Positions 1-49,659 of a DNA stretch of 49,659 nt are shown here, piece after piece (positions within the stretch are counted from its first letter, which is position 1; each line of letters opens with the position of its first letter). This DNA comes from a virus: IMG/VR virus record IMGVR_UViG_3300034073_001268, positions 1 to 49,659 of that record, one strand, 5' to 3'. Both the position numbers and the translations under genes were made by a program. Below the pieces are notes generated by a model. It worked only from the letters and a program-made list of their open reading frames with translations, was not told the DNA's origin and ran no database searches.

Positions 1-1
1 A

Positions 2-517
2 AGTAAGTCTTTTAATCCGAATGTACACTTCGGCGTTACGACATATAGCGACAAGTTTCCTTTCGCAACCGCTTTTTTGATTTCGTTCGCAACAGAGATT
101 CAAACCTCCACTGCAGACCTAATACGCATGGCCTTTGCTGATTCAACTCTAAAGAACATGGAGAAATACAGCGACAACATGCGAAACTGGTCTGATAGGA
201 TGGATCATCCTGCAGTTCAGTACATAATGGACAATTCGGACATTGCAAAACAAAATGATGCACAAGCAAGGTTTGATTATGTTGATCAGGCATTTGTATC
301 AAAAAGGTATGGCAAGCAACGATATCTGGATACCCTAAATACAGCCCTAGAAGCGCAGGGGATGAAGTTTAAACCACTAACTAGGGGTAGCAAGTACATC
401 TGCGACAAAGTGGGCTTAAACACCGTTACACGGTATAATAGAGATATCATTTCATATGCAGAAATATTCACAGGAGAGTATAGCGTTACATATGATGAGG
501 TTGCGGTTTGGAACTAG
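2..517 (+). CDS. Unknown phage protein, 5'-truncated by the window edge
   Basis: The frame is open from the left edge, so the true start lies outside; the first internal start (TTG at 77) has no Shine-Dalgarno (SD) sequence and is unlikely. The visible 171 residues contain no signal peptide, membrane segment or motif I recognise. They are rich in Asp, Asn and Arg and look like a soluble globular C-terminal domain. The next gene follows 39 nt later with its own SD. I assign no function. Confidence 0.7.
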   Translation, partial: SKSFNPNVHFGVTTYSDKFPFATAFLISFATEIQTSTADLIRMAFADSTLKNMEKYSDNMRNWSDRMDHPAVQYIMDNSDIAKQNDAQARFDYVDQAFVSKRYGKQRYLDTLNTALEAQGMKFKPLTRGSKYICDKVGLNTVTRYNRDIISYAEIFTGEYSVTYDEVAVWN

Positions 518-556
518 TTATGATACAATTATGTATCTACGACAAAAGGAGACAAT

Positions 557-742
557 ATGTCAAAAGATGATGCAGTAAAAATTATGATGGAAAGCATCAA
601 TTCAGATAACCTAACGCTTGGACTACAGGCAGGTTTGAAGGAAGATGACTTGAAGGCACAGATTGACCAGAGTCAGCCAAGCCTTGTATTTATGATGGGT
701 AATATTTATGATAAGTTGAAGGCGGCTGGAGTAGTTGCCTAA
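557..742 (+). CDS. Small unknown protein, 61 aa
   Basis: ATG lies 5 nt after an AAAGGAGA SD, which fixes the start. The product is short, acidic and helical-looking (MSKDDAVKIMMESI start) with no cysteines or membrane segment. Its last codons overlap the TTG start of the next gene by 8 nt, so the two are probably translationally coupled. I do not recognise it. Confidence 0.7.
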   Translation: MSKDDAVKIMMESINSDNLTLGLQAGLKEDDLKAQIDQSQPSLVFMMGNIYDKLKAAGVVA

Positions 743-932
743 ATATCAATACCGTCCGATTCTTGAGAAAGTAAAAGAGACTTATCTTGAGAACGCAAAG
801 ACAGAATACAAACCAGGACTCGACATTGAGTCGAATGTTCGATTAGTTATTGAAGCAGATAGCCAAGAGTTGGCAGATCTTTCTAGATATGGGTTTGTTG
901 ATATTCGTATGTGGGAATTGGTTGAAGACTAA
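735..932 (+). CDS. Small unknown protein, 65 aa, TTG start
   Basis: Starts at TTG inside the end of the upstream gene, with GGAG just before it. The product is charged and soluble with no recognised motif. Its TAA stop shares bases with the stop of the leftward gene 929-1099, so this is the point where the rightward and leftward units converge. Confidence 0.6.
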   Translation: MPKYQYRPILEKVKETYLENAKTEYKPGLDIESNVRLVIEADSQELADLSRYGFVDIRMWELVED

Positions 933-1099
933 GCCATATTGCGGATAAATTGTGCTATATCGTGTGATGCGCCATGATAAGTACCGTGGAATTTTTCTTC
1001 AACTTGTTTTGCAATAACAAACCTTAGTTTCTGCTCAATCTGAAATAGCAAAACCGCTTGTGCTTGCTCTGGAGTTAATTGTTGTTGATCGCTATTCAT
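929..1099 (-). CDS. Small Gln-rich helical protein, 56 aa
   Basis: A complete frame begins MNSDQQQLTPEQAQAVLLFQ and is preceded by the overlapping end of gene 1092-1295 (8 nt overlap). It reads as one amphipathic helix with many Gln, Glu and Lys. It is the last gene of the leftward unit 1981 to 929 and stops head-on against the rightward gene ending at 932. Function unknown. Confidence 0.6.
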   Translation of the reverse strand: MNSDQQQLTPEQAQAVLLFQIEQKLRFVIAKQVEEKFHGTYHGASHDIAQFIRNMA

Positions 1100-1295
1100 T
1101 TTTACAACTACAATTCGTACAGCACATTTCTGAAAATAATTTTACAGCCAAAGATGTAGGTTCGTCGCTAGGTCTTCCTAAATCTTCCCAGAATTTTTCT
1201 CTGCCCATAGCATCGTTCTGAGGTATGGCTGATGATTCCAGAGATAGATTTTCATCCCAGGCATTTTCTAGGTTATCTAAAAACCCCATGCCCAT
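1092..1295 (-). CDS. Small unknown protein with C-terminal Cys cluster, 67 aa
   Basis: ATG at 1295 directly follows the stop of the micro-gene ending at 1297. The body is acidic and Trp-containing; the C-terminus ends MCCTNCSCKNE, a CC-x2-C-x-C cluster that could bind a metal. The upstream micro-protein also has a CC-x2-C-x-C motif, which suggests a related metal-binding role for both. No family recognised. Confidence 0.6.
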   Translation of the reverse strand: MGMGFLDNLENAWDENLSLESSAIPQNDAMGREKFWEDLGRPSDEPTSLAVKLFSEMCCTNCSCKNE

Positions 1296-1296
1296 A

Positions 1297-1404
1297 TTAC
1301 TCTGCTTCGTCTGCGCTAGAGATAGTATCTACTGGTGGCTTTGAACTATGTGATGTGGTGCATGTGCATGTATCACAGCACAGTATGATCTTTGAGTCTG
1401 TCAT
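1297..1404 (-). CDS. Possible 35-aa Cys-rich micro-protein
   Basis: A short frame begins in a different phase inside the last 32 nt of the oxygenase gene and ends two bases before the next start. It encodes MTDSKIILCCDTCTCTTSHS and then a hydrophilic tail. An alternative in-frame ATG lies three codons upstream. The CC-x2-C-x-C motif repeats that of the next gene. There is no clear SD, so this is a candidate only. Confidence 0.4.
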   Translation of the reverse strand: MTDSKIILCCDTCTCTTSHSSKPPVDTISSADEAE

Positions 1405-1981
1405 AGGATCCATTATAGCACATTTCTCTATAATCTCTTGCCTCTAGGATCTCTGGGTTATACTCGCCTTCTTTTGGTAGCATATTGGTGTAATCTGAAA
1501 TGATTTCTCCATCCCTGGTTTCAAAAAATCTGAAAAAAATCATTTCCACATACTCTCCCGTCTGAAAATTTTTTATAGGTCGCCAGTGGATATTTTTGTT
1601 TGGATTAAATATTAAGGCAGAGTTGTCTTCGATCTCATATATTGTCTTATTTAGGGCCAGATCCCATTGTGTATTTGAGTTATGCTGATAATCTACAATA
1701 ACTTCAATCTTATCTCTGTCTATATGTGGAGGAAGGTTTGGTTCTCCGTATTCTGAACTATATTTAACATATGTTATTGGACCAATAACTAGATTTTTGT
1801 CAAATAGTTGACTTACCGTCTCTGTTAGTTTTCCTAAAAATTTAATTTTAGAAACATCAATATCTTTTTCTATTCTTCCCAAGGTTGTATGCTCTTTTAA
1901 TTCTGAATTTTTTATTGTAAGGTTCAGCGACTTTATTTCTTCCCCGCTAAAAATATTTTTTATGTAGTGGATTTTTTCCAT
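1373..1981 (-). CDS. 2-oxoglutarate/Fe(II)-dependent oxygenase-like protein
   Basis: At 202 aa the size fits a single double-stranded beta-helix oxygenase of the prolyl-hydroxylase type. The candidate iron site is His-x-Asp in PPHIDRD (around residue 86) with a distal His in NIHWRP (around 132); the stretch EYVEMIFFRF resembles the last core strand. Known members hydroxylate protein side chains, nucleobases or small molecules; the substrate here cannot be told. The gene is leaderless: TATAAT ends exactly 6 nt before the ATG. It heads a leftward unit with three micro-genes. Confidence 0.6.
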   Translation of the reverse strand: MEKIHYIKNIFSGEEIKSLNLTIKNSELKEHTTLGRIEKDIDVSKIKFLGKLTETVSQLFDKNLVIGPITYVKYSSEYGEPNLPPHIDRDKIEVIVDYQHNSNTQWDLALNKTIYEIEDNSALIFNPNKNIHWRPIKNFQTGEYVEMIFFRFFETRDGEIISDYTNMLPKEGEYNPEILEARDYREMCYNGSYDRLKDHTVL

Positions 1982-1987
1982 GATTTC

Positions 1988-2017
1988 ATTATACAGGAAA
2001 TCTGAATATTTTGTAAA
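1988..2017 (-). promoter_or_regulatory. Promoter of the 2OG oxygenase gene, leaderless
   Basis: On the minus strand TTTACA, an 18-bp spacer, then TATAAT, then 6 nt to the ATG at 1981. Transcription should begin at or beside the ATG. Confidence 0.6.
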
Positions 2018-2058
2018 GATGTATGATACATGTATAAATAAAAAAGATCAAAAAAAAT

Positions 2059-2082
2059 AGTGCGCCCATTTCTGAGCGCACT
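2059..2082 (-). terminator. Intrinsic terminator after gene 2099-2284
   Basis: AGTGCGC and GCGCACT form a 7-bp GC-rich stem with an 8-10 nt loop. On the minus strand it is followed by a run of eight T. The plus-strand side is also T-rich, so it may work in both directions. Confidence 0.75.
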
Positions 2083-2098
2083 TTATTTGTTTAGATTT

Positions 2099-2284
2099 TT
2101 ATTGCTGACTTTCGCCATGTATCCACCCACTATGTATTCCGACTAGTGGTGCGTCAATATTTACAACAACACCTTGAGGCAGTGCTGCCGACATGTTGTC
2201 AATAAACTCAAAGACATTTTCTTTTGTATTGAAACGCATTTCTTTTGTCGTTCCGTTAGTTGTTGTTAGTGTTATCGGTATCAT
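2099..2284 (-). CDS. Small unknown protein, 61 aa
   Basis: ATG is preceded by an AAAAGG SD. The sequence opens MIPITLTTTNGTTKEMRF and looks like a short beta-rich domain, without cysteines or membrane segment. It is the last gene of the leftward unit 2694 to 2099 and is followed by an intrinsic terminator. Not recognised. Confidence 0.65.
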   Translation of the reverse strand: MIPITLTTTNGTTKEMRFNTKENVFEFIDNMSAALPQGVVVNIDAPLVGIHSGWIHGESQQ

Positions 2285-2387
2285 TTTTTTCCTTTTCTAA
2301 TTCGTAATGAGAGCGGTCATAGTTAGCAAGTGTCCCACCATTAGCGAGGTGGGCTTTTCTGCGTAGTTGTTCAGTTGAATAATTCAT
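2256..2387 (-). CDS. Possible small charged protein, 43 aa
   Basis: A complete frame, MNYSTEQLRRKAHLANGG onward with an Asn-rich tail, starts 17 nt inside the upstream gene and runs 29 nt into the next one. Dense overlap is normal in this region and the frame fills what would otherwise be an empty gap. The SD is weak, hence moderate confidence. Confidence 0.45.
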   Translation of the reverse strand: MNYSTEQLRRKAHLANGGTLANYDRSHYELEKEKNDTDNTNNN

Positions 2388-2496
2388 CTGCTACACACTC
2401 GCAAGGTTCAATCCAAAAATCATCATTGTCGCCAATGAAGATGTAGCCTCTACCTGAGCAAGGCTGGCACTCTATTGTTTTTACTGAGTTTATCAT
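2371..2496 (-). CDS. Small zinc-finger-like protein, 41 aa (Cx2CxGRG type)
   Basis: ATG follows the TAA of the upstream gene directly, with GGTGAG as SD. It has CQPCSGRGYIF and later CEC, a Cys pattern like a half DnaJ-type zinc finger. The protein of gene 5562-5774 has the same layout (CNFCNGRG, then CIC), so the two are probably paralogues. A metal-binding role is likely; the target is unknown. Confidence 0.65.
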   Translation of the reverse strand: MINSVKTIECQPCSGRGYIFIGDNDDFWIEPCECVADELFN

Positions 2497-2694
2497 TTAC
2501 TCACCTACCTTTACCGCAACAATGCGATAAGTATCATTGAGCCCATGAGTAGGGCGAACACGAACACGATAAGCCTCTGCGCTATCGTAAAAGACATCAG
2601 ATTTTTCTGCGTCTTGAATAATGCCCTCTAGTGTGCGAGAGCGATAAGCCTTTCCAATTAGTAGGCTTTCTACTGAGTATAGATTTGCTGACAT
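2497..2694 (-). CDS. Small protein paralogous to gene 3499-3699, 65 aa
   Basis: The N-terminus (SVESLLIGKAYRSRT) and C-terminus (YRIVAVKVGE) match those of the 3499-3699 product (SIEDLLIGQFYRPTS and WATIAVRVSDL). The two are therefore paralogues encoded on opposite strands, each behind a promoter with a CRP-like site 52.5 bp from its -10. The SD is AGAAGG. Looks like a small beta-barrel domain; function unknown. Confidence 0.7.
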   Translation of the reverse strand: MSANLYSVESLLIGKAYRSRTLEGIIQDAEKSDVFYDSAEAYRVRVRPTHGLNDTYRIVAVKVGE

Positions 2695-2727
2695 TTAGCA
2701 ACCTTCTTTCTTTCTTGTAATAATGTA

Positions 2728-2793
2728 ATTCTATCAGGGGGGTCTGACATTTGGGCTACTTATTTGCTAAGGCTCACTGTGATTTGTATCACA
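2728..2793 (-). promoter_or_regulatory. Activator-type promoter of gene 2694: CRP/GlxR-like site plus extended -10
   Basis: Minus-strand TGATAGAAT forms an extended -10 (hexamer 2733-2728), with a TGTCAG element in the spacer but no good -35 (GCCCAA). A perfect TGTGAT-N4-ATCACA palindrome sits at 2778-2793, its centre 52.5 bp from the -10. A weak -35 with a fixed-distance CRP-type site suggests activation. Confidence 0.6.
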
Positions 2794-2891
2794 TTTATTT
2801 GCTTAGGCTCATTAGCCCATTTGTCCTTTATTTAGTTTTGATACTGAGTATCCTATCAGATACCCCGCCAAAAGTCAAGGCGACACGCCGT

Positions 2892-3059
2892 CTAGGCGGT
2901 GTGATTTGCCTCACACTCTGGAGCACACTTAGATGGGAGGCTCCATAGGTATTTGAGGAGAGCCTTTCTCTCAGATAGTGAGATTTCAGGGTGATAATTT
3001 TGGACACCACCATGTTGGTATTCATAGACGATTTTATTTAGTGTTTTTTCAGTGAGCAT
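2892..3059 (-). CDS. Small unknown protein, 55 aa
   Basis: ATG is preceded by an AGAAAGGGG SD, which fixes the start. The product (MLTEKTLNKIVYEYQHGG start) ends in CAPECEANHTA. The DNA encoding that end contains a CRP-like palindrome (2900-2915), just as in gene 3329-3427, which ends KCEHNHTN over another site. It has its own promoter at 3092-3120. Function unknown. Confidence 0.65.
   Translation of the reverse strand: MLTEKTLNKIVYEYQHGGVQNYHPEISLSERKALLKYLWSLPSKCAPECEANHTA
2900..2915. promoter_or_regulatory. CRP/GlxR-like palindrome inside a coding end
   Basis: TGTGA-N6-TCACA, matching the CRP/GlxR consensus, placed within the last codons of gene 2892-3059. No promoter lies at a typical activator distance, so it may be a second, repressing or looping site. 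Confidence 0.5.
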
Positions 3060-3091
3060 TTTAGCCCCTTTCTTATTTTCTAACTATTGTT

Positions 3092-3157
3092 AGTCTAACA
3101 CAAAAATGTCAAAAAGTCAAGTCCTATCTCGGCGTGTCGTGTGTGATTTACATCACA
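3092..3157 (-). promoter_or_regulatory. Promoter of gene 3059 with upstream CRP/GlxR-like site
   Basis: Minus strand: TTGACT (3120-3115), 17-bp spacer, TAGACT (3097-3092). A TGTGAT-N4-ATCACA palindrome at 3142-3157 has its centre 52.5 bp from the -10. A CGGCGTGTCG box lies between them at 3130-3139. Confidence 0.65.
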
Positions 3158-3183
3158 GAACAAATCGGACATTTCGGACAGCA
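3157..3183. repeat. Three 9-bp GGACA iterons
   Basis: Three consecutive 9-mers of the form (A/C)G(A/G)ACANNN (starts 3157, 3166, 3175), followed by a GCACGTGC palindrome. The same array recurs at 5468 and 11529 and, with two units inverted, at 6552. Confidence 0.55.
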
Positions 3184-3190
3184 CGTGCGG

Positions 3191-3211
3191 TTATCCACAG
3201 CCTGTGGAAAA
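3191..3211. promoter_or_regulatory. DnaA box pair (one exact, one near match)
   Basis: TTATCCACA at 3191-3199 matches the DnaA box; TGTGGAAAA at 3203-3211 is a near match in the opposite direction. A similar pair lies at 4674-4694, also preceded by GTGCGG. Confidence 0.45.
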
Positions 3212-3215
3212 CTTA

Positions 3216-3291
3216 TGTGATGTTTATCACAAAAATAGTTGTACGACACACCCGAAAAACACCCCAAAATGTCAGTGGTAGGTGCTAGAAT
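3216..3291 (+). promoter_or_regulatory. Activator-type promoter of gene 3329
   Basis: Extended -10 TGCTAGAAT (hexamer 3286-3291) with TGTCAG in the spacer and no clear -35. The TGTGAT-N4-ATCACA palindrome at 3216-3231 is centred 62.5 bp upstream of the -10, one helical turn more than in the three 52.5-bp cases. Confidence 0.5.
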
Positions 3292-3328
3292 ACTTGTATT
3301 AGATAAAAAAGAAAGGCTGGTTCAACTT

Positions 3329-3427
3329 ATGGACTATTTAGACTACTTAGACGAAATCTACGAAGAATTAGTAGATGAATTCGGTCATGAGATCGAAGCG
3401 AAGTGTGAGCATAATCACACAAATTAA
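3329..3427 (+). CDS. Small acidic protein, 32 aa
   Basis: The likely start is the ATG at 3329, 13 nt after a GAAAGG motif; a longer reading from TTG 3239 would run through the promoter and is rejected. The product is a very acidic helix (MDYLDYLDEIYEELVDEF) ending KCEHNHTN, a possible Cys/His metal ligand set. The last codons overlap the CRP-like site used by the next promoter. Confidence 0.5.
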   Translation: MDYLDYLDEIYEELVDEFGHEIEAKCEHNHTN

Positions 3428-3469
3428 GCGTGGGTCTAATTTGACTTTTCGCTAAAAATATGAAATAAT
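3404..3469 (+). promoter_or_regulatory. Promoter of gene 3499 with CRP/GlxR-like site
   Basis: TTGACT (3441-3446), 17-bp spacer, AATAAT (3464-3469) preceded by TGA. TGTGA-GCATAA-TCACA at 3404-3419 is centred 52.5 bp from the -10, the same distance as at 2728 and 3092 on the other strand. Confidence 0.65.
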
Positions 3470-3498
3470 AAATTAGTAAAAATAAGAAAGGAAAACTA

Positions 3499-3699
3499 AT
3501 GAGAAGTTATTCAATAGAAGATTTACTTATAGGGCAATTCTATCGCCCAACCTCTTTCGCTCGTAAGTATCAGGGCGGAGAAATAAACTACGCAACTAAG
3601 CGTGATGATGTATGGGTAGGCACAGACTATCAAGCCTATTCAATCCGCTTCAATGGCCATAAATGGGCTACTATTGCGGTCAGGGTGTCTGACTTGTAA
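3499..3699 (+). CDS. Small protein paralogous to gene 2497-2694, 66 aa
   Basis: ATG sits behind a strong AAGAAAGGAAAA SD, the leader type used by most genes in this region. Both ends match the 2497-2694 product (LLIG near residue 10 and an AV(R/K)V ending). Its stop codon lies within the -35 of the next promoter. Function unknown; probably a small beta-rich regulatory or binding protein. Confidence 0.75.
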   Translation: MRSYSIEDLLIGQFYRPTSFARKYQGGEINYATKRDDVWVGTDYQAYSIRFNGHKWATIAVRVSDL

Positions 3700-3722
3700 T
3701 TGTCAGCCCCCTATGATAAAAT
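3694..3722 (+). promoter_or_regulatory. Promoter of gene 3747
   Basis: TTGTAA, 17-bp spacer beginning TTGTCAG, TAAAAT preceded by TGA. The -35 overlaps the stop codon of the previous gene. Confidence 0.65.
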
Positions 3723-3746
3723 AAAATAACTAAGAAAGGAAAACTA

Positions 3747-3914
3747 ATGAAAACACTTTTAGAAATAACTAAAGAAGGTTATCGTGTTATAGATGAACCT
3801 CACTATTGTTGCGGAGAATTTATGTTCCGCTATTATTGCGTAAATTGCGACGAATTTATGGGTTGCTATTTTTGCGAATTTGACTACACCGAAATCCATA
3901 ATTGCGAGGAGTAA
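3747..3914 (+). CDS. Small Cys-rich zinc-binding protein, 55 aa
   Basis: A strong AAGAAAGG SD precedes the ATG. The chain has CCGEF, then CVNC and CYFC, then a final HNC, enough ligands for one or two zinc sites, with many aromatic residues. It starts a compact operon running to 4644, with 0 to 4 nt between most genes. I infer a zinc-ribbon host-takeover or nucleic-acid-binding protein. Confidence 0.65.
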   Translation: MKTLLEITKEGYRVIDEPHYCCGEFMFRYYCVNCDEFMGCYFCEFDYTEIHNCEE

Positions 3915-3918
3915 AAAA

Positions 3919-4035
3919 ATGAAACTTGACGAATTCAAGAAACTAATCGAGGCGCAACGCCGAGAAATACAATTGACAAACTTAGAGAAAATCGCTACAA
4001 TTGTTTCAACTACTAATAAAAAGGAAAAGAACTAA
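3919..4035 (+). CDS. Small charged helical protein, 38 aa
   Basis: Begins 4 nt after the previous stop and ends 1 nt before the next start. It reads MKLDEFKKLIEAQRREIQLT onward and is predicted fully helical and amphipathic. The previous gene's end supplies the GAGGAG SD. Unknown function. Confidence 0.55.
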   Translation: MKLDEFKKLIEAQRREIQLTNLEKIATIVSTTNKKEKN

Positions 4036-4036
4036 A

Positions 4037-4294
4037 ATGACTAACGAAACATACACAGACTACCCATTTACCGCTCAAGGCGTAAATTTCATTTCACGAG
4101 TTTTTGATAACTCTCCATTTGCCCCCACAGTTTCACGCCTGCCTGAAGGTGCTTTTGCTTCAATGAACGAAACTGCTATTGTTGAACTTATTGGCAACAT
4201 TACCGAATTATCTAAAACAGAATTGTTAGATGAATTGGCTAGACTAAACGAAGGCGGAAGCCATGCGTTTATTTTGTTAGGAGCAAACGCCTAA
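4037..4294 (+). CDS. Unknown protein, 85 aa
   Basis: Start chosen at ATG 4037 behind AAAGGAAAAG; an upstream non-ATG start would overlap the previous gene. The sequence MTNETYTDYPFTAQGVNFIS and its helical end (ELLDELARLNEGG) show no catalytic motif. The stop overlaps the next start as TAATG, indicating translational coupling. Confidence 0.65.
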   Translation: MTNETYTDYPFTAQGVNFISRVFDNSPFAPTVSRLPEGAFASMNETAIVELIGNITELSKTELLDELARLNEGGSHAFILLGANA

Positions 4295-4485
4295 TGATGA
4301 CACGAAAAGACTATGTAAAAACTTCAAACATTCTCAAGGGCTTTGCGGATGAAATTCATCCAGCGGTCTTTGAGGATTTAGTAGAAGAATTCGCTCAATA
4401 CTTTCAAGCAGATAACGAAAGATTTGACAAGGCTAAATTTGAAAAGGCTTGTGGTGTTGATGAGTTAGGACTAATTCCTTCATGA
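4294..4485 (+). CDS. Unknown protein, 63 aa
   Basis: Coupled to its neighbours on both sides by TAATG and ATGA overlaps. The product is an acidic helical protein (VFEDLVEEFAQYF) with one Cys. No membrane segment, no recognised family. Confidence 0.65.
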   Translation: MMTRKDYVKTSNILKGFADEIHPAVFEDLVEEFAQYFQADNERFDKAKFEKACGVDELGLIPS

Positions 4486-4565
4486 GAATTCTAACTACAA
4501 TTGTTCAAATTAGTTTAGTGCTTTCAATTTATTTCATAATAAAAAATGCCACGAAAGAAAACTAA
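4482..4565 (+). CDS. Membrane peptide, 27 aa
   Basis: ATGA overlap with the upstream stop. The peptide MRILTTIVQISLVLSIYFII is one transmembrane helix followed by a short hydrophilic tail, so it should insert in the host membrane. It overlaps the next gene by 20 nt. Confidence 0.45.
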   Translation: MRILTTIVQISLVLSIYFIIKNATKEN

Positions 4566-4644
4566 ATTCGCAACATGCGAGATTTGCGGTAGAATTTTTA
4601 TCGCAGATCTCAAATGTTTTGCGTGTGCTGCTAAACAAAATTAA
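4546..4644 (+). CDS. Mini zinc-ribbon protein, 32 aa
   Basis: MPRKKTKFATCEICGRIF is followed by CFAC, giving a four-cysteine Cx2C-Cx2C knuckle behind a basic N-terminus. Such proteins usually bind nucleic acid or a host protein. It closes the operon begun at 3747. Confidence 0.55.
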   Translation: MPRKKTKFATCEICGRIFIADLKCFACAAKQN

Positions 4645-4673
4645 TTTAATTTTCAACAAAAACGCCCGTGCGG

Positions 4674-4787
4674 TTTTCCACAGGGTTATCCACAGGGTGA
4701 TTTACGACACACTTTACGGGACTTGTGAATTTTCTCACAGATTTTCGGCGTGTCTAATTTGAATTTGTCGGTGAAAAATGATAGGCT
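4674..4787 (+). promoter_or_regulatory. Composite control region of gene 4818
   Basis: In order: TTTTCCACA and an exact DnaA box TTATCCACA (4674-4694), a CRP/GlxR-like site TGTGA-N6-TCACA (4724-4739), a CGGCGTGTC box (4746-4754), and the promoter TTGAAT, 17 bp, TAGGCT (4759-4787). The CRP site is centred 50.5 bp from the -10. The order of parts resembles 3130-3291. Confidence 0.6.
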
Positions 4788-4817
4788 AGAAGCCTGAAAA
4801 TAAAGAAAGGAATAACT

Positions 4818-4970
4818 ATGAAAAAAAATGTTTTGATTAGTTTTATTACTGAGTCTGACACAGACTTGGGTGCTGTATTTGATTTGAATAAAGTTTTTCT
4901 AGCGTTGCCTGAAAGCGACCTAGTAAAATTTGATGTATTTGATGTTTTAGATGTAGAGGAGAATAAGTAA
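4818..4970 (+). CDS. Small acidic unknown protein, 50 aa
   Basis: ATG follows an AAAGAAAGGAATAACT leader that fixes the start. The product, MKKNVLISFITESDTDLGAV onward, is acidic and probably alternates strands and helix. Only one base separates it from the next gene, so the two share an mRNA. Not recognised. Confidence 0.65.
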   Translation: MKKNVLISFITESDTDLGAVFDLNKVFLALPESDLVKFDVFDVLDVEENK

Positions 4971-4971
4971 A

Positions 4972-5469
4972 ATGGGATTAGATATGTATCTAAGTGCTAG
5001 AAAGCATGTTGAGAAAATTCAATGGGATAAACTTGATCGTGATAGTAATACAAGATATTCTGATGCTACCGCTCCACAATGGTTTGATGTAGTCAATGCT
5101 GCTGGTGTTGCTACTCTTGTAGATAAAGAAAGTATCTATGGTGTAGATGTATCCGTAAATGTAGCCTATTGGCGCAAGTCTAATCAGATACACAATTGGT
5201 TTGTTATCAATGTTCAGCGTGGTGAAGATGACTGCGGTGAATACTATGTATCTCATAATAAGATAAAGGAATTAGTAAATACTTGCACTTTGGCAATTAC
5301 TAATAAAGACCCTAATTTGCTACCGCCAAGAGAAGGATTTTTCTTTGGCTCTACAGATGTAGATGAGTGGTATTGGAAAGACATAATGGATACCATAAAC
5401 CAATTGCAACCAATTATCGATAGACCTGATTTTGAGAATTTGTCATTCTACTATCAGTCATCGTGGTAG
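4972..5469 (+). CDS. Conserved phage protein of unknown function, 165 aa
   Basis: The start MGLDMYL and the later blocks VAYWRKSNQIHNWFV and PPREGFFFGSTDVDEWYW mark a protein family seen in many unrelated phages. Their conserved aromatic, His and Asp residues suggest an enzyme or a metal-binding fold, but no activity is established to my knowledge. The gene is coupled to 4818-4970. It is followed by three GGACA iterons and the next promoter. Confidence 0.75.
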   Translation: MGLDMYLSARKHVEKIQWDKLDRDSNTRYSDATAPQWFDVVNAAGVATLVDKESIYGVDVSVNVAYWRKSNQIHNWFVINVQRGEDDCGEYYVSHNKIKELVNTCTLAITNKDPNLLPPREGFFFGSTDVDEWYWKDIMDTINQLQPIIDRPDFENLSFYYQSSW

Positions 5470-5494
5470 GACAATTCGGACATATCGGACAGGG
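5468..5494. repeat. Three 9-bp GGACA iterons
   Basis: AGGACAATT, CGGACATAT and CGGACAGGG lie back to back (starts 5468, 5477, 5486), ending 10 bp before the next -35. Confidence 0.6.
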
Positions 5495-5504
5495 TGTGGC
5501 AGAT

Positions 5505-5533
5505 TTGATTTTGTCAGCCCTATCTGATAGGCT
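5505..5533 (+). promoter_or_regulatory. Promoter of gene 5562
   Basis: TTGATT, 17-bp spacer beginning TTGTCAG, then TGA-TAGGCT. Confidence 0.7.
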
Positions 5534-5561
5534 CAGAGTATTGAAAGAAAGGAAATGAAAA

Positions 5562-5774
5562 ATGGATAAATTGGAATACGCACTAAGGCAAATTGCTGCT
5601 TGTAATTTTTGTAATGGTCGGGGCGTTGATTACTTTGGTAATGGCGAGGACTATGACTTTGAGGATTGTATTTGTAATCCTTATGGGCTAATCTTAGATG
5701 AAGATGGCTCAGTTATTTTTGACAATGGCTTGCTAAGTGAGCCTGAACTATTCGCAACAATGGAGGCTAACTAA
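5562..5774 (+). CDS. Zinc-finger-like protein, 70 aa (Cx2CxGRG type)
   Basis: Residues 14-21 are CNFCNGRG and a CIC motif follows about 25 residues later; the rest is strongly acidic. The pattern matches the 41-aa product of 2371-2496, so the pair are likely paralogues. It begins an operon 5562-6539 in which every gene starts 1-2 nt after the previous stop. The Cx2CxGxG motif usually binds zinc. Confidence 0.7.
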   Translation: MDKLEYALRQIAACNFCNGRGVDYFGNGEDYDFEDCICNPYGLILDEDGSVIFDNGLLSEPELFATMEAN

Positions 5775-5775
5775 A

Positions 5776-6075
5776 ATGGGAAGTAATCTTGCTAATGAAA
5801 TGGCTAGTGGTGTATTAGAGGATATGGGAATACACTTAGATATTGAAACTCAGATAGGAATACACTTATCTGCTAATCATTACCCGCCTGTTCCTAAAAC
5901 TATGATTAGACCTTGTATTGAAGCCATAGATGCGGTGAATGATGCTGGACTATGGGACTTACCAATAAAATTACCTGAAGGCGTATCATGGAAGGGTAGC
6001 GATTTAGCACCCGCTCATGCTATTATTGAGGCTCACCACTTAGAGGCTTGGATTATTGAAAGAGAGGAATACTAA
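5776..6075 (+). CDS. Unknown phage protein, 99 aa
   Basis: Start taken at ATG 5776, one base after the upstream stop, rather than an earlier non-ATG start inside the previous gene. The segments MIRPCIEAIDAVNDAG, LPEGVSWKG and AHAIIEAHHLEAW look well conserved in character, but I cannot name a function. Soluble, acidic, no membrane segment. Confidence 0.65.
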   Translation: MGSNLANEMASGVLEDMGIHLDIETQIGIHLSANHYPPVPKTMIRPCIEAIDAVNDAGLWDLPIKLPEGVSWKGSDLAPAHAIIEAHHLEAWIIEREEY

Positions 6076-6076
6076 A

Positions 6077-6286
6077 ATGGAATATAACTATGCTATAACT
6101 ATTTCCTATGACGGAGAATTGTATGCTGATTTCAAAACCGCAGATATGCTAGAGGCGGTTGATGTATGGAATAAATGCGTAGACTTTGGAAATGCTAAGG
6201 AATACGCAACTTATAATCTATCTGACCCAATAGGTAAAATGTATACAAAAACTTTCTATCGTAATGGAGAGGTAGCAATAAAGTAA
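6077..6286 (+). CDS. Unknown protein, 69 aa
   Basis: ATG 6077 follows the upstream TAA by one base with GAGAGGAAT as SD. The product reads as alternating strands with many Tyr (MEYNYAITISYDGELYADF) and could be a small ferredoxin-like or beta-grasp fold. Its exact family is unclear. Confidence 0.65.
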   Translation: MEYNYAITISYDGELYADFKTADMLEAVDVWNKCVDFGNAKEYATYNLSDPIGKMYTKTFYRNGEVAIK

Positions 6287-6287
6287 A

Positions 6288-6539
6288 ATGTCTGATACAA
6301 TGATGAGCATGGACAATTACAGATTTGTCGATGAACTCCGCCCCGATCAACTAATGGTCGGGGATATCATTGAATTCTCTGATGAAATTACTGAAATTGG
6401 AATTGTAATTAACATTGAAGAAGTTTATTCCAATAAAGAATATAGTTATACAATTACTGGAAAAAATGATTTCAATGAAACTTTAGAAATGGTTGTTGAT
6501 GATAACACTTTTCTAAAATTATTTGTAGAAGAAGAATAA
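6288..6539 (+). CDS. Unknown acidic protein, 83 aa
   Basis: Starts one base after the previous stop, SD within GAGAGGTAGC. The middle (RPDQLMVGDIIEFSDEITEIGIVINIEE) resembles a small SH3-like or KOW-like barrel, as in genes 9946-10116 and 10214-10378. That resemblance is only by pattern. Last gene of the operon. Confidence 0.65.
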   Translation: MSDTMMSMDNYRFVDELRPDQLMVGDIIEFSDEITEIGIVINIEEVYSNKEYSYTITGKNDFNETLEMVVDDNTFLKLFVEEE

Positions 6540-6551
6540 AATCGGCACGTG

Positions 6552-6566
6552 TGTCCGATTTGTCCA
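6552..6566. repeat. Inverted pair of GGACA iterons
   Basis: TGTCCG and TGTCCA spaced 9 bp apart, the reverse complement of the array at 5468, preceded by a CACGTG palindrome. Confidence 0.4.
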
Positions 6567-6578
6567 GAAACTCCCAAT

Positions 6579-6607
6579 TTGATTTTGTGTTATTTTTATG
6601 ATAAGAT
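6579..6607 (+). promoter_or_regulatory. Promoter of leaderless gene 6614
   Basis: TTGATT, 17 bp, TGA-TAAGAT, then exactly 6 nt to the ATG. Confidence 0.7.
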
Positions 6608-6613
6608 TATTTT

Positions 6614-6745
6614 ATGAGAAAGAAAACAGCAGAAGAATTAAGGCGCTTAATGGAATTGCGCCGATCTAATGCTGCCCAGCCATTAAGGAACAAAAAAACT
6701 TATTCCCGCAAAGTTAAGCACAAAAATTTGACAAAACCGCAATAA
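6614..6745 (+). CDS. Small basic protein, 43 aa, leaderless
   Basis: The -10 ends 6 nt before the ATG, so the mRNA should begin at the start codon; there is no SD. The product MRKKTAEELRRLMELRRSNA and its tail are very basic, which fits nucleic-acid binding. The stop lies inside the -35/-10 spacer of the next promoter. Confidence 0.6.
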   Translation: MRKKTAEELRRLMELRRSNAAQPLRNKKTYSRKVKHKNLTKPQ

Positions 6746-6756
6746 AATGTTATTAT
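6728..6756 (+). promoter_or_regulatory. Promoter of the Gp88-like gene
   Basis: Perfect TTGACA, 17 bp, TATTAT, overlapping the end of gene 6614-6745. Confidence 0.75.
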
Positions 6757-6777
6757 AGATTTAGAGAGGACCCCACA

Positions 6778-7497
6778 ATGAAACTAAAACGCTCTATGGA
6801 TAGGAAAGTCACAAATGCCGTCTCACCCAATGGAAAAACAGCAACAATTGCCAACACTTTTGGACTGCCTGCTGGAAAGGCTTTCTCGTGCCCTGGTGCC
6901 ACTGCCACTTGTGAAAGTGTTTGCTACGCAGGAAAACTTGAAAGAGTATACAAAGGCGTAAAAGATGTATTAATTCATAACTGGAATTTACTAAAAGACG
7001 CAGACCATGACACCATGGAAGCGTTATTGCAAGATATGATTGATGATTTCAAGAAAGATTGCGATAAGCGCAATGCACCTAAGTTATTCCGCATTCACTG
7101 GGATGGCGATTTCTTTAGCGATGAGTACGCATTCGTATGGAAGCATATTGTGTTAAATAATCCCGATATTCAATTCTGGGTATACACTCGTGTAGCCTCT
7201 GCAGCCAATATTCTAAAAAATATTGAAAACCTATCTCTCTATTTCTCTACAGATAAAGATAATAAAGAGATTGCTATTGAGTTAAATAAAGATAAGGGAA
7301 TTAGATTAGCATACCTTGCCGATACCTTCGCAATTGGGCAGGCAGACTTAAAAGAAATGATTGGTAAGCCTGGTGCAAAATGTCCTGAAAATAAAAAGGC
7401 TATTCCCCTAATTGACAAAGAGGGCTCTGCTTGTGTAAAATGTTCTCTATGTGTCCACAACAAAGCGGACATAGTATTCTCTGCTAAAAAGAAATGA
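6778..7497 (+). CDS. Gp88-like cysteine-cluster protein (actinophage family)
   Basis: The 239-aa product has the signature of the mycobacteriophage gene-product-88 family: FGLPAGKAFSCPGATATC near residue 28, then CYAG, and a C-terminal KCPENKK, ACVKCSLC block. The two cysteine groups could hold an Fe-S cluster or zinc. An aromatic central part (FRIHWDGDFFSDEY) is typical of the family. Its biochemical role is not established. SD is GAGAGGA; the gene has its own consensus promoter. Confidence 0.7.
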   Translation: MKLKRSMDRKVTNAVSPNGKTATIANTFGLPAGKAFSCPGATATCESVCYAGKLERVYKGVKDVLIHNWNLLKDADHDTMEALLQDMIDDFKKDCDKRNAPKLFRIHWDGDFFSDEYAFVWKHIVLNNPDIQFWVYTRVASAANILKNIENLSLYFSTDKDNKEIAIELNKDKGIRLAYLADTFAIGQADLKEMIGKPGAKCPENKKAIPLIDKEGSACVKCSLCVHNKADIVFSAKKK

Positions 7498-7503
7498 GAT
7501 AAA

Positions 7504-7566
7504 GTGAACCCAACTCAATGGATTGCCTTAGCAATTTTTGTTTTTCTTTTTTTAATTTATCAATAG
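7504..7566 (+). CDS. Possible 20-aa membrane peptide, GTG start
   Basis: MNPTQWIALAIFVFLFLIYQ is a single transmembrane helix starting 6 nt after the previous stop. The GTG start and small size make this tentative, but similar one-helix peptides occur at 4482, 16736 and 18091. Confidence 0.35.
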   Translation: MNPTQWIALAIFVFLFLIYQ

Positions 7567-7586
7567 TGAAAAGTGCGGACGTGCGG

Positions 7587-7667
7587 TGTGATAATGATCA
7601 CATTGGGGCGACACGCCGATAACTCTTTAAGGAGCGATTTGTATTTTCCCCTGATTTATGCTAGACT
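7587..7667 (+). promoter_or_regulatory. Control region of gene 7695: CRP/GlxR-like site, CGGCGTGTCG box, promoter
   Basis: TGTGAT-N4-ATCACA at 7587-7602, inverted CGGCGTGTCG at 7609-7618, then TTGTAT, 17 bp, TGC-TAGACT (7639-7667). The CRP site is centred 67.5 bp from the -10. Confidence 0.6.
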
Positions 7668-7694
7668 TATTACATACAGAAAGGATACCCCACA

Positions 7695-7958
7695 ATGATA
7701 GCAACCGCTATTGCTTTACAAGAAACCAGCAAAGAGGCAGTATACGACGAAACCTCAATGATGATGGCTTATGCTTTATTTCATGGCAGACACGAGATGA
7801 ATGATGAACAATTCCAAAAGGCAATTTTTATGTATTCTGCTCACCTCTCTGCTGTTGCCACAACTCTTGCTACAAATGTCCTCTTGACAAAAGAGCAGGT
7901 AGATGAGATGATTAATACCATTAAAGAAATGGAAGACATGGGAAAGGACATTGAATAA
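7695..7958 (+). CDS. Unknown helical protein, 87 aa
   Basis: SD AGAAAGGATA precedes the ATG. The sequence is alpha-helical with many Met and Ala (MIATAIALQETSKEAVYDET) and ends in an acidic Lys/Glu helix. Stop and next start overlap as TAATG. I do not recognise a family. Confidence 0.65.
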   Translation: MIATAIALQETSKEAVYDETSMMMAYALFHGRHEMNDEQFQKAIFMYSAHLSAVATTLATNVLLTKEQVDEMINTIKEMEDMGKDIE

Positions 7959-8398
7959 TGGAAACGACTGAAACATTAGTGCCTGAGCACTATAACCCCA
8001 ACCAGTTGGTGACCTATAAGGTCATTAACGGTAATGAAACAACATACCCAACATCTAAAGTAACTGATATTGAATGGAAGTTGGAAAACTATCGCTATGT
8101 AGACAAAAGACTTAGCGATTATTCTTCTAGGGTTGCCCAGTTAGAAGAAAGACTGGCTGACTATTTAGAAATGGATTCAGAAGAAATTGTCTCTGATATC
8201 TGCAGCATCTTTGGATTCAATCCTACCAAGGATATTGAATTCGAGGCAAATGTAACAATCACAGGAACTGTAACAGTACCGCTGACGGACCTATCTACAT
8301 TCGACATCAATGATATTGATTTAAACATTAGCGTCGATGCATATTCATATGCTGTTGATGACTATAATGTAGAAATAGATAATATCACAACGCTATAA
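7958..8398 (+). CDS. Unknown protein with coiled-coil centre, 146 aa
   Basis: Translationally coupled to 7695-7958. A central heptad segment (RLSDYSSRVAQLEERLADYL, about residues 48-67) should form a coiled coil. The C-terminal half alternates Thr, Val and Ile like a small beta-sandwich. Its 3' UTR carries two hairpins and pseudoknot copy 1. Function unknown. Confidence 0.65.
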   Translation: METTETLVPEHYNPNQLVTYKVINGNETTYPTSKVTDIEWKLENYRYVDKRLSDYSSRVAQLEERLADYLEMDSEEIVSDICSIFGFNPTKDIEFEANVTITGTVTVPLTDLSTFDINDIDLNISVDAYSYAVDDYNVEIDNITTL

Positions 8399-8402
8399 AT
8401 AT

Positions 8403-8429
8403 TTGCGGGGTTCATGAAAGGCCCCGCAA
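8403..8429 (+). terminator. Strong 3'-UTR hairpin without a T-run
   Basis: TTGCGGGG pairs with CCCCGCAA (8 bp) directly after the stop of gene 7958-8398. No T-run follows, so this may protect the 3' end rather than terminate. Confidence 0.5.
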
Positions 8430-8475
8430 TGTACGCAGCATCCCTCTTTCATCCTTTCTTACAGGGATCTGCAAG

Positions 8476-8504
8476 GGACCTGAGCATGTCCATGTAAACT
8501 GCTC
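8476..8504 (+). ncRNA. 3'-UTR pseudoknot, copy 1
   Basis: S1 GGAC/GTCC, loop CT, S2 GAGCA pairs with TGCTC after the linker ATGTAAAC. It sits 78 nt after a stop codon and before the next promoter (8583). Confidence 0.7.
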
Positions 8505-8517
8505 CACCTCAAATTTT

Positions 8518-8562
8518 GCACGTCCCGCAAAAATTGCAAAATGTCAAATTTACGGCGTGTCG
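8518..8562. repeat. 15-bp repeat GCACGTCCCGCAAAA and CGGCGTGTCG box
   Basis: The 15-mer at 8518-8532 recurs exactly at 9788-9802. CGGCGTGTCG at 8553-8562 is one of four exact copies and begins 53 bp upstream of the -10, the same distance as at 7609. Confidence 0.5.
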
Positions 8563-8582
8563 CTACAAATCACTATTAAGAC

Positions 8583-8611
8583 TTGCATTTGTCAGACCTA
8601 TCTGCTAGACT
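8583..8611 (+). promoter_or_regulatory. Promoter of the DUF932 gene
   Basis: TTGCAT, 17-bp spacer beginning TTGTCAG, TGC-TAGACT. Confidence 0.7.
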
Positions 8612-8640
8612 TAGTATAAATAACTACGAAAGGACAAAAA

Positions 8641-9657
8641 ATGGCTCACGAATTAGAAACGCAAAATGGCGTTGCTTCGTTCGCATCTTTTAGAGAACCT
8701 GCTTGGCATGGTCTAGGCACAGTTTTCACAGAAGAAAAAAATACAGCAGAAATGCTTGTTGCTGCTAATCTAAATAATTGGAATGTTAGATTGGAAGAAT
8801 TAGAGATTCCAAATCACCTTACATCTGATAAATCTTATCAATATGTTGTAAGAACAAATCCCACAAACAATACCCAAACAGATGTTCTTGGTGTTGTAGG
8901 ACAGCGTTATGTCCCACTACAAAATGAAGAATTATTTGCTTTTGGTGATAATATCCTTGACGGCGGAGGTCGTTGGGAAACTGCTGGCTCTATTCGTGGA
9001 GGTCGTGTTGTATTCGGCTCTCTCGCTCTTGAGCGTGAAACAGTATTAGACCCTAATGGTGTTGCGGATAAGGTAAAGACTTATCTTCTTATCAATACAT
9101 CACACGATGGTTCTATTGCTATTCAAGCATCTATCACACCAGTTCGTGTTGTATGCGCTAACACTCTCAATCTTGCTTTAGGCTCTAAGCGTGGCAAGAA
9201 TGCTATCAAGCAATCTTTCAAGATTCGCCATACGCAATCTGCTGAGGGTAAGATTCAAGTTGCTCGTGAAACTCTAGGTCTTGCGAACAAATACATGGAC
9301 GCTTTTGATGTTATGGCTCACGCTATGATTCAAAAAGAAATTACTGCTCAACAGTTCAACGAGATTATTCTCGCTGCCTATCCAAAGCCTGATAAAGATT
9401 CTAAGGGCGCAATCAAAAAGTGGGAAAATAAAGTTGATGTCATCAACGATATTTACACAGGTCAATTCAATGGCATGATTGCTAACACTGCTTGGGGTGC
9501 GTTCAATGCGCTAACCGAGAGATTAGATTGGCACAGAAGTGCTCGTGGTGGTTCTAACGAATCAATGCTTGCTGCTGCTTCTGGTTTTGATGCGACAATT
9601 ACCGCAGAAAAAAATCGTTTGCTAAGTGTTGTTCGCAATACTTTAGAATTGGTATAA
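8641..9657 (+). CDS. DUF932 phage/plasmid-like protein (TIGR03299 type)
   Basis: The 338-aa chain has the usual length and features: an N-terminal REPAWHGLGTVF motif, the central VVGQRYVPLQNEELFAFGD, the block SHDGSIAIQASITPVRVVCANTL, and the end helix with ITAEKNRLLSVVRN. The family is widespread in phages and plasmids, often near replication or recombination genes, but its activity is unknown. SD is GAAAGGA with a full promoter upstream. Pseudoknot copy 2 begins 9 nt after the stop. Confidence 0.85.
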   Translation: MAHELETQNGVASFASFREPAWHGLGTVFTEEKNTAEMLVAANLNNWNVRLEELEIPNHLTSDKSYQYVVRTNPTNNTQTDVLGVVGQRYVPLQNEELFAFGDNILDGGGRWETAGSIRGGRVVFGSLALERETVLDPNGVADKVKTYLLINTSHDGSIAIQASITPVRVVCANTLNLALGSKRGKNAIKQSFKIRHTQSAEGKIQVARETLGLANKYMDAFDVMAHAMIQKEITAQQFNEIILAAYPKPDKDSKGAIKKWENKVDVINDIYTGQFNGMIANTAWGAFNALTERLDWHRSARGGSNESMLAAASGFDATITAEKNRLLSVVRNTLELV

Positions 9658-9665
9658 CTAATTCA

Positions 9666-9692
9666 ACTCCTGAGCATGAGTATAAACTGCTC
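9666..9692 (+). ncRNA. 3'-UTR pseudoknot, copy 2
   Basis: S1 ACTC/GAGT, S2 GAGCA/TGCTC, linker ATAAAC. It begins 9 nt after the DUF932 stop and lies 13 nt before tRNA-Asp. Confidence 0.75.
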
Positions 9693-9704
9693 ACAATAAA
9701 AATT

Positions 9705-9779
9705 GGTGCGTTAGATTAGTTTGGTTAAATCACTACACTGTCACTGTAGAGATCATGGGTTCAAATCCCATACGCATCG
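9705..9779 (+). tRNA. tRNA-Asp (anticodon GTC)
   Basis: A full cloverleaf is visible: acceptor GGTGCGT/ACGCATC with one G-T pair, D stem GATT/AATC, anticodon stem CTACA/TGTAG around CTGTCAC, and T arm ATGGG/CCCAT with TTCAAAT. CCA is not encoded. Confidence 0.9.
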
Positions 9780-9787
9780 CAAAATCG

Positions 9788-9802
9788 GCACGTCCCGCAA
9801 AA
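9788..9802. repeat. Second copy of 15-bp repeat GCACGTCCCGCAAAA
   Basis: Exact match to 8518-8532; both copies lie upstream of promoters. Confidence 0.55.
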
Positions 9803-9871
9803 CTTTGATTTGTCAAGTTATACTATTAGTTTAAGATGTGATTAAGCACACACACTAGATCCCCCGCAGAA

Positions 9872-9908
9872 TTGTATTTTTGACATTTTTATGCTAGACT
9901 TATACTAT
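9872..9908 (+). promoter_or_regulatory. Two overlapping promoters for gene 9946
   Basis: TTGTAT, 17 bp, TGC-TAGACT (9872-9900) overlaps TTGACA, 17 bp, TACTAT (9880-9908). Both fit, 8 bp apart. Confidence 0.65.
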
Positions 9909-9945
9909 AAGCAATAAACCCCACTAACAGAAAGGCAAGACCCAA

Positions 9946-10116
9946 ATGACACTAGGCGGATACACTTATCAAGTCGGTGACCTATTTACCACCAGCAGAA
10001 CAGGTGTGACAGGTCGTATCGCTGGCTTTACCCCAATCTCTAACAATCTTACTAGAGTTAGTCTAATCCTAGCAAATGGCTCACAACGCCTCGCTATGGT
10101 CAAGACCTCTAAGTAA
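9946..10116 (+). CDS. Small SH3/KOW-like protein, 56 aa, paralogue of 10214-10378
   Basis: SD AGAAAGGCAAG precedes the ATG. The pattern YxVGDxxTT, VTGxIxxxTP, RVxLxxxNGxxR is shared with the next gene, so the two arose by duplication. The short beta-rich chain looks like a KOW or SH3-type barrel; each copy has its own promoter. Binding partner unknown. Confidence 0.7.
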   Translation: MTLGGYTYQVGDLFTTSRTGVTGRIAGFTPISNNLTRVSLILANGSQRLAMVKTSK

Positions 10117-10147
10117 TCTCAAAATGTGAGAAATGTCAGGGTAAAAC

Positions 10148-10176
10148 TTGACATTATCTCCAAAAAATGTCATAAT
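10148..10176 (+). promoter_or_regulatory. Promoter of gene 10214
   Basis: TTGACA, 17 bp, CATAAT. Confidence 0.7.
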
Positions 10177-10213
10177 AATAACAAGTAATAACCCCTAACA
10201 GAAAGGCAACACA

Positions 10214-10378
10214 ATGTCAGTAGCAACAGCAACATACAAGGTAGGCGACACCTACACCACACAGAAGTCAAAGGTCACAGGAGTAATCACAGAGATTACA
10301 CCACAGGCTAATGGTAATGTTCGTGTAAAACTTGATGTCAATGGTAAGGCTCGCTATACCACTTGGACAGCAAAGTAA
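10214..10378 (+). CDS. Small SH3/KOW-like protein, 54 aa, paralogue of 9946-10116
   Basis: AGAAAGGCAAC is the SD. The sequence MSVATATYKVGDTYTTQKSK onward aligns along its full length with the upstream product. It is rich in Thr and Val and contains no Cys. A tandem duplication with separate promoters suggests a dosage or specialisation role. Its 3' UTR has a TTCTC/GAGAA hairpin and pseudoknot copy 3. Confidence 0.7.
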   Translation: MSVATATYKVGDTYTTQKSKVTGVITEITPQANGNVRVKLDVNGKARYTTWTAK

Positions 10379-10394
10379 TTCTCAATACGAGAAA

Positions 10395-10423
10395 AGTCCT
10401 GAGTATGACTACTAAAACTGCTC
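10395..10423 (+). ncRNA. 3'-UTR pseudoknot, copy 3
   Basis: S1 AGTC/GACT, S2 GAGTA/TGCTC (one G-U pair), linker ACTAAAAC. It starts 17 nt after a stop and ends 3 nt before the next -35. Confidence 0.7.
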
Positions 10424-10425
10424 AC

Positions 10426-10454
10426 TTGATTTTCTAGTATAGAAATGCTAAACT
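10426..10454 (+). promoter_or_regulatory. Promoter of gene 10485
   Basis: TTGATT, 17 bp, TGC-TAAACT. Confidence 0.7.
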
Positions 10455-10484
10455 AGATACCACCCCACTAAGAAAGGAAACCCA

Positions 10485-10904
10485 ATGGCAAGAGGAAAAG
10501 CCATAAATGTCAAGATTGCTACAACGAAAGTAATCAAGGCACTTGAAACAAAACTAGCCCAACTCCAAAAGGATAAGGCTAATCAGAAAGTCAATGAGGC
10601 TAAGTTTGATAAGGCTCAGAAGGCTTACAACAAAGAAATTGCTAAGTTAGCAGTTGCTCACATCAACAAGGCAGAGGACTTGTCTGCTTCTACTCGCTAC
10701 AATGGCAAAATCTATGTCAATTTTGAGTTGCCAGCAGGAATTATTGAACTACCTGCTGAACCACAGAAAGATTTTGAGTCTTTCCATGATTGGCAATACA
10801 AAGAAATGGTAGAGGAAATTGAGAACGCAATTCGTATTCTCAAGATGACAGATGAGGAAGTAGTTTCTACTTCTACTTACAACGCTATCGCAAGATACTT
10901 GTAA
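10485..10904 (+). CDS. Unknown protein with basic coiled coil, 139 aa
   Basis: SD AAGAAAGGAAA fixes the start. Residues 12-60 (KVIKALETKLAQLQKDKANQ and on) are Lys-rich heptads, likely a coiled coil that could touch nucleic acid. The second half has a small mixed domain (ASTRYNGKIYVNFELPAGII). Pseudoknot copy 4 begins 6 nt after the stop. Family not recognised. Confidence 0.7.
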   Translation: MARGKAINVKIATTKVIKALETKLAQLQKDKANQKVNEAKFDKAQKAYNKEIAKLAVAHINKAEDLSASTRYNGKIYVNFELPAGIIELPAEPQKDFESFHDWQYKEMVEEIENAIRILKMTDEEVVSTSTYNAIARYL

Positions 10905-10910
10905 AATTAC

Positions 10911-10937
10911 TTTCCTGAGCATGAAATAAAACTGCTC
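10911..10937 (+). ncRNA. 3'-UTR pseudoknot, copy 4
   Basis: S1 TTTC/GAAA, S2 GAGCA/TGCTC, linker TAAAAC. It begins 6 nt after the stop of gene 10485-10904. Confidence 0.75.
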
Positions 10938-10965
10938 AACTAAAATTACTAAGAGAAAGAATAAA

Positions 10966-11364
10966 ATGAAAAAGTTTTTTAATTTTGTGGCAATTGGATT
11001 TGTTGCCCTTGTTGTAATTGGAATGTTTGCTGACGAAACAGAAGTAGTTGCTGAAACTAATCAAACAAACACAACAACAGTAACACAAAAATCACCGAGG
11101 TCTATGGTATGGTTTGAAGGAAACGGAGATACAGAATCTACAAAGAAGCAGTTTTTAGAGGGTGACTACGAAGTAGAGTGGCAGACTTTTGGAAATTGCT
11201 ATTATGCTGCTGACCTTAGTTCTGGAGAAGATATCTTTAGTGCTGATGGTGCTTTAGAAAGCAAAACATACCTATATGGAGTTCCAGCAGGAAATCATTT
11301 TGTAGAAGTAATCACTGGACCTGCGCCTAGTTGTGCTTGGTTTATAACTTTTAGACCAATCTAA
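10966..11364 (+). CDS. Exported or membrane-anchored protein, 132 aa
   Basis: The N-terminus MKKFFNFVAIGFVALVVIGM is a signal peptide or signal anchor, followed by a Thr/Asn-rich linker (residues 30-48). The outer domain has two cysteines (GNCYYAA and PSCAWF) that could form a disulfide, and the pattern GxYEVEWxTFGNCYYA, plausibly a beta-sandwich. SD is AGAGAAAGA. It probably acts outside the host membrane; partner unknown. Confidence 0.7.
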   Translation: MKKFFNFVAIGFVALVVIGMFADETEVVAETNQTNTTTVTQKSPRSMVWFEGNGDTESTKKQFLEGDYEVEWQTFGNCYYAADLSSGEDIFSADGALESKTYLYGVPAGNHFVEVITGPAPSCAWFITFRPI

Positions 11365-11370
11365 ATAGAA

Positions 11371-11417
11371 TTGTGGCGGTTTGAACTGTGTAATCGCAAT
11401 TGCCCCGCCACAACCTT
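11371..11417 (+). terminator. Terminator after gene 10966-11364
   Basis: TTGTGGCGG pairs with CCGCCACAA (9 bp), followed by CCTTTTCTTT. Confidence 0.6.
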
Positions 11418-11484
11418 TTCTTTCCTGATAAGCCCCGCTAACAAATGAAGTGACGAAAGTCCTTGCGGGTATTCCTGGAAAGAT

Positions 11485-11511
11485 CATCCTGAGCATGATG
11501 TAAAACTGCTC
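11485..11511 (+). ncRNA. 3'-UTR pseudoknot, copy 5
   Basis: S1 CATC/GATG, S2 GAGCA/TGCTC, linker TAAAAC. It lies 120 nt after the stop, beyond the hairpin at 11371 and a second long hairpin (CCCGC/GCGGG). Confidence 0.7.
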
Positions 11512-11528
11512 CTAAAAATTGCCACGTG

Positions 11529-11555
11529 CGGACAAATCGGACATATTGGACATAA
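11529..11555. repeat. Three 9-bp GGACA iterons
   Basis: CGGACAAAT, CGGACATAT and TGGACATAA lie back to back after a CACGTG palindrome. The stretch 11556-11634 holds no other element I can name. Confidence 0.6.
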
Positions 11556-11634
11556 AAATATCAATCTTAAATTAAATTACGATAGATCAAATAAATCCCC
11601 AAAAATATCAAAACCAAAAATCTTTACGACAGAG

Positions 11635-11663
11635 TTGACATTTCCCCGATTCTATGCCATAAT
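11635..11663 (+). promoter_or_regulatory. Promoter of leaderless gene 11670
   Basis: TTGACA, 17 bp, TGC-CATAAT, 6 nt to ATG. Confidence 0.7.
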
Positions 11664-11669
11664 TAATAC

Positions 11670-11828
11670 ATGACCCAAAAACACAAACCATACACAATAA
11701 ACGAACTCGTAATGGAAATCTATGAGGACAACCTGTCCCACTTTGAGTTTGAAGAAAACATGGGCGGAGAGCCCTGCACCTGCAATTATCATATCACCCT
11801 TAACACTATAATGCAATACTGGAGTTAA
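11670..11828 (+). CDS. Small unknown protein, 52 aa, leaderless
   Basis: No SD; the -10 ends 6 nt upstream of the ATG. The product begins MTQKHKPYTINELVMEIYED and has a CTC motif near the end. It opens a compact unit with genes 11830 and 12020. Function unknown. Confidence 0.6.
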   Translation: MTQKHKPYTINELVMEIYEDNLSHFEFEENMGGEPCTCNYHITLNTIMQYWS

Positions 11829-11829
11829 C

Positions 11830-12030
11830 ATGTCTAACTATCTATTAGAATATATGAGAATTCATCTTGTCTCTATTGAGCAGGACCAAGCAGCGGTATC
11901 AGAACAAATGGAAGCCTTGGACCCTAATAGTAAAGACTATGCTGAATTAGATTTTGAATACAATTGGTTGGCTGGTCAGATTATTGCTACCCGCCATTTT
12001 ATACAGGTAGGAGAAGAGAATGCACACTGA
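11830..12030 (+). CDS. Unknown helical protein, 66 aa
   Basis: Begins one base after the previous stop with TGGAG as SD. It is acidic and helical throughout (MSNYLLEYMRIHLVSIEQDQ) with a probable coiled coil. It overlaps the next gene by 11 nt, so the two are translated together. Confidence 0.65.
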   Translation: MSNYLLEYMRIHLVSIEQDQAAVSEQMEALDPNSKDYAELDFEYNWLAGQIIATRHFIQVGEENAH

Positions 12031-12298
12031 CTTTAACCCTGACTACAATCTGCCTGAGCACCTGCAGCATATGATTGATGAGAGGCTGCCTGCTCTAGAC
12101 ATCATCCATGGTGAGATGAAGAACTGGATGTATGAGGCCCAATTGCAACTAGAAGAGGCGCAGCGCATAGAGGAAGCCAATGACTATGACGACGCTATGG
12201 AATCCATGGAGCGCAAGTACTGGGAAGGCCAGTGTGACGCTCTTGCTGCAGTCTATCAATTAACATATCAGTTGTCATTTGCTCTGGATGAGAAGTAG
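12020..12298 (+). CDS. Unknown acidic helical protein, 92 aa
   Basis: Starts inside the previous gene behind GGAGAAGAG. A long helical stretch (QLQLEEAQRIEEANDYDDAM) suggests a coiled coil. No Cys ligands or membrane segment. Last gene before the 12337 promoter; not recognised. Confidence 0.65.
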   Translation: MHTDFNPDYNLPEHLQHMIDERLPALDIIHGEMKNWMYEAQLQLEEAQRIEEANDYDDAMESMERKYWEGQCDALAAVYQLTYQLSFALDEK

Positions 12299-12336
12299 CA
12301 GCAGATCCACATGCCGCAACCCTCTGTTACGAACGC

Positions 12337-12365
12337 TTGACAAAAAACCCTGAATCGTATAGAAT
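12337..12365 (+). promoter_or_regulatory. Promoter of gene 12395
   Basis: TTGACA, 17 bp, TAGAAT. Confidence 0.7.
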
Positions 12366-12394
12366 TGGATTACGACCACTAGAAAGGACCCCCC

Positions 12395-13132
12395 ATGCCA
12401 AACTGGGTATATAACTCATTAGCAATAGAAGCAGTAGATACTGACCCTGAACAAATCAGCAAGTTAGTCTCTCAACTCAATCAACCATTTGAGGTCAATC
12501 ATGACCAATGGAACTCTGAGACTGGCCAAATGGAAAAGAAGCCTGTCAAATATAATAATCCTGTGTTTGCATTTTGGAACATTGTCAAACCTACAGACCT
12601 AGATACCTATTTTGGGGAACAACCAAAGACCGACCTTAGCAAGCCTATTAGTTTTGATTCAGACCATTGGTATGACTGGAATGTAAGAAACTGGGGAACT
12701 AAGTGGGATGTAGCCATGTCTGATGATGAGACCTATCGTGAAACCACTATGGAGCAAGACGATAAGTCTGTTATTTATAGTTTTAATACTGCTTGGTCCC
12801 CTGCGTTTCCTGCAATACTAAAACTATCAGAGCAATACCCTGATTTAGTCTTTAGCCTATTTTATCAAGAAGAAACTGGCTGGGGTGGCGAAGCACAGAT
12901 AAAGAGTGGCAAGATTATTAGAGAGCAAAGTTATGAATCACAATGTAGAGATTGTGAGGAACTAGACTGCATGGAGTATTGCGATAACGATTGCGGTGAG
13001 ATTTGCTCAAAGTGTAACTATCTAGGAGAGGCTGACCTAGATGCTGTCTCGGAATGTGAGATACACAAGGTATATCTAGATGAAGAACATGTGCCTGAGT
13101 ATCGCTCATTTGACAAAGTACCAACAAATTGA
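12395..13132 (+). CDS. Api92/DUF1281-like protein with C-terminal Cys-rich tail
   Basis: The start MPNWVYNSLAIEA and the later WYDWNVRNWGTKWDV and FNTAWSPAFPA blocks are the signature of the ferredoxin-like Api92 / DUF1281 family found in phages and mobile elements. The 245-aa protein adds a C-terminal acidic segment with nine cysteines (CRDCEELDC, YCDNDCGEICSKC), probably zinc binding. Role unknown. SD is AGAAAGGA, and a consensus promoter lies directly upstream. Confidence 0.8.
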   Translation: MPNWVYNSLAIEAVDTDPEQISKLVSQLNQPFEVNHDQWNSETGQMEKKPVKYNNPVFAFWNIVKPTDLDTYFGEQPKTDLSKPISFDSDHWYDWNVRNWGTKWDVAMSDDETYRETTMEQDDKSVIYSFNTAWSPAFPAILKLSEQYPDLVFSLFYQEETGWGGEAQIKSGKIIREQSYESQCRDCEELDCMEYCDNDCGEICSKCNYLGEADLDAVSECEIHKVYLDEEHVPEYRSFDKVPTN

Positions 13133-13164
13133 GATAATAGAATAAACGACCTAAAGGAGATAAA

Positions 13165-13494
13165 ATGGAAAAAGGCAGAGTTATTGAAGGGCTAGAGTAT
13201 GTCGGTAGTTTCGGCGTAGATAGCGGTCAGGTTATGGTAGGCGACCCCTGCTATCTTGATGAGTGGAAAAGCAATAGAAACGATGAGTGGAATTTAGAGG
13301 GCAAGGTAGGTCAGTATTCCTATCATGGTGCTAGTGCCACTACAATTGAGTCTAGTGCTGGAGTGCTAGGCGACGGTAGGTCAGTAGTATTTAGTTCAGG
13401 CTATGGCGACGGAGTCTATCCTGTCTATGTACAATACAACGAGGATGGACGAGTTGCCAAGGTTCTTATTGAGTTTATTGGAGATGAGGAGTAA
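13165..13494 (+). CDS. DUF4241-like phage protein, 109 aa
   Basis: The order VDSGQVMVGDPCYL, then GASATTIESSAGVLGDGRSV, then GYGDGVYPVYVQYNEDGRVA is typical of a beta-rich family common in phages and bacteria (DUF4241-like by pattern). The strand-rich chain has no signal peptide. SD is AAAGGAGA. It ends 2 nt before the next gene. Function unknown. Confidence 0.65.
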   Translation: MEKGRVIEGLEYVGSFGVDSGQVMVGDPCYLDEWKSNRNDEWNLEGKVGQYSYHGASATTIESSAGVLGDGRSVVFSSGYGDGVYPVYVQYNEDGRVAKVLIEFIGDEE

Positions 13495-13496
13495 TC

Positions 13497-13856
13497 ATGG
13501 GAGACAGAATAGTATACACAATCGACCAGGGTGAAGGCCTATCAGTTAACTTGTACAGCCATTGGGGTGGCAGCGATAGGTTTGAGGCCCTGGCGCATGC
13601 GCTGCGGACTGCAGAGCCACGCTGGAATGATTCATCCTATGCGACTCGTATCATTGTGTCTCAGTTGATTGGGGACCAGTGGGACCAGGAACTAGGCTTT
13701 GGGCTATGGGCCAGTAACAGCAGCGGTGCATATGGAGGGGACCATCCAGATATCACAATCGACCTAGTTAACAAGATTGTTATAGATGAGACTGGCGACC
13801 ACACATTCGAGGATTTTATTAATTACCATGGAGTGGCTTTAACTGCGAAAGTCTAG
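13497..13856 (+). CDS. Unknown conserved-looking protein, 119 aa
   Basis: SD GATGAGGAG lies in the end of the previous gene. Features are LYSHWGGSDRFEALAHALRT near the N-terminus and GLWASNSSGAYGGDHPDITI in the middle. The pattern resembles other phage hypotheticals, but no activity is known to me. Codons here use more C and G than in flanking genes. A strong terminator follows. Confidence 0.65.
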   Translation: MGDRIVYTIDQGEGLSVNLYSHWGGSDRFEALAHALRTAEPRWNDSSYATRIIVSQLIGDQWDQELGFGLWASNSSGAYGGDHPDITIDLVNKIVIDETGDHTFEDFINYHGVALTAKV

Positions 13857-13876
13857 GTTTGGGTCACCTAGACATC

Positions 13877-13917
13877 GGTGGAGGGGCAGCGTGGGGTTGC
13901 CCTTCCACCACTTTTTT
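13877..13917 (+). terminator. Strong intrinsic terminator
   Basis: A 12-bp arm GGTGGAGGGGCA pairs with TGCCCTTCCACC (one mismatch), followed after two bases by six T. A smaller GTCTAGG/CCTAGAC hairpin precedes it. Confidence 0.85.
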
Positions 13918-13942
13918 GATACAATGACAATGGAGGAATACT

Positions 13943-14149
13943 ATGCGAATTAGACGAATAATTACAGAGGAAGAGAAGGTTGCCAAAAATATTGGTGATG
14001 TCGTATCTGACCTCAGAGTTGATTTAGAACGAGTTGGCGAATATATCGCAACCTCGCAGCCTTATGTAGTGTATAATCGTATTCAGGTAATAGCCGAAGC
14101 AGCGAAGGAAACCAAGGAGGGGACCAACTATGCCCGCAACAACTTTTGA
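13943..14149 (+). CDS. Unknown helical protein, 68 aa
   Basis: SD TGGAGG, 8 nt before ATG. The basic N-terminus MRIRRIITEEEKVAKNIGDV leads into amphipathic helices. The gene overlaps the next by 20 nt, so the two form a coupled pair after the terminator. Not recognised. Confidence 0.65.
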   Translation: MRIRRIITEEEKVAKNIGDVVSDLRVDLERVGEYIATSQPYVVYNRIQVIAEAAKETKEGTNYARNNF

Positions 14150-14393
14150 GAACAAGGCCCTGATCTTGGGCCAACTATGGTTAAACTATAAATCAGATGA
14201 CGAGTTAGCAGATTTCTTTGAGTACAACGATTTGGGGCTGCCACTTGCATTTGCATTTGCCGAGGGTATAGTAAATCATACTCCTACACTAGAACAGTAT
14301 ATAAACGAATCCTGGAATCTATTGATTGAGGGTTTGGATCTTGAGGATACAGGGTTTGAAGACATAACGGATCTTCTGGAGGAGGACGCATAA
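14130..14393 (+). CDS. Conserved actinophage protein, 87 aa
   Basis: The text LILGQLWLNYKSDDELADFF, EYNDLGLPLAFAFAEGIV and DTGFEDITDLLEE closely recalls a small acidic protein common in mycobacteriophages and other actinophages, of unknown function. SD is AAGGAGG within the previous gene. It is followed by the repeat-rich region. Confidence 0.7.
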   Translation: MPATTFENKALILGQLWLNYKSDDELADFFEYNDLGLPLAFAFAEGIVNHTPTLEQYINESWNLLIEGLDLEDTGFEDITDLLEEDA

Positions 14394-14572
14394 AAGCGCC
14401 CGTGCCAGATTTTTGGGGATTTGTCAAACCACAAACCTTCAAACCTTATTACGAAGGACATTACGAACCCCTAAAACTTTCCCCCTGCTGAACATTACGA
14501 TCCAAACCTTTATATCCCCAAACCTTGTACCATAGAAACCTTGGTTTGTCAAACCAGGTGTATAATTAATAT

Positions 14573-14803
14573 ATGCCACACCACTTTGCTAAACTATATT
14601 CAAGAAAGTACCATGTCTCTGAAAAAGAAAGAGATATGGAAAAGCGTATCGAAAACAAAGTAGGTGCTATAACAGGTATGTTATATAGTATAGTAACCTT
14701 AAGAGTATTCTTTCCTTCTAAATCCCCCGCCAAAAACGCCGATCAAGCGGGCGGGCCAGCGCCCTATCCGATCCCGCTCGAAAAAGCGGGGGATAAAGAG
14801 TAG
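14573..14803 (+). CDS. Possible small protein, 76 aa, leaderless
   Basis: TATAAT ends 6 nt before this ATG, the rule seen in 16 other genes here. The N-terminal half is basic (MPHHFAKLYSRKYHVSEKER) with a short hydrophobic stretch near residue 35. The C-terminal 30 residues are Pro/Gly/Ala-rich and encoded by an unusually GC-rich patch with CCCGC/GCGGG inverted repeats. It sits inside the origin-like region and could be an initiator-linked factor, but that is speculation. Confidence 0.45.
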   Translation: MPHHFAKLYSRKYHVSEKERDMEKRIENKVGAITGMLYSIVTLRVFFPSKSPAKNADQAGGPAPYPIPLEKAGDKE

Positions 14804-14948
14804 CAAAACTACCCCCTATAGAATAACAAATTTTTTTCCCTGGTTTTCTATATATTTTAAATAATTTCTTTAAAAAACATTACGATTATCGACAATTTCC
14901 CCCTGGTTTTGGTAGATTTTTATGGGCATATTTCATGCATAAAAGGAC

Positions 14949-14977
14949 TTGACAAACCATTGTTTTGCATGTATAAT
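14949..14977 (+). promoter_or_regulatory. Perfect consensus promoter with no gene directly downstream
   Basis: TTGACA, 17 bp, TATAAT. The next coding start is 15255, behind another promoter, so this one should produce a non-coding RNA through the iteron region. Confidence 0.65.
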
Positions 14978-15177
14978 GCCCAAACCTTATATCTGGATAT
15001 GATGGTTTGACAATATCGGGCAAATGTGGTACGAAGGTTTGAAGGTTTGGGATATGAAGGTTTGTTAAAAAGGATTACGAACGCCATCGTTAAAAGTGCG
15101 CCCTACTCCACTATCCTCCACTTTACTCCACTTTAACCCTATCTAATAATAATATCAGTAAGATTTTTATGTGGATA

Positions 15178-15225
15178 AACCTGTGGATAACTATGCTTGA
15201 CAAACCTTTTCTGCGGGTATATACT
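15178..15225 (+). promoter_or_regulatory. DnaA-box repeat and promoter of gene 15255
   Basis: The 20-mer AACCTGTGGATAACTATGCT (15178-15197) contains a DnaA box and recurs exactly at 15631-15650. It runs into TTGACA, 17 bp, TATACT (15197-15225). Confidence 0.65.
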
Positions 15226-15254
15226 TGAGATATAACTACTAAAAAAGGAAAAAA

Positions 15255-15632
15255 ATGATCTTTGTACAAGGAGAGTCAGCAACAGTAGCAAAACTAAAGA
15301 TTAAGTCTACTTTTCAAAGTTTGCTTCCTGATGAGGATCTTGCAAGAGAATATCTAAATGAAGTCTCACGAGACCTTGATAGGCTCAAAGAACAAGACTC
15401 TCAAAATAGATGGACTATTGTGCGTGAAACACTTGCAGCAAACCGTCTTGCTGAACAGATATATGATCTTGACTCTCTAAATAGCATTCAAGAAACCGTT
15501 AGCAGTCTTTATAAGCAACTAAAACCTTTGCCAAAACGAAGTAAAAAAGAATTTTTTACATCTTTGTCAGTTCAATTGGCGACTCTTTCATTATTTGTAT
15601 TGTTCTTTATTTGGACAACTTCTCAGGTGTAA
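15255..15632 (+). CDS. Tail-anchored membrane protein, 125 aa
   Basis: SD AAAAAAGGAAAA. The first 95 residues are soluble and helical (REYLNEVSRDLDRLKEQDSQ region). Residues 103-122 (TSLSVQLATLSLFVLFFIWT) form one membrane helix at the very C-terminus, so the bulk faces the cytoplasm. Its place next to an origin-like region would fit membrane attachment of a replication complex, but this is only inference. Confidence 0.65.
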   Translation: MIFVQGESATVAKLKIKSTFQSLLPDEDLAREYLNEVSRDLDRLKEQDSQNRWTIVRETLAANRLAEQIYDLDSLNSIQETVSSLYKQLKPLPKRSKKEFFTSLSVQLATLSLFVLFFIWTTSQV

Positions 15633-15650
15633 CCTGTGGATAACTATGCT
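15631..15650. repeat. Second copy of the DnaA-box 20-mer
   Basis: Exact copy of 15178-15197. Here it precedes TGC-TACAAT (15649-15654), the likely -10 of gene 15664. Confidence 0.6.
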
Positions 15651-15663
15651 ACAATGGTAATCT

Positions 15664-15792
15664 ATGATAGATATTTTATGCTTTAGTTGCGGGGTAATGT
15701 ATAAAGCCCCCTATGACACAAATAACATTACGAAACAATGTCCAAAATGCCAGGACAAAATGTTTGAACAGCAAGCCTCATTTGAAGAATAA
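15664..15792 (+). CDS. Small zinc-ribbon protein, 42 aa
   Basis: MIDILCFSCGVMYKAPYDTN is followed by CPKC, a Cx2C-x17-Cx2C ribbon. TACAAT lies 8-9 nt before the ATG and there is no SD, so translation may be nearly leaderless. Likely nucleic-acid or protein binding. Confidence 0.6.
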   Translation: MIDILCFSCGVMYKAPYDTNNITKQCPKCQDKMFEQQASFEE

Positions 15793-15811
15793 TGCTATAA
15801 TATTTTTGCTT

Positions 15812-15943
15812 ATGGATCAAAAAATGTTAGACCTGATAGCCAAGATAATAAGTCCTTATCTTAAAACCAAACATAAGGAAAAAGAGTCTCACGAACTAGC
15901 AAGGCGTATACTAGAGGAGATAAACAAAGATGGACATAGATGA
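15812..15943 (+). CDS. Small helical protein, 43 aa
   Basis: The sequence MDQKMLDLIAKIISPYLKTK continues into a basic helix ending NKDGHR. TATAAT at 15795-15800 lies just upstream. A longer frame entering from the previous gene is rejected because it lacks a credible start. It overlaps the next gene by 14 nt. Confidence 0.5.
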   Translation: MDQKMLDLIAKIISPYLKTKHKEKESHELARRILEEINKDGHR

Positions 15944-16109
15944 CTTTATTCAAAAACAACAAGAGTTTTTTGATCGTGTAAGACTAGCCAGAGAAACACC
16001 CCATGAATGTGAGTGGGATTATCGTTTCATTCCAGATATAGGCAATGGAGCATTTTTTGAGACATGCACGATATGCCTTGAAACCAAAGGACTTATTGAG
16101 TTAAACTAG
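15930..16109 (+). CDS. Small acidic protein with Cys/His ligands, 59 aa
   Basis: GAGGAG in the previous gene acts as SD. Residues HECEWDY and CTIC could bind zinc together. It meets the leftward gene 16093-16344 head-on, overlapping by 17 nt. Function unknown. Confidence 0.6.
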   Translation: MDIDDFIQKQQEFFDRVRLARETPHECEWDYRFIPDIGNGAFFETCTICLETKGLIELN

Positions 16110-16344
16110 TACAAGGCTCAAACACACTGTGAGATAAAAACTCACCACATGGGCAGTTTGTTGGCATACATTGGCAATCATCTGGTTTTGGCAAATACTC
16201 TTTATCGTTGGCAGTATCTAAAACCTCACACTGCTTGTTAGATTCATGTGATATAAACCTACCACACCTACAAAACCCTACCTTCCCATACTCTCCAGCA
16301 TGACCTATGCCTTGAGGACTAGCATTACATAGTTTGGGATCCAT
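16093..16344 (-). CDS. Duplicated Cys-motif protein, 83 aa, leaderless
   Basis: Two copies of the motif C-x-CG-x-F-x-SH-x(5-6)-C are present (FCRCGRFISHESNKQC and NCPCGEFLSHSVFEPC), so the protein is an internal duplication of a small zinc-type knuckle. The -10 TAAACT ends 6 nt before the ATG on the minus strand; no SD. Role unknown. Confidence 0.65.
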   Translation of the reverse strand: MDPKLCNASPQGIGHAGEYGKVGFCRCGRFISHESNKQCEVLDTANDKEYLPKPDDCQCMPTNCPCGEFLSHSVFEPCTSLTQ

Positions 16345-16380
16345 ATATCTAGTTTACCATAAAATCGGGGGGAAATAAGA

Positions 16381-16695
16381 TTACGAACACTGTCTTATAG
16401 CCCCATTGACCATACGGATCAAACCTCGTCTTGTTATCTTACTAGCGTCAAATGTCTCCGTATATCCCCCTTGTGGCATATCGTCCTTATCCAGGAAATG
16501 TCCATGTTTCTTTCTTAGGGTTTGTAATACTAGGGTTTCTACTGCTCTTGCTTGATCCCGCCGAGAAAATGACCAATACTTAATTAGTATCCAGCCTTTG
16601 GTCCTATGGCTTGCAAACCTTTTACCAGATATGTCCGATATGCCTATTTTGATAGCCTTGTGTATGGGGCTGTAGAGTATATATAGTAGGGTCAT
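16381..16695 (-). CDS. GIY-YIG / T5orf172-like nuclease-domain protein, 104 aa
   Basis: The start was set at the ATG with TATAAT exactly 6 nt upstream (MTLLYILYSPIHKAIKIGIS), not the earlier ATG at 16737. The order LYILYS, KIGIS, RFASHRTKGW, a Glu in ARAVETLVLQTL and MPQGGYTETF matches the GIY-YIG-like family common in actinophages. Such domains cut DNA or have lost activity. The GIY-YIG tyrosines are replaced by YIL and KIG here, so activity is uncertain. Confidence 0.6.
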   Translation of the reverse strand: MTLLYILYSPIHKAIKIGISDISGKRFASHRTKGWILIKYWSFSRRDQARAVETLVLQTLRKKHGHFLDKDDMPQGGYTETFDASKITRRGLIRMVNGAIRQCS

Positions 16696-16701
16696 TACTT
16701 T

Positions 16702-16729
16702 ATTATACCTTGCCCAAATAGGGTATAAT
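16702..16729. promoter_or_regulatory. Divergent overlapping leaderless promoters
   Basis: Minus-strand TATAAT (16707-16702) and plus-strand TATAAT (16724-16729) are 16 bp apart, each 6 nt from its ATG. Each -35 position falls on the other promoter's -10. Confidence 0.6.
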
Positions 16730-16735
16730 TGATAC

Positions 16736-16831
16736 ATGAACCAGAAAAAAATAGATCAAAGCGTTAGAATCCTAACAGGCTTCTTTGGCATTATTATTGC
16801 TATTATTATAGTTGCAGCCATAGTTGGTTGA
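16736..16831 (+). CDS. One-helix membrane peptide, 31 aa, leaderless
   Basis: MNQKKIDQSVRILTGFFGII continues into an Ile/Ala-rich helix, giving a basic N-terminus and one membrane span. TATAAT is 6 nt from the ATG. Its TGA lies within the -35 of the next promoter. Confidence 0.55.
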   Translation: MNQKKIDQSVRILTGFFGIIIAIIIVAAIVG

Positions 16832-16856
16832 CATACCGCCCAGTTTTTGATAGACT
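16828..16856 (+). promoter_or_regulatory. Promoter of the pyrimidine-dimer glycosylase gene
   Basis: TTGACA, 17 bp, TGA-TAGACT, 6 nt to ATG. Confidence 0.75.
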
Positions 16857-16862
16857 GGATAC

Positions 16863-17378
16863 ATGCAAACCTTTCTACCACAATCAGACTATAGTGTGGC
16901 TGCTGCCATTTTGGACAGCAAGCGCCTCAACAAACAAATATTAGAGTGCTATCAAATCCTCAATGTCCTTTCTGGCAAGTCTCCTACAGGTGGTTGGCGC
17001 AACCATCCAGCAGTATTGATGTGGAAAGGCTTTGAGCGTGGCCTGTGGTCTTATGTACAGGCTATGATTACAGAAGCCAAGTCTCGTGGCATCAAGACTG
17101 AAAACAATGAGGCAAACCTTAATAACCTTAAAGATATGTGTTGGGACGATTGGGGCAATACCATTCCTGATTATTTCCAAGATGAGAACAAACTGCTTCG
17201 TATTGTAACTACTCATCGTGCAAACCTATTTAAGAAAGATCCATTGTTGTACGCACCATTCCAATATGCAGTTACAAGCATTAACAATGCACCATGCTGT
17301 CCTGAGCGTAAAGAGCCTTGTAAATATTATTGGCCAACACATGAAAAAGTAACCGATAGTGCCCTTGTAGGGCATTGA
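16863..17378 (+). CDS. Pyrimidine-dimer DNA glycosylase family protein
   Basis: MQTFLPQSDYSVAAAILDSK with RLNKQ, QILNVLSG and GWRNHPAVLMWKG is the hallmark of the actinobacterial/phage pyrimidine-dimer glycosylase family (MSMEG_6572/TIGR02328 type), distantly related to T4 endonuclease V. These excise UV photoproducts, and a phage in sunlit water would benefit. At 171 aa it is full length. Leaderless from a consensus promoter. I see no AP-lyase residue that I could confirm without an alignment. Confidence 0.75.
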   Translation: MQTFLPQSDYSVAAAILDSKRLNKQILECYQILNVLSGKSPTGGWRNHPAVLMWKGFERGLWSYVQAMITEAKSRGIKTENNEANLNNLKDMCWDDWGNTIPDYFQDENKLLRIVTTHRANLFKKDPLLYAPFQYAVTSINNAPCCPERKEPCKYYWPTHEKVTDSALVGH

Positions 17379-17431
17379 TAGGTTTTCTTTTCTATTTTCC
17401 GCCGAACTTTAAAGCATGATATAATCAATCT

Positions 17432-17557
17432 ATGGAAAAATCTAAATGTTTTTATTGTGACAAAGATGCAACATTTTACGATGTTGTATTAAATAATGAT
17501 GAATATATTGTGAGCGATGTCTGCTCAGACCATTTTTCCGTCGAATTTGTATCTTAG
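17432..17557 (+). CDS. Small Cys-containing protein, 41 aa, leaderless
   Basis: The sequence MEKSKCFYCDKDATFYDVVL ends with CSDHF, so Cx2C plus C-x2-H could bind one zinc. ATGATATAAT ends 6 nt before ATG. Function unknown. Confidence 0.6.
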   Translation: MEKSKCFYCDKDATFYDVVLNNDEYIVSDVCSDHFSVEFVS

Positions 17558-17570
17558 ACGATAGGGAAAA

Positions 17571-17801
17571 ATGAATAAAAGAATATTGAAAGATGGCTCG
17601 GAAGTCGAATCATATGATAAACCTATCGATTTGATTATTCACACCAAAGCACCAGCCAAGTGGAAACTAATAGATCTTGAAACAGGCCAGGAATACCTAG
17701 GCTCTGAAATACCACATGGGACATTTGCTGAAGTATTAAGAAACAAAGTATTAAATGGCATTATTGGCTCATGGTTTAAAACCAAGGGCAGAGATATTTG
17801 A
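17571..17801 (+). CDS. Unknown protein, 76 aa
   Basis: Weak SD ATAGGGAAAA. The text PAKWKLIDLETGQEYLGSEI suggests a small beta-rich domain followed by a helix. The stop TGA lies within the -35 of the next promoter. Not recognised. Confidence 0.6.
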   Translation: MNKRILKDGSEVESYDKPIDLIIHTKAPAKWKLIDLETGQEYLGSEIPHGTFAEVLRNKVLNGIIGSWFKTKGRDI

Positions 17802-17826
17802 CAATACGACCTAAGTAGGGTATACT
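17798..17826 (+). promoter_or_regulatory. Promoter of membrane-protein gene 17833
   Basis: TTGACA, 17 bp, TATACT, 6 nt to ATG. Confidence 0.75.
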
Positions 17827-17832
17827 GAATAT

Positions 17833-18081
17833 ATGCAAGACTTAATCTATACATACGGCTCATGGGTGTTGGCTGTCATTGGAGTGGCAGGCATATACTT
17901 TGTTGGTCGCAAAGATAAGTGGGGTTGGAATGTCCTATTGTTTAATGAGGCGTTATGGATTACATACGCTATAGTTACTGAGCAATATGGATTCATTGTC
18001 TCTGCCCTCGCATATGCAGCGGTATACATTAGATCTTACATACATTGGTCAAAAGAGCCAGTTAACGAACTAAACATTTAG
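17833..18081 (+). CDS. Multi-span membrane protein, 82 aa
   Basis: Three hydrophobic segments (around residues 6-25, 34-50 and 52-68) separated by GRKDKWGW indicate a small integral membrane protein with its tail (HWSKEPVNELNI) in solution. The aromatic pattern WGWNVLLFNEALW is faintly like transporter fragments of the PnuC type, too weak to call. It starts a run of short genes to 18733. Confidence 0.65.
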   Translation: MQDLIYTYGSWVLAVIGVAGIYFVGRKDKWGWNVLLFNEALWITYAIVTEQYGFIVSALAYAAVYIRSYIHWSKEPVNELNI

Positions 18082-18090
18082 GAGATTATT

Positions 18091-18180
18091 ATGATTAGTG
18101 CATTCTTCCTCGTACCTGCGTTTATTGCTGGGTATGTATTTTGTTACTTTGTAATGACATACAAAGTTGATCAAAATTAA
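18091..18180 (+). CDS. One-helix membrane peptide, 29 aa
   Basis: SD TTAGGAG, 6-7 nt before ATG. MISAFFLVPAFIAGYVFCYF is a single membrane helix. Two bases separate it from the next gene. Confidence 0.5.
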   Translation: MISAFFLVPAFIAGYVFCYFVMTYKVDQN

Positions 18181-18182
18181 TT

Positions 18183-18287
18183 ATGAGCAGAACATTAGAG
18201 TGTCCAATCTGTAAAAAAGAGTGGGAATTAAGATGGGGCATTATGGCAAACGAATCTCTGTCTAGGCATATGAAAGAGCATAAGTGA
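18183..18287 (+). CDS. C2H2-type zinc-finger peptide, 34 aa
   Basis: LECPICKKEW is followed by LSRHMKEHK, giving the C-x2-C-x(17)-H-x3-H arrangement of a classical zinc finger with a longer loop. It overlaps the next gene's GTG by 4 nt. Likely binds DNA, RNA or a host protein. Confidence 0.6.
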   Translation: MSRTLECPICKKEWELRWGIMANESLSRHMKEHK

Positions 18288-18733
18288 AACCAAAAGCACA
18301 CATCTATGATGTTGACGGCACCCTTGCAAATGTAGATCCATTTTTGCACCATGTTCGTGGTGGCAATAGAGATTACGATGCCTTTCATTATTCTTCTATT
18401 GATGCCCTGCCGAATACAGAAGTTGTTGAGATGTTAAATAATTCTTATAGTGATAAATTTTCTGTAATTATTGTTACATCAAGAAAAGAAAAGTATCGTG
18501 GTATAACATCACTCTGGCTACAAAAAAATAATATAAAAAGCCATGCTTTGTTTATGAGAGCAGACAACGATAATAGGCCAGACTATGAGGCTAAAAAAGA
18601 TATACTAAATAAGATCAACGAACTCTGGGAAGTTGCTCATGCGGTTGACGACAACCCGCATGTAATTAGGTTGTGGGAAGAAAATAATATACCAACTACT
18701 AAGATAGGAACATGGGATGGAGATCGTAGTTGA
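18284..18733 (+). CDS. HAD phosphatase, polynucleotide kinase-phosphatase type
   Basis: Motif I is DVDGTLA (residues 9-15), motif II VTSRK, a Lys in YEAKKDILNKI is motif III, and DDNPHVIRLW carries the last acidic pair. This order fits the phosphatase half of phage polynucleotide kinase/phosphatases, which remove 3' phosphates from nucleic acid ends. The kinase P-loop is absent, so only the phosphatase is here. GTG start, overlapping the upstream stop. Confidence 0.7.
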   Translation: MKPKAHIYDVDGTLANVDPFLHHVRGGNRDYDAFHYSSIDALPNTEVVEMLNNSYSDKFSVIIVTSRKEKYRGITSLWLQKNNIKSHALFMRADNDNRPDYEAKKDILNKINELWEVAHAVDDNPHVIRLWEENNIPTTKIGTWDGDRS

Positions 18734-18758
18734 CTAAACAGGCTAACTATGATATGAT
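18730..18758 (+). promoter_or_regulatory. Promoter of gene 18765
   Basis: TTGACT, 17 bp, TGA-TATGAT, 6 nt to ATG. The -35 overlaps the end of the HAD gene. Confidence 0.7.
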
Positions 18759-18764
18759 ATATAT

Positions 18765-18935
18765 ATGAAAAAGAATAACAACAGAGTATCTCAACAAAAA
18801 TCAAAGAGATATGCTAAAAATAAAAAAAGACTAAAAGATAAGCCCTACCTTTCTAAGTTTGAACGCCAGCAGTTGGCAAAAAGAGCAGAAATCTTGGGTC
18901 AATCTCTAAGCAGCATGGCTGGAAATGTTAGATAA
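18765..18935 (+). CDS. Very basic small protein, 56 aa, leaderless
   Basis: The N-terminal 30 residues are mostly Lys, Arg and Asn (MKKNNNRVSQQKSKRYAKNK), followed by a helix (KFERQQLAKRAEIL). The charge suggests nucleic-acid binding. It overlaps the next gene by 11 nt. Confidence 0.6.
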   Translation: MKKNNNRVSQQKSKRYAKNKKRLKDKPYLSKFERQQLAKRAEILGQSLSSMAGNVR

Positions 18936-19188
18936 AATAATTAATCTATTGTTTTCTTGGGATAGATTGCGTGTTGCTATTTTTGCAGAAGTAGATTGGT
19001 TTAACTCTATTACTCGCACATTAAATGATCCAGAATCTATGAAAACAACATCTGCATTCTGGTGTGAAGAAGATGGTTGGCGTGGCTGGGGTATTAAAGA
19101 AGATGGCTCATACTACTTTCATGACTTGCCAGAAAAAGATTTAGGCGGTATACTTGATATTGTAGTAAAAAAAGAAACAGTATACTAG
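18925..19188 (+). CDS. Unknown Trp-rich protein, 87 aa
   Basis: Starts inside the previous gene. Notable features are WDRLRVAIFAEVDWFNSI and FWCEEDGWRGWGIKEDGSYY, a likely beta-rich domain with seven Trp. No membrane segment. Not recognised. Confidence 0.6.
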   Translation: MLDKIINLLFSWDRLRVAIFAEVDWFNSITRTLNDPESMKTTSAFWCEEDGWRGWGIKEDGSYYFHDLPEKDLGGILDIVVKKETVY

Positions 19189-19199
19189 AGGAGATAAAT

Positions 19200-19385
19200 A
19201 TGCCATGTGGTTGTGGTTTTTCAACTGAGTACCCAGAATGCAACGGTACTCATAAAATAGTAAAATCTGTAAAAGATAAGATTATTGCAGATATTGAAGC
19301 CATTGATATATCAGATGGAAAATTAAATGGACTTGGCATGAAAATGCTTGTTCTTGATGCTATCAAAAAGGTAAAAGGTGTCTAA
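19200..19385 (+). CDS. CDGSH-type iron-sulfur domain protein, 61 aa
   Basis: The N-terminus has C-x-C-x2-ST-x2-P-x-C-N-G-T-H (CGCGFSTEYPECNGTH), matching the CDGSH consensus that holds a redox-active [2Fe-2S] cluster through three Cys and one His, with Asn replacing Asp. The rest is a short helix. SD GAGGAG. It is coupled by an 8-nt overlap to gene 19378, which also starts with a Cys-rich motif. A redox or Fe-S transfer role is likely by family. Confidence 0.65.
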   Translation: MPCGCGFSTEYPECNGTHKIVKSVKDKIIADIEAIDISDGKLNGLGMKMLVLDAIKKVKGV

Positions 19386-19671
19386 CTGGGTTTGTCCTTG
19401 TAATGGCTGTAAAAAGGCACAGAAGGTCATTATAGACCAGATCATTGAAGAGTATAAGTCTTGTCCTAATATAGTTGAGTCTGAAGAAAAACTATTTTGT
19501 TATACATGGTGGAGACATGATGACTGTGTAAGGATAATGAATCTTCTTAATAAGATTACGAAGAATGATAAATATTCTATACCGCCAGTTAGACAGGAAG
19601 TTTCAGATGCTATTGATGAGATGTTAGCAGATCCCAACACACATGAGATACTTAAGAGACTGAAAGACTAA
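19378..19671 (+). CDS. Unknown Cys-containing protein, 97 aa, GTG start
   Basis: GTG start overlaps the upstream stop. The N-terminus MSNWVCPCNGCKKAQKVIID has three close cysteines, and two more lie in SCPNIV and LFCYTWW, so metal binding is possible. The C-terminal half is helical. tRNA-Met follows directly after the stop. Confidence 0.6.
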   Translation: MSNWVCPCNGCKKAQKVIIDQIIEEYKSCPNIVESEEKLFCYTWWRHDDCVRIMNLLNKITKNDKYSIPPVRQEVSDAIDEMLADPNTHEILKRLKD

Positions 19672-19745
19672 GCAGCAGTAGCCAAGTTGGTCAAGGCCCC
19701 GAACTCATAATTCGGTTATCGTCAGTTCAAGTCTGACCTGCTGTA
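19672..19745 (+). tRNA. tRNA with anticodon CAT (Met, or Ile with modified C)
   Basis: Acceptor GCAGCAG/CTGCTGT with a terminal G-T pair, D stem GCC/GGC, anticodon stem CCGAA/TTCGG around CTCATAA, T arm GTCAG/CTGAC. The sequence alone does not separate elongator Met from lysidine-modified Ile. Confidence 0.85.
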
Positions 19746-19912
19746 CAAGGCTTAACCAGATTCGACTCAGGTTAAGTACAACTGCCCCGAAAATTACGCT
19801 GGCTAAAACGGTGGGTAGCATTTGTCGAGAATGTCCACTTAGTTGAGGTCTAGGGAACAGAGCCAACAGTTGATTCTTCCGTAAAAACGGACTTCGTGGT
19901 TGGCATTTATTT
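19746..19912 (+). ncRNA. Structured RNA with tmRNA-like 5' half
   Basis: Lies between two tRNA genes with no open frame. The 5' end GGCTTAACCAGATTCGACT resembles the start of bacterial tmRNA (GGCTGAAC..TTCGACT in mycobacteria), and GAAAATTACGCTGGCTAA would encode ENYAG-stop, like the ENYALAA tag core. Downstream hairpins include GTGG/CCAC with CATT/AATG, and GCCAAC/GTTGGC enclosing CCGT/ACGG. A recognisable T arm and acceptor 3' strand are missing, so it is either a reduced tmRNA, a remnant, or another RNA. Confidence 0.4.
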
Positions 19913-19913
19913 T

Positions 19914-19986
19914 ACCCTCGTAACTCAGTGGATAGAGTAGCGGACTTCTAATCCGTTTGTCGTTGGTTCAAATCCAATCGAGGGTG
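19914..19986 (+). tRNA. tRNA-Arg (anticodon TCT)
   Basis: Acceptor ACCCTCG/CGAGGGT, D stem ACTC/GAGT, anticodon stem GCGGA/TCCGT around CTTCTAA, T arm GTTGG/CCAAT with TTCAAAT. AGA is a common codon in this AT-rich genome. Confidence 0.9.
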
Positions 19987-19993
19987 CTATAAT
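19963..19993 (+). promoter_or_regulatory. Promoter embedded in tRNA-Arg
   Basis: TGC-TATAAT (19988-19993) begins 2 nt after the tRNA and ends 6 nt before ATG 20000. TTGGTT inside the T arm, 19 bp upstream, is the only -35 candidate. Confidence 0.45.
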
Positions 19994-19999
19994 AGTTTT

Positions 20000-20890
20000 A
20001 TGGATGATAATCAAATAGACGAAATTCGAATTCTAATATATAGAAATTTATCTAGAGCAAGCAGAAGATCTCCAAACGATTTTTCAAAAATAGCATATTC
20101 TAATGAAGATATTGTTGAAAAAATTGAGTACAACATAAATAGTCATGGGTATAGATCTATAGACTTTAACAAAAATAATGAAATTTTAGTATTAGGGTGC
20201 TCTCAAACATACGGTTCTGGAATGCCAAATGAATTTACTTGGCCAGAACTTTTTTCTAATTCTATTAATAAAAAGTATTCAAGGTTGGCTGTGCCAGGGG
20301 ATAGTATAGGTGCTCAAGTTTATAAAGCATTTAAATATTTTGAAGAAATAGGTAATCCAGAAATAGTTGTAGGAACATTTCCATTATATAGACTAGAGTT
20401 TGTTTCTATTCCAAATAAATTTTTGGCTTCTATTAGATCTGGAAATACTGAGTTAGAAAGAACAACAATTGGAATAGCACATTTTTATCAAGAAAAACCA
20501 ATTGAATTTTCTAAAATTCCACACGACCCAGAGTTTGTTATTCCAAGAGAATTTTCTATATTTTACAATTTTATGCTAATACAAATGCTTGAACAATATT
20601 GCAAGTCTAATAAAATAAAATTTATTTGGAGTATATATGATAGCAAGGAAATTGAAATATATATGCAATCAGCACCAAATACTTTAAAAAATTATTTAAG
20701 AACCTCAGATGCTTTGTCTGGCTGCCAATGGAATGAAGGTAAGGGCTGTGCAAAAGAATCAAAACACAAATTATTTGATTGGGCTGCAGACTATGATGCT
20801 AAAAAGGATTTGGGACATTGGGGCATACATACTCATAAGCACACGGCAGAATTATTTATTGAAAGATATAGGCAAATACAAAATGATTAA
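20000..20890 (+). CDS. SGNH/GDSL-type hydrolase, 296 aa
   Basis: Block I is ILVLGCSQTYGSGMPNEFTW (residues 62-81), with Ser in GCSQTYG as the likely nucleophile. The C-terminal GHWGIHTHKHTAELF carries a His that fits the block V D-x2-H position. SGNH enzymes in phages usually remove or transfer acyl groups on sugars. No signal peptide, so it acts in the cytoplasm. It is leaderless and coupled through a small peptide to the carbamoyltransferase; the pair suggests modification of a sugar-containing product. Confidence 0.6.
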   Translation: MDDNQIDEIRILIYRNLSRASRRSPNDFSKIAYSNEDIVEKIEYNINSHGYRSIDFNKNNEILVLGCSQTYGSGMPNEFTWPELFSNSINKKYSRLAVPGDSIGAQVYKAFKYFEEIGNPEIVVGTFPLYRLEFVSIPNKFLASIRSGNTELERTTIGIAHFYQEKPIEFSKIPHDPEFVIPREFSIFYNFMLIQMLEQYCKSNKIKFIWSIYDSKEIEIYMQSAPNTLKNYLRTSDALSGCQWNEGKGCAKESKHKLFDWAADYDAKKDLGHWGIHTHKHTAELFIERYRQIQND

Positions 20891-20969
20891 CAATATTAAG
20901 TGGATATATTATAAAATAATTATTTGGTTTAAAAATAGAAAAAGAAAAAAGAAAGACTTTATTTATTAA
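20883..20969 (+). CDS. Possible 28-aa basic membrane peptide
   Basis: MINNIKWIYYKIIIWFKNRK plus a Lys-rich tail starts 8 nt inside the SGNH gene and ends with TAATG, the last A being the first base of the next ATG. The layout suggests it couples translation of the two enzymes. Tentative. Confidence 0.4.
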   Translation: MINNIKWIYYKIIIWFKNRKRKKKDFIY

Positions 20970-22390
20970 TGATAATACTTGGAATAAACGAAACTAGTCA
21001 TGATGCCTCAGTTTCTCTAATTAAAGACGGAGAGATCCTTTTTGCTGGGCATGCAGAAAGATATAGTAAGAAAAAAAATGATTGGTATAACAACACAAAT
21101 ATATATTTAGACGCATTAAAATATGGAAAACCAACACATATAGCATATTATGAAAAACCACAACTAAAGCGATCAAGGCTTTTGTTGCGTGGTGGTGCTG
21201 GAGAGTGGAAACCAACAATGCCATTTGATCTTCCTGTAAAATATTTTAGCCATCATTATTCCCATGCAGCAGCAGGATACTATACAAGTAAGTTTGATGA
21301 TGCAGTAATAGTAGTATTAGATTCAATTGGAGAATATAATACTTCTACGGTGTGGACTGGAGAAGGTTCACAAATAAAACAAGTATATAAAAAGAATTAT
21401 CCATTTAGTTTTGGATTGTTTTATTCTGCATTTACAAAATTAGTTGGACTAAAACCTAACGAAGAAGAATATATTTTTATGGGTATGGCAGCATATGGAG
21501 ATTGGACAAGATATTTTATAAAAGTTAAAGAATACTTTTACAATATTGATAAACAAAAATACAATTTTCATAAAGGCATTTTAGACTGGAATGAAACTAT
21601 TGATGATCAAGCGAAGTTTGATATTGCAGCAGCAGTTCAAAGGGTATATGAAGATAGACTTGTCAACTTTATGGCTATGGCTCAAAAGTTAACTAAAAAA
21701 AGAAACCTTGTTTTTATGGGCGGTTGTGCATTAAATTGTGCAGCCAACACAATGCTCTGGAAAATGTTTGATGATATTTGGATTATGCCAAACCCAGGAG
21801 ATGCTGGATCATCTCTTGGCGCAGCAGCAGCACTGTATGGAAAGCATCTAAATTGGAATACCCCATATCTTGGATATGATCTTGGCGGAGAATACCCAGT
21901 ACAGCAAATCGTGGACGGTATATTAAAAGATGGAATCGTAGCAGTAGCAACAGGCAGAGCAGAATATGGACCAAGGGCTTTAGGAAATAGATCAATTCTC
22001 GCAGATCCAAGAGATCCAAATATTAAAGACAAAGTTAATTTAATTAAACAAAGAGAATTATTTAGACCTTTTGCTCCAGTAGTTATGGAAGAATGTGCAT
22101 CTAAATGGTTTGATATGGATTTTACAAGCCCATACATGCAGTACGCAGTCAAGTGCCTACAACCAGACAAAATACCCTCTGTCGTACATGCTGATGGTAC
22201 CTCAAGGGTTCAAACAGTAAATAGAAACCAGCATCGTGGTTTGTGGAGAGTTTTAAACAAGTTTTACCTTCAAACTGGAGTACCCATACTACTTAATACC
22301 AGTTTAAATATAAAGGGTCAGCCCCTATTAAATGATGAAGATGATATTATTCAATGGGAAAATAAATATAACTTTACAATTATTAGGTAA
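20969..22390 (+). CDS. NodU/TobZ/CmcH-family carbamoyltransferase
   Basis: At 473 aa the chain has the family signatures in order: MIILGINETSHDASVSLI at the N-terminus, HHYSHAAAGYYTS near residue 92, the GGCALNCAAN block, GRAEYGPRALGNRSIL, and LFRPFAPVVM with LNTSLNIKGQP near the end. These enzymes transfer carbamoyl from carbamoyl phosphate to a hydroxyl of a sugar or antibiotic via carbamoyl-AMP. It is slightly shorter than usual (about 550). Phage homologues have been linked to nucleotide or glycan modification; the substrate here is unknown. Confidence 0.8.
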   Translation: MIILGINETSHDASVSLIKDGEILFAGHAERYSKKKNDWYNNTNIYLDALKYGKPTHIAYYEKPQLKRSRLLLRGGAGEWKPTMPFDLPVKYFSHHYSHAAAGYYTSKFDDAVIVVLDSIGEYNTSTVWTGEGSQIKQVYKKNYPFSFGLFYSAFTKLVGLKPNEEEYIFMGMAAYGDWTRYFIKVKEYFYNIDKQKYNFHKGILDWNETIDDQAKFDIAAAVQRVYEDRLVNFMAMAQKLTKKRNLVFMGGCALNCAANTMLWKMFDDIWIMPNPGDAGSSLGAAAALYGKHLNWNTPYLGYDLGGEYPVQQIVDGILKDGIVAVATGRAEYGPRALGNRSILADPRDPNIKDKVNLIKQRELFRPFAPVVMEECASKWFDMDFTSPYMQYAVKCLQPDKIPSVVHADGTSRVQTVNRNQHRGLWRVLNKFYLQTGVPILLNTSLNIKGQPLLNDEDDIIQWENKYNFTIIR

Positions 22391-22401
22391 GGTGCTATAA
22401 T
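22373..22401 (+). promoter_or_regulatory. katG promoter
   Basis: TTTACA, 17 bp, TGC-TATAAT, overlapping the 3' end of the carbamoyltransferase gene. Confidence 0.7.
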
Positions 22402-22410
22402 TGTAGTAAG

Positions 22411-22471
22411 AGTGTGGTTAGACTATGTGTGTCGGGAAACACATTTAGCCTATGTTGCAACACCACACTCC
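22411..22471 (+). ncRNA. Structured 5' leader of katG
   Basis: GAGTGTGG pairs with CCACACTC (8 bp) and encloses ATGTGT/ACACAT. The leader runs about 100 nt from the start site to the ATG, unlike the very short leaders elsewhere here, so a control function is likely. Confidence 0.5.
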
Positions 22472-22508
22472 CCTAGATTTTGTAACACATATAACAGAAA
22501 GAGAACTC

Positions 22509-24599
22509 ATGAGTGAAGTAAAGTGTCCATACACTGGCAAAACATATACAACAGAAGCCACAACAAATAAAGATTGGTGGCCAAACCAACTAGACTTATC
22601 CCCTCTTAGAAAAAATTCTTCTAAGTCAGATCCAATGGGGGAAGACTTTGACTATGCTAAAGAGTTTAGCAGTTTAGATCTTGATGCTATTAAGGCTGAT
22701 ATTGATACTCTTCTAACTACCTCGCAAGATTGGTGGCCTGCAGACTATGGCAATTATGGACCATTCTTTATTCGTATGGCATGGCACAGTGCTGGTACTT
22801 ATAGAGTAACTGATGGTCGTGGTGGCGCAGGAGAAGGTCTACATAGATTTTCACCACAAAACTCATGGCCAGACAATGGCAATTTAGATAAGGCTCGTAG
22901 ACTTCTATGGCCTATTAAGAAGAAATATGGCAAGAAGATTTCATGGGCAGACCTTATGATTCTTGCTGGTAATGTTGCTTTAGAAAACATGGGCTTTAAG
23001 ACATTTGGTTTTGGTGGAGGTCGTGAAGATGTTTGGGAAGCAGATGATACTTACTGGGGTAGTGAAAAGGAATGGCTTGCAGATAATCGTTATAGCGGTG
23101 ATCGTGAGTTAGAGAATCCTCTTGCTGCAGTACAGATGGGTTTGATTTATGTAAACCCTGAAGGACCAAATGGTAATCCAGATCCACTTTTATCTGCTCG
23201 TGATATTCGTGAAACATTTGCTCGTATGGCAATGAATGATGAAGAAACCGTTGCTCTTATTGCTGGTGGACACGCATTTGGTAAAGCGCATGGTGCTGGA
23301 GATCCTTCACATGTTGGGCCAAATCCAGAGGCTGCGCCTATCGAAGAGCAGGGTCTTGGATGGAAGAATTCGTTTGGCAAAGGTAATGCAGAAGATACAA
23401 TTACAAGCGGTATTGAAGGTGCATGGACTGCTACTCCTACTAAGTGGGACAATTCATACTTAAAAACTTTATTTAAGTACGATTGGAAGCAGGTAAAGAG
23501 TCCTGCTGGTGCAACACAATGGATTCCTACAGATGAGTCTGCTGCTGATTTAGTTCCAGATGCACACATTCAAGGTAAATTTCATGCTCCAGTTATGACA
23601 ACTGCAGACCTTGCGCTTAAGTTTGATCCAGAGTATGAAAAGATTTCAAGACGATTCCTTGAAGATTTTGACTACTTTTCTGATCAATTTGCTCGTGCTT
23701 GGTTTAAGTTGACACATAGAGATATGGGTCCAATTGCAAGGTATCTTGGTAGTGAAGTTCCTTCAGAAGAACTAATTTGGCAAGATCCAGTTCCAGCATA
23801 TGTTCCAATCAAAATCGATATTGAGTCTGTTAAAAATGAAATTAAATCATCTAAGATTCCAGTCTATCATTTTGTTTATACAGCATGGGTTTCTGCTTCT
23901 ACTTTCCGCAAAACAGATAAGCGTGGTGGAGCAAATGGATCCAGAATAAGACTGGAGCCACAAAACACTTGGGAAACTGTAAATAATGATATGGTATGGG
24001 GTACATTAACATACCTTGAAGATTTACACGAAAGATTGGCTGGAAACATGTCTTTCGCAGACCTGATTGTTCTCGCTGGTTGTGCTGCTATTGAAAAAGC
24101 ATCTGGAGAGTCTGTAAGTGTTCCATTTACTCCTGGACGAACTGATGCAACACAAGAGCAAACAGACATTGAATCATTTAAAGTTTTAGAACCAGTCGCT
24201 GATGGTTTTATAAATTACTTAAAAGATGGTATAACTGTTCCTGCAGAAAAACTCCTAGTAGAAAAAGCAAACATGCTAAACCTTACTCCAGTAGAACTTG
24301 TTGTCTTGCTAGGTGGCATGAGAACTCTTACTGGGCACAATCTTCATAATGGATATTTAAAAAATATTCTTTCTGGTCATTTTTCGTGGACTCAGGTTTC
24401 TGAAAATAAATTTGAGGGAACTGTTGACGGAGAGCCAACTGGATCAGCAACTCGTGCTGACTTAATTATAGGATCAAATTCTGAACTTCGTGCTATTGCA
24501 GAGGTGTATGCATGTGATGACGCACATCAAAAATTCATAAATGACTTTGCAAAGGTGTGGAACAAGATAATGATGCTTGACAGATTTGATGTAAAGTAA
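22509..24599 (+). CDS. katG: Catalase-peroxidase
   Basis: Bifunctional haem enzyme that destroys H2O2 and peroxides. Start taken at [10 protein letters not shown] (696 aa); an upstream in-frame ATG at 22452 lies within the leader hairpin. Distal site R89, W92, H93 ([11 protein letters not shown]), proximal haem ligand H255 ([14 protein letters not shown]), and the Trp-Tyr-Met adduct W92, Y214 and M240 are present. All spacings equal those of M. tuberculosis KatG (122, 26 and 162 residues). The second, duplicated domain is complete. Expected to be active. Own promoter and a structured leader. A host-derived metabolic gene in a phage. Confidence 0.97.
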
Positions 24600-24607
24600 T
24601 ATGGATT

Positions 24608-24679
24608 GCCTCCTTAACTCAGGGGTAGAGTACCCGCCTTGTAAGCGGGTTGTCGTAGGTTCAAATCCTACAGGAGGCT
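24608..24679 (+). tRNA. tRNA-Thr (anticodon TGT)
   Basis: Acceptor GCCTCCT/AGGAGGC, D stem ACTC/GAGT, anticodon stem CCCGC/GCGGG around CTTGTAA, T arm GTAGG/CCTAC. The acceptor 3' strand AGGAGGC also acts as an ideal SD for the next gene. Confidence 0.93.
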
Positions 24680-24682
24680 CAA

Positions 24683-24841
24683 ATGAACGAACTAGAATAT
24701 GAAATTAAAGCAATATTGTTTGAAATTGGTAAAGATTTAAAGGTTCATAAATTAATTGATGGCAACCTAATTGTTGAAATTGATTACGACAAATATACAA
24801 TTGAGATAATGGAACTTTTTGCAAAATATTTTTCTAGTTAG
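24683..24841 (+). CDS. Small acidic protein, 52 aa
   Basis: The ATG sits 4-5 nt after AGGAGG of the tRNA-Thr acceptor stem. The product (MNELEYEIKAILFEIGKDLK) has a helix-strand pattern and no ligands. It ends head-on against the leftward sulfotransferase gene with an 8-nt overlap; this is the main strand switch of the window. Confidence 0.6.
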   Translation: MNELEYEIKAILFEIGKDLKVHKLIDGNLIVEIDYDKYTIEIMELFAKYFSS

Positions 24842-25577
24842 TTGGTAACCAGAATAAAGAGTTGTCTTCGTATATTTCTTTATCAATAGGGAACATATTT
24901 CTAATATATTCTAAATCTTCTTCAGTTAAAGAGTTAAACAAAATTTCTGAAGAATTATTTTTAAAGTATTCTTTGTTTGCATTTTCGATTTTTATGTTTG
25001 ATGATATGCCCAAGTCTTTTAAAATTTTATTTATTAGTAAGTTGTAATCAATTAATTTTAAGTCTTTTTGTCTAATCATTAAATTAACTCTGCGAATTCT
25101 TTTATAAATTTCTTCTGTATTAAACTTTTCATTGTTTTCATATTTGACCATAGCCTCTTGGAGAAGTGACCTGGTCTCGACATCTGGACTCAGCATAAAA
25201 TTTTTAGACTGAAAATCTTTCATATATCCCCACCTTTGTGCCGTATTATATAGTTCATCTTTGCTAATCACAAGTGGCTCAGTATTCATCTTAATTATGT
25301 TCCAGTTATCTTCATCTACTAAACCATTTTTTATTGCAACAGAATGACACATAGCACTAACAAAAAACTCACATGGATCTCTAAAAATAGATATAATATA
25401 TGTTTTATCATCTATCCATGATGGCCAACCAGCATGCTGCCTCATATCTTCTGGAGACTTTACTAGTTCTATTCCATTATCTTTTAGTATGTTTTCTATC
25501 GGACGCAATATGTACTTAGTTAAAAACCTACCGCCAGTTTTTGGAATATGTAAAAAATAAACTTTGTTATATTTCAT
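24834..25577 (-). CDS. Sulfotransferase family protein, 247 aa
   Basis: The N-terminal HIPKTGGRFL (residues 10-19) is the PAPS 5'-phosphate loop and IFRDPCEFFVSAM (near 64-76) the 3'-phosphate motif of the P-loop sulfotransferases. The enzyme should move sulfate from PAPS to a hydroxyl or amine of a carbohydrate or protein. A second member lies at 35146 and a PAPS-forming APS kinase domain at 33827, so the phage seems to supply donor and transferases. Starts overlap with thioredoxin by 4 nt. Confidence 0.75.
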   Translation of the reverse strand: MKYNKVYFLHIPKTGGRFLTKYILRPIENILKDNGIELVKSPEDMRQHAGWPSWIDDKTYIISIFRDPCEFFVSAMCHSVAIKNGLVDEDNWNIIKMNTEPLVISKDELYNTAQRWGYMKDFQSKNFMLSPDVETRSLLQEAMVKYENNEKFNTEEIYKRIRRVNLMIRQKDLKLIDYNLLINKILKDLGISSNIKIENANKEYFKNNSSEILFNSLTEEDLEYIRNMFPIDKEIYEDNSLFWLPTN

Positions 25578-25825
25578 GAAAACATTGACTTCAATACAAA
25601 ATCAGAAGCAACACCAGTAAAACGATCATACACCTTATTATCAATTTTAGATATTAATGTTGGTATTGATTGCACATTATACTGTTCTGCTTTAACAAAA
25701 TCCTTGTCTACATCTATCTTGTCATAGTGTATATCTGGATTATTAGATATAAAATTTTCTATGATTGGAGCCATTCTTTTGCATGGAGCACACCAATCTG
25801 CAGTAAAATGTATTAACTCTTTCAA
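25574..25825 (-). CDS. Thioredoxin-like protein, 83 aa
   Basis: FTADWCAPCKRMAPIIENFI contains the active site WCAPC (C12, C15), and the cis-Pro loop is SIPTL. The chain is shorter than classical thioredoxin (about 105) because the last helix is trimmed, typical of phage thioredoxins. It reduces disulfides and could serve peroxide defence or nucleotide reduction. TTG start overlaps the upstream stop. Confidence 0.85.
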   Translation of the reverse strand: MKELIHFTADWCAPCKRMAPIIENFISNNPDIHYDKIDVDKDFVKAEQYNVQSIPTLISKIDNKVYDRFTGVASDFVLKSMFS

Positions 25826-25977
25826 CGCTTATCCTTTTTATTGTATTCACCATACTTACCAAGTACTGCTTTTACTGTTCCATCTTTACGAAGACGAACA
25901 ATCATTCCATCTTTAATCTGAATAGGGTTAAATGGATGTTTGGATCTATATTTTCCAGATGATTTTCTTGAAGACAT
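25822..25977 (-). CDS. Small basic protein, 51 aa
   Basis: The sequence MSSRKSSGKYRSKHPFNPIQ continues as a short KOW-like strand pair (IKDGMIVRLRKDGTVKAVLG). The start overlaps the upstream stop as TAATG and its stop overlaps the thioredoxin start. Probable RNA or DNA binder by charge. Confidence 0.6.
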   Translation of the reverse strand: MSSRKSSGKYRSKHPFNPIQIKDGMIVRLRKDGTVKAVLGKYGEYNKKDKR

Positions 25978-27041
25978 TATATTGTGTGTCTTTCTCTACT
26001 TGCTCTTGTGTAGTCCTTGCCAAAATCAGCAAACAAAGCCTTATCTTTTTCACGATTAACAATTGATCTTGACCATGAGAATCCTGCGTCTCCACCCCAT
26101 GCTAACCACATAATATATCCATTAGATGGGTTTGCTTGATTGCCCCAGTCTTTACCCTTTTTGTCTACTTCATGGCGTGAGAAGTATGAGTACATTCTCT
26201 TAACAGTACTAAGAGATAAAGATTCACCTCTTGCTAACTGACCTGCACGAGTCCAGCCAACAGAAGTTCCTGCACCAGTTGCTTTGCCTTGCTCTTTAAA
26301 TCTAATTGCTTTTCTTGCTGCTGCTCTAGCACCTGCTGGTGGTGAGTAGCCATCTGCCTTTTCTACAGAATCTGTATCATATACAACAGTGTCATCATCT
26401 TCCCAAATATCATCAGCCTTTTTGGCAGGGACACAATTAGGAACCATTCGTCCACCATCTCCTGGCTTCATTCCTCTTTGAACATATCCATCCCAACATG
26501 GTGCTTTTTTATTTACATTTGTACAACAATCTGATTTCATTTCTCCAGATTGGCATTGTGGACATTCCTCGCATGTCACATCTAATTCTTTACACATTGG
26601 GCATCCGCATCCCTCGTATGCTTTATCCATTCCTACATTCTCTTCTAATGATGGCATAACCATAACCTCCGATGCCTTTGCTCCAACAAAATATTCAGTC
26701 TCTTCAAGACCGCCTTCTTCCATTTCAAATAATTGTATTAGTATTGCTGGCTCTGTTGGGCTTGCCTCAATAGCATATTCTGATCCTGGTGTTCCCAGCA
26801 TACCCTCGTTCATAACATGAACTACACGACCAACATACATTTCTTCTTCGTGTGGGGCCATAACCATGTCGCCCTCTTTGACCATAGCCTTGTCTATATT
26901 GCCCTCAGAACGGTTTATAGCATAGATCTGTGCTGCTGCCTCACGACGAGTCTTATGGCATCCCATAACCTCTCCTGTGTCCTTTAAAGCAGGGTATCCA
27001 GAACAACCTGACGACCCCTTAGAACCTATACGATATGGCAT
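25977..27041 (-). CDS. Virion/portal-region type protein with RHEVDKKG..GYIMWLAWGGD motif, 354 aa
   Basis: The C-terminal third has PPAGARAAARKAIRFKEQGK, MYSYFSRHEVDKKGKDWGNQ and NGYIMWLAWGGDAGFSW. This domain is common in phage head-module proteins (often fused to protease or portal-associated chains). The N-terminal part has MPYRIGSKGSSGCSGYPALK. The middle is an SH3-like segment (VKEGDMVMAPHEEEMYVGRV) and a region with 11 cysteines. I infer a virion or head-assembly role. It is leaderless. Confidence 0.5.
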   Translation of the reverse strand: MPYRIGSKGSSGCSGYPALKDTGEVMGCHKTRREAAAQIYAINRSEGNIDKAMVKEGDMVMAPHEEEMYVGRVVHVMNEGMLGTPGSEYAIEASPTEPAILIQLFEMEEGGLEETEYFVGAKASEVMVMPSLEENVGMDKAYEGCGCPMCKELDVTCEECPQCQSGEMKSDCCTNVNKKAPCWDGYVQRGMKPGDGGRMVPNCVPAKKADDIWEDDDTVVYDTDSVEKADGYSPPAGARAAARKAIRFKEQGKATGAGTSVGWTRAGQLARGESLSLSTVKRMYSYFSRHEVDKKGKDWGNQANPSNGYIMWLAWGGDAGFSWSRSIVNREKDKALFADFGKDYTRASRERHTI

Positions 27042-27047
27042 CTAACT

Positions 27048-27053
27048 ATTATA
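27048..27053 (-). promoter_or_regulatory. -10 element of gene 27041
   Basis: Minus-strand TGC-TATAAT, 6 nt from the ATG; no good -35. Confidence 0.5.
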
Positions 27054-27064
27054 GCATAAATGTG

Positions 27065-27091
27065 GAGCAGTTTATAGACTTGCTCAGGTCC
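27065..27091 (-). ncRNA. 3'-UTR pseudoknot, copy 6
   Basis: Minus strand: S1 GGAC/GTCT (one G-U), S2 GAGCA/TGCTC, linker ATAAAC. It lies about 90 nt after the hsp20 stop, behind hairpins GTTGC/GCAAC and CCCAAG/CTTGGG, and before the next promoter. Confidence 0.7.
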
Positions 27092-27178
27092 CCCAAGTTG
27101 CGATCTTGGGCTTATCCGTACTCAGCAATAAGGTTGCTATTAGCAACTGCATGTATCATGACGGAATGTTTTATTATA

Positions 27179-27598
27179 CTACTTTATTTTGATTGTTTTT
27201 GGTTTCTTTTCTTCGGGGATGTTTCTTTCCACAAAGACGCTAAGAATACCGTCTGCCATTTCAGCACTATCTACCTCCATATACTCTCCAAGAGCAAAGG
27301 TGCGTGTGAATTTGCGAGTTGCGATACCCTTATGAAGTACATTTTCTGTACCCTCTTCGGTTTTCTCACCCTTGACGATTAGACTTCCATTATCCACAGA
27401 AACCTCGACTTCGTCCTTGCTGAAACCAGCAATGGCCAAAGACAACTTGTAAGTATCCTCATCGATCTTTACCACATCATATGGTGGATAAGATTGACGA
27501 GTTGCCTCACGATGGATGTTATAGAAGCGGTCCAACTCTCTGTTGAAACCAATAAAAAAAGGATCCTTAAAAAGATCCAATGACCATGTACTTACCAT
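27179..27598 (-). CDS. Hsp20 / small heat-shock protein, 139 aa
   Basis: The alpha-crystallin domain runs from PPYDVVKIDEDTYKLSLAIAG through VSVDNGSLIVKGE to ATRKFTRTFALGEYM and the C-terminal ERNIPEEKKPKTIKI (I-x-I-type tail). These ATP-independent chaperones hold unfolded proteins; phage versions are thought to help virion assembly or stress survival. Start set at the ATG 7 nt after AAGGAGGA (27598), not the earlier 27625. Own promoter TTGACA, 16 bp, TATAAT. Confidence 0.9.
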   Translation of the reverse strand: MVSTWSLDLFKDPFFIGFNRELDRFYNIHREATRQSYPPYDVVKIDEDTYKLSLAIAGFSKDEVEVSVDNGSLIVKGEKTEEGTENVLHKGIATRKFTRTFALGEYMEVDSAEMADGILSVFVERNIPEEKKPKTIKIK

Positions 27599-27658
27599 TT
27601 TTTTCCTCCTTGTTAAGCGAGTCATTTTAAGTACCCCCCTTTGGGCAGGTACATATAT

Positions 27659-27686
27659 ATTATAGCATAAAAAATGGAGGTGTCAA
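27659..27686 (-). promoter_or_regulatory. hsp20 promoter
   Basis: Minus strand TTGACA, 16 bp, TGC-TATAAT. The -35 lies within the terminator of the upstream gene. The leader can form a GTACC/GGTAC hairpin. Confidence 0.65.
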
Positions 27687-27702
27687 ATTAATAACACCTC
27701 CA
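27675..27702 (-). terminator. Terminator after gene 27718-28017
   Basis: TGGAGGTGT/ACACCTCCA (9-bp stem, 10-nt loop) followed on the minus strand by six T. Confidence 0.8.
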
Positions 27703-27717
27703 AATTTTATTTATTTT

Positions 27718-28017
27718 TTACAGCATTTGCTGTGGCTTTCCGCCACCGCCAGACTTCTTCTTTGCAACAGCCTTTTTAGCAGGCTTCTTTACAACTTTTG
27801 CAGTCTTAAGTGCTACATCAACATCTTCTACTGATGGCATTCTACCAAATGCAGTATCGGATGGATTTGCTGCTCTCAATACAACTGGCACAAGTGCACC
27901 AAGCAATGAGTATGCAAGTGTCTGTATGTCAGTAACTCCAGAAGCATACATTGCTGTTGCTGCTCCAAGGACTGATCTTCCGTATGATGCTAACGCTTTC
28001 TTGATTTGTTCATTCAT
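27718..28017 (-). CDS. Holin-like membrane protein with GGGG tail, 99 aa
   Basis: Residues 12-50 contain one or two hydrophobic segments (VLGAATAMYASGV and LAYSLLGALVPVVLRAA), as in short phage holins. The C-terminus is a Lys/Ala linker and then KKKSGGGGKPQQML. The endolysin of 37468-38106 ends in a nearly identical KKKSAGGGGRPQVAL, so the two may share a targeting signal. SD is AGGAGGAATA; an intrinsic terminator follows. Confidence 0.6.
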   Translation of the reverse strand: MNEQIKKALASYGRSVLGAATAMYASGVTDIQTLAYSLLGALVPVVLRAANPSDTAFGRMPSVEDVDVALKTAKVVKKPAKKAVAKKKSGGGGKPQQML

Positions 28018-28027
28018 TTTATTCCTC

Positions 28028-28195
28028 CTAGGATATGAACTTACTAATGGCTACCCAAACTGGTTGAGCAATCCATATTCCCATTATACCAGCAACCCCA
28101 GCAAAAACCTTGGGGGCAGGCAATGGCAATTTTAATGAGATACATATAAGCCCAAATACTAGGCCTACAGACAAAGATAATAATATTTCTTTCAT
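28028..28195 (-). CDS. XapX-domain membrane protein, 55 aa
   Basis: Two hydrophobic helices flank LKLPLPAPKVFAGVAGIMGI, the P-x-PAP-x3-AG motif of XapX (DUF1427). These tiny two-helix inner-membrane proteins have no established role. It follows the upstream stop directly (TAAATG). Confidence 0.7.
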   Translation of the reverse strand: MKEILLSLSVGLVFGLICISLKLPLPAPKVFAGVAGIMGIWIAQPVWVAISKFIS

Positions 28196-29083
28196 TTATT
28201 TACTCACATTTCTAGACTCTACATAGTCTTTAATAAAGGGAACTATAACATCTACCTCTTGCCAAGGAACAGCATTAATTAGTAAGTGGTTGATACCTCT
28301 TTTTTCAAGAGTTTTTACAAAGTCATCAAATTGTTCGTGTGTAAAGTAGGCAGCATCTAACACTACCTTTGGTATTTCTCCTTTTTGCCAAACAGGCCTG
28401 ATAGCATAATTTGTCAATAAATCAAGTTCTTCTTCTGTTTTCCTAATAATTGGAGTAATTGCAAGCATTATTTCTACTCCATCTAACTCCAGTGGAATTA
28501 ACTTATTAGGATTTTTTAATACATCAGACCAGCCACCACGAACATATATGTGGTATGGCAAAATAATTTTATGACCATACTTCTTTGCTGCTTTAAAAAC
28601 ATATTCATTAGTTGTTGAAACATATACATCTAGTTTGTTTTTGTGGTTTGGATCACGCCAATATCCTGGAGATTCTTTATCTTGATCCATTTCATTAAGT
28701 TGTTTAAGAAACTCTATCATGTAGTTTGATCTGTCAACTGAACTTGAGTCATCATTTACATCCCCGACAATTCCGCCAACCCCAGATTCGTGATCTTTTA
28801 TGTATCCAGAGATTAAATTAATCTGAAGCCTCCCTTTGTCTATTTTGTCCATAGACCTATTTATCATAGAAAGGTACTGTGGAGATATTGTGTATGGGCG
28901 AATTGCTACGAGATACTTTATTTGTTCTCCCTGCTTTATATCAATTGCTGCCTTTACAAACATATCTCCTTCAGGAATATCGTGTGTAAACATAACTCCA
29001 GAAAAATGACTACTGTTAAGGTTCGATGGTGACTTTATGTTACCTGGATCCCCCATCACACCGCCAAAATAATAAAAATTCAT
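28196..29083 (-). CDS. Luciferase-like (LLM) flavin monooxygenase, 295 aa
   Basis: The block YLVAIRPYTISPQYLSMINR, then DKGRLQINLISG, matches the core of bacterial-luciferase-like monooxygenases (compare SsuD and F420-dependent enzymes). A TIM barrel is expected; a reduced flavin (FMNH2 or F420H2) is the cofactor. The enzyme at 35717 is a paralogue. Substrate unknown. Leaderless: TAGAAT ends 6 nt before ATG. Confidence 0.75.
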   Translation of the reverse strand: MNFYYFGGVMGDPGNIKSPSNLNSSHFSGVMFTHDIPEGDMFVKAAIDIKQGEQIKYLVAIRPYTISPQYLSMINRSMDKIDKGRLQINLISGYIKDHESGVGGIVGDVNDDSSSVDRSNYMIEFLKQLNEMDQDKESPGYWRDPNHKNKLDVYVSTTNEYVFKAAKKYGHKIILPYHIYVRGGWSDVLKNPNKLIPLELDGVEIMLAITPIIRKTEEELDLLTNYAIRPVWQKGEIPKVVLDAAYFTHEQFDDFVKTLEKRGINHLLINAVPWQEVDVIVPFIKDYVESRNVSK

Positions 29084-29493
29084 TATATTATTCTATCATC
29101 ATTTTCTGGTAGTAATTTTTTTAATTCTTTAAATTCTGAAGATATTTTTTTAAGAGCAAAATCATGAGGAGAAACCATTCCCTCAATAGCAACACCGTAC
29201 TTGTCGTAATATTCAAGTTGTGGCTCAACTTCATCAATAAATTTTTTAAGACCTGCCTGCACAGCCTCTATATATTCATAGGCTAAATCACGAGAATCTG
29301 AAACAAATTTCAAAAAATCCTCATTTGCTTTTTCTTTATCTGTTTTATTTTCTTTATGTTGAATTTCTTGTTCTAGCAAAGTCTTAAGAGTGTTGGCAAG
29401 AATCGAAACATTAATTCTTTTTTGAACAGAGTACATGTATAAAAATAATACTGATGTAATAGATAATAAAATAATTAAGAATAAATCAATCAT
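29083..29493 (-). CDS. Membrane-anchored coiled-coil protein, 136 aa
   Basis: Residues 3-21 (DLFLIILLSITSVLFLYMY) are one membrane helix; the rest is soluble, helical and rich in Glu and Lys (EQEIQHKENKTDKEKANEDF). It resembles small spanin- or membrane-tether-like proteins but lacks a lipobox. Overlaps its neighbours by 1-4 nt. Confidence 0.6.
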   Translation of the reverse strand: MIDLFLIILLSITSVLFLYMYSVQKRINVSILANTLKTLLEQEIQHKENKTDKEKANEDFLKFVSDSRDLAYEYIEAVQAGLKKFIDEVEPQLEYYDKYGVAIEGMVSPHDFALKKISSEFKELKKLLPENDDRII

Positions 29494-29759
29494 AGTTCTT
29501 TACCACCTTCTCTAACTAATTGAACTATAGCACCATTAGCCTCAAGGGCCTTTTTTGTTTTAATCATATAATTAGCAGCACGAATCTTGTCATCATGACT
29601 TAACAGCATAAAAGATTTTTCTGATGCCCTAACAGTAATAAATCCTTCTTGATGTTCTATAATATCCAAACCAAACCCCTTTGGGGCAAGGTGATCTAAT
29701 GATCTAAATGCTCTTCTCATAGCATCTGTATATACTACTCCATTGTTAGAGATTGCCAT
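29490..29759 (-). CDS. Unknown protein, 89 aa
   Basis: Start set at MAISNNGVVYTDAMRRAFRS, preceded by GGGGGC as SD; an ATG-less longer reading overlaps whiB further. The sequence contains ALRR-type helices and EGFITVRASEKSFMLLSHDD. No known motif. It overlaps the end of whiB, indicating co-expression. Confidence 0.55.
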   Translation of the reverse strand: MAISNNGVVYTDAMRRAFRSLDHLAPKGFGLDIIEHQEGFITVRASEKSFMLLSHDDKIRAANYMIKTKKALEANGAIVQLVREGGKEL

Positions 29760-30016
29760 GTAAGCCCCCAATCAGCCTTTGTCTTGTGGTTAGAGAATTC
29801 TTTAGATATTTCTCCATTTTCTAAATATACCCCGCCCCATACGCCCCACTCTTTGCCAGAAATTCCAACAGAAAAACAATCTTTTCTTACTGGACACTTA
29901 GAGCAAAGTAGGTCAACAGCAGGCCTAAGTAATTCATCTTCTTCGTATTTATCAAAAAATACATTTGTGTCGTAGTCTAGACATGCAGCATCATCTTTCC
30001 ACTCATGCTTATTCAT
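29735..30016 (-). CDS. whiB: WhiB-family transcriptional regulator
   Basis: Four cysteines at 12, 38, 41 and 47 (C-x25-C-x2-C-x5-C) bind the [4Fe-4S] cluster, and EWGVWGGVYL is the family's G-V/I-W-G-G turn followed by a basic tail (NHKTKADW). WhiB proteins occur only in actinobacteria and their phages, and act by binding the housekeeping sigma factor and DNA. This is strong evidence for an actinobacterial host. A phage WhiB can redirect host transcription or block superinfection. Confidence 0.92.
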   Translation of the reverse strand: MNKHEWKDDAACLDYDTNVFFDKYEEDELLRPAVDLLCSKCPVRKDCFSVGISGKEWGVWGGVYLENGEISKEFSNHKTKADWGLTWQSLTME

Positions 30017-30018
30017 AG

Positions 30019-30234
30019 TTATGCTACATACTTGTCAGGTATTTCCCATCCGTTTCTAGAAACGACAAAAGTTTTTTTCAAGTACCATGCACCGTTTTTT
30101 CTTGCACCATACTTTGATGTAAAAGCCTTATCTGACTTTAGCATCTCAATAACATTCCAACCATCCCAAGATAAATTTTTGTTTTTAGAAACAATAGTTT
30201 CCATTTCCTCAAGAGATTTAATTGTTTTCATCAT
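30019..30234 (-). CDS. Unknown small protein, 71 aa
   Basis: SD AGGGGGGGG. The pattern WDGWNVIEML, KYGARKNGAWYLKKTF and GWEIPDKYVA occurs in many phage small proteins of unknown role, probably a winged or beta-rich nucleic-acid binder. Two bases separate it from whiB. Confidence 0.65.
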   Translation of the reverse strand: MMKTIKSLEEMETIVSKNKNLSWDGWNVIEMLKSDKAFTSKYGARKNGAWYLKKTFVVSRNGWEIPDKYVA

Positions 30235-30242
30235 ACCCCCCC

Positions 30243-30596
30243 CTAAAAGTTGTATACATTAGTATTTATATTTTTTGATTTTGATAAACTAACCAGGTTT
30301 GAAGTTCTTTCTTTTGGATTTGAAACAAAAACAAAATGGTTAAAACTATCAACATTTTCTTCAAACCATTGAGGTGTAACCCTAAACAATTTGATCTGCT
30401 TTCCTCTAGACTTCATACCCCTTTCAGAAAGATTTACAAACTCCATTGCCATATCATTAATATTGCCTGGACCAACAGAATATAAATAAAATTCTTTTTC
30501 GTTGTCTTTTAATTCAGACAAAGCAACAGCCATTGCTCTAAGGAAAATATTATAGTTGTTGAAGTTAGGCGTTCCCTGAACCCCGACTATCATCAC
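30243..30596 (-). CDS. Conserved phage protein, Rossmann-like (SLOG/DUF2493-like), 117 aa
   Basis: The start MIVGVQGTPNFNNYNIFLRA with later EKEFYLYSVGPGNINDMAME and RGKQIKLFRVTPQWFEENVD suggests a Rossmann-like nucleotide-binding fold. The family is frequent in actinophages but has no defined activity. It overlaps the membrane protein upstream by 32 nt. Confidence 0.6.
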   Translation of the reverse strand: MMIVGVQGTPNFNNYNIFLRAMAVALSELKDNEKEFYLYSVGPGNINDMAMEFVNLSERGMKSRGKQIKLFRVTPQWFEENVDSFNHFVFVSNPKERTSNLVSLSKSKNINTNVYNF

Positions 30597-30993
30597 TTGT
30601 CCCTTCTGTTAGTTTGTCTACTATGAACAACATCTTATCTAATTGTACCTTATCCATGTTACTTGTGTCAACTCTTTCCGCAGAATCTTTATCAATTCTT
30701 TCATTAACCAGAGGCGCTTTATAAAATGTGTTATTTTTGATCCAATAGGCCTCATCGTCTACAACTATAACTTTGGTAGTAGAGTCGTCCTGATGTTTAG
30801 CAGATTGGGTTTTTGCTTTCATTTTTCTTTTATATTTTTTAGCACCCGCATATCTATGATGAAGCATTGCCTGGCTTACAATTTGTCTAGGCATATAACT
30901 TTTGCGACTCTTAATAATATAAATAGATACCCCTAGTACAATTATTCCTGTTAATAAGACTGCCCCAAGCAAATTATTCATAGGTGCCCCCAT
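30565..30993 (-). CDS. Single-span membrane protein, 142 aa
   Basis: Residues 7-27 (NLLGAVLLTGIIVLGVSIYI) form one helix, followed by a basic cytoplasmic part (AGAKKYKRKMKAKTQ) and an acidic C-terminus. TGA-TAGAAT ends 6 nt before the first ATG, the leaderless rule, so that start is kept over the internal ATG at 30981. Unknown role. Confidence 0.6.
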   Translation of the reverse strand: MGAPMNNLLGAVLLTGIIVLGVSIYIIKSRKSYMPRQIVSQAMLHHRYAGAKKYKRKMKAKTQSAKHQDDSTTKVIVVDDEAYWIKNNTFYKAPLVNERIDKDSAERVDTSNMDKVQLDKMLFIVDKLTEGTSDDSRGSGNA

Positions 30994-31005
30994 AAACTTA
31001 TTCTA

Positions 31006-31338
31006 TCATCGTTTATCAGCAATAATTTTTAGAAGTTGTTTAAGAGTAGACCTTTCGTTTGCATCCAACATTTTAACTTGGCTTTGATCAAAAGATTTTT
31101 TATTAATTTTAACAATTGGATTTGCATCTGTCACATCCATATCTATAAAACCTTTTTCCCAAAGTGTCATAGTAACTTCTGAAAAGTAACTGCCGATAGC
31201 ATTGTCTAGTTTGGGGTCAATGTCTTTTAACATTTCTGTTTTTACATACATATTTTCCCCAGTTTCTGGATCTTTACCAGCAAACCTCAACCCTCCAGTT
31301 AAAATTAATTTTTGAAATATTCTTTCTGAATCTCTCAC
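31006..31338 (-). CDS. Unknown soluble protein, 110 aa
   Basis: Helical and charged, MRDSERIFQKLILTGGLRFA onward with DPETGENMYVKTEM and a basic C-terminal helix. It overlaps the nuclease gene by 4 nt. No recognised motif. Confidence 0.6.
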   Translation of the reverse strand: MRDSERIFQKLILTGGLRFAGKDPETGENMYVKTEMLKDIDPKLDNAIGSYFSEVTMTLWEKGFIDMDVTDANPIVKINKKSFDQSQVKMLDANERSTLKQLLKIIADKR

Positions 31339-31742
31339 TTTCCAGACTTCTTTCTTGCTTTTGCTAAAGCATCAAAATCTTTTACCTTGGTATCCCCAAG
31401 ATAGCCCCAGGCATATCCATCATTAATCATATGATCATTGACTGAGACAGTATCCTCATTAACATATATCCATCCAAGTATTCTGCCATACTTTTCTGAA
31501 GAGTCCATTTTTTCAGTTTTAATGATAACTGACTTTGCATCTTTAAGAAACTTTTTTAAATATTCTTTTGACTCAAGACCTAAAACCTTTTCTGCTTTAT
31601 CTGATGTGCGAGACTCAGGGGTATCAATACCAGCCAGCCTTACACGAGATGAAAACAAAATGTCAAATCCTAAATCAATTAAAACGTCAATGGTATCTCC
31701 ATCTACTACGTTTTCTACTTTTCTTACATAATATGTATACAT
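31335..31742 (-). CDS. Thermonuclease (SNase-like) domain protein
   Basis: The SNase order is complete: VVDGDTIDVLID (calcium-binding Asp), VRLAGIDTPES (Arg and Asp), LESKEYLKKFL, MDSSEKYGRILGWIYV (second Arg) and NDGYAWGYLG. It is a single 135-aa OB-fold domain without signal peptide, so it cuts DNA or RNA inside the cell, for example host nucleic acid. SD is AAGGAGG. Confidence 0.9.
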   Translation of the reverse strand: MYTYYVRKVENVVDGDTIDVLIDLGFDILFSSRVRLAGIDTPESRTSDKAEKVLGLESKEYLKKFLKDAKSVIIKTEKMDSSEKYGRILGWIYVNEDTVSVNDHMINDGYAWGYLGDTKVKDFDALAKARKKSGK

Positions 31743-31752
31743 ACAAGCCTCC

Positions 31753-32037
31753 TTAGACCCAATACTTAATTATAGCAGTTATAGCCAGAATTGTCCAGAG
31801 GATATTGAACCAGATTAAGGTTGGTATGGTTTTTACAGTAGAAGACCATATTAACATTAGGCTTGAAACCAGGGCAAAAATATAAAGCCACCACCACTGC
31901 TTGTCAAATAATAGTCCTGGGATAATAATTATTGCTTTGGCGACAAATGCAAAAAACTCAACAGTGTTTGGTTTGTTCCAGTATTCTATTTTCCCCATAG
32001 TTTTAAGAGAATGATACCAGCCTGGTCTTGTTTTCAT
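31753..32037 (-). CDS. Multi-span membrane protein, 94 aa
   Basis: Three hydrophobic stretches (FFAFVAKAIIIIPGLLF, LYIFALVSSLMLIW, LIWFNILWTILAITAI) with Trp-rich loops. The start overlaps the end of the halogenase gene by 4 nt. It could be a membrane partner of the halogenase, but nothing in the sequence proves it. Confidence 0.65.
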   Translation of the reverse strand: MKTRPGWYHSLKTMGKIEYWNKPNTVEFFAFVAKAIIIIPGLLFDKQWWWLYIFALVSSLMLIWSSTVKTIPTLIWFNILWTILAITAIIKYWV

Positions 32038-33578
32038 TTTAAACTTTCTAAAAATTGTCTATGATCCATACACTCTGCTATTTTATAATTTTGATAGTTA
32101 TTGTAATAGTCATACATGTCAACTCCCTTTTTATAGTCAGGAGAGTTTTCTGTGTATGTTTTAGCAACATCTTTATTTATTGTATCGTGTGCAGATCCAA
32201 CAAATATCCAACTGTTTATTGTCCATTCATTACCAGCATCTAAACTATTAGGTAGCCTACTGCCCCACTTATCCATTTTTTCTTTTAAATTTTTTGGTGA
32301 CTTTTCATAAGAGAATTTTTTCCAAAAATCTGTGTCTTTTCTTAATGTTATATAATGAAAATAAATAAAATCAGAAATGCTATTGTTCATTTTTAATATA
32401 TTGTTATTAAATTCTTTTCTTATTTCTTCAGAGTTACCACTTATCCATAGAGGGTTGTCGAATATTTGTGATAATTGTACTATACTTACCCAAATAGATG
32501 TTGCCTCTAATGGTTCAATAAAGTTTGCTGCGAGTCCTATTGCTACACAATTATTTATCCACGGTTCTTCATAGCATCCAGCATTAAATTGAAACCCACC
32601 CTTGTCTTTTCTAGGGTATATTGGCTCATATCCCAGAAATTCTTCTATTTCTTTTATTGCATCTTTTTCAGATATAAGAGATGAATCATATACATACCCG
32701 CAACCGAATCTTGTTTGAAGTGGTATTTTCCACATCCATCCATACTTCATTGCTATTGCCTCTGTATATGGCGGTATTTTATCTTCCATATCAATAAAAA
32801 ATGGAATGGCAGAATCAACAGGAAGAAAGTCTTTATAACTGTTCCATTTGGCATTATATACTTTACCAATAATTAATCTATGAAATCCACTACAGTCAAA
32901 AACAAAATCACATAAAATGTTTTCATTATTTTCTAAAAGTAAACTACTTATATATCCATTTTCACCCAATGAAATATTTTTTATAGTGCCATCTATTAGT
33001 TTTATTCCTCTTTCGGTTCCTATTTCCTTTAGCCTATTTGCTAATTTTGTGGCATTAAAATGTATAGATATGTTGCCTATTTTTTTATAGTCAAAAATAG
33101 GATCTTTTTTAGAAACAAACCCAAAGTCTACCTTATTATTTTCTAAAACAAAAGGAACTTTTTTCTTTTCTGAAATTTTTTCCATGAAGTCTATCTCATT
33201 TACGCTATTATTTAAAGACAGGCTTGCTACCATTAGTGGACTATTTGATAAATATCTATCACTTAAAGCATCAAAACCAAGTTGTTTATCAGTTGTAGAA
33301 AAACCGTGGTAATAAAATCTTCCATCATTATTCCAGTTTGTAAACTTAATTCCGTTTTTTATTGTTGCATCACAATTTTTGATTAAGTCTGACAATGGTA
33401 TATCTAAATGATTTAAAAAGTCTGTAAGGTATGGCGTAGAGCCTTCTCCTGCACCCAAAATTCCTATCTCTGTTGATTCTATAACTGTTATGTCTAGGTC
33501 TGGATATGATCGCTGCGCTTTAAGCGCTGTAAGCCAACCAGCAGTTCCTCCGCCAACCACAACTATTTTTTTTGTCAT
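32034..33578 (-). CDS. Flavin-dependent tryptophan-halogenase family protein
   Basis: At 514 aa it is full length. It has an FAD-binding GGGTAGW (residues 9-15), the catalytic Lys in ATIKNGIKF (K74, equivalent to Lys79 of PrnA), YGWMWKIPLQ holding the W-x-W-x-I-P motif, and NFIEPLEATSIWV. With FADH2, O2 and halide such enzymes chlorinate or brominate indoles, phenols or other substrates. No flavin reductase is seen nearby. Phage halogenases are known, for example in cyanophages. Substrate unknown. Confidence 0.87.
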   Translation of the reverse strand: MTKKIVVVGGGTAGWLTALKAQRSYPDLDITVIESTEIGILGAGEGSTPYLTDFLNHLDIPLSDLIKNCDATIKNGIKFTNWNNDGRFYYHGFSTTDKQLGFDALSDRYLSNSPLMVASLSLNNSVNEIDFMEKISEKKKVPFVLENNKVDFGFVSKKDPIFDYKKIGNISIHFNATKLANRLKEIGTERGIKLIDGTIKNISLGENGYISSLLLENNENILCDFVFDCSGFHRLIIGKVYNAKWNSYKDFLPVDSAIPFFIDMEDKIPPYTEAIAMKYGWMWKIPLQTRFGCGYVYDSSLISEKDAIKEIEEFLGYEPIYPRKDKGGFQFNAGCYEEPWINNCVAIGLAANFIEPLEATSIWVSIVQLSQIFDNPLWISGNSEEIRKEFNNNILKMNNSISDFIYFHYITLRKDTDFWKKFSYEKSPKNLKEKMDKWGSRLPNSLDAGNEWTINSWIFVGSAHDTINKDVAKTYTENSPDYKKGVDMYDYYNNYQNYKIAECMDHRQFLESLK

Positions 33579-33781
33579 TACTTTCTACCCCACTGTATTT
33601 TATTCCATCCACGCTCATGAAAATAATAAAGAATAGTCTTAGTAATAACTTCTAAACTTGCTATGCTTGCAGCAACTACTGGCTTTTTAGTAATAAACCA
33701 GGATATAACGAATGTATCTGCAGTACCAACTACTCTCCAGGTGATTGCTTTTACTGCAGATCTAGATTTTGTTACGCTCAT
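33578..33781 (-). CDS. DUF2061 membrane protein, 67 aa
   Basis: SRSAVKAITWRVVGTADTFV with two membrane helices, then FHERGWNKIQWGRK, is the DUF2061 signature (K-x2-TWR and H-E-R-x-W). In bacteria it is sometimes fused to or near APS kinase, and here it lies 45 nt from such a domain. Start set at ATG 33781 behind GGAG. A second member is at 37250-37468. Confidence 0.8.
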   Translation of the reverse strand: MSVTKSRSAVKAITWRVVGTADTFVISWFITKKPVVAASIASLEVITKTILYYFHERGWNKIQWGRK

Positions 33782-33826
33782 GATGGCCACTCCATATTAC
33801 TTGGTTTAGTGAGCCAGTCCCACAAC

Positions 33827-34585
33827 TTAGATACCCATTTCTTTACGCTTTTGCGTAGCCGATATAGCATGAATGTCTGCCCCCAAATCTACTTGTTCAA
33901 TCTTGTATCCTACATCACGGCCATAAACAATGTTTGTGATGTTTGGTAGTCTTAGAATTAATGTATTTTTGTATGGATTATCTTTCTTTATATACCCCGA
34001 AACCTCATCATACATCAATGGATCCTTTTCTGATGTATTATAAGTGTTGCGTACACCAACTAATACCTGATCAGTTCTTTTATGTGCCTCATTCTTAAGA
34101 GCCTGATGACCCTCATGCCAAGGCTGATATCTGCCAAGTTGCAGGGTAGTAGGAGCAGACCAATCAAATAGACCACAAGCCTGCAATATTGTGTCTACTT
34201 CTTGCTCTACAGTGTACCCATCAAGAATTCTGATATGAAAGTTTATAGGATCTCTCCAAAGTTTGTTAGTGTCCTCAAACCTTCCTTCTTTTATTCTGTC
34301 AACCCACACAATAACATCAGCAAAGCCAAATGCACTCCTTGTTTCATCTGTTGGACAAACAAAGTCTACAATTACTGGAGCAACATTTTGTTTAGCAATT
34401 AGCCTTGCCATTTCTCCCATACGCCTTGCTTGTTCGATTCTATCGGCGGGAGTGAAAAAAAGATCTGAATTAACGGTAGACCTAACCTCGTCTGCATTAA
34501 GATGAATAGCGTTGATGCGTTCTTTAAGTGCAACTGCTAATGCTGTTTTGCCAGACCCAGGAAGTCCTATAATTTGTATAATCAT
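33827..34585 (-). CDS. Fusion of APS-kinase-like domain and HxGH nucleotidyltransferase, 252 aa
   Basis: Residues 1-130 resemble CysC: P-loop GLPGSGKTAL, HLNADEVRSTVNSDLFFTPA, DRIEQARRMGEMARL and VDFVCPTDETRSAF. Residues 145-252 are a cytidylyltransferase-like fold: LGRYQPWHEGHQALKNEAHK (H-x-G-H) and a final ISATQKRKEM, as in NadM-type enzymes. CysC makes PAPS from APS; the second domain joins a nucleotide to a phosphate and might form APS or a dinucleotide. The pairing with two sulfotransferases supports PAPS supply. Confidence 0.75.
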   Translation of the reverse strand: MIIQIIGLPGSGKTALAVALKERINAIHLNADEVRSTVNSDLFFTPADRIEQARRMGEMARLIAKQNVAPVIVDFVCPTDETRSAFGFADVIVWVDRIKEGRFEDTNKLWRDPINFHIRILDGYTVEQEVDTILQACGLFDWSAPTTLQLGRYQPWHEGHQALKNEAHKRTDQVLVGVRNTYNTSEKDPLMYDEVSGYIKKDNPYKNTLILRLPNITNIVYGRDVGYKIEQVDLGADIHAISATQKRKEMGI

Positions 34586-35145
34586 CTTGTACCCAACTCT
34601 TCGTTTGGCATTATGTCAATAAGCAAATGAACTCTATCTATGTCACTATTATTTTCTACAAGATGTGGTCTTGAATTATTAATCTCCCAGCACTCTCCAG
34701 CCTGCATACTTATTTTTTCATTTCCTACCCCAAAAAATACATTATCTGAGGTTACTATTGGTATGTGATTTCGTCTAGAAAACATAAGATAATCTCCAGA
34801 GTCAAAATGTATTGATATGTCTTGTCTTGCTTTTAACTTGATTAGCAACACCATTCCCCTAGTACCGTTATGAATTTCCTCTAAATTTTTTATAATAGGC
34901 TCAAGGATCTCAATTAATTTTTCATCATTTGATTCTTTCTTTACCAAAAACAAATCACCGCCCTTCCAAAGAAGGTTGGCCCTATAAACAAAATATGAAA
35001 CTGTATCTTTGTGAACATCGTAGTTGTCTTGTCTTGATGTGTCTAATAGCCACTCGCTAGAAAAATTTGAAATATGATTTTTTATTGCTTCAACATCATA
35101 GGTTGCATGCTTTTTAAAATTAAAGTCTTCGCTAGTTTTTCTCAT
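34582..35145 (-). CDS. Aspartyl/asparaginyl beta-hydroxylase-like oxygenase, 187 aa
   Basis: The core reads ISIHFDSGDYLMFSRRNHIP, then AGECWEINNSRPHLVENNSD and RVHLLIDI. His-x-Asp supplies two iron ligands and PHLVEN the third, with Arg (RRNH and DRVHL) for 2-oxoglutarate. This is the cupin-like family that hydroxylates Asp, Asn or Arg residues or free amino acids. It overlaps the fusion gene by 4 nt and abuts the sulfotransferase, so the three are co-expressed. Confidence 0.75.
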   Translation of the reverse strand: MRKTSEDFNFKKHATYDVEAIKNHISNFSSEWLLDTSRQDNYDVHKDTVSYFVYRANLLWKGGDLFLVKKESNDEKLIEILEPIIKNLEEIHNGTRGMVLLIKLKARQDISIHFDSGDYLMFSRRNHIPIVTSDNVFFGVGNEKISMQAGECWEINNSRPHLVENNSDIDRVHLLIDIMPNEELGTR

Positions 35146-35742
35146 TTACGGCCTCATCCAATCATCAAAGTTTGTACTATATTTAAACAAGTCAAAGTCA
35201 ACCTTGTATAGTATTTTAACTATATCTATTATATCATTAGTGTAGTCATTTAGATAGGAGTCTATATCATAATTGCCCAAATTATATCTACCCAACTTCC
35301 AGTTAAAATCAGACTCAAGTTCTTTTAAATTTTCAAACTTATATACTTTATTAACCTGTATCTCATTATTTTCAGCAATGTAAAAAGATTGAGGGTAGTG
35401 AAGCAGAGGGGTTGTTGGCGATATTATATTTTTTAATATATTTTCTAGATACTCTTTAAAAGATATTTCTGTTTTATTAGTCTTGTTGTATTGCTTATAG
35501 CAACTATATGTTCTTGCATATGGGTTTCTAACAACTGAGAAAGAGAATATGTTGTGATCTATTGTATTTGCACTCTCTAAATATGAGTATGGGTCATGAT
35601 GTCTTGGCCATGCTCTATTCCAGTTGTCTAGATTGTTATCATAGAGTATTTTAGAAATAGAAGATCCAGCAGTTTTTGGTATATGCACAAACAATACACC
35701 AGAATATTCCTTGTTGTTAATTAGCATGTTGGTTAATTTCAC
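35146..35742 (-). CDS. Sulfotransferase family protein, 198 aa
   Basis: VLFVHIPKTAGSSISKILYD carries the PAPS 5'-phosphate loop and FSVVRNPYARTYSCYKQYNK the 3'-phosphate R-x-P-x3-x2-S motif. It resembles carbohydrate sulfotransferases (Sulfotransfer_2 type). Directly adjoins the hydroxylase gene and overlaps the LLM gene by 26 nt. Confidence 0.8.
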   Translation of the reverse strand: MKLTNMLINNKEYSGVLFVHIPKTAGSSISKILYDNNLDNWNRAWPRHHDPYSYLESANTIDHNIFSFSVVRNPYARTYSCYKQYNKTNKTEISFKEYLENILKNIISPTTPLLHYPQSFYIAENNEIQVNKVYKFENLKELESDFNWKLGRYNLGNYDIDSYLNDYTNDIIDIVKILYKVDFDLFKYSTNFDDWMRP

Positions 35743-36556
35743 TGTTTATTTCTTTAACAAGTTTATTAACTCTAATATGATTTTCTTTATTCCAAAAATC
35801 ATCCATATATATATTGTTAGTTATTATTAATAAATCAGTTATTTTTTCATCTTTAAGTTTAAGAATTTGCTCCTTTACCGTTTCGTGGTCTCCGATTATT
35901 GAATAACGTATATACCCTGGATTAACAGAAAGAACCTTTTCATTAAACTTTTCAAGTTCATCGTTTGATTCTAATATAGTAACAACAGCAGCAACCATTA
36001 TGTTTTGAATTCCATAAAATCTATCAATATTGTCTCTATACGAATCTATACTGCTTAGAGATGTTCCATTAAATATTCTTACAGTATCCAAAGCATACTC
36101 ATGAAAACCGCTAAATACCATAGGTGGTTTTACTGATGATGGACAATACATGTTATACATCTTTACAAATTCCCTTAAAAACTTAATTCTTTTTTCTATT
36201 GTGTCTATGGAATCTGATTTTCCAAAAATATCAAACTCCAGGTCTGGCTCATCTTCTCTGTTGTGAAAATCTCCAGCAACCCAATTAAACATAAGTCTGT
36301 CTTTGTCTACTTGGCTATGTCCAATTGTCATCATAGAGCAATACTGTGGACTTAGATGATATGGCCTTAGCGCTATCATATATTTTAATTTATGCCCTGG
36401 GATAATTGCAGCAGCAGACTTTATAAAATAATCTGCCTGAGCAGAATGAAATGTTAGTAGAACTGATTTATATCCAGAATCTTCTAGGCTGTAGGAAAGA
36501 TGCTTCAATTCTTCAACATTACAATGTTGATCTCTTAGCATATAGTGCAGCCTCAT
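35717..36556 (-). CDS. Luciferase-like (LLM) flavin monooxygenase, 279 aa
   Basis: YMIALRPYHLSPQYCSMMTI and DKDRLMFNWVAGDFHNREDE align with the same block of the 28196 enzyme, so the two are paralogues. PPMVFSGFHEYALD and ITDLLIITNN resemble later barrel strands. A reduced flavin cofactor is expected. It sits in the halogenase-sulfotransferase cluster, so it may act on the same compound. Confidence 0.75.
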   Translation of the reverse strand: MRLHYMLRDQHCNVEELKHLSYSLEDSGYKSVLLTFHSAQADYFIKSAAAIIPGHKLKYMIALRPYHLSPQYCSMMTIGHSQVDKDRLMFNWVAGDFHNREDEPDLEFDIFGKSDSIDTIEKRIKFLREFVKMYNMYCPSSVKPPMVFSGFHEYALDTVRIFNGTSLSSIDSYRDNIDRFYGIQNIMVAAVVTILESNDELEKFNEKVLSVNPGYIRYSIIGDHETVKEQILKLKDEKITDLLIITNNIYMDDFWNKENHIRVNKLVKEINSEINQHAN

Positions 36557-36786
36557 TACTGGTTTATTTTTTCTCGCTCATCAACAATAGAAATAGCAAA
36601 CTTCATCATGCTATCATAGCCAACAGCGTTATCCATAATTTTATTATAATGGTGTCCGCAGAAAAATAATTCTCCAGAAATTCCAGAGACTTTAACTAGA
36701 GCCTCAGCGCCACACTTATCACAGCGATCCTGGGGGCCAAGAGTCCAAGTCTTTTCTTCTTCCTTTGACTTTAACATACTAAACAT
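36556..36786 (-). CDS. Actinobacterial zinc-ribbon protein (DUF7455-like), 76 aa
   Basis: RCDKCGAEALVKVSGISGEL followed by FFCGHHYNKI gives C-x2-C...C-x2-H-H, the small zinc ribbon typical of actinobacteria. Start set at MFSMLKSKEEEKTW (36786) just after the upstream stop, with GAAGGG as SD. Probably regulatory. Confidence 0.7.
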   Translation of the reverse strand: MFSMLKSKEEEKTWTLGPQDRCDKCGAEALVKVSGISGELFFCGHHYNKIMDNAVGYDSMMKFAISIVDEREKINQ

Positions 36787-36787
36787 A

Positions 36788-36973
36788 TTATACCCTTCGA
36801 TTGTCAGTTTTATAGAACCCAGAGCCATTGAATGTGACTCCTATATTAGAGTATACACGAACTAAGCCTTTATTGCAAGTTTCACACCTATACCCTGGGT
36901 CCTCATCGGACATAGATCTAACTTTTGTATATCTTGTATCACAAGACACACAGTCATATTCATATGATGGCAT
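36788..36973 (-). CDS. FmdB-type zinc-ribbon protein, 61 aa
   Basis: MPSYEYDCVSCDTRYTKVRS, then RCETCNKG and GVTFNGSGFYKTDNR is the standard FmdB/CxxC_CxxC_SSSS pattern. Function not established. Start overlaps the upstream stop as TAATG. Confidence 0.85.
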   Translation of the reverse strand: MPSYEYDCVSCDTRYTKVRSMSDEDPGYRCETCNKGLVRVYSNIGVTFNGSGFYKTDNRRV

Positions 36974-37083
36974 TATTTTTTCTTTTTTTTAGCCTTTACA
37001 TACCAAACAGGAAGTTTAAGTTCATCTCCAGACCATTCGTATCCCAGAGCCTTTACCACAAACTTAATAATTTTTATTCTCAT
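36973..37083 (-). CDS. Small basic protein, 36 aa
   Basis: MRIKIIKFVVKALGYEWSGD ends in a poly-Lys tail (AKKKKK). It is coupled at both ends by ATGA and TAATG overlaps. Unknown. Confidence 0.5.
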   Translation of the reverse strand: MRIKIIKFVVKALGYEWSGDELKLPVWYVKAKKKKK

Positions 37084-37250
37084 TTTGCTTTTCTCTCCCA
37101 CTTTGTTCCTTCTTGTATGATACCATCTTTGTCACGATCTACCGCATTAGGGTTAAATCCTTGAGAAATTTTTTTCTCTAGCCTATCTTCTTTAATTGTA
37201 ATAACAGAAATAATTAATGCTAAAGCAGCATAAACAAGTAGTGCTTCCAT
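37080..37250 (-). CDS. Membrane peptide with EF-hand-like loop, 56 aa
   Basis: An N-terminal helix (MEALLVYAALALIISVITIK) anchors a tail that contains DRDKDGIIQEGT, matching the D-x-D-x-DG-x-I-x2-E calcium-binding loop. Both ends overlap neighbouring genes by 4 nt or less. Confidence 0.55.
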   Translation of the reverse strand: MEALLVYAALALIISVITIKEDRLEKKISQGFNPNAVDRDKDGIIQEGTKWERKAK

Positions 37251-37468
37251 CACTTTACCCTTTTACCAAATCTTGCCCAAAGTCTTTCGTGAATATAAAA
37301 GAAGGTCATCTCTAGCGTTAAATACGACAGTCCATAAAGGCCTACATATTCCCATTCTGCCTCTCCAGTATAATACTTTAGGACAAAATAAATTATTCCA
37401 GAGACAAAAGTAAAGTGTACAAATGGCCAACTAATAGTTTTTAATAAAGATTTTTTCTTTGATTCCAT
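37250..37468 (-). CDS. DUF2061-like membrane protein, 72 aa
   Basis: KTISWPFVHFTFVSGIIYFV with a second helix and then FFYIHERLWARFGKRVK follows the same layout as the DUF2061 protein at 33578 (K-x2-SW..., H-E-R-x-W). Its ATG coincides with the endolysin stop. Because it directly follows the endolysin, a lysis-accessory role is possible but unproven. Confidence 0.65.
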   Translation of the reverse strand: MESKKKSLLKTISWPFVHFTFVSGIIYFVLKYYTGEAEWEYVGLYGLSYLTLEMTFFYIHERLWARFGKRVK

Positions 37469-38106
37469 TATAATGCCACCTGTGGTCTTCCTCCGCCACC
37501 AGCAGACTTCTTTTTCTTTTTCTTTGGAGCAGCACTTTGTGGTGTTGCTACATCAGAAGATCCTACCTTGCTAAGAAGTGGAAGGCTCTCTTCCCCAGTG
37601 TACACTGGACGACCCCATCCAACAACAGCATTAATCAACTTCTTTTTATTATTCTTTACATATGCACGAGTCTTCTCTACGCACATTCCGCCGTTTCTTT
37701 GGTCTCCTTTTGCAGTGCCAGAAGTATTGCCCTCAATAACTTGGATTGTTCCGTCTCCATTGTTCTTTACGCAAAGACCAACATGCGAAATTCTATTAAC
37801 ACCGTCATCTGGAAAATCAAAATAAATCCAGTCTCCTGGAGTTGGATCATCGTTACGAGCATCTGCCCAGCGATCATTCTTCTTAAACCAATCTGATGCT
37901 GCTACTGTAGACGCTGACTTTGGATACTTTTTTGGATTTAATCCTGCAGTATACGCACACCAAGAAACGAATGATTGGCACCATGGCTGAAAATTAACTC
38001 CAGTCCACTTACCATATTTTGTTTCGTTATCTTTAGGTCCCTCGATTGTACCTATTTCTTTTCTGGCAACCTCAATAATCGCCTCTAAACTTCCTTTTAC
38101 GGACAT
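37468..38106 (-). CDS. CHAP-domain endolysin
   Basis: Cleaves peptidoglycan amide bonds at lysis. The CHAP core has FQPWCQSFVSWCAYTAG (catalytic Cys near residue 42), ISHVGLCVKN (His) and VIEGNTS (Asn/Glu). After VVGWGRPVY comes a linker and a C-terminal KKKKKKSAGGGGRPQVAL tail instead of a known cell-wall-binding domain; the same kind of tail ends the holin-like protein at 27718. No signal peptide, so a holin is needed. A consensus promoter and AAGGAGG SD are upstream. Confidence 0.85.
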   Translation of the reverse strand: MSVKGSLEAIIEVARKEIGTIEGPKDNETKYGKWTGVNFQPWCQSFVSWCAYTAGLNPKKYPKSASTVAASDWFKKNDRWADARNDDPTPGDWIYFDFPDDGVNRISHVGLCVKNNGDGTIQVIEGNTSGTAKGDQRNGGMCVEKTRAYVKNNKKKLINAVVGWGRPVYTGEESLPLLSKVGSSDVATPQSAAPKKKKKKSAGGGGRPQVAL

Positions 38107-38138
38107 ATGCTTCCTCCTTGTTAATATAGCACAACTAT

Positions 38139-38167
38139 ATTATATCAGACTATACTATGCCTGTCAA
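38139..38167 (-). promoter_or_regulatory. Endolysin promoter
   Basis: Minus strand TTGACA, 17 bp, TGA-TATAAT, a perfect consensus. Confidence 0.8.
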
Positions 38168-38179
38168 GGACTATAATAT

Positions 38180-38971
38180 TTATATTTTTACTAATGCTGG
38201 GTTTAAAGGAGATCTTGCTCCCGCTATTGCCTTCTCTATTTCAGAGCAAACAAAGTTAAACTCTTCTTCAAAGATTTCAGGAGATCTATCTTCGCCCATT
38301 TTAGGCTCTTTTCCTTCTGCAATCATTGCATCTTTCAGAGTTTTTTCAATGTCATAGTTTAGAACTGTGCATGTAAAATGCTTCATGACATATCCATCTT
38401 TGTCTATTAAATACTTTTCATAGTTTCCGCCCATTTGAACTCCATCATAGAATCCAATGTTTAACCATGGGGACTTAAATTTTCCATGAACATTTCCATC
38501 TTCTAGAGAATCTCTCATAGATCTCAATTTCTCCATCTGAGATGAAATCTCTGCATACAACTCATGTGGTGGTAGTGTTGGTTGACCCAATCCATTAGTT
38601 CCAGTTGTAAGACCATTACCTAAAACCTCATTCAACAACTCATGTGGAACAGAAGAAACCATCTCTGAATACTTAAATGTTGTATTATAAACCTCTTCTC
38701 CATAAGCCTTTGAATCTAAACCGCAGGTAATTCCTTGTGACCACTTGCCCTTAGTAACTCCTGGACCACAATAGTCATTTGTTGGGACAGCAATAATTTC
38801 AAATTCTTCATTGTTATACTTATCTTGAAGCATTTGTAGGACTTCCAACTGATTTGCGTTACCGCAACCAACTGTAGTATTGGCAACTAGTGTAACTTTG
38901 CCTTTATATTGCTGTAGGTGATTTGGGGTACCTTCCGCAGAAGATAACTGGATGTCATATATTGGTTTCAT
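38180..38971 (-). CDS. Glutathione-peroxidase-like protein, 263 aa
   Basis: GKVTLVANTTVGCGNANQLE, LQDKYNNEEFEIIAVPTNDY and YEKYLIDKDGYVMKHF follow the GPx fold: a peroxidatic Cys after the first strand (GCG), the N-x-Y/F region, and the late F/Y-E-K-F/Y-L-I-D strand. The middle holds a long insertion (residues 75-165). It should reduce peroxides with thioredoxin, which the phage also encodes at 25574. Start set at ATG 38971 because TATAAT lies 6 nt upstream. Confidence 0.7.
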   Translation of the reverse strand: MKPIYDIQLSSAEGTPNHLQQYKGKVTLVANTTVGCGNANQLEVLQMLQDKYNNEEFEIIAVPTNDYCGPGVTKGKWSQGITCGLDSKAYGEEVYNTTFKYSEMVSSVPHELLNEVLGNGLTTGTNGLGQPTLPPHELYAEISSQMEKLRSMRDSLEDGNVHGKFKSPWLNIGFYDGVQMGGNYEKYLIDKDGYVMKHFTCTVLNYDIEKTLKDAMIAEGKEPKMGEDRSPEIFEEEFNFVCSEIEKAIAGARSPLNPALVKI

Positions 38972-39007
38972 GTCTATATTATAACACATTTTTAGCCATG
39001 TTTTAAG

Positions 39008-39034
39008 GGGCAGTTTTTAGTCATGCCCAGGACC
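39008..39034 (-). ncRNA. 3'-UTR pseudoknot, copy 7, with compensatory change in S2
   Basis: Minus strand: S1 GGTC/GACT, S2 GGGCA/TGCCC instead of GAGCA/TGCTC, linker AAAAAC. It begins 5 nt after the subtilase stop. Confidence 0.75.
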
Positions 39035-39039
39035 TATAA

Positions 39040-39912
39040 CTAACTACGAAGGTAAGACGATGATCCAATCAAAATTTTTGCAAGAGACGATAAGTACTCT
39101 CCAAATGATTTTGATGAATTTGTGCTTACGTATGAGGCTGATGCAACAGCAGTAGCAACAGACGAACCGTACGCAACTGTTGGAGCACCGTTATATTTAG
39201 TGATTTTTACTCCAGATCTAGCGACCATATCAAGTCCTGGACCTTGGTTGGTTGCTGCCTCAAGTTGAGTTTCAGTAGCCAATGCTCCGACTCCAATAAC
39301 TCCATCGACACATGAAGGGAATCCCACAACATCTTTTCTACGATCATTTCCTGTTGCAACAAACACTGGAACATTGTTTGCATTTAGTAAAGATACAGCA
39401 TTAATTGTTTCTGTATCTTTTGTGCATCGTGACAGGTTGTCGGCAGAGACTGAAGACTGGCTAATTGATAAAGCGTCAATGCTATATTTAGATGCATTAT
39501 TTGATACCCAATCAATTGCTGCTGTTAGGGCTCTAACATCTCCCCTTGAATTTCCAATGCTTGTAACATCATTAAATCTAATAAATACAATCTTGATGTT
39601 AGGATCTACTGTAAGTGCAGACTTAACCATGCTGTCACCGTGATATGTTCTATTATTAATAGATTTTGGCCATGGGGCAGATGCTGCGCCCTTACCCTCC
39701 ATAAACAATTCGCCGTTTGGACATGACATATTTCTAGATGCAATTGTTGACTTTACTGTTGTAAAGCAAACCTCGTGAATAATTTGAGGGAAATTGTCAG
39801 AGTTAATGGCGGTATCAATAATTGCCAAAACCTTTTGATCATCTGCCTGTGAAGGCTGAATTACAGTAACTACAAGTAGTGCCGATAGTATTGCTATTAG
39901 TGTCTTTTTCAT
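39040..39912 (-). CDS. Exported subtilisin-like serine protease, 290 aa
   Basis: MKKTLIAILSALLVVTVIQP is a signal peptide with cleavage expected after PSQA. The S8 triad is visible: Asp in VLAIIDTAINSD, His in TYHGDSMVKSAL, and Ser in YGSSVATAVASASYV, with the oxyanion Asn in VATGND. There is no long propeptide. Outside the cell it could process surface proteins of the host or phage. Start set at the ATG behind AAAGGATAA. A phage-encoded exported protease is uncommon. Confidence 0.85.
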   Translation of the reverse strand: MKKTLIAILSALLVVTVIQPSQADDQKVLAIIDTAINSDNFPQIIHEVCFTTVKSTIASRNMSCPNGELFMEGKGAASAPWPKSINNRTYHGDSMVKSALTVDPNIKIVFIRFNDVTSIGNSRGDVRALTAAIDWVSNNASKYSIDALSISQSSVSADNLSRCTKDTETINAVSLLNANNVPVFVATGNDRRKDVVGFPSCVDGVIGVGALATETQLEAATNQGPGLDMVARSGVKITKYNGAPTVAYGSSVATAVASASYVSTNSSKSFGEYLSSLAKILIGSSSYLRS

Positions 39913-39938
39913 TTGTTTATCCTTTGTTTGTTGTTTGT

Positions 39939-40121
39939 TTATTCTTTTATTTTTACTACTAATTGACATGGATCTCCGCCGTCTTCCCATTCCTGCTGCT
40001 CTTCATCAGTCATGTACGGATCTCCTTCATGCGTATTGCAGAACGGTTCTGTTATCCATCCCCGTTCAATTCCATTGTTTAACCATATGGAAAACTCGTC
40101 GTAATCTTGTTCTTCGATCAT
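39939..40121 (-). CDS. Conserved small acidic phage protein, 60 aa, leaderless
   Basis: The middle PFCNTHEGDPYMTDEEQQEW is a conserved pattern in actinophage small proteins; Cys, His and acidic residues could bind metal. Its promoter lies in the end of the proteasome-like gene and the -10 is 6 nt from the ATG. Confidence 0.7.
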   Translation of the reverse strand: MIEEQDYDEFSIWLNNGIERGWITEPFCNTHEGDPYMTDEEQQEWEDGGDPCQLVVKIKE

Positions 40122-40127
40122 ATATTA

Positions 40128-40156
40128 AGTATACCCTTAAGCAGTCACAATGTCAA
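40128..40156 (-). promoter_or_regulatory. Promoter of gene 40121
   Basis: Minus strand TTGACA, 17 bp, TATACT, 6 nt to ATG; -35 and spacer lie inside the end of gene 40137-40661. Confidence 0.75.
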
Positions 40157-40661
40157 CTGGGCCTGTGCAAGATGGGCTAAATTTTATTGCTGCGTTTACT
40201 GCCTGCATAACCCTATTTCTTGCATTTTTTTGTTTATCTGTTGCAAATAAAACCCCATACGCATATTCTGATCCAGACCCCATTGCAATATATGGCAGTG
40301 TATATTTAGATAAAGACATATCTACAGCGCTATGCTCATATATTTCACCACGAATTCCAATAATCAAACCTAGATCTCCATCTTTGCTAGTATCTACCCA
40401 AAACTCATTATAAAATTCCCTTAGTTCTTTGATAAATCTAGTTTGCATAAACTTGTCTGTATCCTTTATATTTGGTGCAGTTGGTTTAAAATTGTAACGA
40501 ATTCTTTCTCCATCTAATCCACCAGCATATCCAATAAGATAAGGACCTATTTTCCAAACCTTGGGTGCTTCAAGAGCCAGAATAATGTTATCATCTGATG
40601 CACCACGATCTCCAGCCATATAAACTTTGCCTTCGTGTTTTAATGCAGCAATACAGGTCAT
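40137..40661 (-). CDS. Proteasome-beta/HslV-like Ntn hydrolase, 174 aa
   Basis: After Met removal the chain starts TCIAALKHEGKVYMAGDRGA. Counting from that Thr, the catalytic positions are exactly T1, D17 and K33 (APKVWKIG), as in proteasome beta subunits and HslV. Later GSGSEYAYGVLFA matches the S-G-x2-xx-A helix start of the fold. At 174 aa it is the HslV size. No ATPase partner is visible in the window. It may replace or modify host proteolysis, or process phage proteins. Confidence 0.78.
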   Translation of the reverse strand: MTCIAALKHEGKVYMAGDRGASDDNIILALEAPKVWKIGPYLIGYAGGLDGERIRYNFKPTAPNIKDTDKFMQTRFIKELREFYNEFWVDTSKDGDLGLIIGIRGEIYEHSAVDMSLSKYTLPYIAMGSGSEYAYGVLFATDKQKNARNRVMQAVNAAIKFSPSCTGPVDIVTA

Positions 40662-40667
40662 GAGAAA

Positions 40668-40720
40668 GCCCCTTCAGGATAGGTATATTAAAGTATACCA
40701 CCTTCTGAAGGGGCCGTCAA
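40668..40720 (-). promoter_or_regulatory. Promoter nested in a hairpin that covers the SD of the Ntn hydrolase gene
   Basis: A 10-bp stem pairs GCCCCTTCAG (40714-40705) with CTGAAGGGGC (40677-40668); the second arm contains the AAGGGG SD. The promoter TTGACG, 17 bp, TATACT (40720-40692) starts transcripts between the arms, so only read-through RNA can form the stem. Confidence 0.55.
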
Positions 40721-40736
40721 GTAGGCCTAAAAATGA

Positions 40737-41021
40737 CTAATTAGCCTTTTTATCTACCGTTTTGAACGCATCATTTATTTCTGATAAGGTCAGTTTGCCA
40801 TCATCAAGGAAGGCTCTTGCGAGTCTCTCAATGACACTGGCTACGCCTAATAGTCCAGCAAGCATTACTGCCTGCAGGGTATCAATTCCAACGACTGCTC
40901 CAGCACCAAGTACCGATAGACCAGACGCTGCAAATACTGCCACTATTCTCATTAATATATTTGTTAATGCTTTTTGTGGGTTCTCTTTTTTGGGAGCCAC
41001 CACTGCTTTTTTAGTTGCCAT
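40737..41021 (-). CDS. Holin-like actinophage membrane protein, 94 aa
   Basis: Two membrane helices (LMRIVAVFAASGLSVLGAGAV and LQAVMLAGLLGVASVIERLA) follow a basic N-terminus, and the C-terminus is soluble (DDGKLTLSEINDAF). Size and layout fit r1t-type or actinophage holins. SD is AGGAGGACT. Adjacent to another two-helix protein, it could form the lysis pore pair. Confidence 0.65.
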   Translation of the reverse strand: MATKKAVVAPKKENPQKALTNILMRIVAVFAASGLSVLGAGAVVGIDTLQAVMLAGLLGVASVIERLARAFLDDGKLTLSEINDAFKTVDKKAN

Positions 41022-41023
41022 CT

Positions 41024-41230
41024 TTAGTCCTCCTTTCTAAGCGGTATTGATATTAACCAAATTATTGTTGTGATTAATACTGCAAGACCAACAATATCTC
41101 TTGCTGATCCTGTTAAAGTTAACCAAGCAATAAAGAAGCCAAGGAGAGTAAATGCCTGAGCAATTATTTCAACACCTGCATCTTTTAGCCATGTGAAAAA
41201 TCCCCTTACGACCTTTTTAATTATTTTCAT
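41024..41230 (-). CDS. Two-helix membrane protein, holin/antiholin-like, 68 aa
   Basis: FTWLKDAGVEIIAQAFTLLG and the following LAVLITTIIWLIS form two helices with a basic N-terminus and RKED end. SD is AGGAGGTAAT, overlapping the upstream stop. Paired with the previous gene it may be a holin or antiholin. Confidence 0.6.
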   Translation of the reverse strand: MKIIKKVVRGFFTWLKDAGVEIIAQAFTLLGFFIAWLTLTGSARDIVGLAVLITTIIWLISIPLRKED

Positions 41231-41231
41231 A

Positions 41232-42836
41232 TTACCTCCTCATTCCAATTACCGAAGCGACTATGTTAGAAACAAGTACTACTGGGATAATTACTTCTTG
41301 TGCTTTTTCTCTTTGATCGTCTGTCATATCCATACCTAATTCTGAAAAATTAGATAGGAGTTCTGCTGGATTTATATTTAATATTGCTCCCAAAGGATCA
41401 GCCAAGAATGTTTCTGCCTGTATTTCTGTGACTGCATCTGCCAATGTATATGGCATTGGGGCATCTTCATTTTCTGCTGCCTTTTCAGCAAACTCAACAA
41501 CTGCTGCTGCAACTGCAGGGTTTTCCTTTGCTAATTCTGCTATCAATGCCACTTCTTCTGTTTTAATACCTAAATCTTTTGCCAATTCTTCTGATTGTTC
41601 TGGATTTAGTTCAGTTAAAAATGTTGATACTGCTGACATTAATTTGGCATCATTAACACTAATTAGTTTGTTTAACTTTTTAAGTTCCTCGTCAGAAATA
41701 GGATCGCTGTCTGTGTTATCCTTATCTGGTGTTACTACAGGATCTTCGTCAACAGATTGCTCAGGTTCAGGCTCTGGGCTTGGATCTGTATCCTCTGGCT
41801 GAGGTGAAGGCTCTTCTGAAGGTTCTGGAGTTGGATCAGTCTCTTCGTTCTCCCCATCTGTGGTATCAGGGCTTGGAGAAGGATTGGGATCTTCTGGTTC
41901 AGTTTGCTCTTCATCATCAGAGAATCTTGGATCCTCTGGGGTAATAATTTCTGGTTCTACCTCAACATCAGGTTCAGGCAAATCAGGCTCTTCTGTAACA
42001 TCAGGACTTGGTTCTGGTGAAGGTTCTGGTTCTGGCTCAACTTCCTCTACTGGCTCTTCTCCATTTATAGCAGCAATAAGATTATTTAAATCTGATATTT
42101 GATCAGCCAATTGTGCTGCTTCTACTATCTGTTCTTGCTGTTCTTCTGGCGTTATAGGAGTTTGGGAAGGCGTTGGCTCAGGGATAGGGGTAGGACTTGG
42201 GTCAGGCTCTGGAATAGGCTCTGCAGCCAAGGTAGGCACTTCTTCTCCAGCCTGTATTTGAGTTGCTCCCCAAGCCTCAAGTGAGACTACAGATCCGTCA
42301 TGAAGGCGAACACCTGTTCTAAGTTGGGAATATTCTGGACCCTGATAACTATACGATACTGCTATACCGCCTGTATTTGTAATAGCAACTAATATATTTA
42401 CTGTACTTGGTTCTGCATTCCAATTGCCAAATGGAACCATATTAAGATTTAATTGAAAACCACCTTCAGAATAATAAATATCAAGTCCTTCTGTTTGTCC
42501 TCCGTATGCGGGGAACCAGTCCATAGAGTATAGGGATATAGATGGTGTGGTTGGATAATCCCAATATGTACCATCAGGTTGGCCAAATGTGATTACTGAA
42601 TTTGTTGTTGCATAAATGTTTTCATACTGTACCCCGTCAAAAGTAACGGTAGTTGCAATAGGTATTTGATAAGATATATCGTCTCCAGAGCAGGTGTCCA
42701 TATGATGAACTGTTGGCTCTGCATCACCTTCGTATGCTGCTGCTATGGTTTGTGATTGTATAAAGTTAACGCATGTTGCATTAGCATTTTCTGGAAGCCA
42801 TAGGTTGAATCCAAATGCCAATAATGCTGCAGACAA
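41232..42836 (-). CDS. Exported, C-terminally anchored surface protein with Pro/Glu-rich stalk, 534+ aa
   Basis: The N-terminal region reads as a signal peptide ending ENANA. Residues 25-205 look like a beta-sandwich binding domain (GVQYENIYATTNSVITFGQP). Residues 210-370 are a long P-E-P-S/D repeat stalk. The C-terminal part is helical and ends in a membrane helix plus RR (VVLVSNIVASVIGMRR). No ATG exists; TTG at 42836 is 20 nt from the SD, and the better signal-peptide start (KKLIR) would need a non-standard codon. Probably displayed on the infected cell. Confidence 0.65.
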   Translation of the reverse strand: MSAALLAFGFNLWLPENANATCVNFIQSQTIAAAYEGDAEPTVHHMDTCSGDDISYQIPIATTVTFDGVQYENIYATTNSVITFGQPDGTYWDYPTTPSISLYSMDWFPAYGGQTEGLDIYYSEGGFQLNLNMVPFGNWNAEPSTVNILVAITNTGGIAVSYSYQGPEYSQLRTGVRLHDGSVVSLEAWGATQIQAGEEVPTLAAEPIPEPDPSPTPIPEPTPSQTPITPEEQQEQIVEAAQLADQISDLNNLIAAINGEEPVEEVEPEPEPSPEPSPDVTEEPDLPEPDVEVEPEIITPEDPRFSDDEEQTEPEDPNPSPSPDTTDGENEETDPTPEPSEEPSPQPEDTDPSPEPEPEQSVDEDPVVTPDKDNTDSDPISDEELKKLNKLISVNDAKLMSAVSTFLTELNPEQSEELAKDLGIKTEEVALIAELAKENPAVAAAVVEFAEKAAENEDAPMPYTLADAVTEIQAETFLADPLGAILNINPAELLSNFSELGMDMTDDQREKAQEVIIPVVLVSNIVASVIGMRR

Positions 42837-42871
42837 TATTCTTATTAATTTTTTAATCTCCTAACCTCCGA

Positions 42872-42900
42872 ATTAGACAATGTCTAATAAGGTTATTATA
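42872..42900 (-). promoter_or_regulatory. -10 element and 17-bp palindromic operator
   Basis: TGT-TATAAT (42900-42895) is followed at the start site by ATTAGACA-A-TGTCTAAT (42872-42888), a perfect 8-bp inverted repeat, well placed to block transcription. Confidence 0.5.
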
Positions 42901-42921
42901 ACACTAAATTACAACAAAAAA

Positions 42922-42943
42922 GGCGTAGAAATTAATCTACGCC
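42922..42943 (-). terminator. Terminator after the S-layer-like gene
   Basis: GGCGTAGA/TCTACGCC with a 6-nt loop, followed on the minus strand by six T. Confidence 0.85.
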
Positions 42944-42960
42944 CTTAATGTTTAAGTTAA

Positions 42961-44109
42961 TTACTTAAGGTACTTGACCTTAGCCTTTGGATTCTTTGCA
43001 TTCCACTTCTTTGCGAGGGAATTGAACGCCTTCTTCATGGCAGCAATAGCGGCATCATTGTCCGCCTTTACCTTAGCAAGTTCTGCAGCATGTGCAGCAG
43101 TTGCATCAGCAAGAGCCTTATCGGCAGCAGCCTTAGCGGTTACTGCATCAGCCTTAAGTTTAGCAATTTCTGCATTTGCCTTTACCAATTCTGCAGCAGC
43201 AGTAATTGCAGCAGCAGCAGCCTTGTCTTGTTCTGCCTTTACAGCAGCAGCAAGAGCAGCAGCAGCAGTTGCAGCATCAGCAGCACGAGCAGCCTTTTCT
43301 GCAGCAAGTGCAGCATTGGCAGTTGTTAGTGCTCCAGCAAGATCTGAAACTGTTACGATTGCAGTCTGAGAGGTTGTGGCCAACTTGATTGTTGGAACTG
43401 ATGTAGGTGCGGTAATAGATGCACCGACAGCAACTGTTCCAGCAGCAGCAGGAAGAGAAATCTCTGATGTGTAACGACCAGTTACAAGGGCATCAGCAGT
43501 TACTGTTCCAGCGGTTGCACCACCAAGAGTGGTTACCGTTACTGTATCAGCAACAGCGTTTCCAAAGATATCAGCAACATCAAGAGTTGCAGTTACCTTA
43601 CCAGAAATATTTCCTGAACTAGGAATTGACATCTTAAGATCATATGCAGGACCTGCAACACCCTTAAGATAAATTGTTGTTGCTGCACCAGTTACAGAAA
43701 CTGTAACGGCAGTTGCAGCAGTTGTAGTTGTATATGCATAAACAGTCGCTGTTGTTGAAGCAGGTGTGACTGTGATTGATGAGGATCCAGCAGATGCATT
43801 AACTGTTGAACCAATTGCAGAGACGAGGCGTGTATTTGCACCTACTGCTGTAAAAGTTACTGGTGTTCCAGCAACTACAGTAGCGGTGATGATAAGTGCT
43901 TCGTTGTTTGTTACGGTTGTAGTATCTGCAACGCTTACTACGTTATCAGATGGAACCTTAACTGTAAATGGTGAGGCTGCAGTACCTGCGCCAGAAATTT
44001 CTGTTGTTACGTCTACAGAAACGGTATTGGCACTTGCAGGTGTCACTACTAGTGTGCCCAAGCCCATGGCTGCAACCATGACAAGAGCGATCTTCTTAAA
44101 TGAATTCAT
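42961..44109 (-). CDS. Exported S-layer-like / surface protein, 382 aa
   Basis: MNSFKKIALVMVAAMGLGTL is a signal peptide cleaved near PASANT. Residues 30-255 are Ala/Thr/Val-rich beta domains (two Ig-like or S-layer repeats). Residues 262-365 form an Ala-rich coiled coil (AALAAEKAARAADAATAAAA). The short basic end (KKWNAKNPKAKVKYLK) looks like a cell-wall-contact tail. The make-up resembles cell-surface proteins of freshwater actinobacteria and may be host-derived. Codon use is more GC-rich than its neighbours. Own terminator and AAAGGAG SD. Confidence 0.65.
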   Translation of the reverse strand: MNSFKKIALVMVAAMGLGTLVVTPASANTVSVDVTTEISGAGTAASPFTVKVPSDNVVSVADTTTVTNNEALIITATVVAGTPVTFTAVGANTRLVSAIGSTVNASAGSSSITVTPASTTATVYAYTTTTAATAVTVSVTGAATTIYLKGVAGPAYDLKMSIPSSGNISGKVTATLDVADIFGNAVADTVTVTTLGGATAGTVTADALVTGRYTSEISLPAAAGTVAVGASITAPTSVPTIKLATTSQTAIVTVSDLAGALTTANAALAAEKAARAADAATAAAALAAAVKAEQDKAAAAAITAAAELVKANAEIAKLKADAVTAKAAADKALADATAAHAAELAKVKADNDAAIAAMKKAFNSLAKKWNAKNPKAKVKYLK

Positions 44110-44134
44110 TTTTCTCCTTTTATATTCATTATGT

Positions 44135-45919
44135 TTATATTGTTTTTAGTCTATCCAAATAGTCTTTTATATCCTCTATTTGACTAGGTTTATATTGTAT
44201 CACGTTCTCAGGAAGTTTGTCAACCTGCTTTGGCCTATCACTAAAAGTGTGAACCTCTACTTCAGAGTCTATATTTTTTGGAGTATATGATATTGCCCCA
44301 AAAATAGCACCACACACAGCATCAGCCAAGTCTTTTGATTTTTTCCTAGGATGATCAACTCTATCATTTTTCATTATTTTTAATTGGGTCAACTCTTCAA
44401 ACAAAAGATCTATTGCAGGCATTGCCAATCTTTCTTCATAAACAAGCATTGCCATGTCCTCATAATGTTTTTTAGCAACAGAGACAGTATCAGTCTTCAT
44501 TCCAACCTGCTTTAATTCGTTCTGAATATCAAATGATTGCCAACGGTCAAATGAAACCATACCTATATCAAACCCTATTCTTCTAAGGTTTTGAATCCAC
44601 TGTTTTACTTCAGACAAATTTACTGGGCCCTCAACTTTTGGCTCCCACCAAGCCACAGCATCTACAACTACAACTGGGGCAACTTGCTCATAATTATTGA
44701 TTACCTGAATATTTACCCACTTTTCAACATGTGCAATTGCTACAGCACACTTATCGTGTTTTTGTGCAAGGTCAGCATGTACATAATATTTTTTGTTTGG
44801 ATCTGGCCTAAAAGACTCATCAAACCTTTTAAAAGTATCTATTGGATTTCTTAGCGTCATGCATGCCCTTACCTTGTCTGCCTGTTTAAAAAATGCATCA
44901 GATGCAAAAGTTGGAACACATGCAAAGCGCATCATTGCATCTCCAAGGTCAGTCATAAATGCAATCTTAAAATCATCAATCTTTCTTGTAGGATTTACTT
45001 CCCATGTTGGTCTTTTAAGAGCAAACACTCCAGGGTACTTATATGAAATTATGGTATCTTCGTCCCATGTAATTTCAAACTTGTTGTCTGCATCTGTATC
45101 TGGAAGCAATGGGTTAATTATAAATTCGTGAGTTCTTTCTACAACTTCTTTTTCTGCAACAACAGATTCATATCTTTCTGAAATAAAATCTCCTGGATAT
45201 CGTGGGAATGAAAGAAGAACAACCTTGCCAAGATCAGGGAAACGAGAGTCTACTGATCCACGAAACGCCTTATAAATGTTATCAGCAGTCTTTCCCTGCT
45301 CGTTTCCTGTTCCAACTTCAGATGCGAAACCAGAAATCTCATCAAGAACTGCTAATAAAAGATTTAGGCCCTCATGAGACTCACGCTCTGAGTGGCCAGA
45401 GTAAACGGTAATTGATTTATTAAATCCAATCGAATCCACCTTTGCTTCATACTTTCCAGCAAACCACGGTGACTTCTCAATCTTTGTTTTAAAACCTTTA
45501 AAGAAAACATTCTTCGCTTGCTGTGCGTTAATAGCAACATTGATTAGGTCTATGGCATCCCCAGATGGTTTGCCGAAATATCTGGCTGGGTCCTTAAGGC
45601 ATAATAACTTATACACAATGTAAGCGCAAGCAACAGTAGAAGTAAAATCTTTTCCACTACCCTTCCCAAGTTGGAGGATAATTTCATTCTTAGTATATTT
45701 TTCAAAGTATCTAGCACCTGCTTCTTCACCCATAATATTTTGAAGATCTTCTTTTCTGTATATCTGACTCATTGCTTCAACAATGTCATATTGAATATCA
45801 GATAATCCTGGCTGCCCTAAGTAATCAGGAGACTCAACAAATGTTTTGGCATCTACTGGAGTTTCTTCAAAATGGTTATCCTTTAATGCCTCAAGAAAAT
45901 CATCAAACATCATGGACAA
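44135..45919 (-). CDS. terL: Terminase large subunit
   Basis: The packaging motor. Walker A is LQLGKGSGKDF (G85-K90), Walker B LLLAVLDEIS with the catalytic Glu, then a coupling motif in VVLLSFPRYPG. The nuclease domain has YVHADLAQKHDKCAVAI, VSFDRWQSFD and DLADAVCGAIFG with its three acidic residues. At 594 aa both ATPase and nuclease are complete. It overlaps terS by 17 nt. Confidence 0.92.
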   Translation of the reverse strand: MSMMFDDFLEALKDNHFEETPVDAKTFVESPDYLGQPGLSDIQYDIVEAMSQIYRKEDLQNIMGEEAGARYFEKYTKNEIILQLGKGSGKDFTSTVACAYIVYKLLCLKDPARYFGKPSGDAIDLINVAINAQQAKNVFFKGFKTKIEKSPWFAGKYEAKVDSIGFNKSITVYSGHSERESHEGLNLLLAVLDEISGFASEVGTGNEQGKTADNIYKAFRGSVDSRFPDLGKVVLLSFPRYPGDFISERYESVVAEKEVVERTHEFIINPLLPDTDADNKFEITWDEDTIISYKYPGVFALKRPTWEVNPTRKIDDFKIAFMTDLGDAMMRFACVPTFASDAFFKQADKVRACMTLRNPIDTFKRFDESFRPDPNKKYYVHADLAQKHDKCAVAIAHVEKWVNIQVINNYEQVAPVVVVDAVAWWEPKVEGPVNLSEVKQWIQNLRRIGFDIGMVSFDRWQSFDIQNELKQVGMKTDTVSVAKKHYEDMAMLVYEERLAMPAIDLLFEELTQLKIMKNDRVDHPRKKSKDLADAVCGAIFGAISYTPKNIDSEVEVHTFSDRPKQVDKLPENVIQYKPSQIEDIKDYLDRLKTI

Positions 45920-46436
45920 TTGTAATCACTTCATCCTTTTTGGCAATGTCAGAAAGCCTACGCATAATCTCGTCACGAACTTGTGGATACTCAGAAGCAA
46001 TATCTTTAAGAATCCCCATAAGGATTTCTTGTCTTCTTTCTATCTGAATCATTTCTTCTGCAAGTTCTTTGTTTTCCAATAGCCCTGCCTTTTGCAACAT
46101 GTCAATTCTTTTAGATTCAATATCCATAACTAATTTAATTGCTGCAGTTTTTGCACTAAGATTGTTTGTCATCGATGCTTCATCAATAACCTCATATGTC
46201 CTAGACACAAGTTTGCTGTAGTGTGTGTCAGCAGCAGCCAGAGCCTCTTTTGCACGAGCACGAATGGCATCATTAGCAGATGCCATAACTTTCCACTCGT
46301 TAATAAGTGCAACCACTTTGGTTCTTGGAATATCTAATTCTTTTGAAATTACTGTAGGGTCATTACCCTTCAAGTACTCTTCTACTACTTGGTTTACCTG
46401 ATCTAAATGTTTAACTAAATCATCTTCAGTTGACAT
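45903..46436 (-). CDS. terS: Terminase small subunit
   Basis: Residues 15-55 form a helix-turn-helix (YLKGNDPTVISKELDIPRTK) followed by long helices that would make the oligomerisation ring (RQEILMGILKDIASEYPQVR). Position directly before terL and its size (177 aa) support the call. It recognises the packaging site. Confidence 0.75.
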   Translation of the reverse strand: MSTEDDLVKHLDQVNQVVEEYLKGNDPTVISKELDIPRTKVVALINEWKVMASANDAIRARAKEALAAADTHYSKLVSRTYEVIDEASMTNNLSAKTAAIKLVMDIESKRIDMLQKAGLLENKELAEEMIQIERRQEILMGILKDIASEYPQVRDEIMRRLSDIAKKDEVITIVHDV

Positions 46437-46698
46437 TATTTAGGTCCCTTGCAATTTTTAAAAGTATGAGATATCCGATCAAATCGTCAATATCATTGTC
46501 ACCAATATAGGATCCACCTCTAGTTATTCTGGATAACTTGTCATCAATACGAACATGTAGTTGTTCTACGCTATCAGAAGTAGAAAAAATTCTAACAGGG
46601 TTAAGGGCAGAATCACCATATGATTTATTTTTTTCAATAAGCATATGCTTTATTTCATCACAAACTTGACCAATTGTAAACTGTGTTTCAGAACTCAT
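46426..46698 (-). CDS. Nmad1/DUF1599-like nucleotide-modification-associated protein, 90 aa
   Basis: IEKNKSYGDSALNPVRIFST, VEQLHVRIDDKLSRITRG and DIDDLIGYLILL match the small family linked to nucleotide modification (DUF1599). It is distantly like MazG-type pyrophosphatases. Start set at MSSETQ behind GGAGAAGATA. It overlaps terS by 11 nt. Confidence 0.7.
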   Translation of the reverse strand: MSSETQFTIGQVCDEIKHMLIEKNKSYGDSALNPVRIFSTSDSVEQLHVRIDDKLSRITRGGSYIGDNDIDDLIGYLILLKIARDLNNVN

Positions 46699-46828
46699 TA
46701 TCTTCTCCATCCTCATCCCATGATTGCTCCCAGTCTTCCATATTTTTAGACAGGCGAATTAAAGATATTGCTGCCAAAGAAGACAGGGTACCAATTAACA
46801 TAATTATAGGCAATAATATTTTTTTCAT
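46688..46828 (-). CDS. Membrane peptide, 46 aa
   Basis: MKKILLPIIMLIGTLSSLAA is a membrane helix or signal anchor, followed by a very acidic tail (EQSWDEDGEDNEF). It overlaps both neighbours by a few bases. Confidence 0.55.
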   Translation of the reverse strand: MKKILLPIIMLIGTLSSLAAISLIRLSKNMEDWEQSWDEDGEDNEF

Positions 46829-46980
46829 CTTTTAGACTTCCTTAATCCAAATTTAGCAAGATATACATAGATAGTTTCCACGCTTACTCCACACTCCTTT
46901 GCAATCTCTTCTGGAGATTTTTTATCCATAACATAGCGCTTACGCATAAAAACCTCGCTTGTATATAGTTTAGCAGCCAT
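46825..46980 (-). CDS. Helix-turn-helix protein, 51 aa
   Basis: KKSPEEIAKECGVSVETIYV is a clear HTH of the resolvase/terminase-small-subunit type, within a very small basic protein. It could be a regulator or a packaging helper given its place next to the terminase genes. Confidence 0.65.
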   Translation of the reverse strand: MAAKLYTSEVFMRKRYVMDKKSPEEIAKECGVSVETIYVYLAKFGLRKSKR

Positions 46981-46984
46981 AGCG

Positions 46985-48046
46985 TTATCTGTCAACTCCT
47001 GGTATCTTCCAGTCTAGGTCTTCTCTAGTAACTGGAGCATTATTTTTAATTCCAGACATGTGTTGATATCCATCAATTTTGTCATAATCTGGATTATATT
47101 CTGTCCATTTAAGATCTATGCCACTTTTTCTACAGTACTCTTGGACAGTTTCTAGTAGTATTCCGCCATATTTTCCCTCTAGTTTTCCTGAAAACAACAT
47201 GTTTAATTTTAGCATAGCCCTTTTTGAGTGCTCCCAGTGATCATTTTTTTTATCATCTGCCCATGGTCTTGCAGTATTATATCTGCTTAATTTTTCTCCT
47301 GGATACTGTCTAGATAAATGGTGATATGCAAAAATTTTTGATGTAGCAAACATTCTCCAGCCTCTACCCCAAGACTGCAAAGAAACATATGGCTCTTCCC
47401 CATTAAAGTTCATTTCTGGATCTAATGGAACTTCTTCTACATAAGATTTATCTGCAAAGCACCATGTAAAGTGAACCCAATAATTTTCATGAACATCATC
47501 ATCTTCTGGCGGAACATGCCCAATAGGAAACCAATATCCTGGAATAAAGTCAGACTTTGACTGAGTTCTTGGATCCCATCCAGTTATTGATGGGTGATAC
47601 AAATTTGTTTTTACTTTGTTCTTATATTTAACTGACCAATCTTCGTTATATTCAAAGTCTGGTGGACACAATGTTAAAACTGCTTTGTTTGTTATCGATT
47701 TATTTTTTGCCTTTTCGTACTCAGACAAACATACAATGTCCCAATCTTCTTCAAACCTTGTATGTCCACAAATAAATAAAACATAGTCATATTCATAATG
47801 AGATGGTAAATTTCTTGTTGTTAAGTCTCTAGCCCAAAGAATCCCCCTGTACTTTGATAAATCAAATCTTCGATACAGCATTTGATTTTCTGGAACAAAA
47901 CTTAAATCTGAATAAAATTCTGGGTAGTGCTCTTCAACAATAGAGAATAGAAGGCCTTCTTTGTTGCTTGCTTTTTTATAACAGTCTAAAACTGTCCCCA
48001 AAAGATCTCCCTCTTTGTATGAAATTATTGATACTAAAATTTTCAT
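46985..48046 (-). CDS. GlcNAc-type glycosyltransferase family protein, 353 aa
   Basis: MKILVSIISYKEGDLLGTVL is the GT-A start; YRRFDLSKYRGILWARDLTT and DYVLFICGHTRFEEDWD hold the nucleotide-sugar and metal-binding region (CGHTRF replaces the D-x-H). Later SWGRGWRMFATSKIFAYHHL resembles the acceptor part of the Skp1-type GlcNAc transferases. It would add a sugar to a phage or host protein or to DNA. Start set at ATG 48046, overlapping the resolvase stop. Confidence 0.7.
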   Translation of the reverse strand: MKILVSIISYKEGDLLGTVLDCYKKASNKEGLLFSIVEEHYPEFYSDLSFVPENQMLYRRFDLSKYRGILWARDLTTRNLPSHYEYDYVLFICGHTRFEEDWDIVCLSEYEKAKNKSITNKAVLTLCPPDFEYNEDWSVKYKNKVKTNLYHPSITGWDPRTQSKSDFIPGYWFPIGHVPPEDDDVHENYWVHFTWCFADKSYVEEVPLDPEMNFNGEEPYVSLQSWGRGWRMFATSKIFAYHHLSRQYPGEKLSRYNTARPWADDKKNDHWEHSKRAMLKLNMLFSGKLEGKYGGILLETVQEYCRKSGIDLKWTEYNPDYDKIDGYQHMSGIKNNAPVTREDLDWKIPGVDR

Positions 48047-48627
48047 ATGGCCTTGCCCCAATTATTTATAGCCCAGTGCCCAATTCCGCAAGCATCAGCA
48101 ACATCGTTATCATCTATATTTCTATCATATATTGTATTGATAAATCTAATTGTTCTTTCTTTTCTTAAGTTTCTTTCATGCCCCTTATACCAAGATAAGG
48201 ACTTGTTTGGATTTTGAGATCTAATAATTAACTGTTCCTCTTTTGATATTTTTTTATTTCCAATATAGTTTTGCCAAGTTATTGGGGCTACTTTTCCTAT
48301 CGTAGTGGTTCCAGTTTGACCTGCCGATCCAAGGATTGCCCCCTGAACTAGGGCTAAGTCTGCAGCAGTTTTTGGACTGTTCATAAAGACAGTATGCTCA
48401 ATTACGATTGCTTCAAACCCGCCACAATAATCAAAAAACGCCTTAGTTTTTTTTCCAGCATCTACAACCTTTTCATAAATGTCGCTTCCTTCAAATTTAA
48501 TTTTACCTACCCTTCCTAATGTTTTTTGTTGGGTATCAAATAAAGCAAATGCAAAACTATTTGTGCTGGCATCAATAGAGCATATGGTTTTGGGTAACAC
48601 ATTCATTCCCCATTTATTTTTTGTCAT
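48043..48627 (-). CDS. RuvC-like Holliday-junction resolvase
   Basis: The RNase-H-fold acid residues are in SIDASTNSFAFALFD (first Asp), IVIEHTVFMNSPKTAADLAL (Glu) and IDDNDVADACGIGHWA (last Asp pair). At 194 aa it has the usual RuvC length. It resolves branched DNA before packaging, fitting the terminase neighbourhood. SD AAGGATAA. Confidence 0.8.
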   Translation of the reverse strand: MTKNKWGMNVLPKTICSIDASTNSFAFALFDTQQKTLGRVGKIKFEGSDIYEKVVDAGKKTKAFFDYCGGFEAIVIEHTVFMNSPKTAADLALVQGAILGSAGQTGTTTIGKVAPITWQNYIGNKKISKEEQLIIRSQNPNKSLSWYKGHERNLRKERTIRFINTIYDRNIDDNDVADACGIGHWAINNWGKAI

Positions 48628-48898
48628 TTGATTTATCCTTAATTTTTTTTATTGCTTTTGCAACCGCATCTGGATTTACTGCACATGAAGAACAAATTTG
48701 AAAATCATTATATATTGATAGTGGCATAGAACACGATTTGCAAAGTCTAGTTTTGCCCTTTCTTTTTAATCTTTTAGACTGCAGGTACCTTGCAGCAATT
48801 TTTTCTTTTGTTGCAAGGTCCCTACAATCAACAGAACAGTATATCTGATAGGATACTGACTGATCAAACTGTTTGTCACAAAAATTACAATGTCTCAC
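48614..48898 (-). CDS. Double zinc-finger protein, 94 aa
   Basis: HCNFCDKQF, YCSVDCRDL form a first C-x2-C...C-x3-C knuckle, and LCKSCSMPLS, ICSSCAV a second, joined by a basic helix (YLQSKRLKRKGKTR). Probable DNA or RNA binder linked to the adjoining exonuclease and resolvase (overlaps of 14 nt on both sides). Confidence 0.7.
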   Translation of the reverse strand: MRHCNFCDKQFDQSVSYQIYCSVDCRDLATKEKIAARYLQSKRLKRKGKTRLCKSCSMPLSIYNDFQICSSCAVNPDAVAKAIKKIKDKSNDKK

Positions 48899-49659
48899 TT
48901 AATGTCTCCAGGGGCGGTATTTTAATTACGCCTTGTCCTGCAGACTCACATGCTTTTTGAATTGGGCATGACTTGCATATCTTGGAGTTTGATCTATAGT
49001 TTTTATTTGGCAAGGTTTTGTCTTCCCATGTCTTTCTAACTAGTCTCATCCAATCAAATGCCTGGTCTACCCACCGACGGTAATGATCGTTTACTTCAAC
49101 AGGAATCAAAAGAAGTTCATGATTATTTTTATTTTCATAAATCAAAACACCTTTTGGTTTCTTTAAAATTTTCATATAAATGAGAAGTTGCATCAGGTGT
49201 CCCAACTTTCCTTTGCCAGATGCCTTTCTATACTCAAAACCCTCATTCATCATTGTTTTAATTTCGCCAACCAACTCTTCATTTTGCCAGTTAAGCATCA
49301 CATCGCCATAGCCAAAAATTGGTGGATCGTCATGAACAATTTTAAACTCTGTTGTTGCGTCATTATTTTCATCACGAAATATTTTTGCTACACCCGAATG
49401 CATCATTGCATTTTGTATTCTAGCATGGGACAATGTTCCAGCAGACATATTTGCTGCAGCATATGCATCAGCATTATCTTCAAATATTTGGCCCTCAAAA
49501 GCGAGATACCAATATCTAGCACATTCTCCATGTCCATATGATATTGTTGATGGAGCAAATGTTTTCTTTGTTGTGTGCTTGTCTACACGATTAATTGTGT
49601 ATCCCTCTTTTATTTTTAATACAAGCCCGTCAACATCCATAGAATGGACTGGCTTTTCT
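48885..49659 (-). CDS. Cas4/RecB-like PD-(D/E)XK exonuclease, 5' end open at the edge
   Basis: The nuclease core is GYGDVMLNWQNEELVGEIKT (Asp and E-x-K), followed by HLMQLLIYMKIL (the Q-x3-Y helix). CKSCPIQKAC with an upstream Cys (GECARYWY) fits the four-Cys Fe-S cluster of Cas4/AddB. Such phage enzymes process DNA ends in recombination. The frame stays open past ATG 49640 to the window end, so the true start may lie outside. Confidence 0.8.
   Translation of the reverse strand, partial: EKPVHSMDVDGLVLKIKEGYTINRVDKHTTKKTFAPSTISYGHGECARYWYLAFEGQIFEDNADAYAAANMSAGTLSHARIQNAMMHSGVAKIFRDENNDATTEFKIVHDDPPIFGYGDVMLNWQNEELVGEIKTMMNEGFEYRKASGKGKLGHLMQLLIYMKILKKPKGVLIYENKNNHELLLIPVEVNDHYRRWVDQAFDWMRLVRKTWEDKTLPNKNYRSNSKICKSCPIQKACESAGQGVIKIPPLETLSETL

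What the first reader, a model, noticed from the sequence alone, without database searches (positions are those of the whole stretch)
31753..36556. Halogenase-sulfation-oxygenase cluster: possible phage tailoring pathway
Flavin halogenase, APS-kinase fusion, Asp/Asn hydroxylase-like enzyme, sulfotransferase and luciferase-like monooxygenase are packed on one strand with overlaps. A second sulfotransferase (24834), second LLM (28196), carbamoyltransferase and SGNH enzyme (20000-22390) and glycosyltransferase (46985) lie nearby. These are classic tailoring enzymes of glycans and natural products. No scaffold-making enzyme is present, so they may modify a host molecule, a surface glycan or a virion component.
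Basis: inference. Interest (0 to 1): 0.72.

Follow-up and report, generated by a model that had tools for sequence, protein, structure and literature searches.

The report
Phage halogenase with conserved membrane partner
A freshwater phage, probably of actinobacteria, carries a swappable block of chemical-decoration genes whose stable core is a halogen-adding enzyme paired with a tiny membrane protein found only in uncultured phages, which suggests that these viruses halogenate something at the membrane or surface of the cell they infect.

Summary
In detail: a tightly packed minus-strand run encodes an intact flavin halogenase, an APS-kinase-like/nucleotidyltransferase fusion, an Asp-hydroxylase-like 2OG oxygenase, a sulfotransferase and a weak SsuD-like LLM protein. 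In related uncultured phages this protein and a halogenase travel together: at the same locus 36 have both, 1 has only the membrane protein, 31 have neither; on whole contigs 23 of 23 carriers also encode a halogenase. It sits beside halogenases only 30-39% alike, in two gene orders, including relatives of cyanophage VirX1. No homologue was found in annotated phages or cellular genomes. Oxygenase and sulfotransferase form a second sub-cassette (26/26), APS-kinase and DUF2061 a third (51/51). Genes evolve under purifying selection; one near-identical phage has the DUF2061-halogenase-membrane block replaced by a divergent allele. So this is a recombining modular cassette, not shown to be one pathway; the outlying enzymes vary separately. 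Phage halogenases are known; the membrane-coupled pair appears new. Best reading: halogenation of an aromatic target at the host envelope. Substrate unknown. 'No scaffold enzyme' cannot be judged: the window is about 40% of a ~115-kb genome.

The parts
31753..32037 (-). 94-aa three-helix membrane protein, halogenase partner
   Evidence: 4-bp overlap with halogenase stop; 24-row alignment, 70-100% identical; helices 22-44, 49-64, 72-93 in the model, mean pLDDT 70; purifying selection, dN/dS 0.06-0.09; no homologue in phage records or GTDB contigs
32034..33578 (-). flavin-dependent halogenase (PF04820), 514 aa
   Evidence: tree
33578..33790 (-). DUF2061 membrane protein
   Evidence: PF09834 1.6e-22; follows the APS-kinase fusion in 77 of 82 loci where its downstream side is held
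33827..34585 (-). APS-kinase-like domain fused to NMNAT/cytidylyltransferase-like domain
34582..35145 (-). Asp/Asn-hydroxylase-like 2OG-Fe(II) oxygenase
   Evidence: PF05118 5e-14; H-x-D...H...R near-invariant in 35 relatives
35146..35742 (-). PAPS-dependent sulfotransferase (Sulfotransfer_2-like)
   Evidence: PF03567 8.9e-8, phrog_3347 1.6e-16; HIPKTAGS and R72...S80 conserved
35717..36556 (-). LLM-like flavoprotein, distant SsuD relative (optional cassette member)
   Evidence: 7jv3 E 1.3e-4; PF00296 only E 0.11
31335..31742 (-). staphylococcal-nuclease-like protein: downstream edge of the variable locus
   Evidence: sequence; used as right anchor
36556..36828 (-). conserved small zinc-finger-like protein: upstream edge of the variable locus
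   Evidence: used as left anchor
29735..30016 (-). WhiB-like regulator (host clue: Actinobacteriota)
   Evidence: PF02467 1.8e-11; WhiB as actinophage indicator, PMC10202952
28196..29083 (-). second LLM-like protein (varies separately)
   Evidence: PF00296 4.4e-4, below cutoff
24834..25577 (-). second sulfotransferase-like protein (varies separately)
   Evidence: phrog_3347 1.5e-4
20969..22390 (+). NodU-like carbamoyltransferase (separate module)
   Evidence: PF16861 1.1e-53, phrog_1601 1.4e-108
20000..20890 (+). SGNH-like protein beside the carbamoyltransferase
   Evidence: motif only, no Pfam match; next to the carbamoyltransferase in 14 of 21 loci
46985..48061 (-). PF11397 GlcNAc-type glycosyltransferase
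   Evidence: 5.7e-20

Best explanation
The run is a recombining cassette of tailoring enzymes carried by freshwater phages, probably of actinobacteria. Its conserved core is a flavin halogenase acting with a 94-aa three-helix membrane protein. During infection host reductases would supply FADH2; the halogenase would form hypohalous acid and pass it by the active-site lysine to an electron-rich aromatic group. The membrane partner would hold the enzyme at, or move substrate, product or halide across, the cytoplasmic membrane, so that the target is halogenated at or exported through the host envelope. The hydroxylase and sulfotransferase are a second, linked sub-cassette that oxidises and sulfates an acceptor, with PAPS topped up by the APS-kinase-like protein. 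Net effect: chemical remodelling of an envelope or secreted molecule, for instance to exclude competing phages. Shown: gene identity, intact catalytic motifs, the halogenase-membrane-protein pairing across distant halogenases, modular co-occurrence, purifying selection. Inferred: membrane coupling, aromatic envelope target, shared acceptor, benefit.
For: Halogenase plus membrane protein at the same locus: 36 both, 1 membrane protein only, 31 neither, 0 halogenase only. Whole contigs: 23/23 with the membrane protein have a halogenase; in 22 contigs found through TerL or APSK, 5 both / 2 halogenase only / 0 membrane protein only / 15 neither, p 0.0008. The membrane protein is 70-100% identical while its partner halogenases fall to 30-39%; they lie in separated parts of a 108-row tree, in orders HAL-TM and TM-HAL, including L220 and L224 on the VirX1 side. 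It has no homologue outside uncultured phages. Sulfotransferase always with hydroxylase (26/26) and with the halogenase pair 25/26. dN/dS 0.05-0.27 for cassette genes with measurable dS; in L028 the DUF2061-HAL-TM block has dS 1.1-1.8 against about 0.3-0.5 for most neighbours, i.e. it was exchanged as a block.
Against: No substrate, product or localisation is known. The membrane protein has no recognised family: SemiSWEET-like fold matches are weak and profile comparison finds no homology. In L213, L225 and L210 the membrane protein has no halogenase beside it (for L225 one lies about 27 kb away), so it may have a broader role. Two contigs have a halogenase without it. In L005 the membrane protein was replaced without the halogenase. 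Loci were partly collected with these genes as queries.
Confidence: 0.4

Rival explanations
1. The locus is a hypervariable site where unrelated accessory genes accumulate; neighbours share a site but not a pathway. The halogenase pair, the APS-kinase/DUF2061 pair and the hydroxylase/sulfotransferase pair each do a different job.
For: 14 distinct presence/absence patterns at one site; APS-kinase/DUF2061 alone in 14 loci, empty in 8. APS-kinase relatives occur in phages with no tailoring genes nearby. Sulfotransferase-halogenase association on whole contigs not significant (p 0.14).
Against: Within the site the pairs are far from independent: sulfotransferase with halogenase 25/26; hydroxylase-picked loci keep the whole set (16/17).
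Confidence: 0.3
2. The enzymes modify phage virion proteins, most likely tail fibres: Trp/Tyr halogenation, Asp/Pro hydroxylation, GlcNAc transfer and sulfation as decorations that tune adsorption.
For: Relative G018 has at least six PF13640 2OG oxygenases right after fibre genes; halogenases of S-RIM44, P-SSM2 and DSL-LC01 lie by structural, tail-fibre or collagen-like genes; HTVC008M has a 2OG oxygenase and halogenase beside terminase and tail genes; PF11397 glycosyltransferase in the window; collagen repeats in 13/40 contigs.
Against: A membrane partner is not expected for cytoplasmic virion assembly; the window cassette lies by terminase, lysin and WhiB, not by fibres; collagen repeats also occur without a halogenase (G001, G006).
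Confidence: 0.2
3. Sulfur and oxidative-stress support: SsuD-like LLM proteins free sulfite from sulfonates, the APS-kinase-like protein and sulfotransferases handle sulfate, KatG and GPX remove peroxide.
For: SsuD-like matches; KatG and GPX in the window; freshwater phages are reported to carry ROS defence and PAPS reductase genes (PMC6802176).
Against: Halogenase and hydroxylase have no place in it; no sulfite or PAPS reductase was seen in the window proteins scanned; the LLM proteins are short and weakly conserved.
Confidence: 0.08

Closest known systems
VirX1, flavin halogenase of cyanophage Syn10 (PDB 6qgm; PMC8407142)
   Same: Phage-encoded PF04820 enzyme; FAD motif, lysine, WxWxIP and glutamate family features; matched at 2.2e-47
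   Different: Different clade, about 29% identical; no membrane-protein partner; sits beside a second halogenase in Syn10
Pelagibacter phage HTVC008M halogenase (NC_020484)
   Same: Closest annotated relative, 38% identical; basal to the window clade
   Different: Paired with a phytanoyl-CoA-dioxygenase-like 2OG oxygenase and terminase; no membrane partner
Actinomycetia phage DSL-LC01 halogenase (Dishui Lake; PMC10611076)
   Same: Freshwater, WhiB-bearing phage with halogenase
   Different: 30% identical, followed by a glycosyltransferase, after collagen-like genes
Free-tryptophan halogenases PrnA, RebH, PyrH
   Same: Fold family and catalytic residues
   Different: Alignment stops near residue 445; the C-terminal ~70 residues do not align; free tryptophan not shown as substrate
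APS kinase / PAPS synthetase
   Same: N half matches by sequence and fold
   Different: C half is NMNAT/cytidylyltransferase-like, not ATP sulfurylase; family widespread without sulfotransferases

Membership tests
Flavin-dependent halogenases (PF04820) | GxGxxG flavin site, active-site lysine, WxWxIP motif, active-site glutamate | tested here: met
   K74, W281, P286 and E355 invariant in 16 phage halogenases; PF04820 3.8e-99
Free-tryptophan halogenases | C-terminal tryptophan-anchoring region | tested here: inconclusive
   Most PDB alignments end near residue 445; pocket not modelled
VirX1-type cyanophage halogenases | Falls in the VirX1 clade | tested here: not met
   Window clade groups with HTVC008M, away from L397/L398; L220 and L224 do fall on the VirX1 side
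SemiSWEET / PQ-loop transporters (for the 94-aa protein) | Sequence-profile homology and PQ motif | tested here: not met
   hhalign probability 0.4% against 11 cyanobacterial SemiSWEETs; no Pfam match; PG instead of PQ
SemiSWEET / PQ-loop transporters (for the 94-aa protein) | Three-helix SemiSWEET fold | tested here: inconclusive
   Foldseek prob 0.13-0.15; VIA Z 5.3, tied with unrelated helical proteins; model pLDDT 70
APS kinase | P-loop, DR..RR and CPT....R substrate loops, kinase fold | tested here: met
   activity and substrate not tested
PAPS synthetase (kinase + ATP sulfurylase) | ATP sulfurylase domain | tested here: not met
   C half matches PF01467/phrog_395 with GRYQPWHEGH
Sulfotransferase (PF03567) | 5'-PSB and 3'-PB PAPS motifs | tested here: met
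   HIPKTAGS and R72/S80 near-invariant in 27
Asp/Asn (peptidyl) hydroxylases | Iron and 2OG ligands | tested here: met
   H113, D115, H161, R171 near-invariant in 35; peptide versus free amino-acid substrate not testable
Alkanesulfonate monooxygenase SsuD | Full-length match and active-site residues | tested here: inconclusive
   Only residues 14-103 match; 279 aa against 404; few invariant residues

The most novel reading that the evidence does not exclude
The 94-aa protein is a dedicated membrane partner that viral halogenases of separate lineages have acquired more than once, making a membrane-coupled halogenation device used to alter the host envelope or export a halogenated aromatic, for example to shut out competing phages.
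Probability: 0.3. Interest if true: 0.78.

Novelty: new variant of a known kind. Interest (0 to 1): 0.55.

Why it matters
Viral halogenases are common in aquatic phages (20 of 153 cyanophages in PMC10452541), and in what I read none had a known natural substrate or partner. A tiny membrane protein that follows distant halogenases from phage to phage gives a concrete handle on where and on what they act, and makes the question testable by co-expression of two adjacent genes. It would also add halogenation, beside hydroxylation and sulfation, to the chemistry that freshwater phages bring into bacterial cells.

Tried and rejected
SemiSWEET/MPC homology for the 94-aa protein: suggested by eye and by weak fold hits, not supported at sequence level; DUF2061 as its relative: no. 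Cellular origin of the cassette: 80 cellular halogenase loci (at most 35% identical), none with a window neighbour homologue. DNA-level relatives in annotated phages: none. Collagen repeats as a halogenase companion: present in halogenase-negative contigs too. PF11397 glycosyltransferase as a cassette member: 15/40 contigs without pattern. PAPS synthetase reading of the fusion: rejected, C half is NMNAT/cytidylyltransferase-like. Literature on phage halogenase + sulfotransferase in freshwater: no paper found; phage virion halogenation: nothing relevant.
Full report
OBSERVATION. The window is a 49,659-base linear virus record. The reported stretch holds a minus-strand run of overlapping genes, in order of transcription: LLM1 (36556-35717), ST1 (35742-35146), AspOH (35145-34582), APSK fusion (34585-33827), DUF2061 (33790-33578), halogenase HAL (33578-32034), a 94-aa membrane protein TM (32037-31753), then a nuclease-like gene. 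Gaps are -26, 0, -4, +36, -1, -4 and +10 bases, so the genes are probably co-translated. The longest open frame (516 codons) far exceeds shuffled sequence (maximum 175 in 200 shuffles). Family matches: HAL PF04820 3.8e-99; APSK PF01583 2.7e-14; AspOH PF05118 5e-14; ST1 PF03567 9e-8; DUF2061 1.6e-22. Catalytic residues are intact and conserved in HAL, AspOH and ST1.

HOST. A WhiB-like gene (PF02467 1.8e-11), described as an actinophage indicator (PMC10202952), points to an actinobacterial host; the freshwater setting is inferred from the Dishui Lake relative and that literature. Related contigs reach 110-123 kb, so the window is about 40% of the genome and statements about absent genes are weak.

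CORE PAIR. I collected relatives of HAL, AspOH, LLM1, APSK, TM and TerL from IMG/VR, giving 171 non-redundant loci. In 68 of them both edges of the variable site could be read. HAL and TM were both present in 36, TM alone in 1, neither in 31, HAL alone in none. On 40 whole contigs all 23 with TM have a halogenase; two have a halogenase without TM; 15 have neither. Restricting to 22 contigs found through TerL or APSK gives 5/0/2/15 (both / TM only / halogenase only / neither), Fisher p 0.0008. A few of those 22 contigs had also been hit by the HAL or TM searches, so the set is not perfectly neutral.

SEVERAL HALOGENASE LINEAGES. A 108-sequence tree (short search, SH-aLRT only) places TM-adjacent halogenases in (i) the window clade, order HAL-TM; (ii) its sister clade, mostly order TM-HAL (L217, L223, L228, L167, L404; L093 in the other order); (iii) L220 and L224, inside the clade that also holds VirX1 of Syn10; L218 is a convergent, uncertain case on a long branch. 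Clades i and ii may share one ancestral pairing with an order change, so starred branches force at least two independent pairings. TM stays 70-82% identical to the window's copy across these partners while the halogenases fall to 30-39%. In L213, L217, L225 and L228 TM sits between primase and SSB-like genes (my reading of the ORFs); in L213 and L225 no halogenase is adjacent, but L225's contig has one about 27 kb away. So TM can stand alone locally, and a broader role is not excluded.

WHAT TM IS. TM has no Pfam match even at E 10, no homologue in 50,697 phage records, and none confirmed in 84,980 genomes (152 pattern hits, none a relative). AlphaFold2 gives three helices plus an N-terminal amphipathic one at pLDDT 70. 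Fold search puts SemiSWEETs among weak hits (prob 0.15; Z 5.3), but profile-profile comparison with 11 SemiSWEETs gives 0.4% probability. I treat it as a new small membrane family; dN/dS 0.06-0.09 shows it is a real, constrained gene.

OTHER SUB-CASSETTES. At the same site ST1 is present in 26 loci, always with AspOH, and 25 times with HAL+TM; DUF2061 is present in 51, always with APSK; LLM1 in 16, always with APSK. ST1 and DUF2061 were never used as search queries. Loci found by AspOH alone keep ST1 and HAL+TM in 16 of 17 and APSK in 17 of 17 window-type cases. APSK is far more widespread (at least 588 viral contigs) and occurs in Stenotrophomonas, Clavibacter and Xanthomonas phages without tailoring neighbours, so it is not a marker of sulfation. 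Its N half is APS-kinase-like by sequence and fold; its C half is NMNAT/cytidylyltransferase-like. The carbamoyltransferase/SGNH pair, ST2, LLM2 and GT46985 vary separately.

EVOLUTION. Between near-identical phages, divergence jumps inside the cassette. Against L028 most flanks are 90-97% identical, but DUF2061 is 58, HAL 80, TM 76 and LLM1 81, with dS 1.1-1.8 for the DUF2061-HAL-TM block against about 0.3-0.5 for most neighbours (CHAP and LLM1 are also raised). dN/dS stays at 0.05-0.27 where dS can be measured. The block is exchanged between phages by recombination while remaining functional; in L005 TM alone was exchanged.

MECHANISM. From family knowledge, the halogenase needs FADH2 from a host reductase, oxygen and halide, and halogenates electron-rich aromatics through the lysine-guided hypohalous species. 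Constant pairing with a membrane protein suggests that enzyme, substrate, product or halide is handled at the membrane. Hence the best reading is halogenation of an envelope-associated or exported aromatic, with AspOH/ST1 modifying the same or a parallel acceptor. Main rivals are unrelated genes sharing a hot spot, and decoration of virion proteins. The last is encouraged by relative G018, where at least six 2OG oxygenases and a DUF6065 gene lie directly after fibre genes, and by halogenases near fibre-type genes in S-RIM44, P-SSM2 and DSL-LC01.

NOVELTY. Phage halogenases are known (VirX1, PMC8407142; 20 of 153 cyanophages, PMC10452541; DSL-LC01, PMC10611076). I found no description of a membrane partner or of this cassette. 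Cellular halogenases found are at most 35% identical and none carries these neighbours, so the cassette is not a recent capture from the genomes searched. I rate it a new variant of a known kind.

Noticed in passing
window 22452-24599 (+): Full-length KatG catalase-peroxidase (PF00141, two stretches). Among 50,697 phage records the only matches look like bacterial contamination, yet 10 non-redundant related viral loci carry it.
   Followed up: partly
window 38180-38989 (-): Glutathione-peroxidase-like protein (PF00255 4e-10); with KatG it fits the ROS-defence theme reported for freshwater phages (PMC6802176).
   Followed up: partly
L443 6638-12733 (contig G018, 26.6-32.7 kb): Six PF13640 2OG oxygenases and a DUF6065 protein directly downstream of tail-fibre genes in a related phage: a dense hydroxylation cluster.
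   Followed up: partly
window 40137-40661 (-): Protein starting MTCIAALKHEGKVYMAGDRGASDD resembles an HslV/proteasome-type Ntn hydrolase; conserved in relatives next to a subtilase-like secreted protein (39040-39990).
   Followed up: no
window 33827-34585 (-): APS-kinase/nucleotidyltransferase fusion is very widespread in viral contigs (588+ hits) and nearly always followed by a DUF2061 membrane protein; the function of this pair is unknown.
   Followed up: partly
G015, G016, G028, G030 (contigs of L121, L228, L229, L104): Contigs with two halogenases of different clades; only one of the two sits beside the membrane protein.
   Followed up: partly
L443 7345-8118: phrog_7084 family protein (unknown function) beside the fibre/2OG cluster in G018; a similar-looking 'IPQWYKD' protein lies just upstream of the halogenase in L224.
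   Followed up: no
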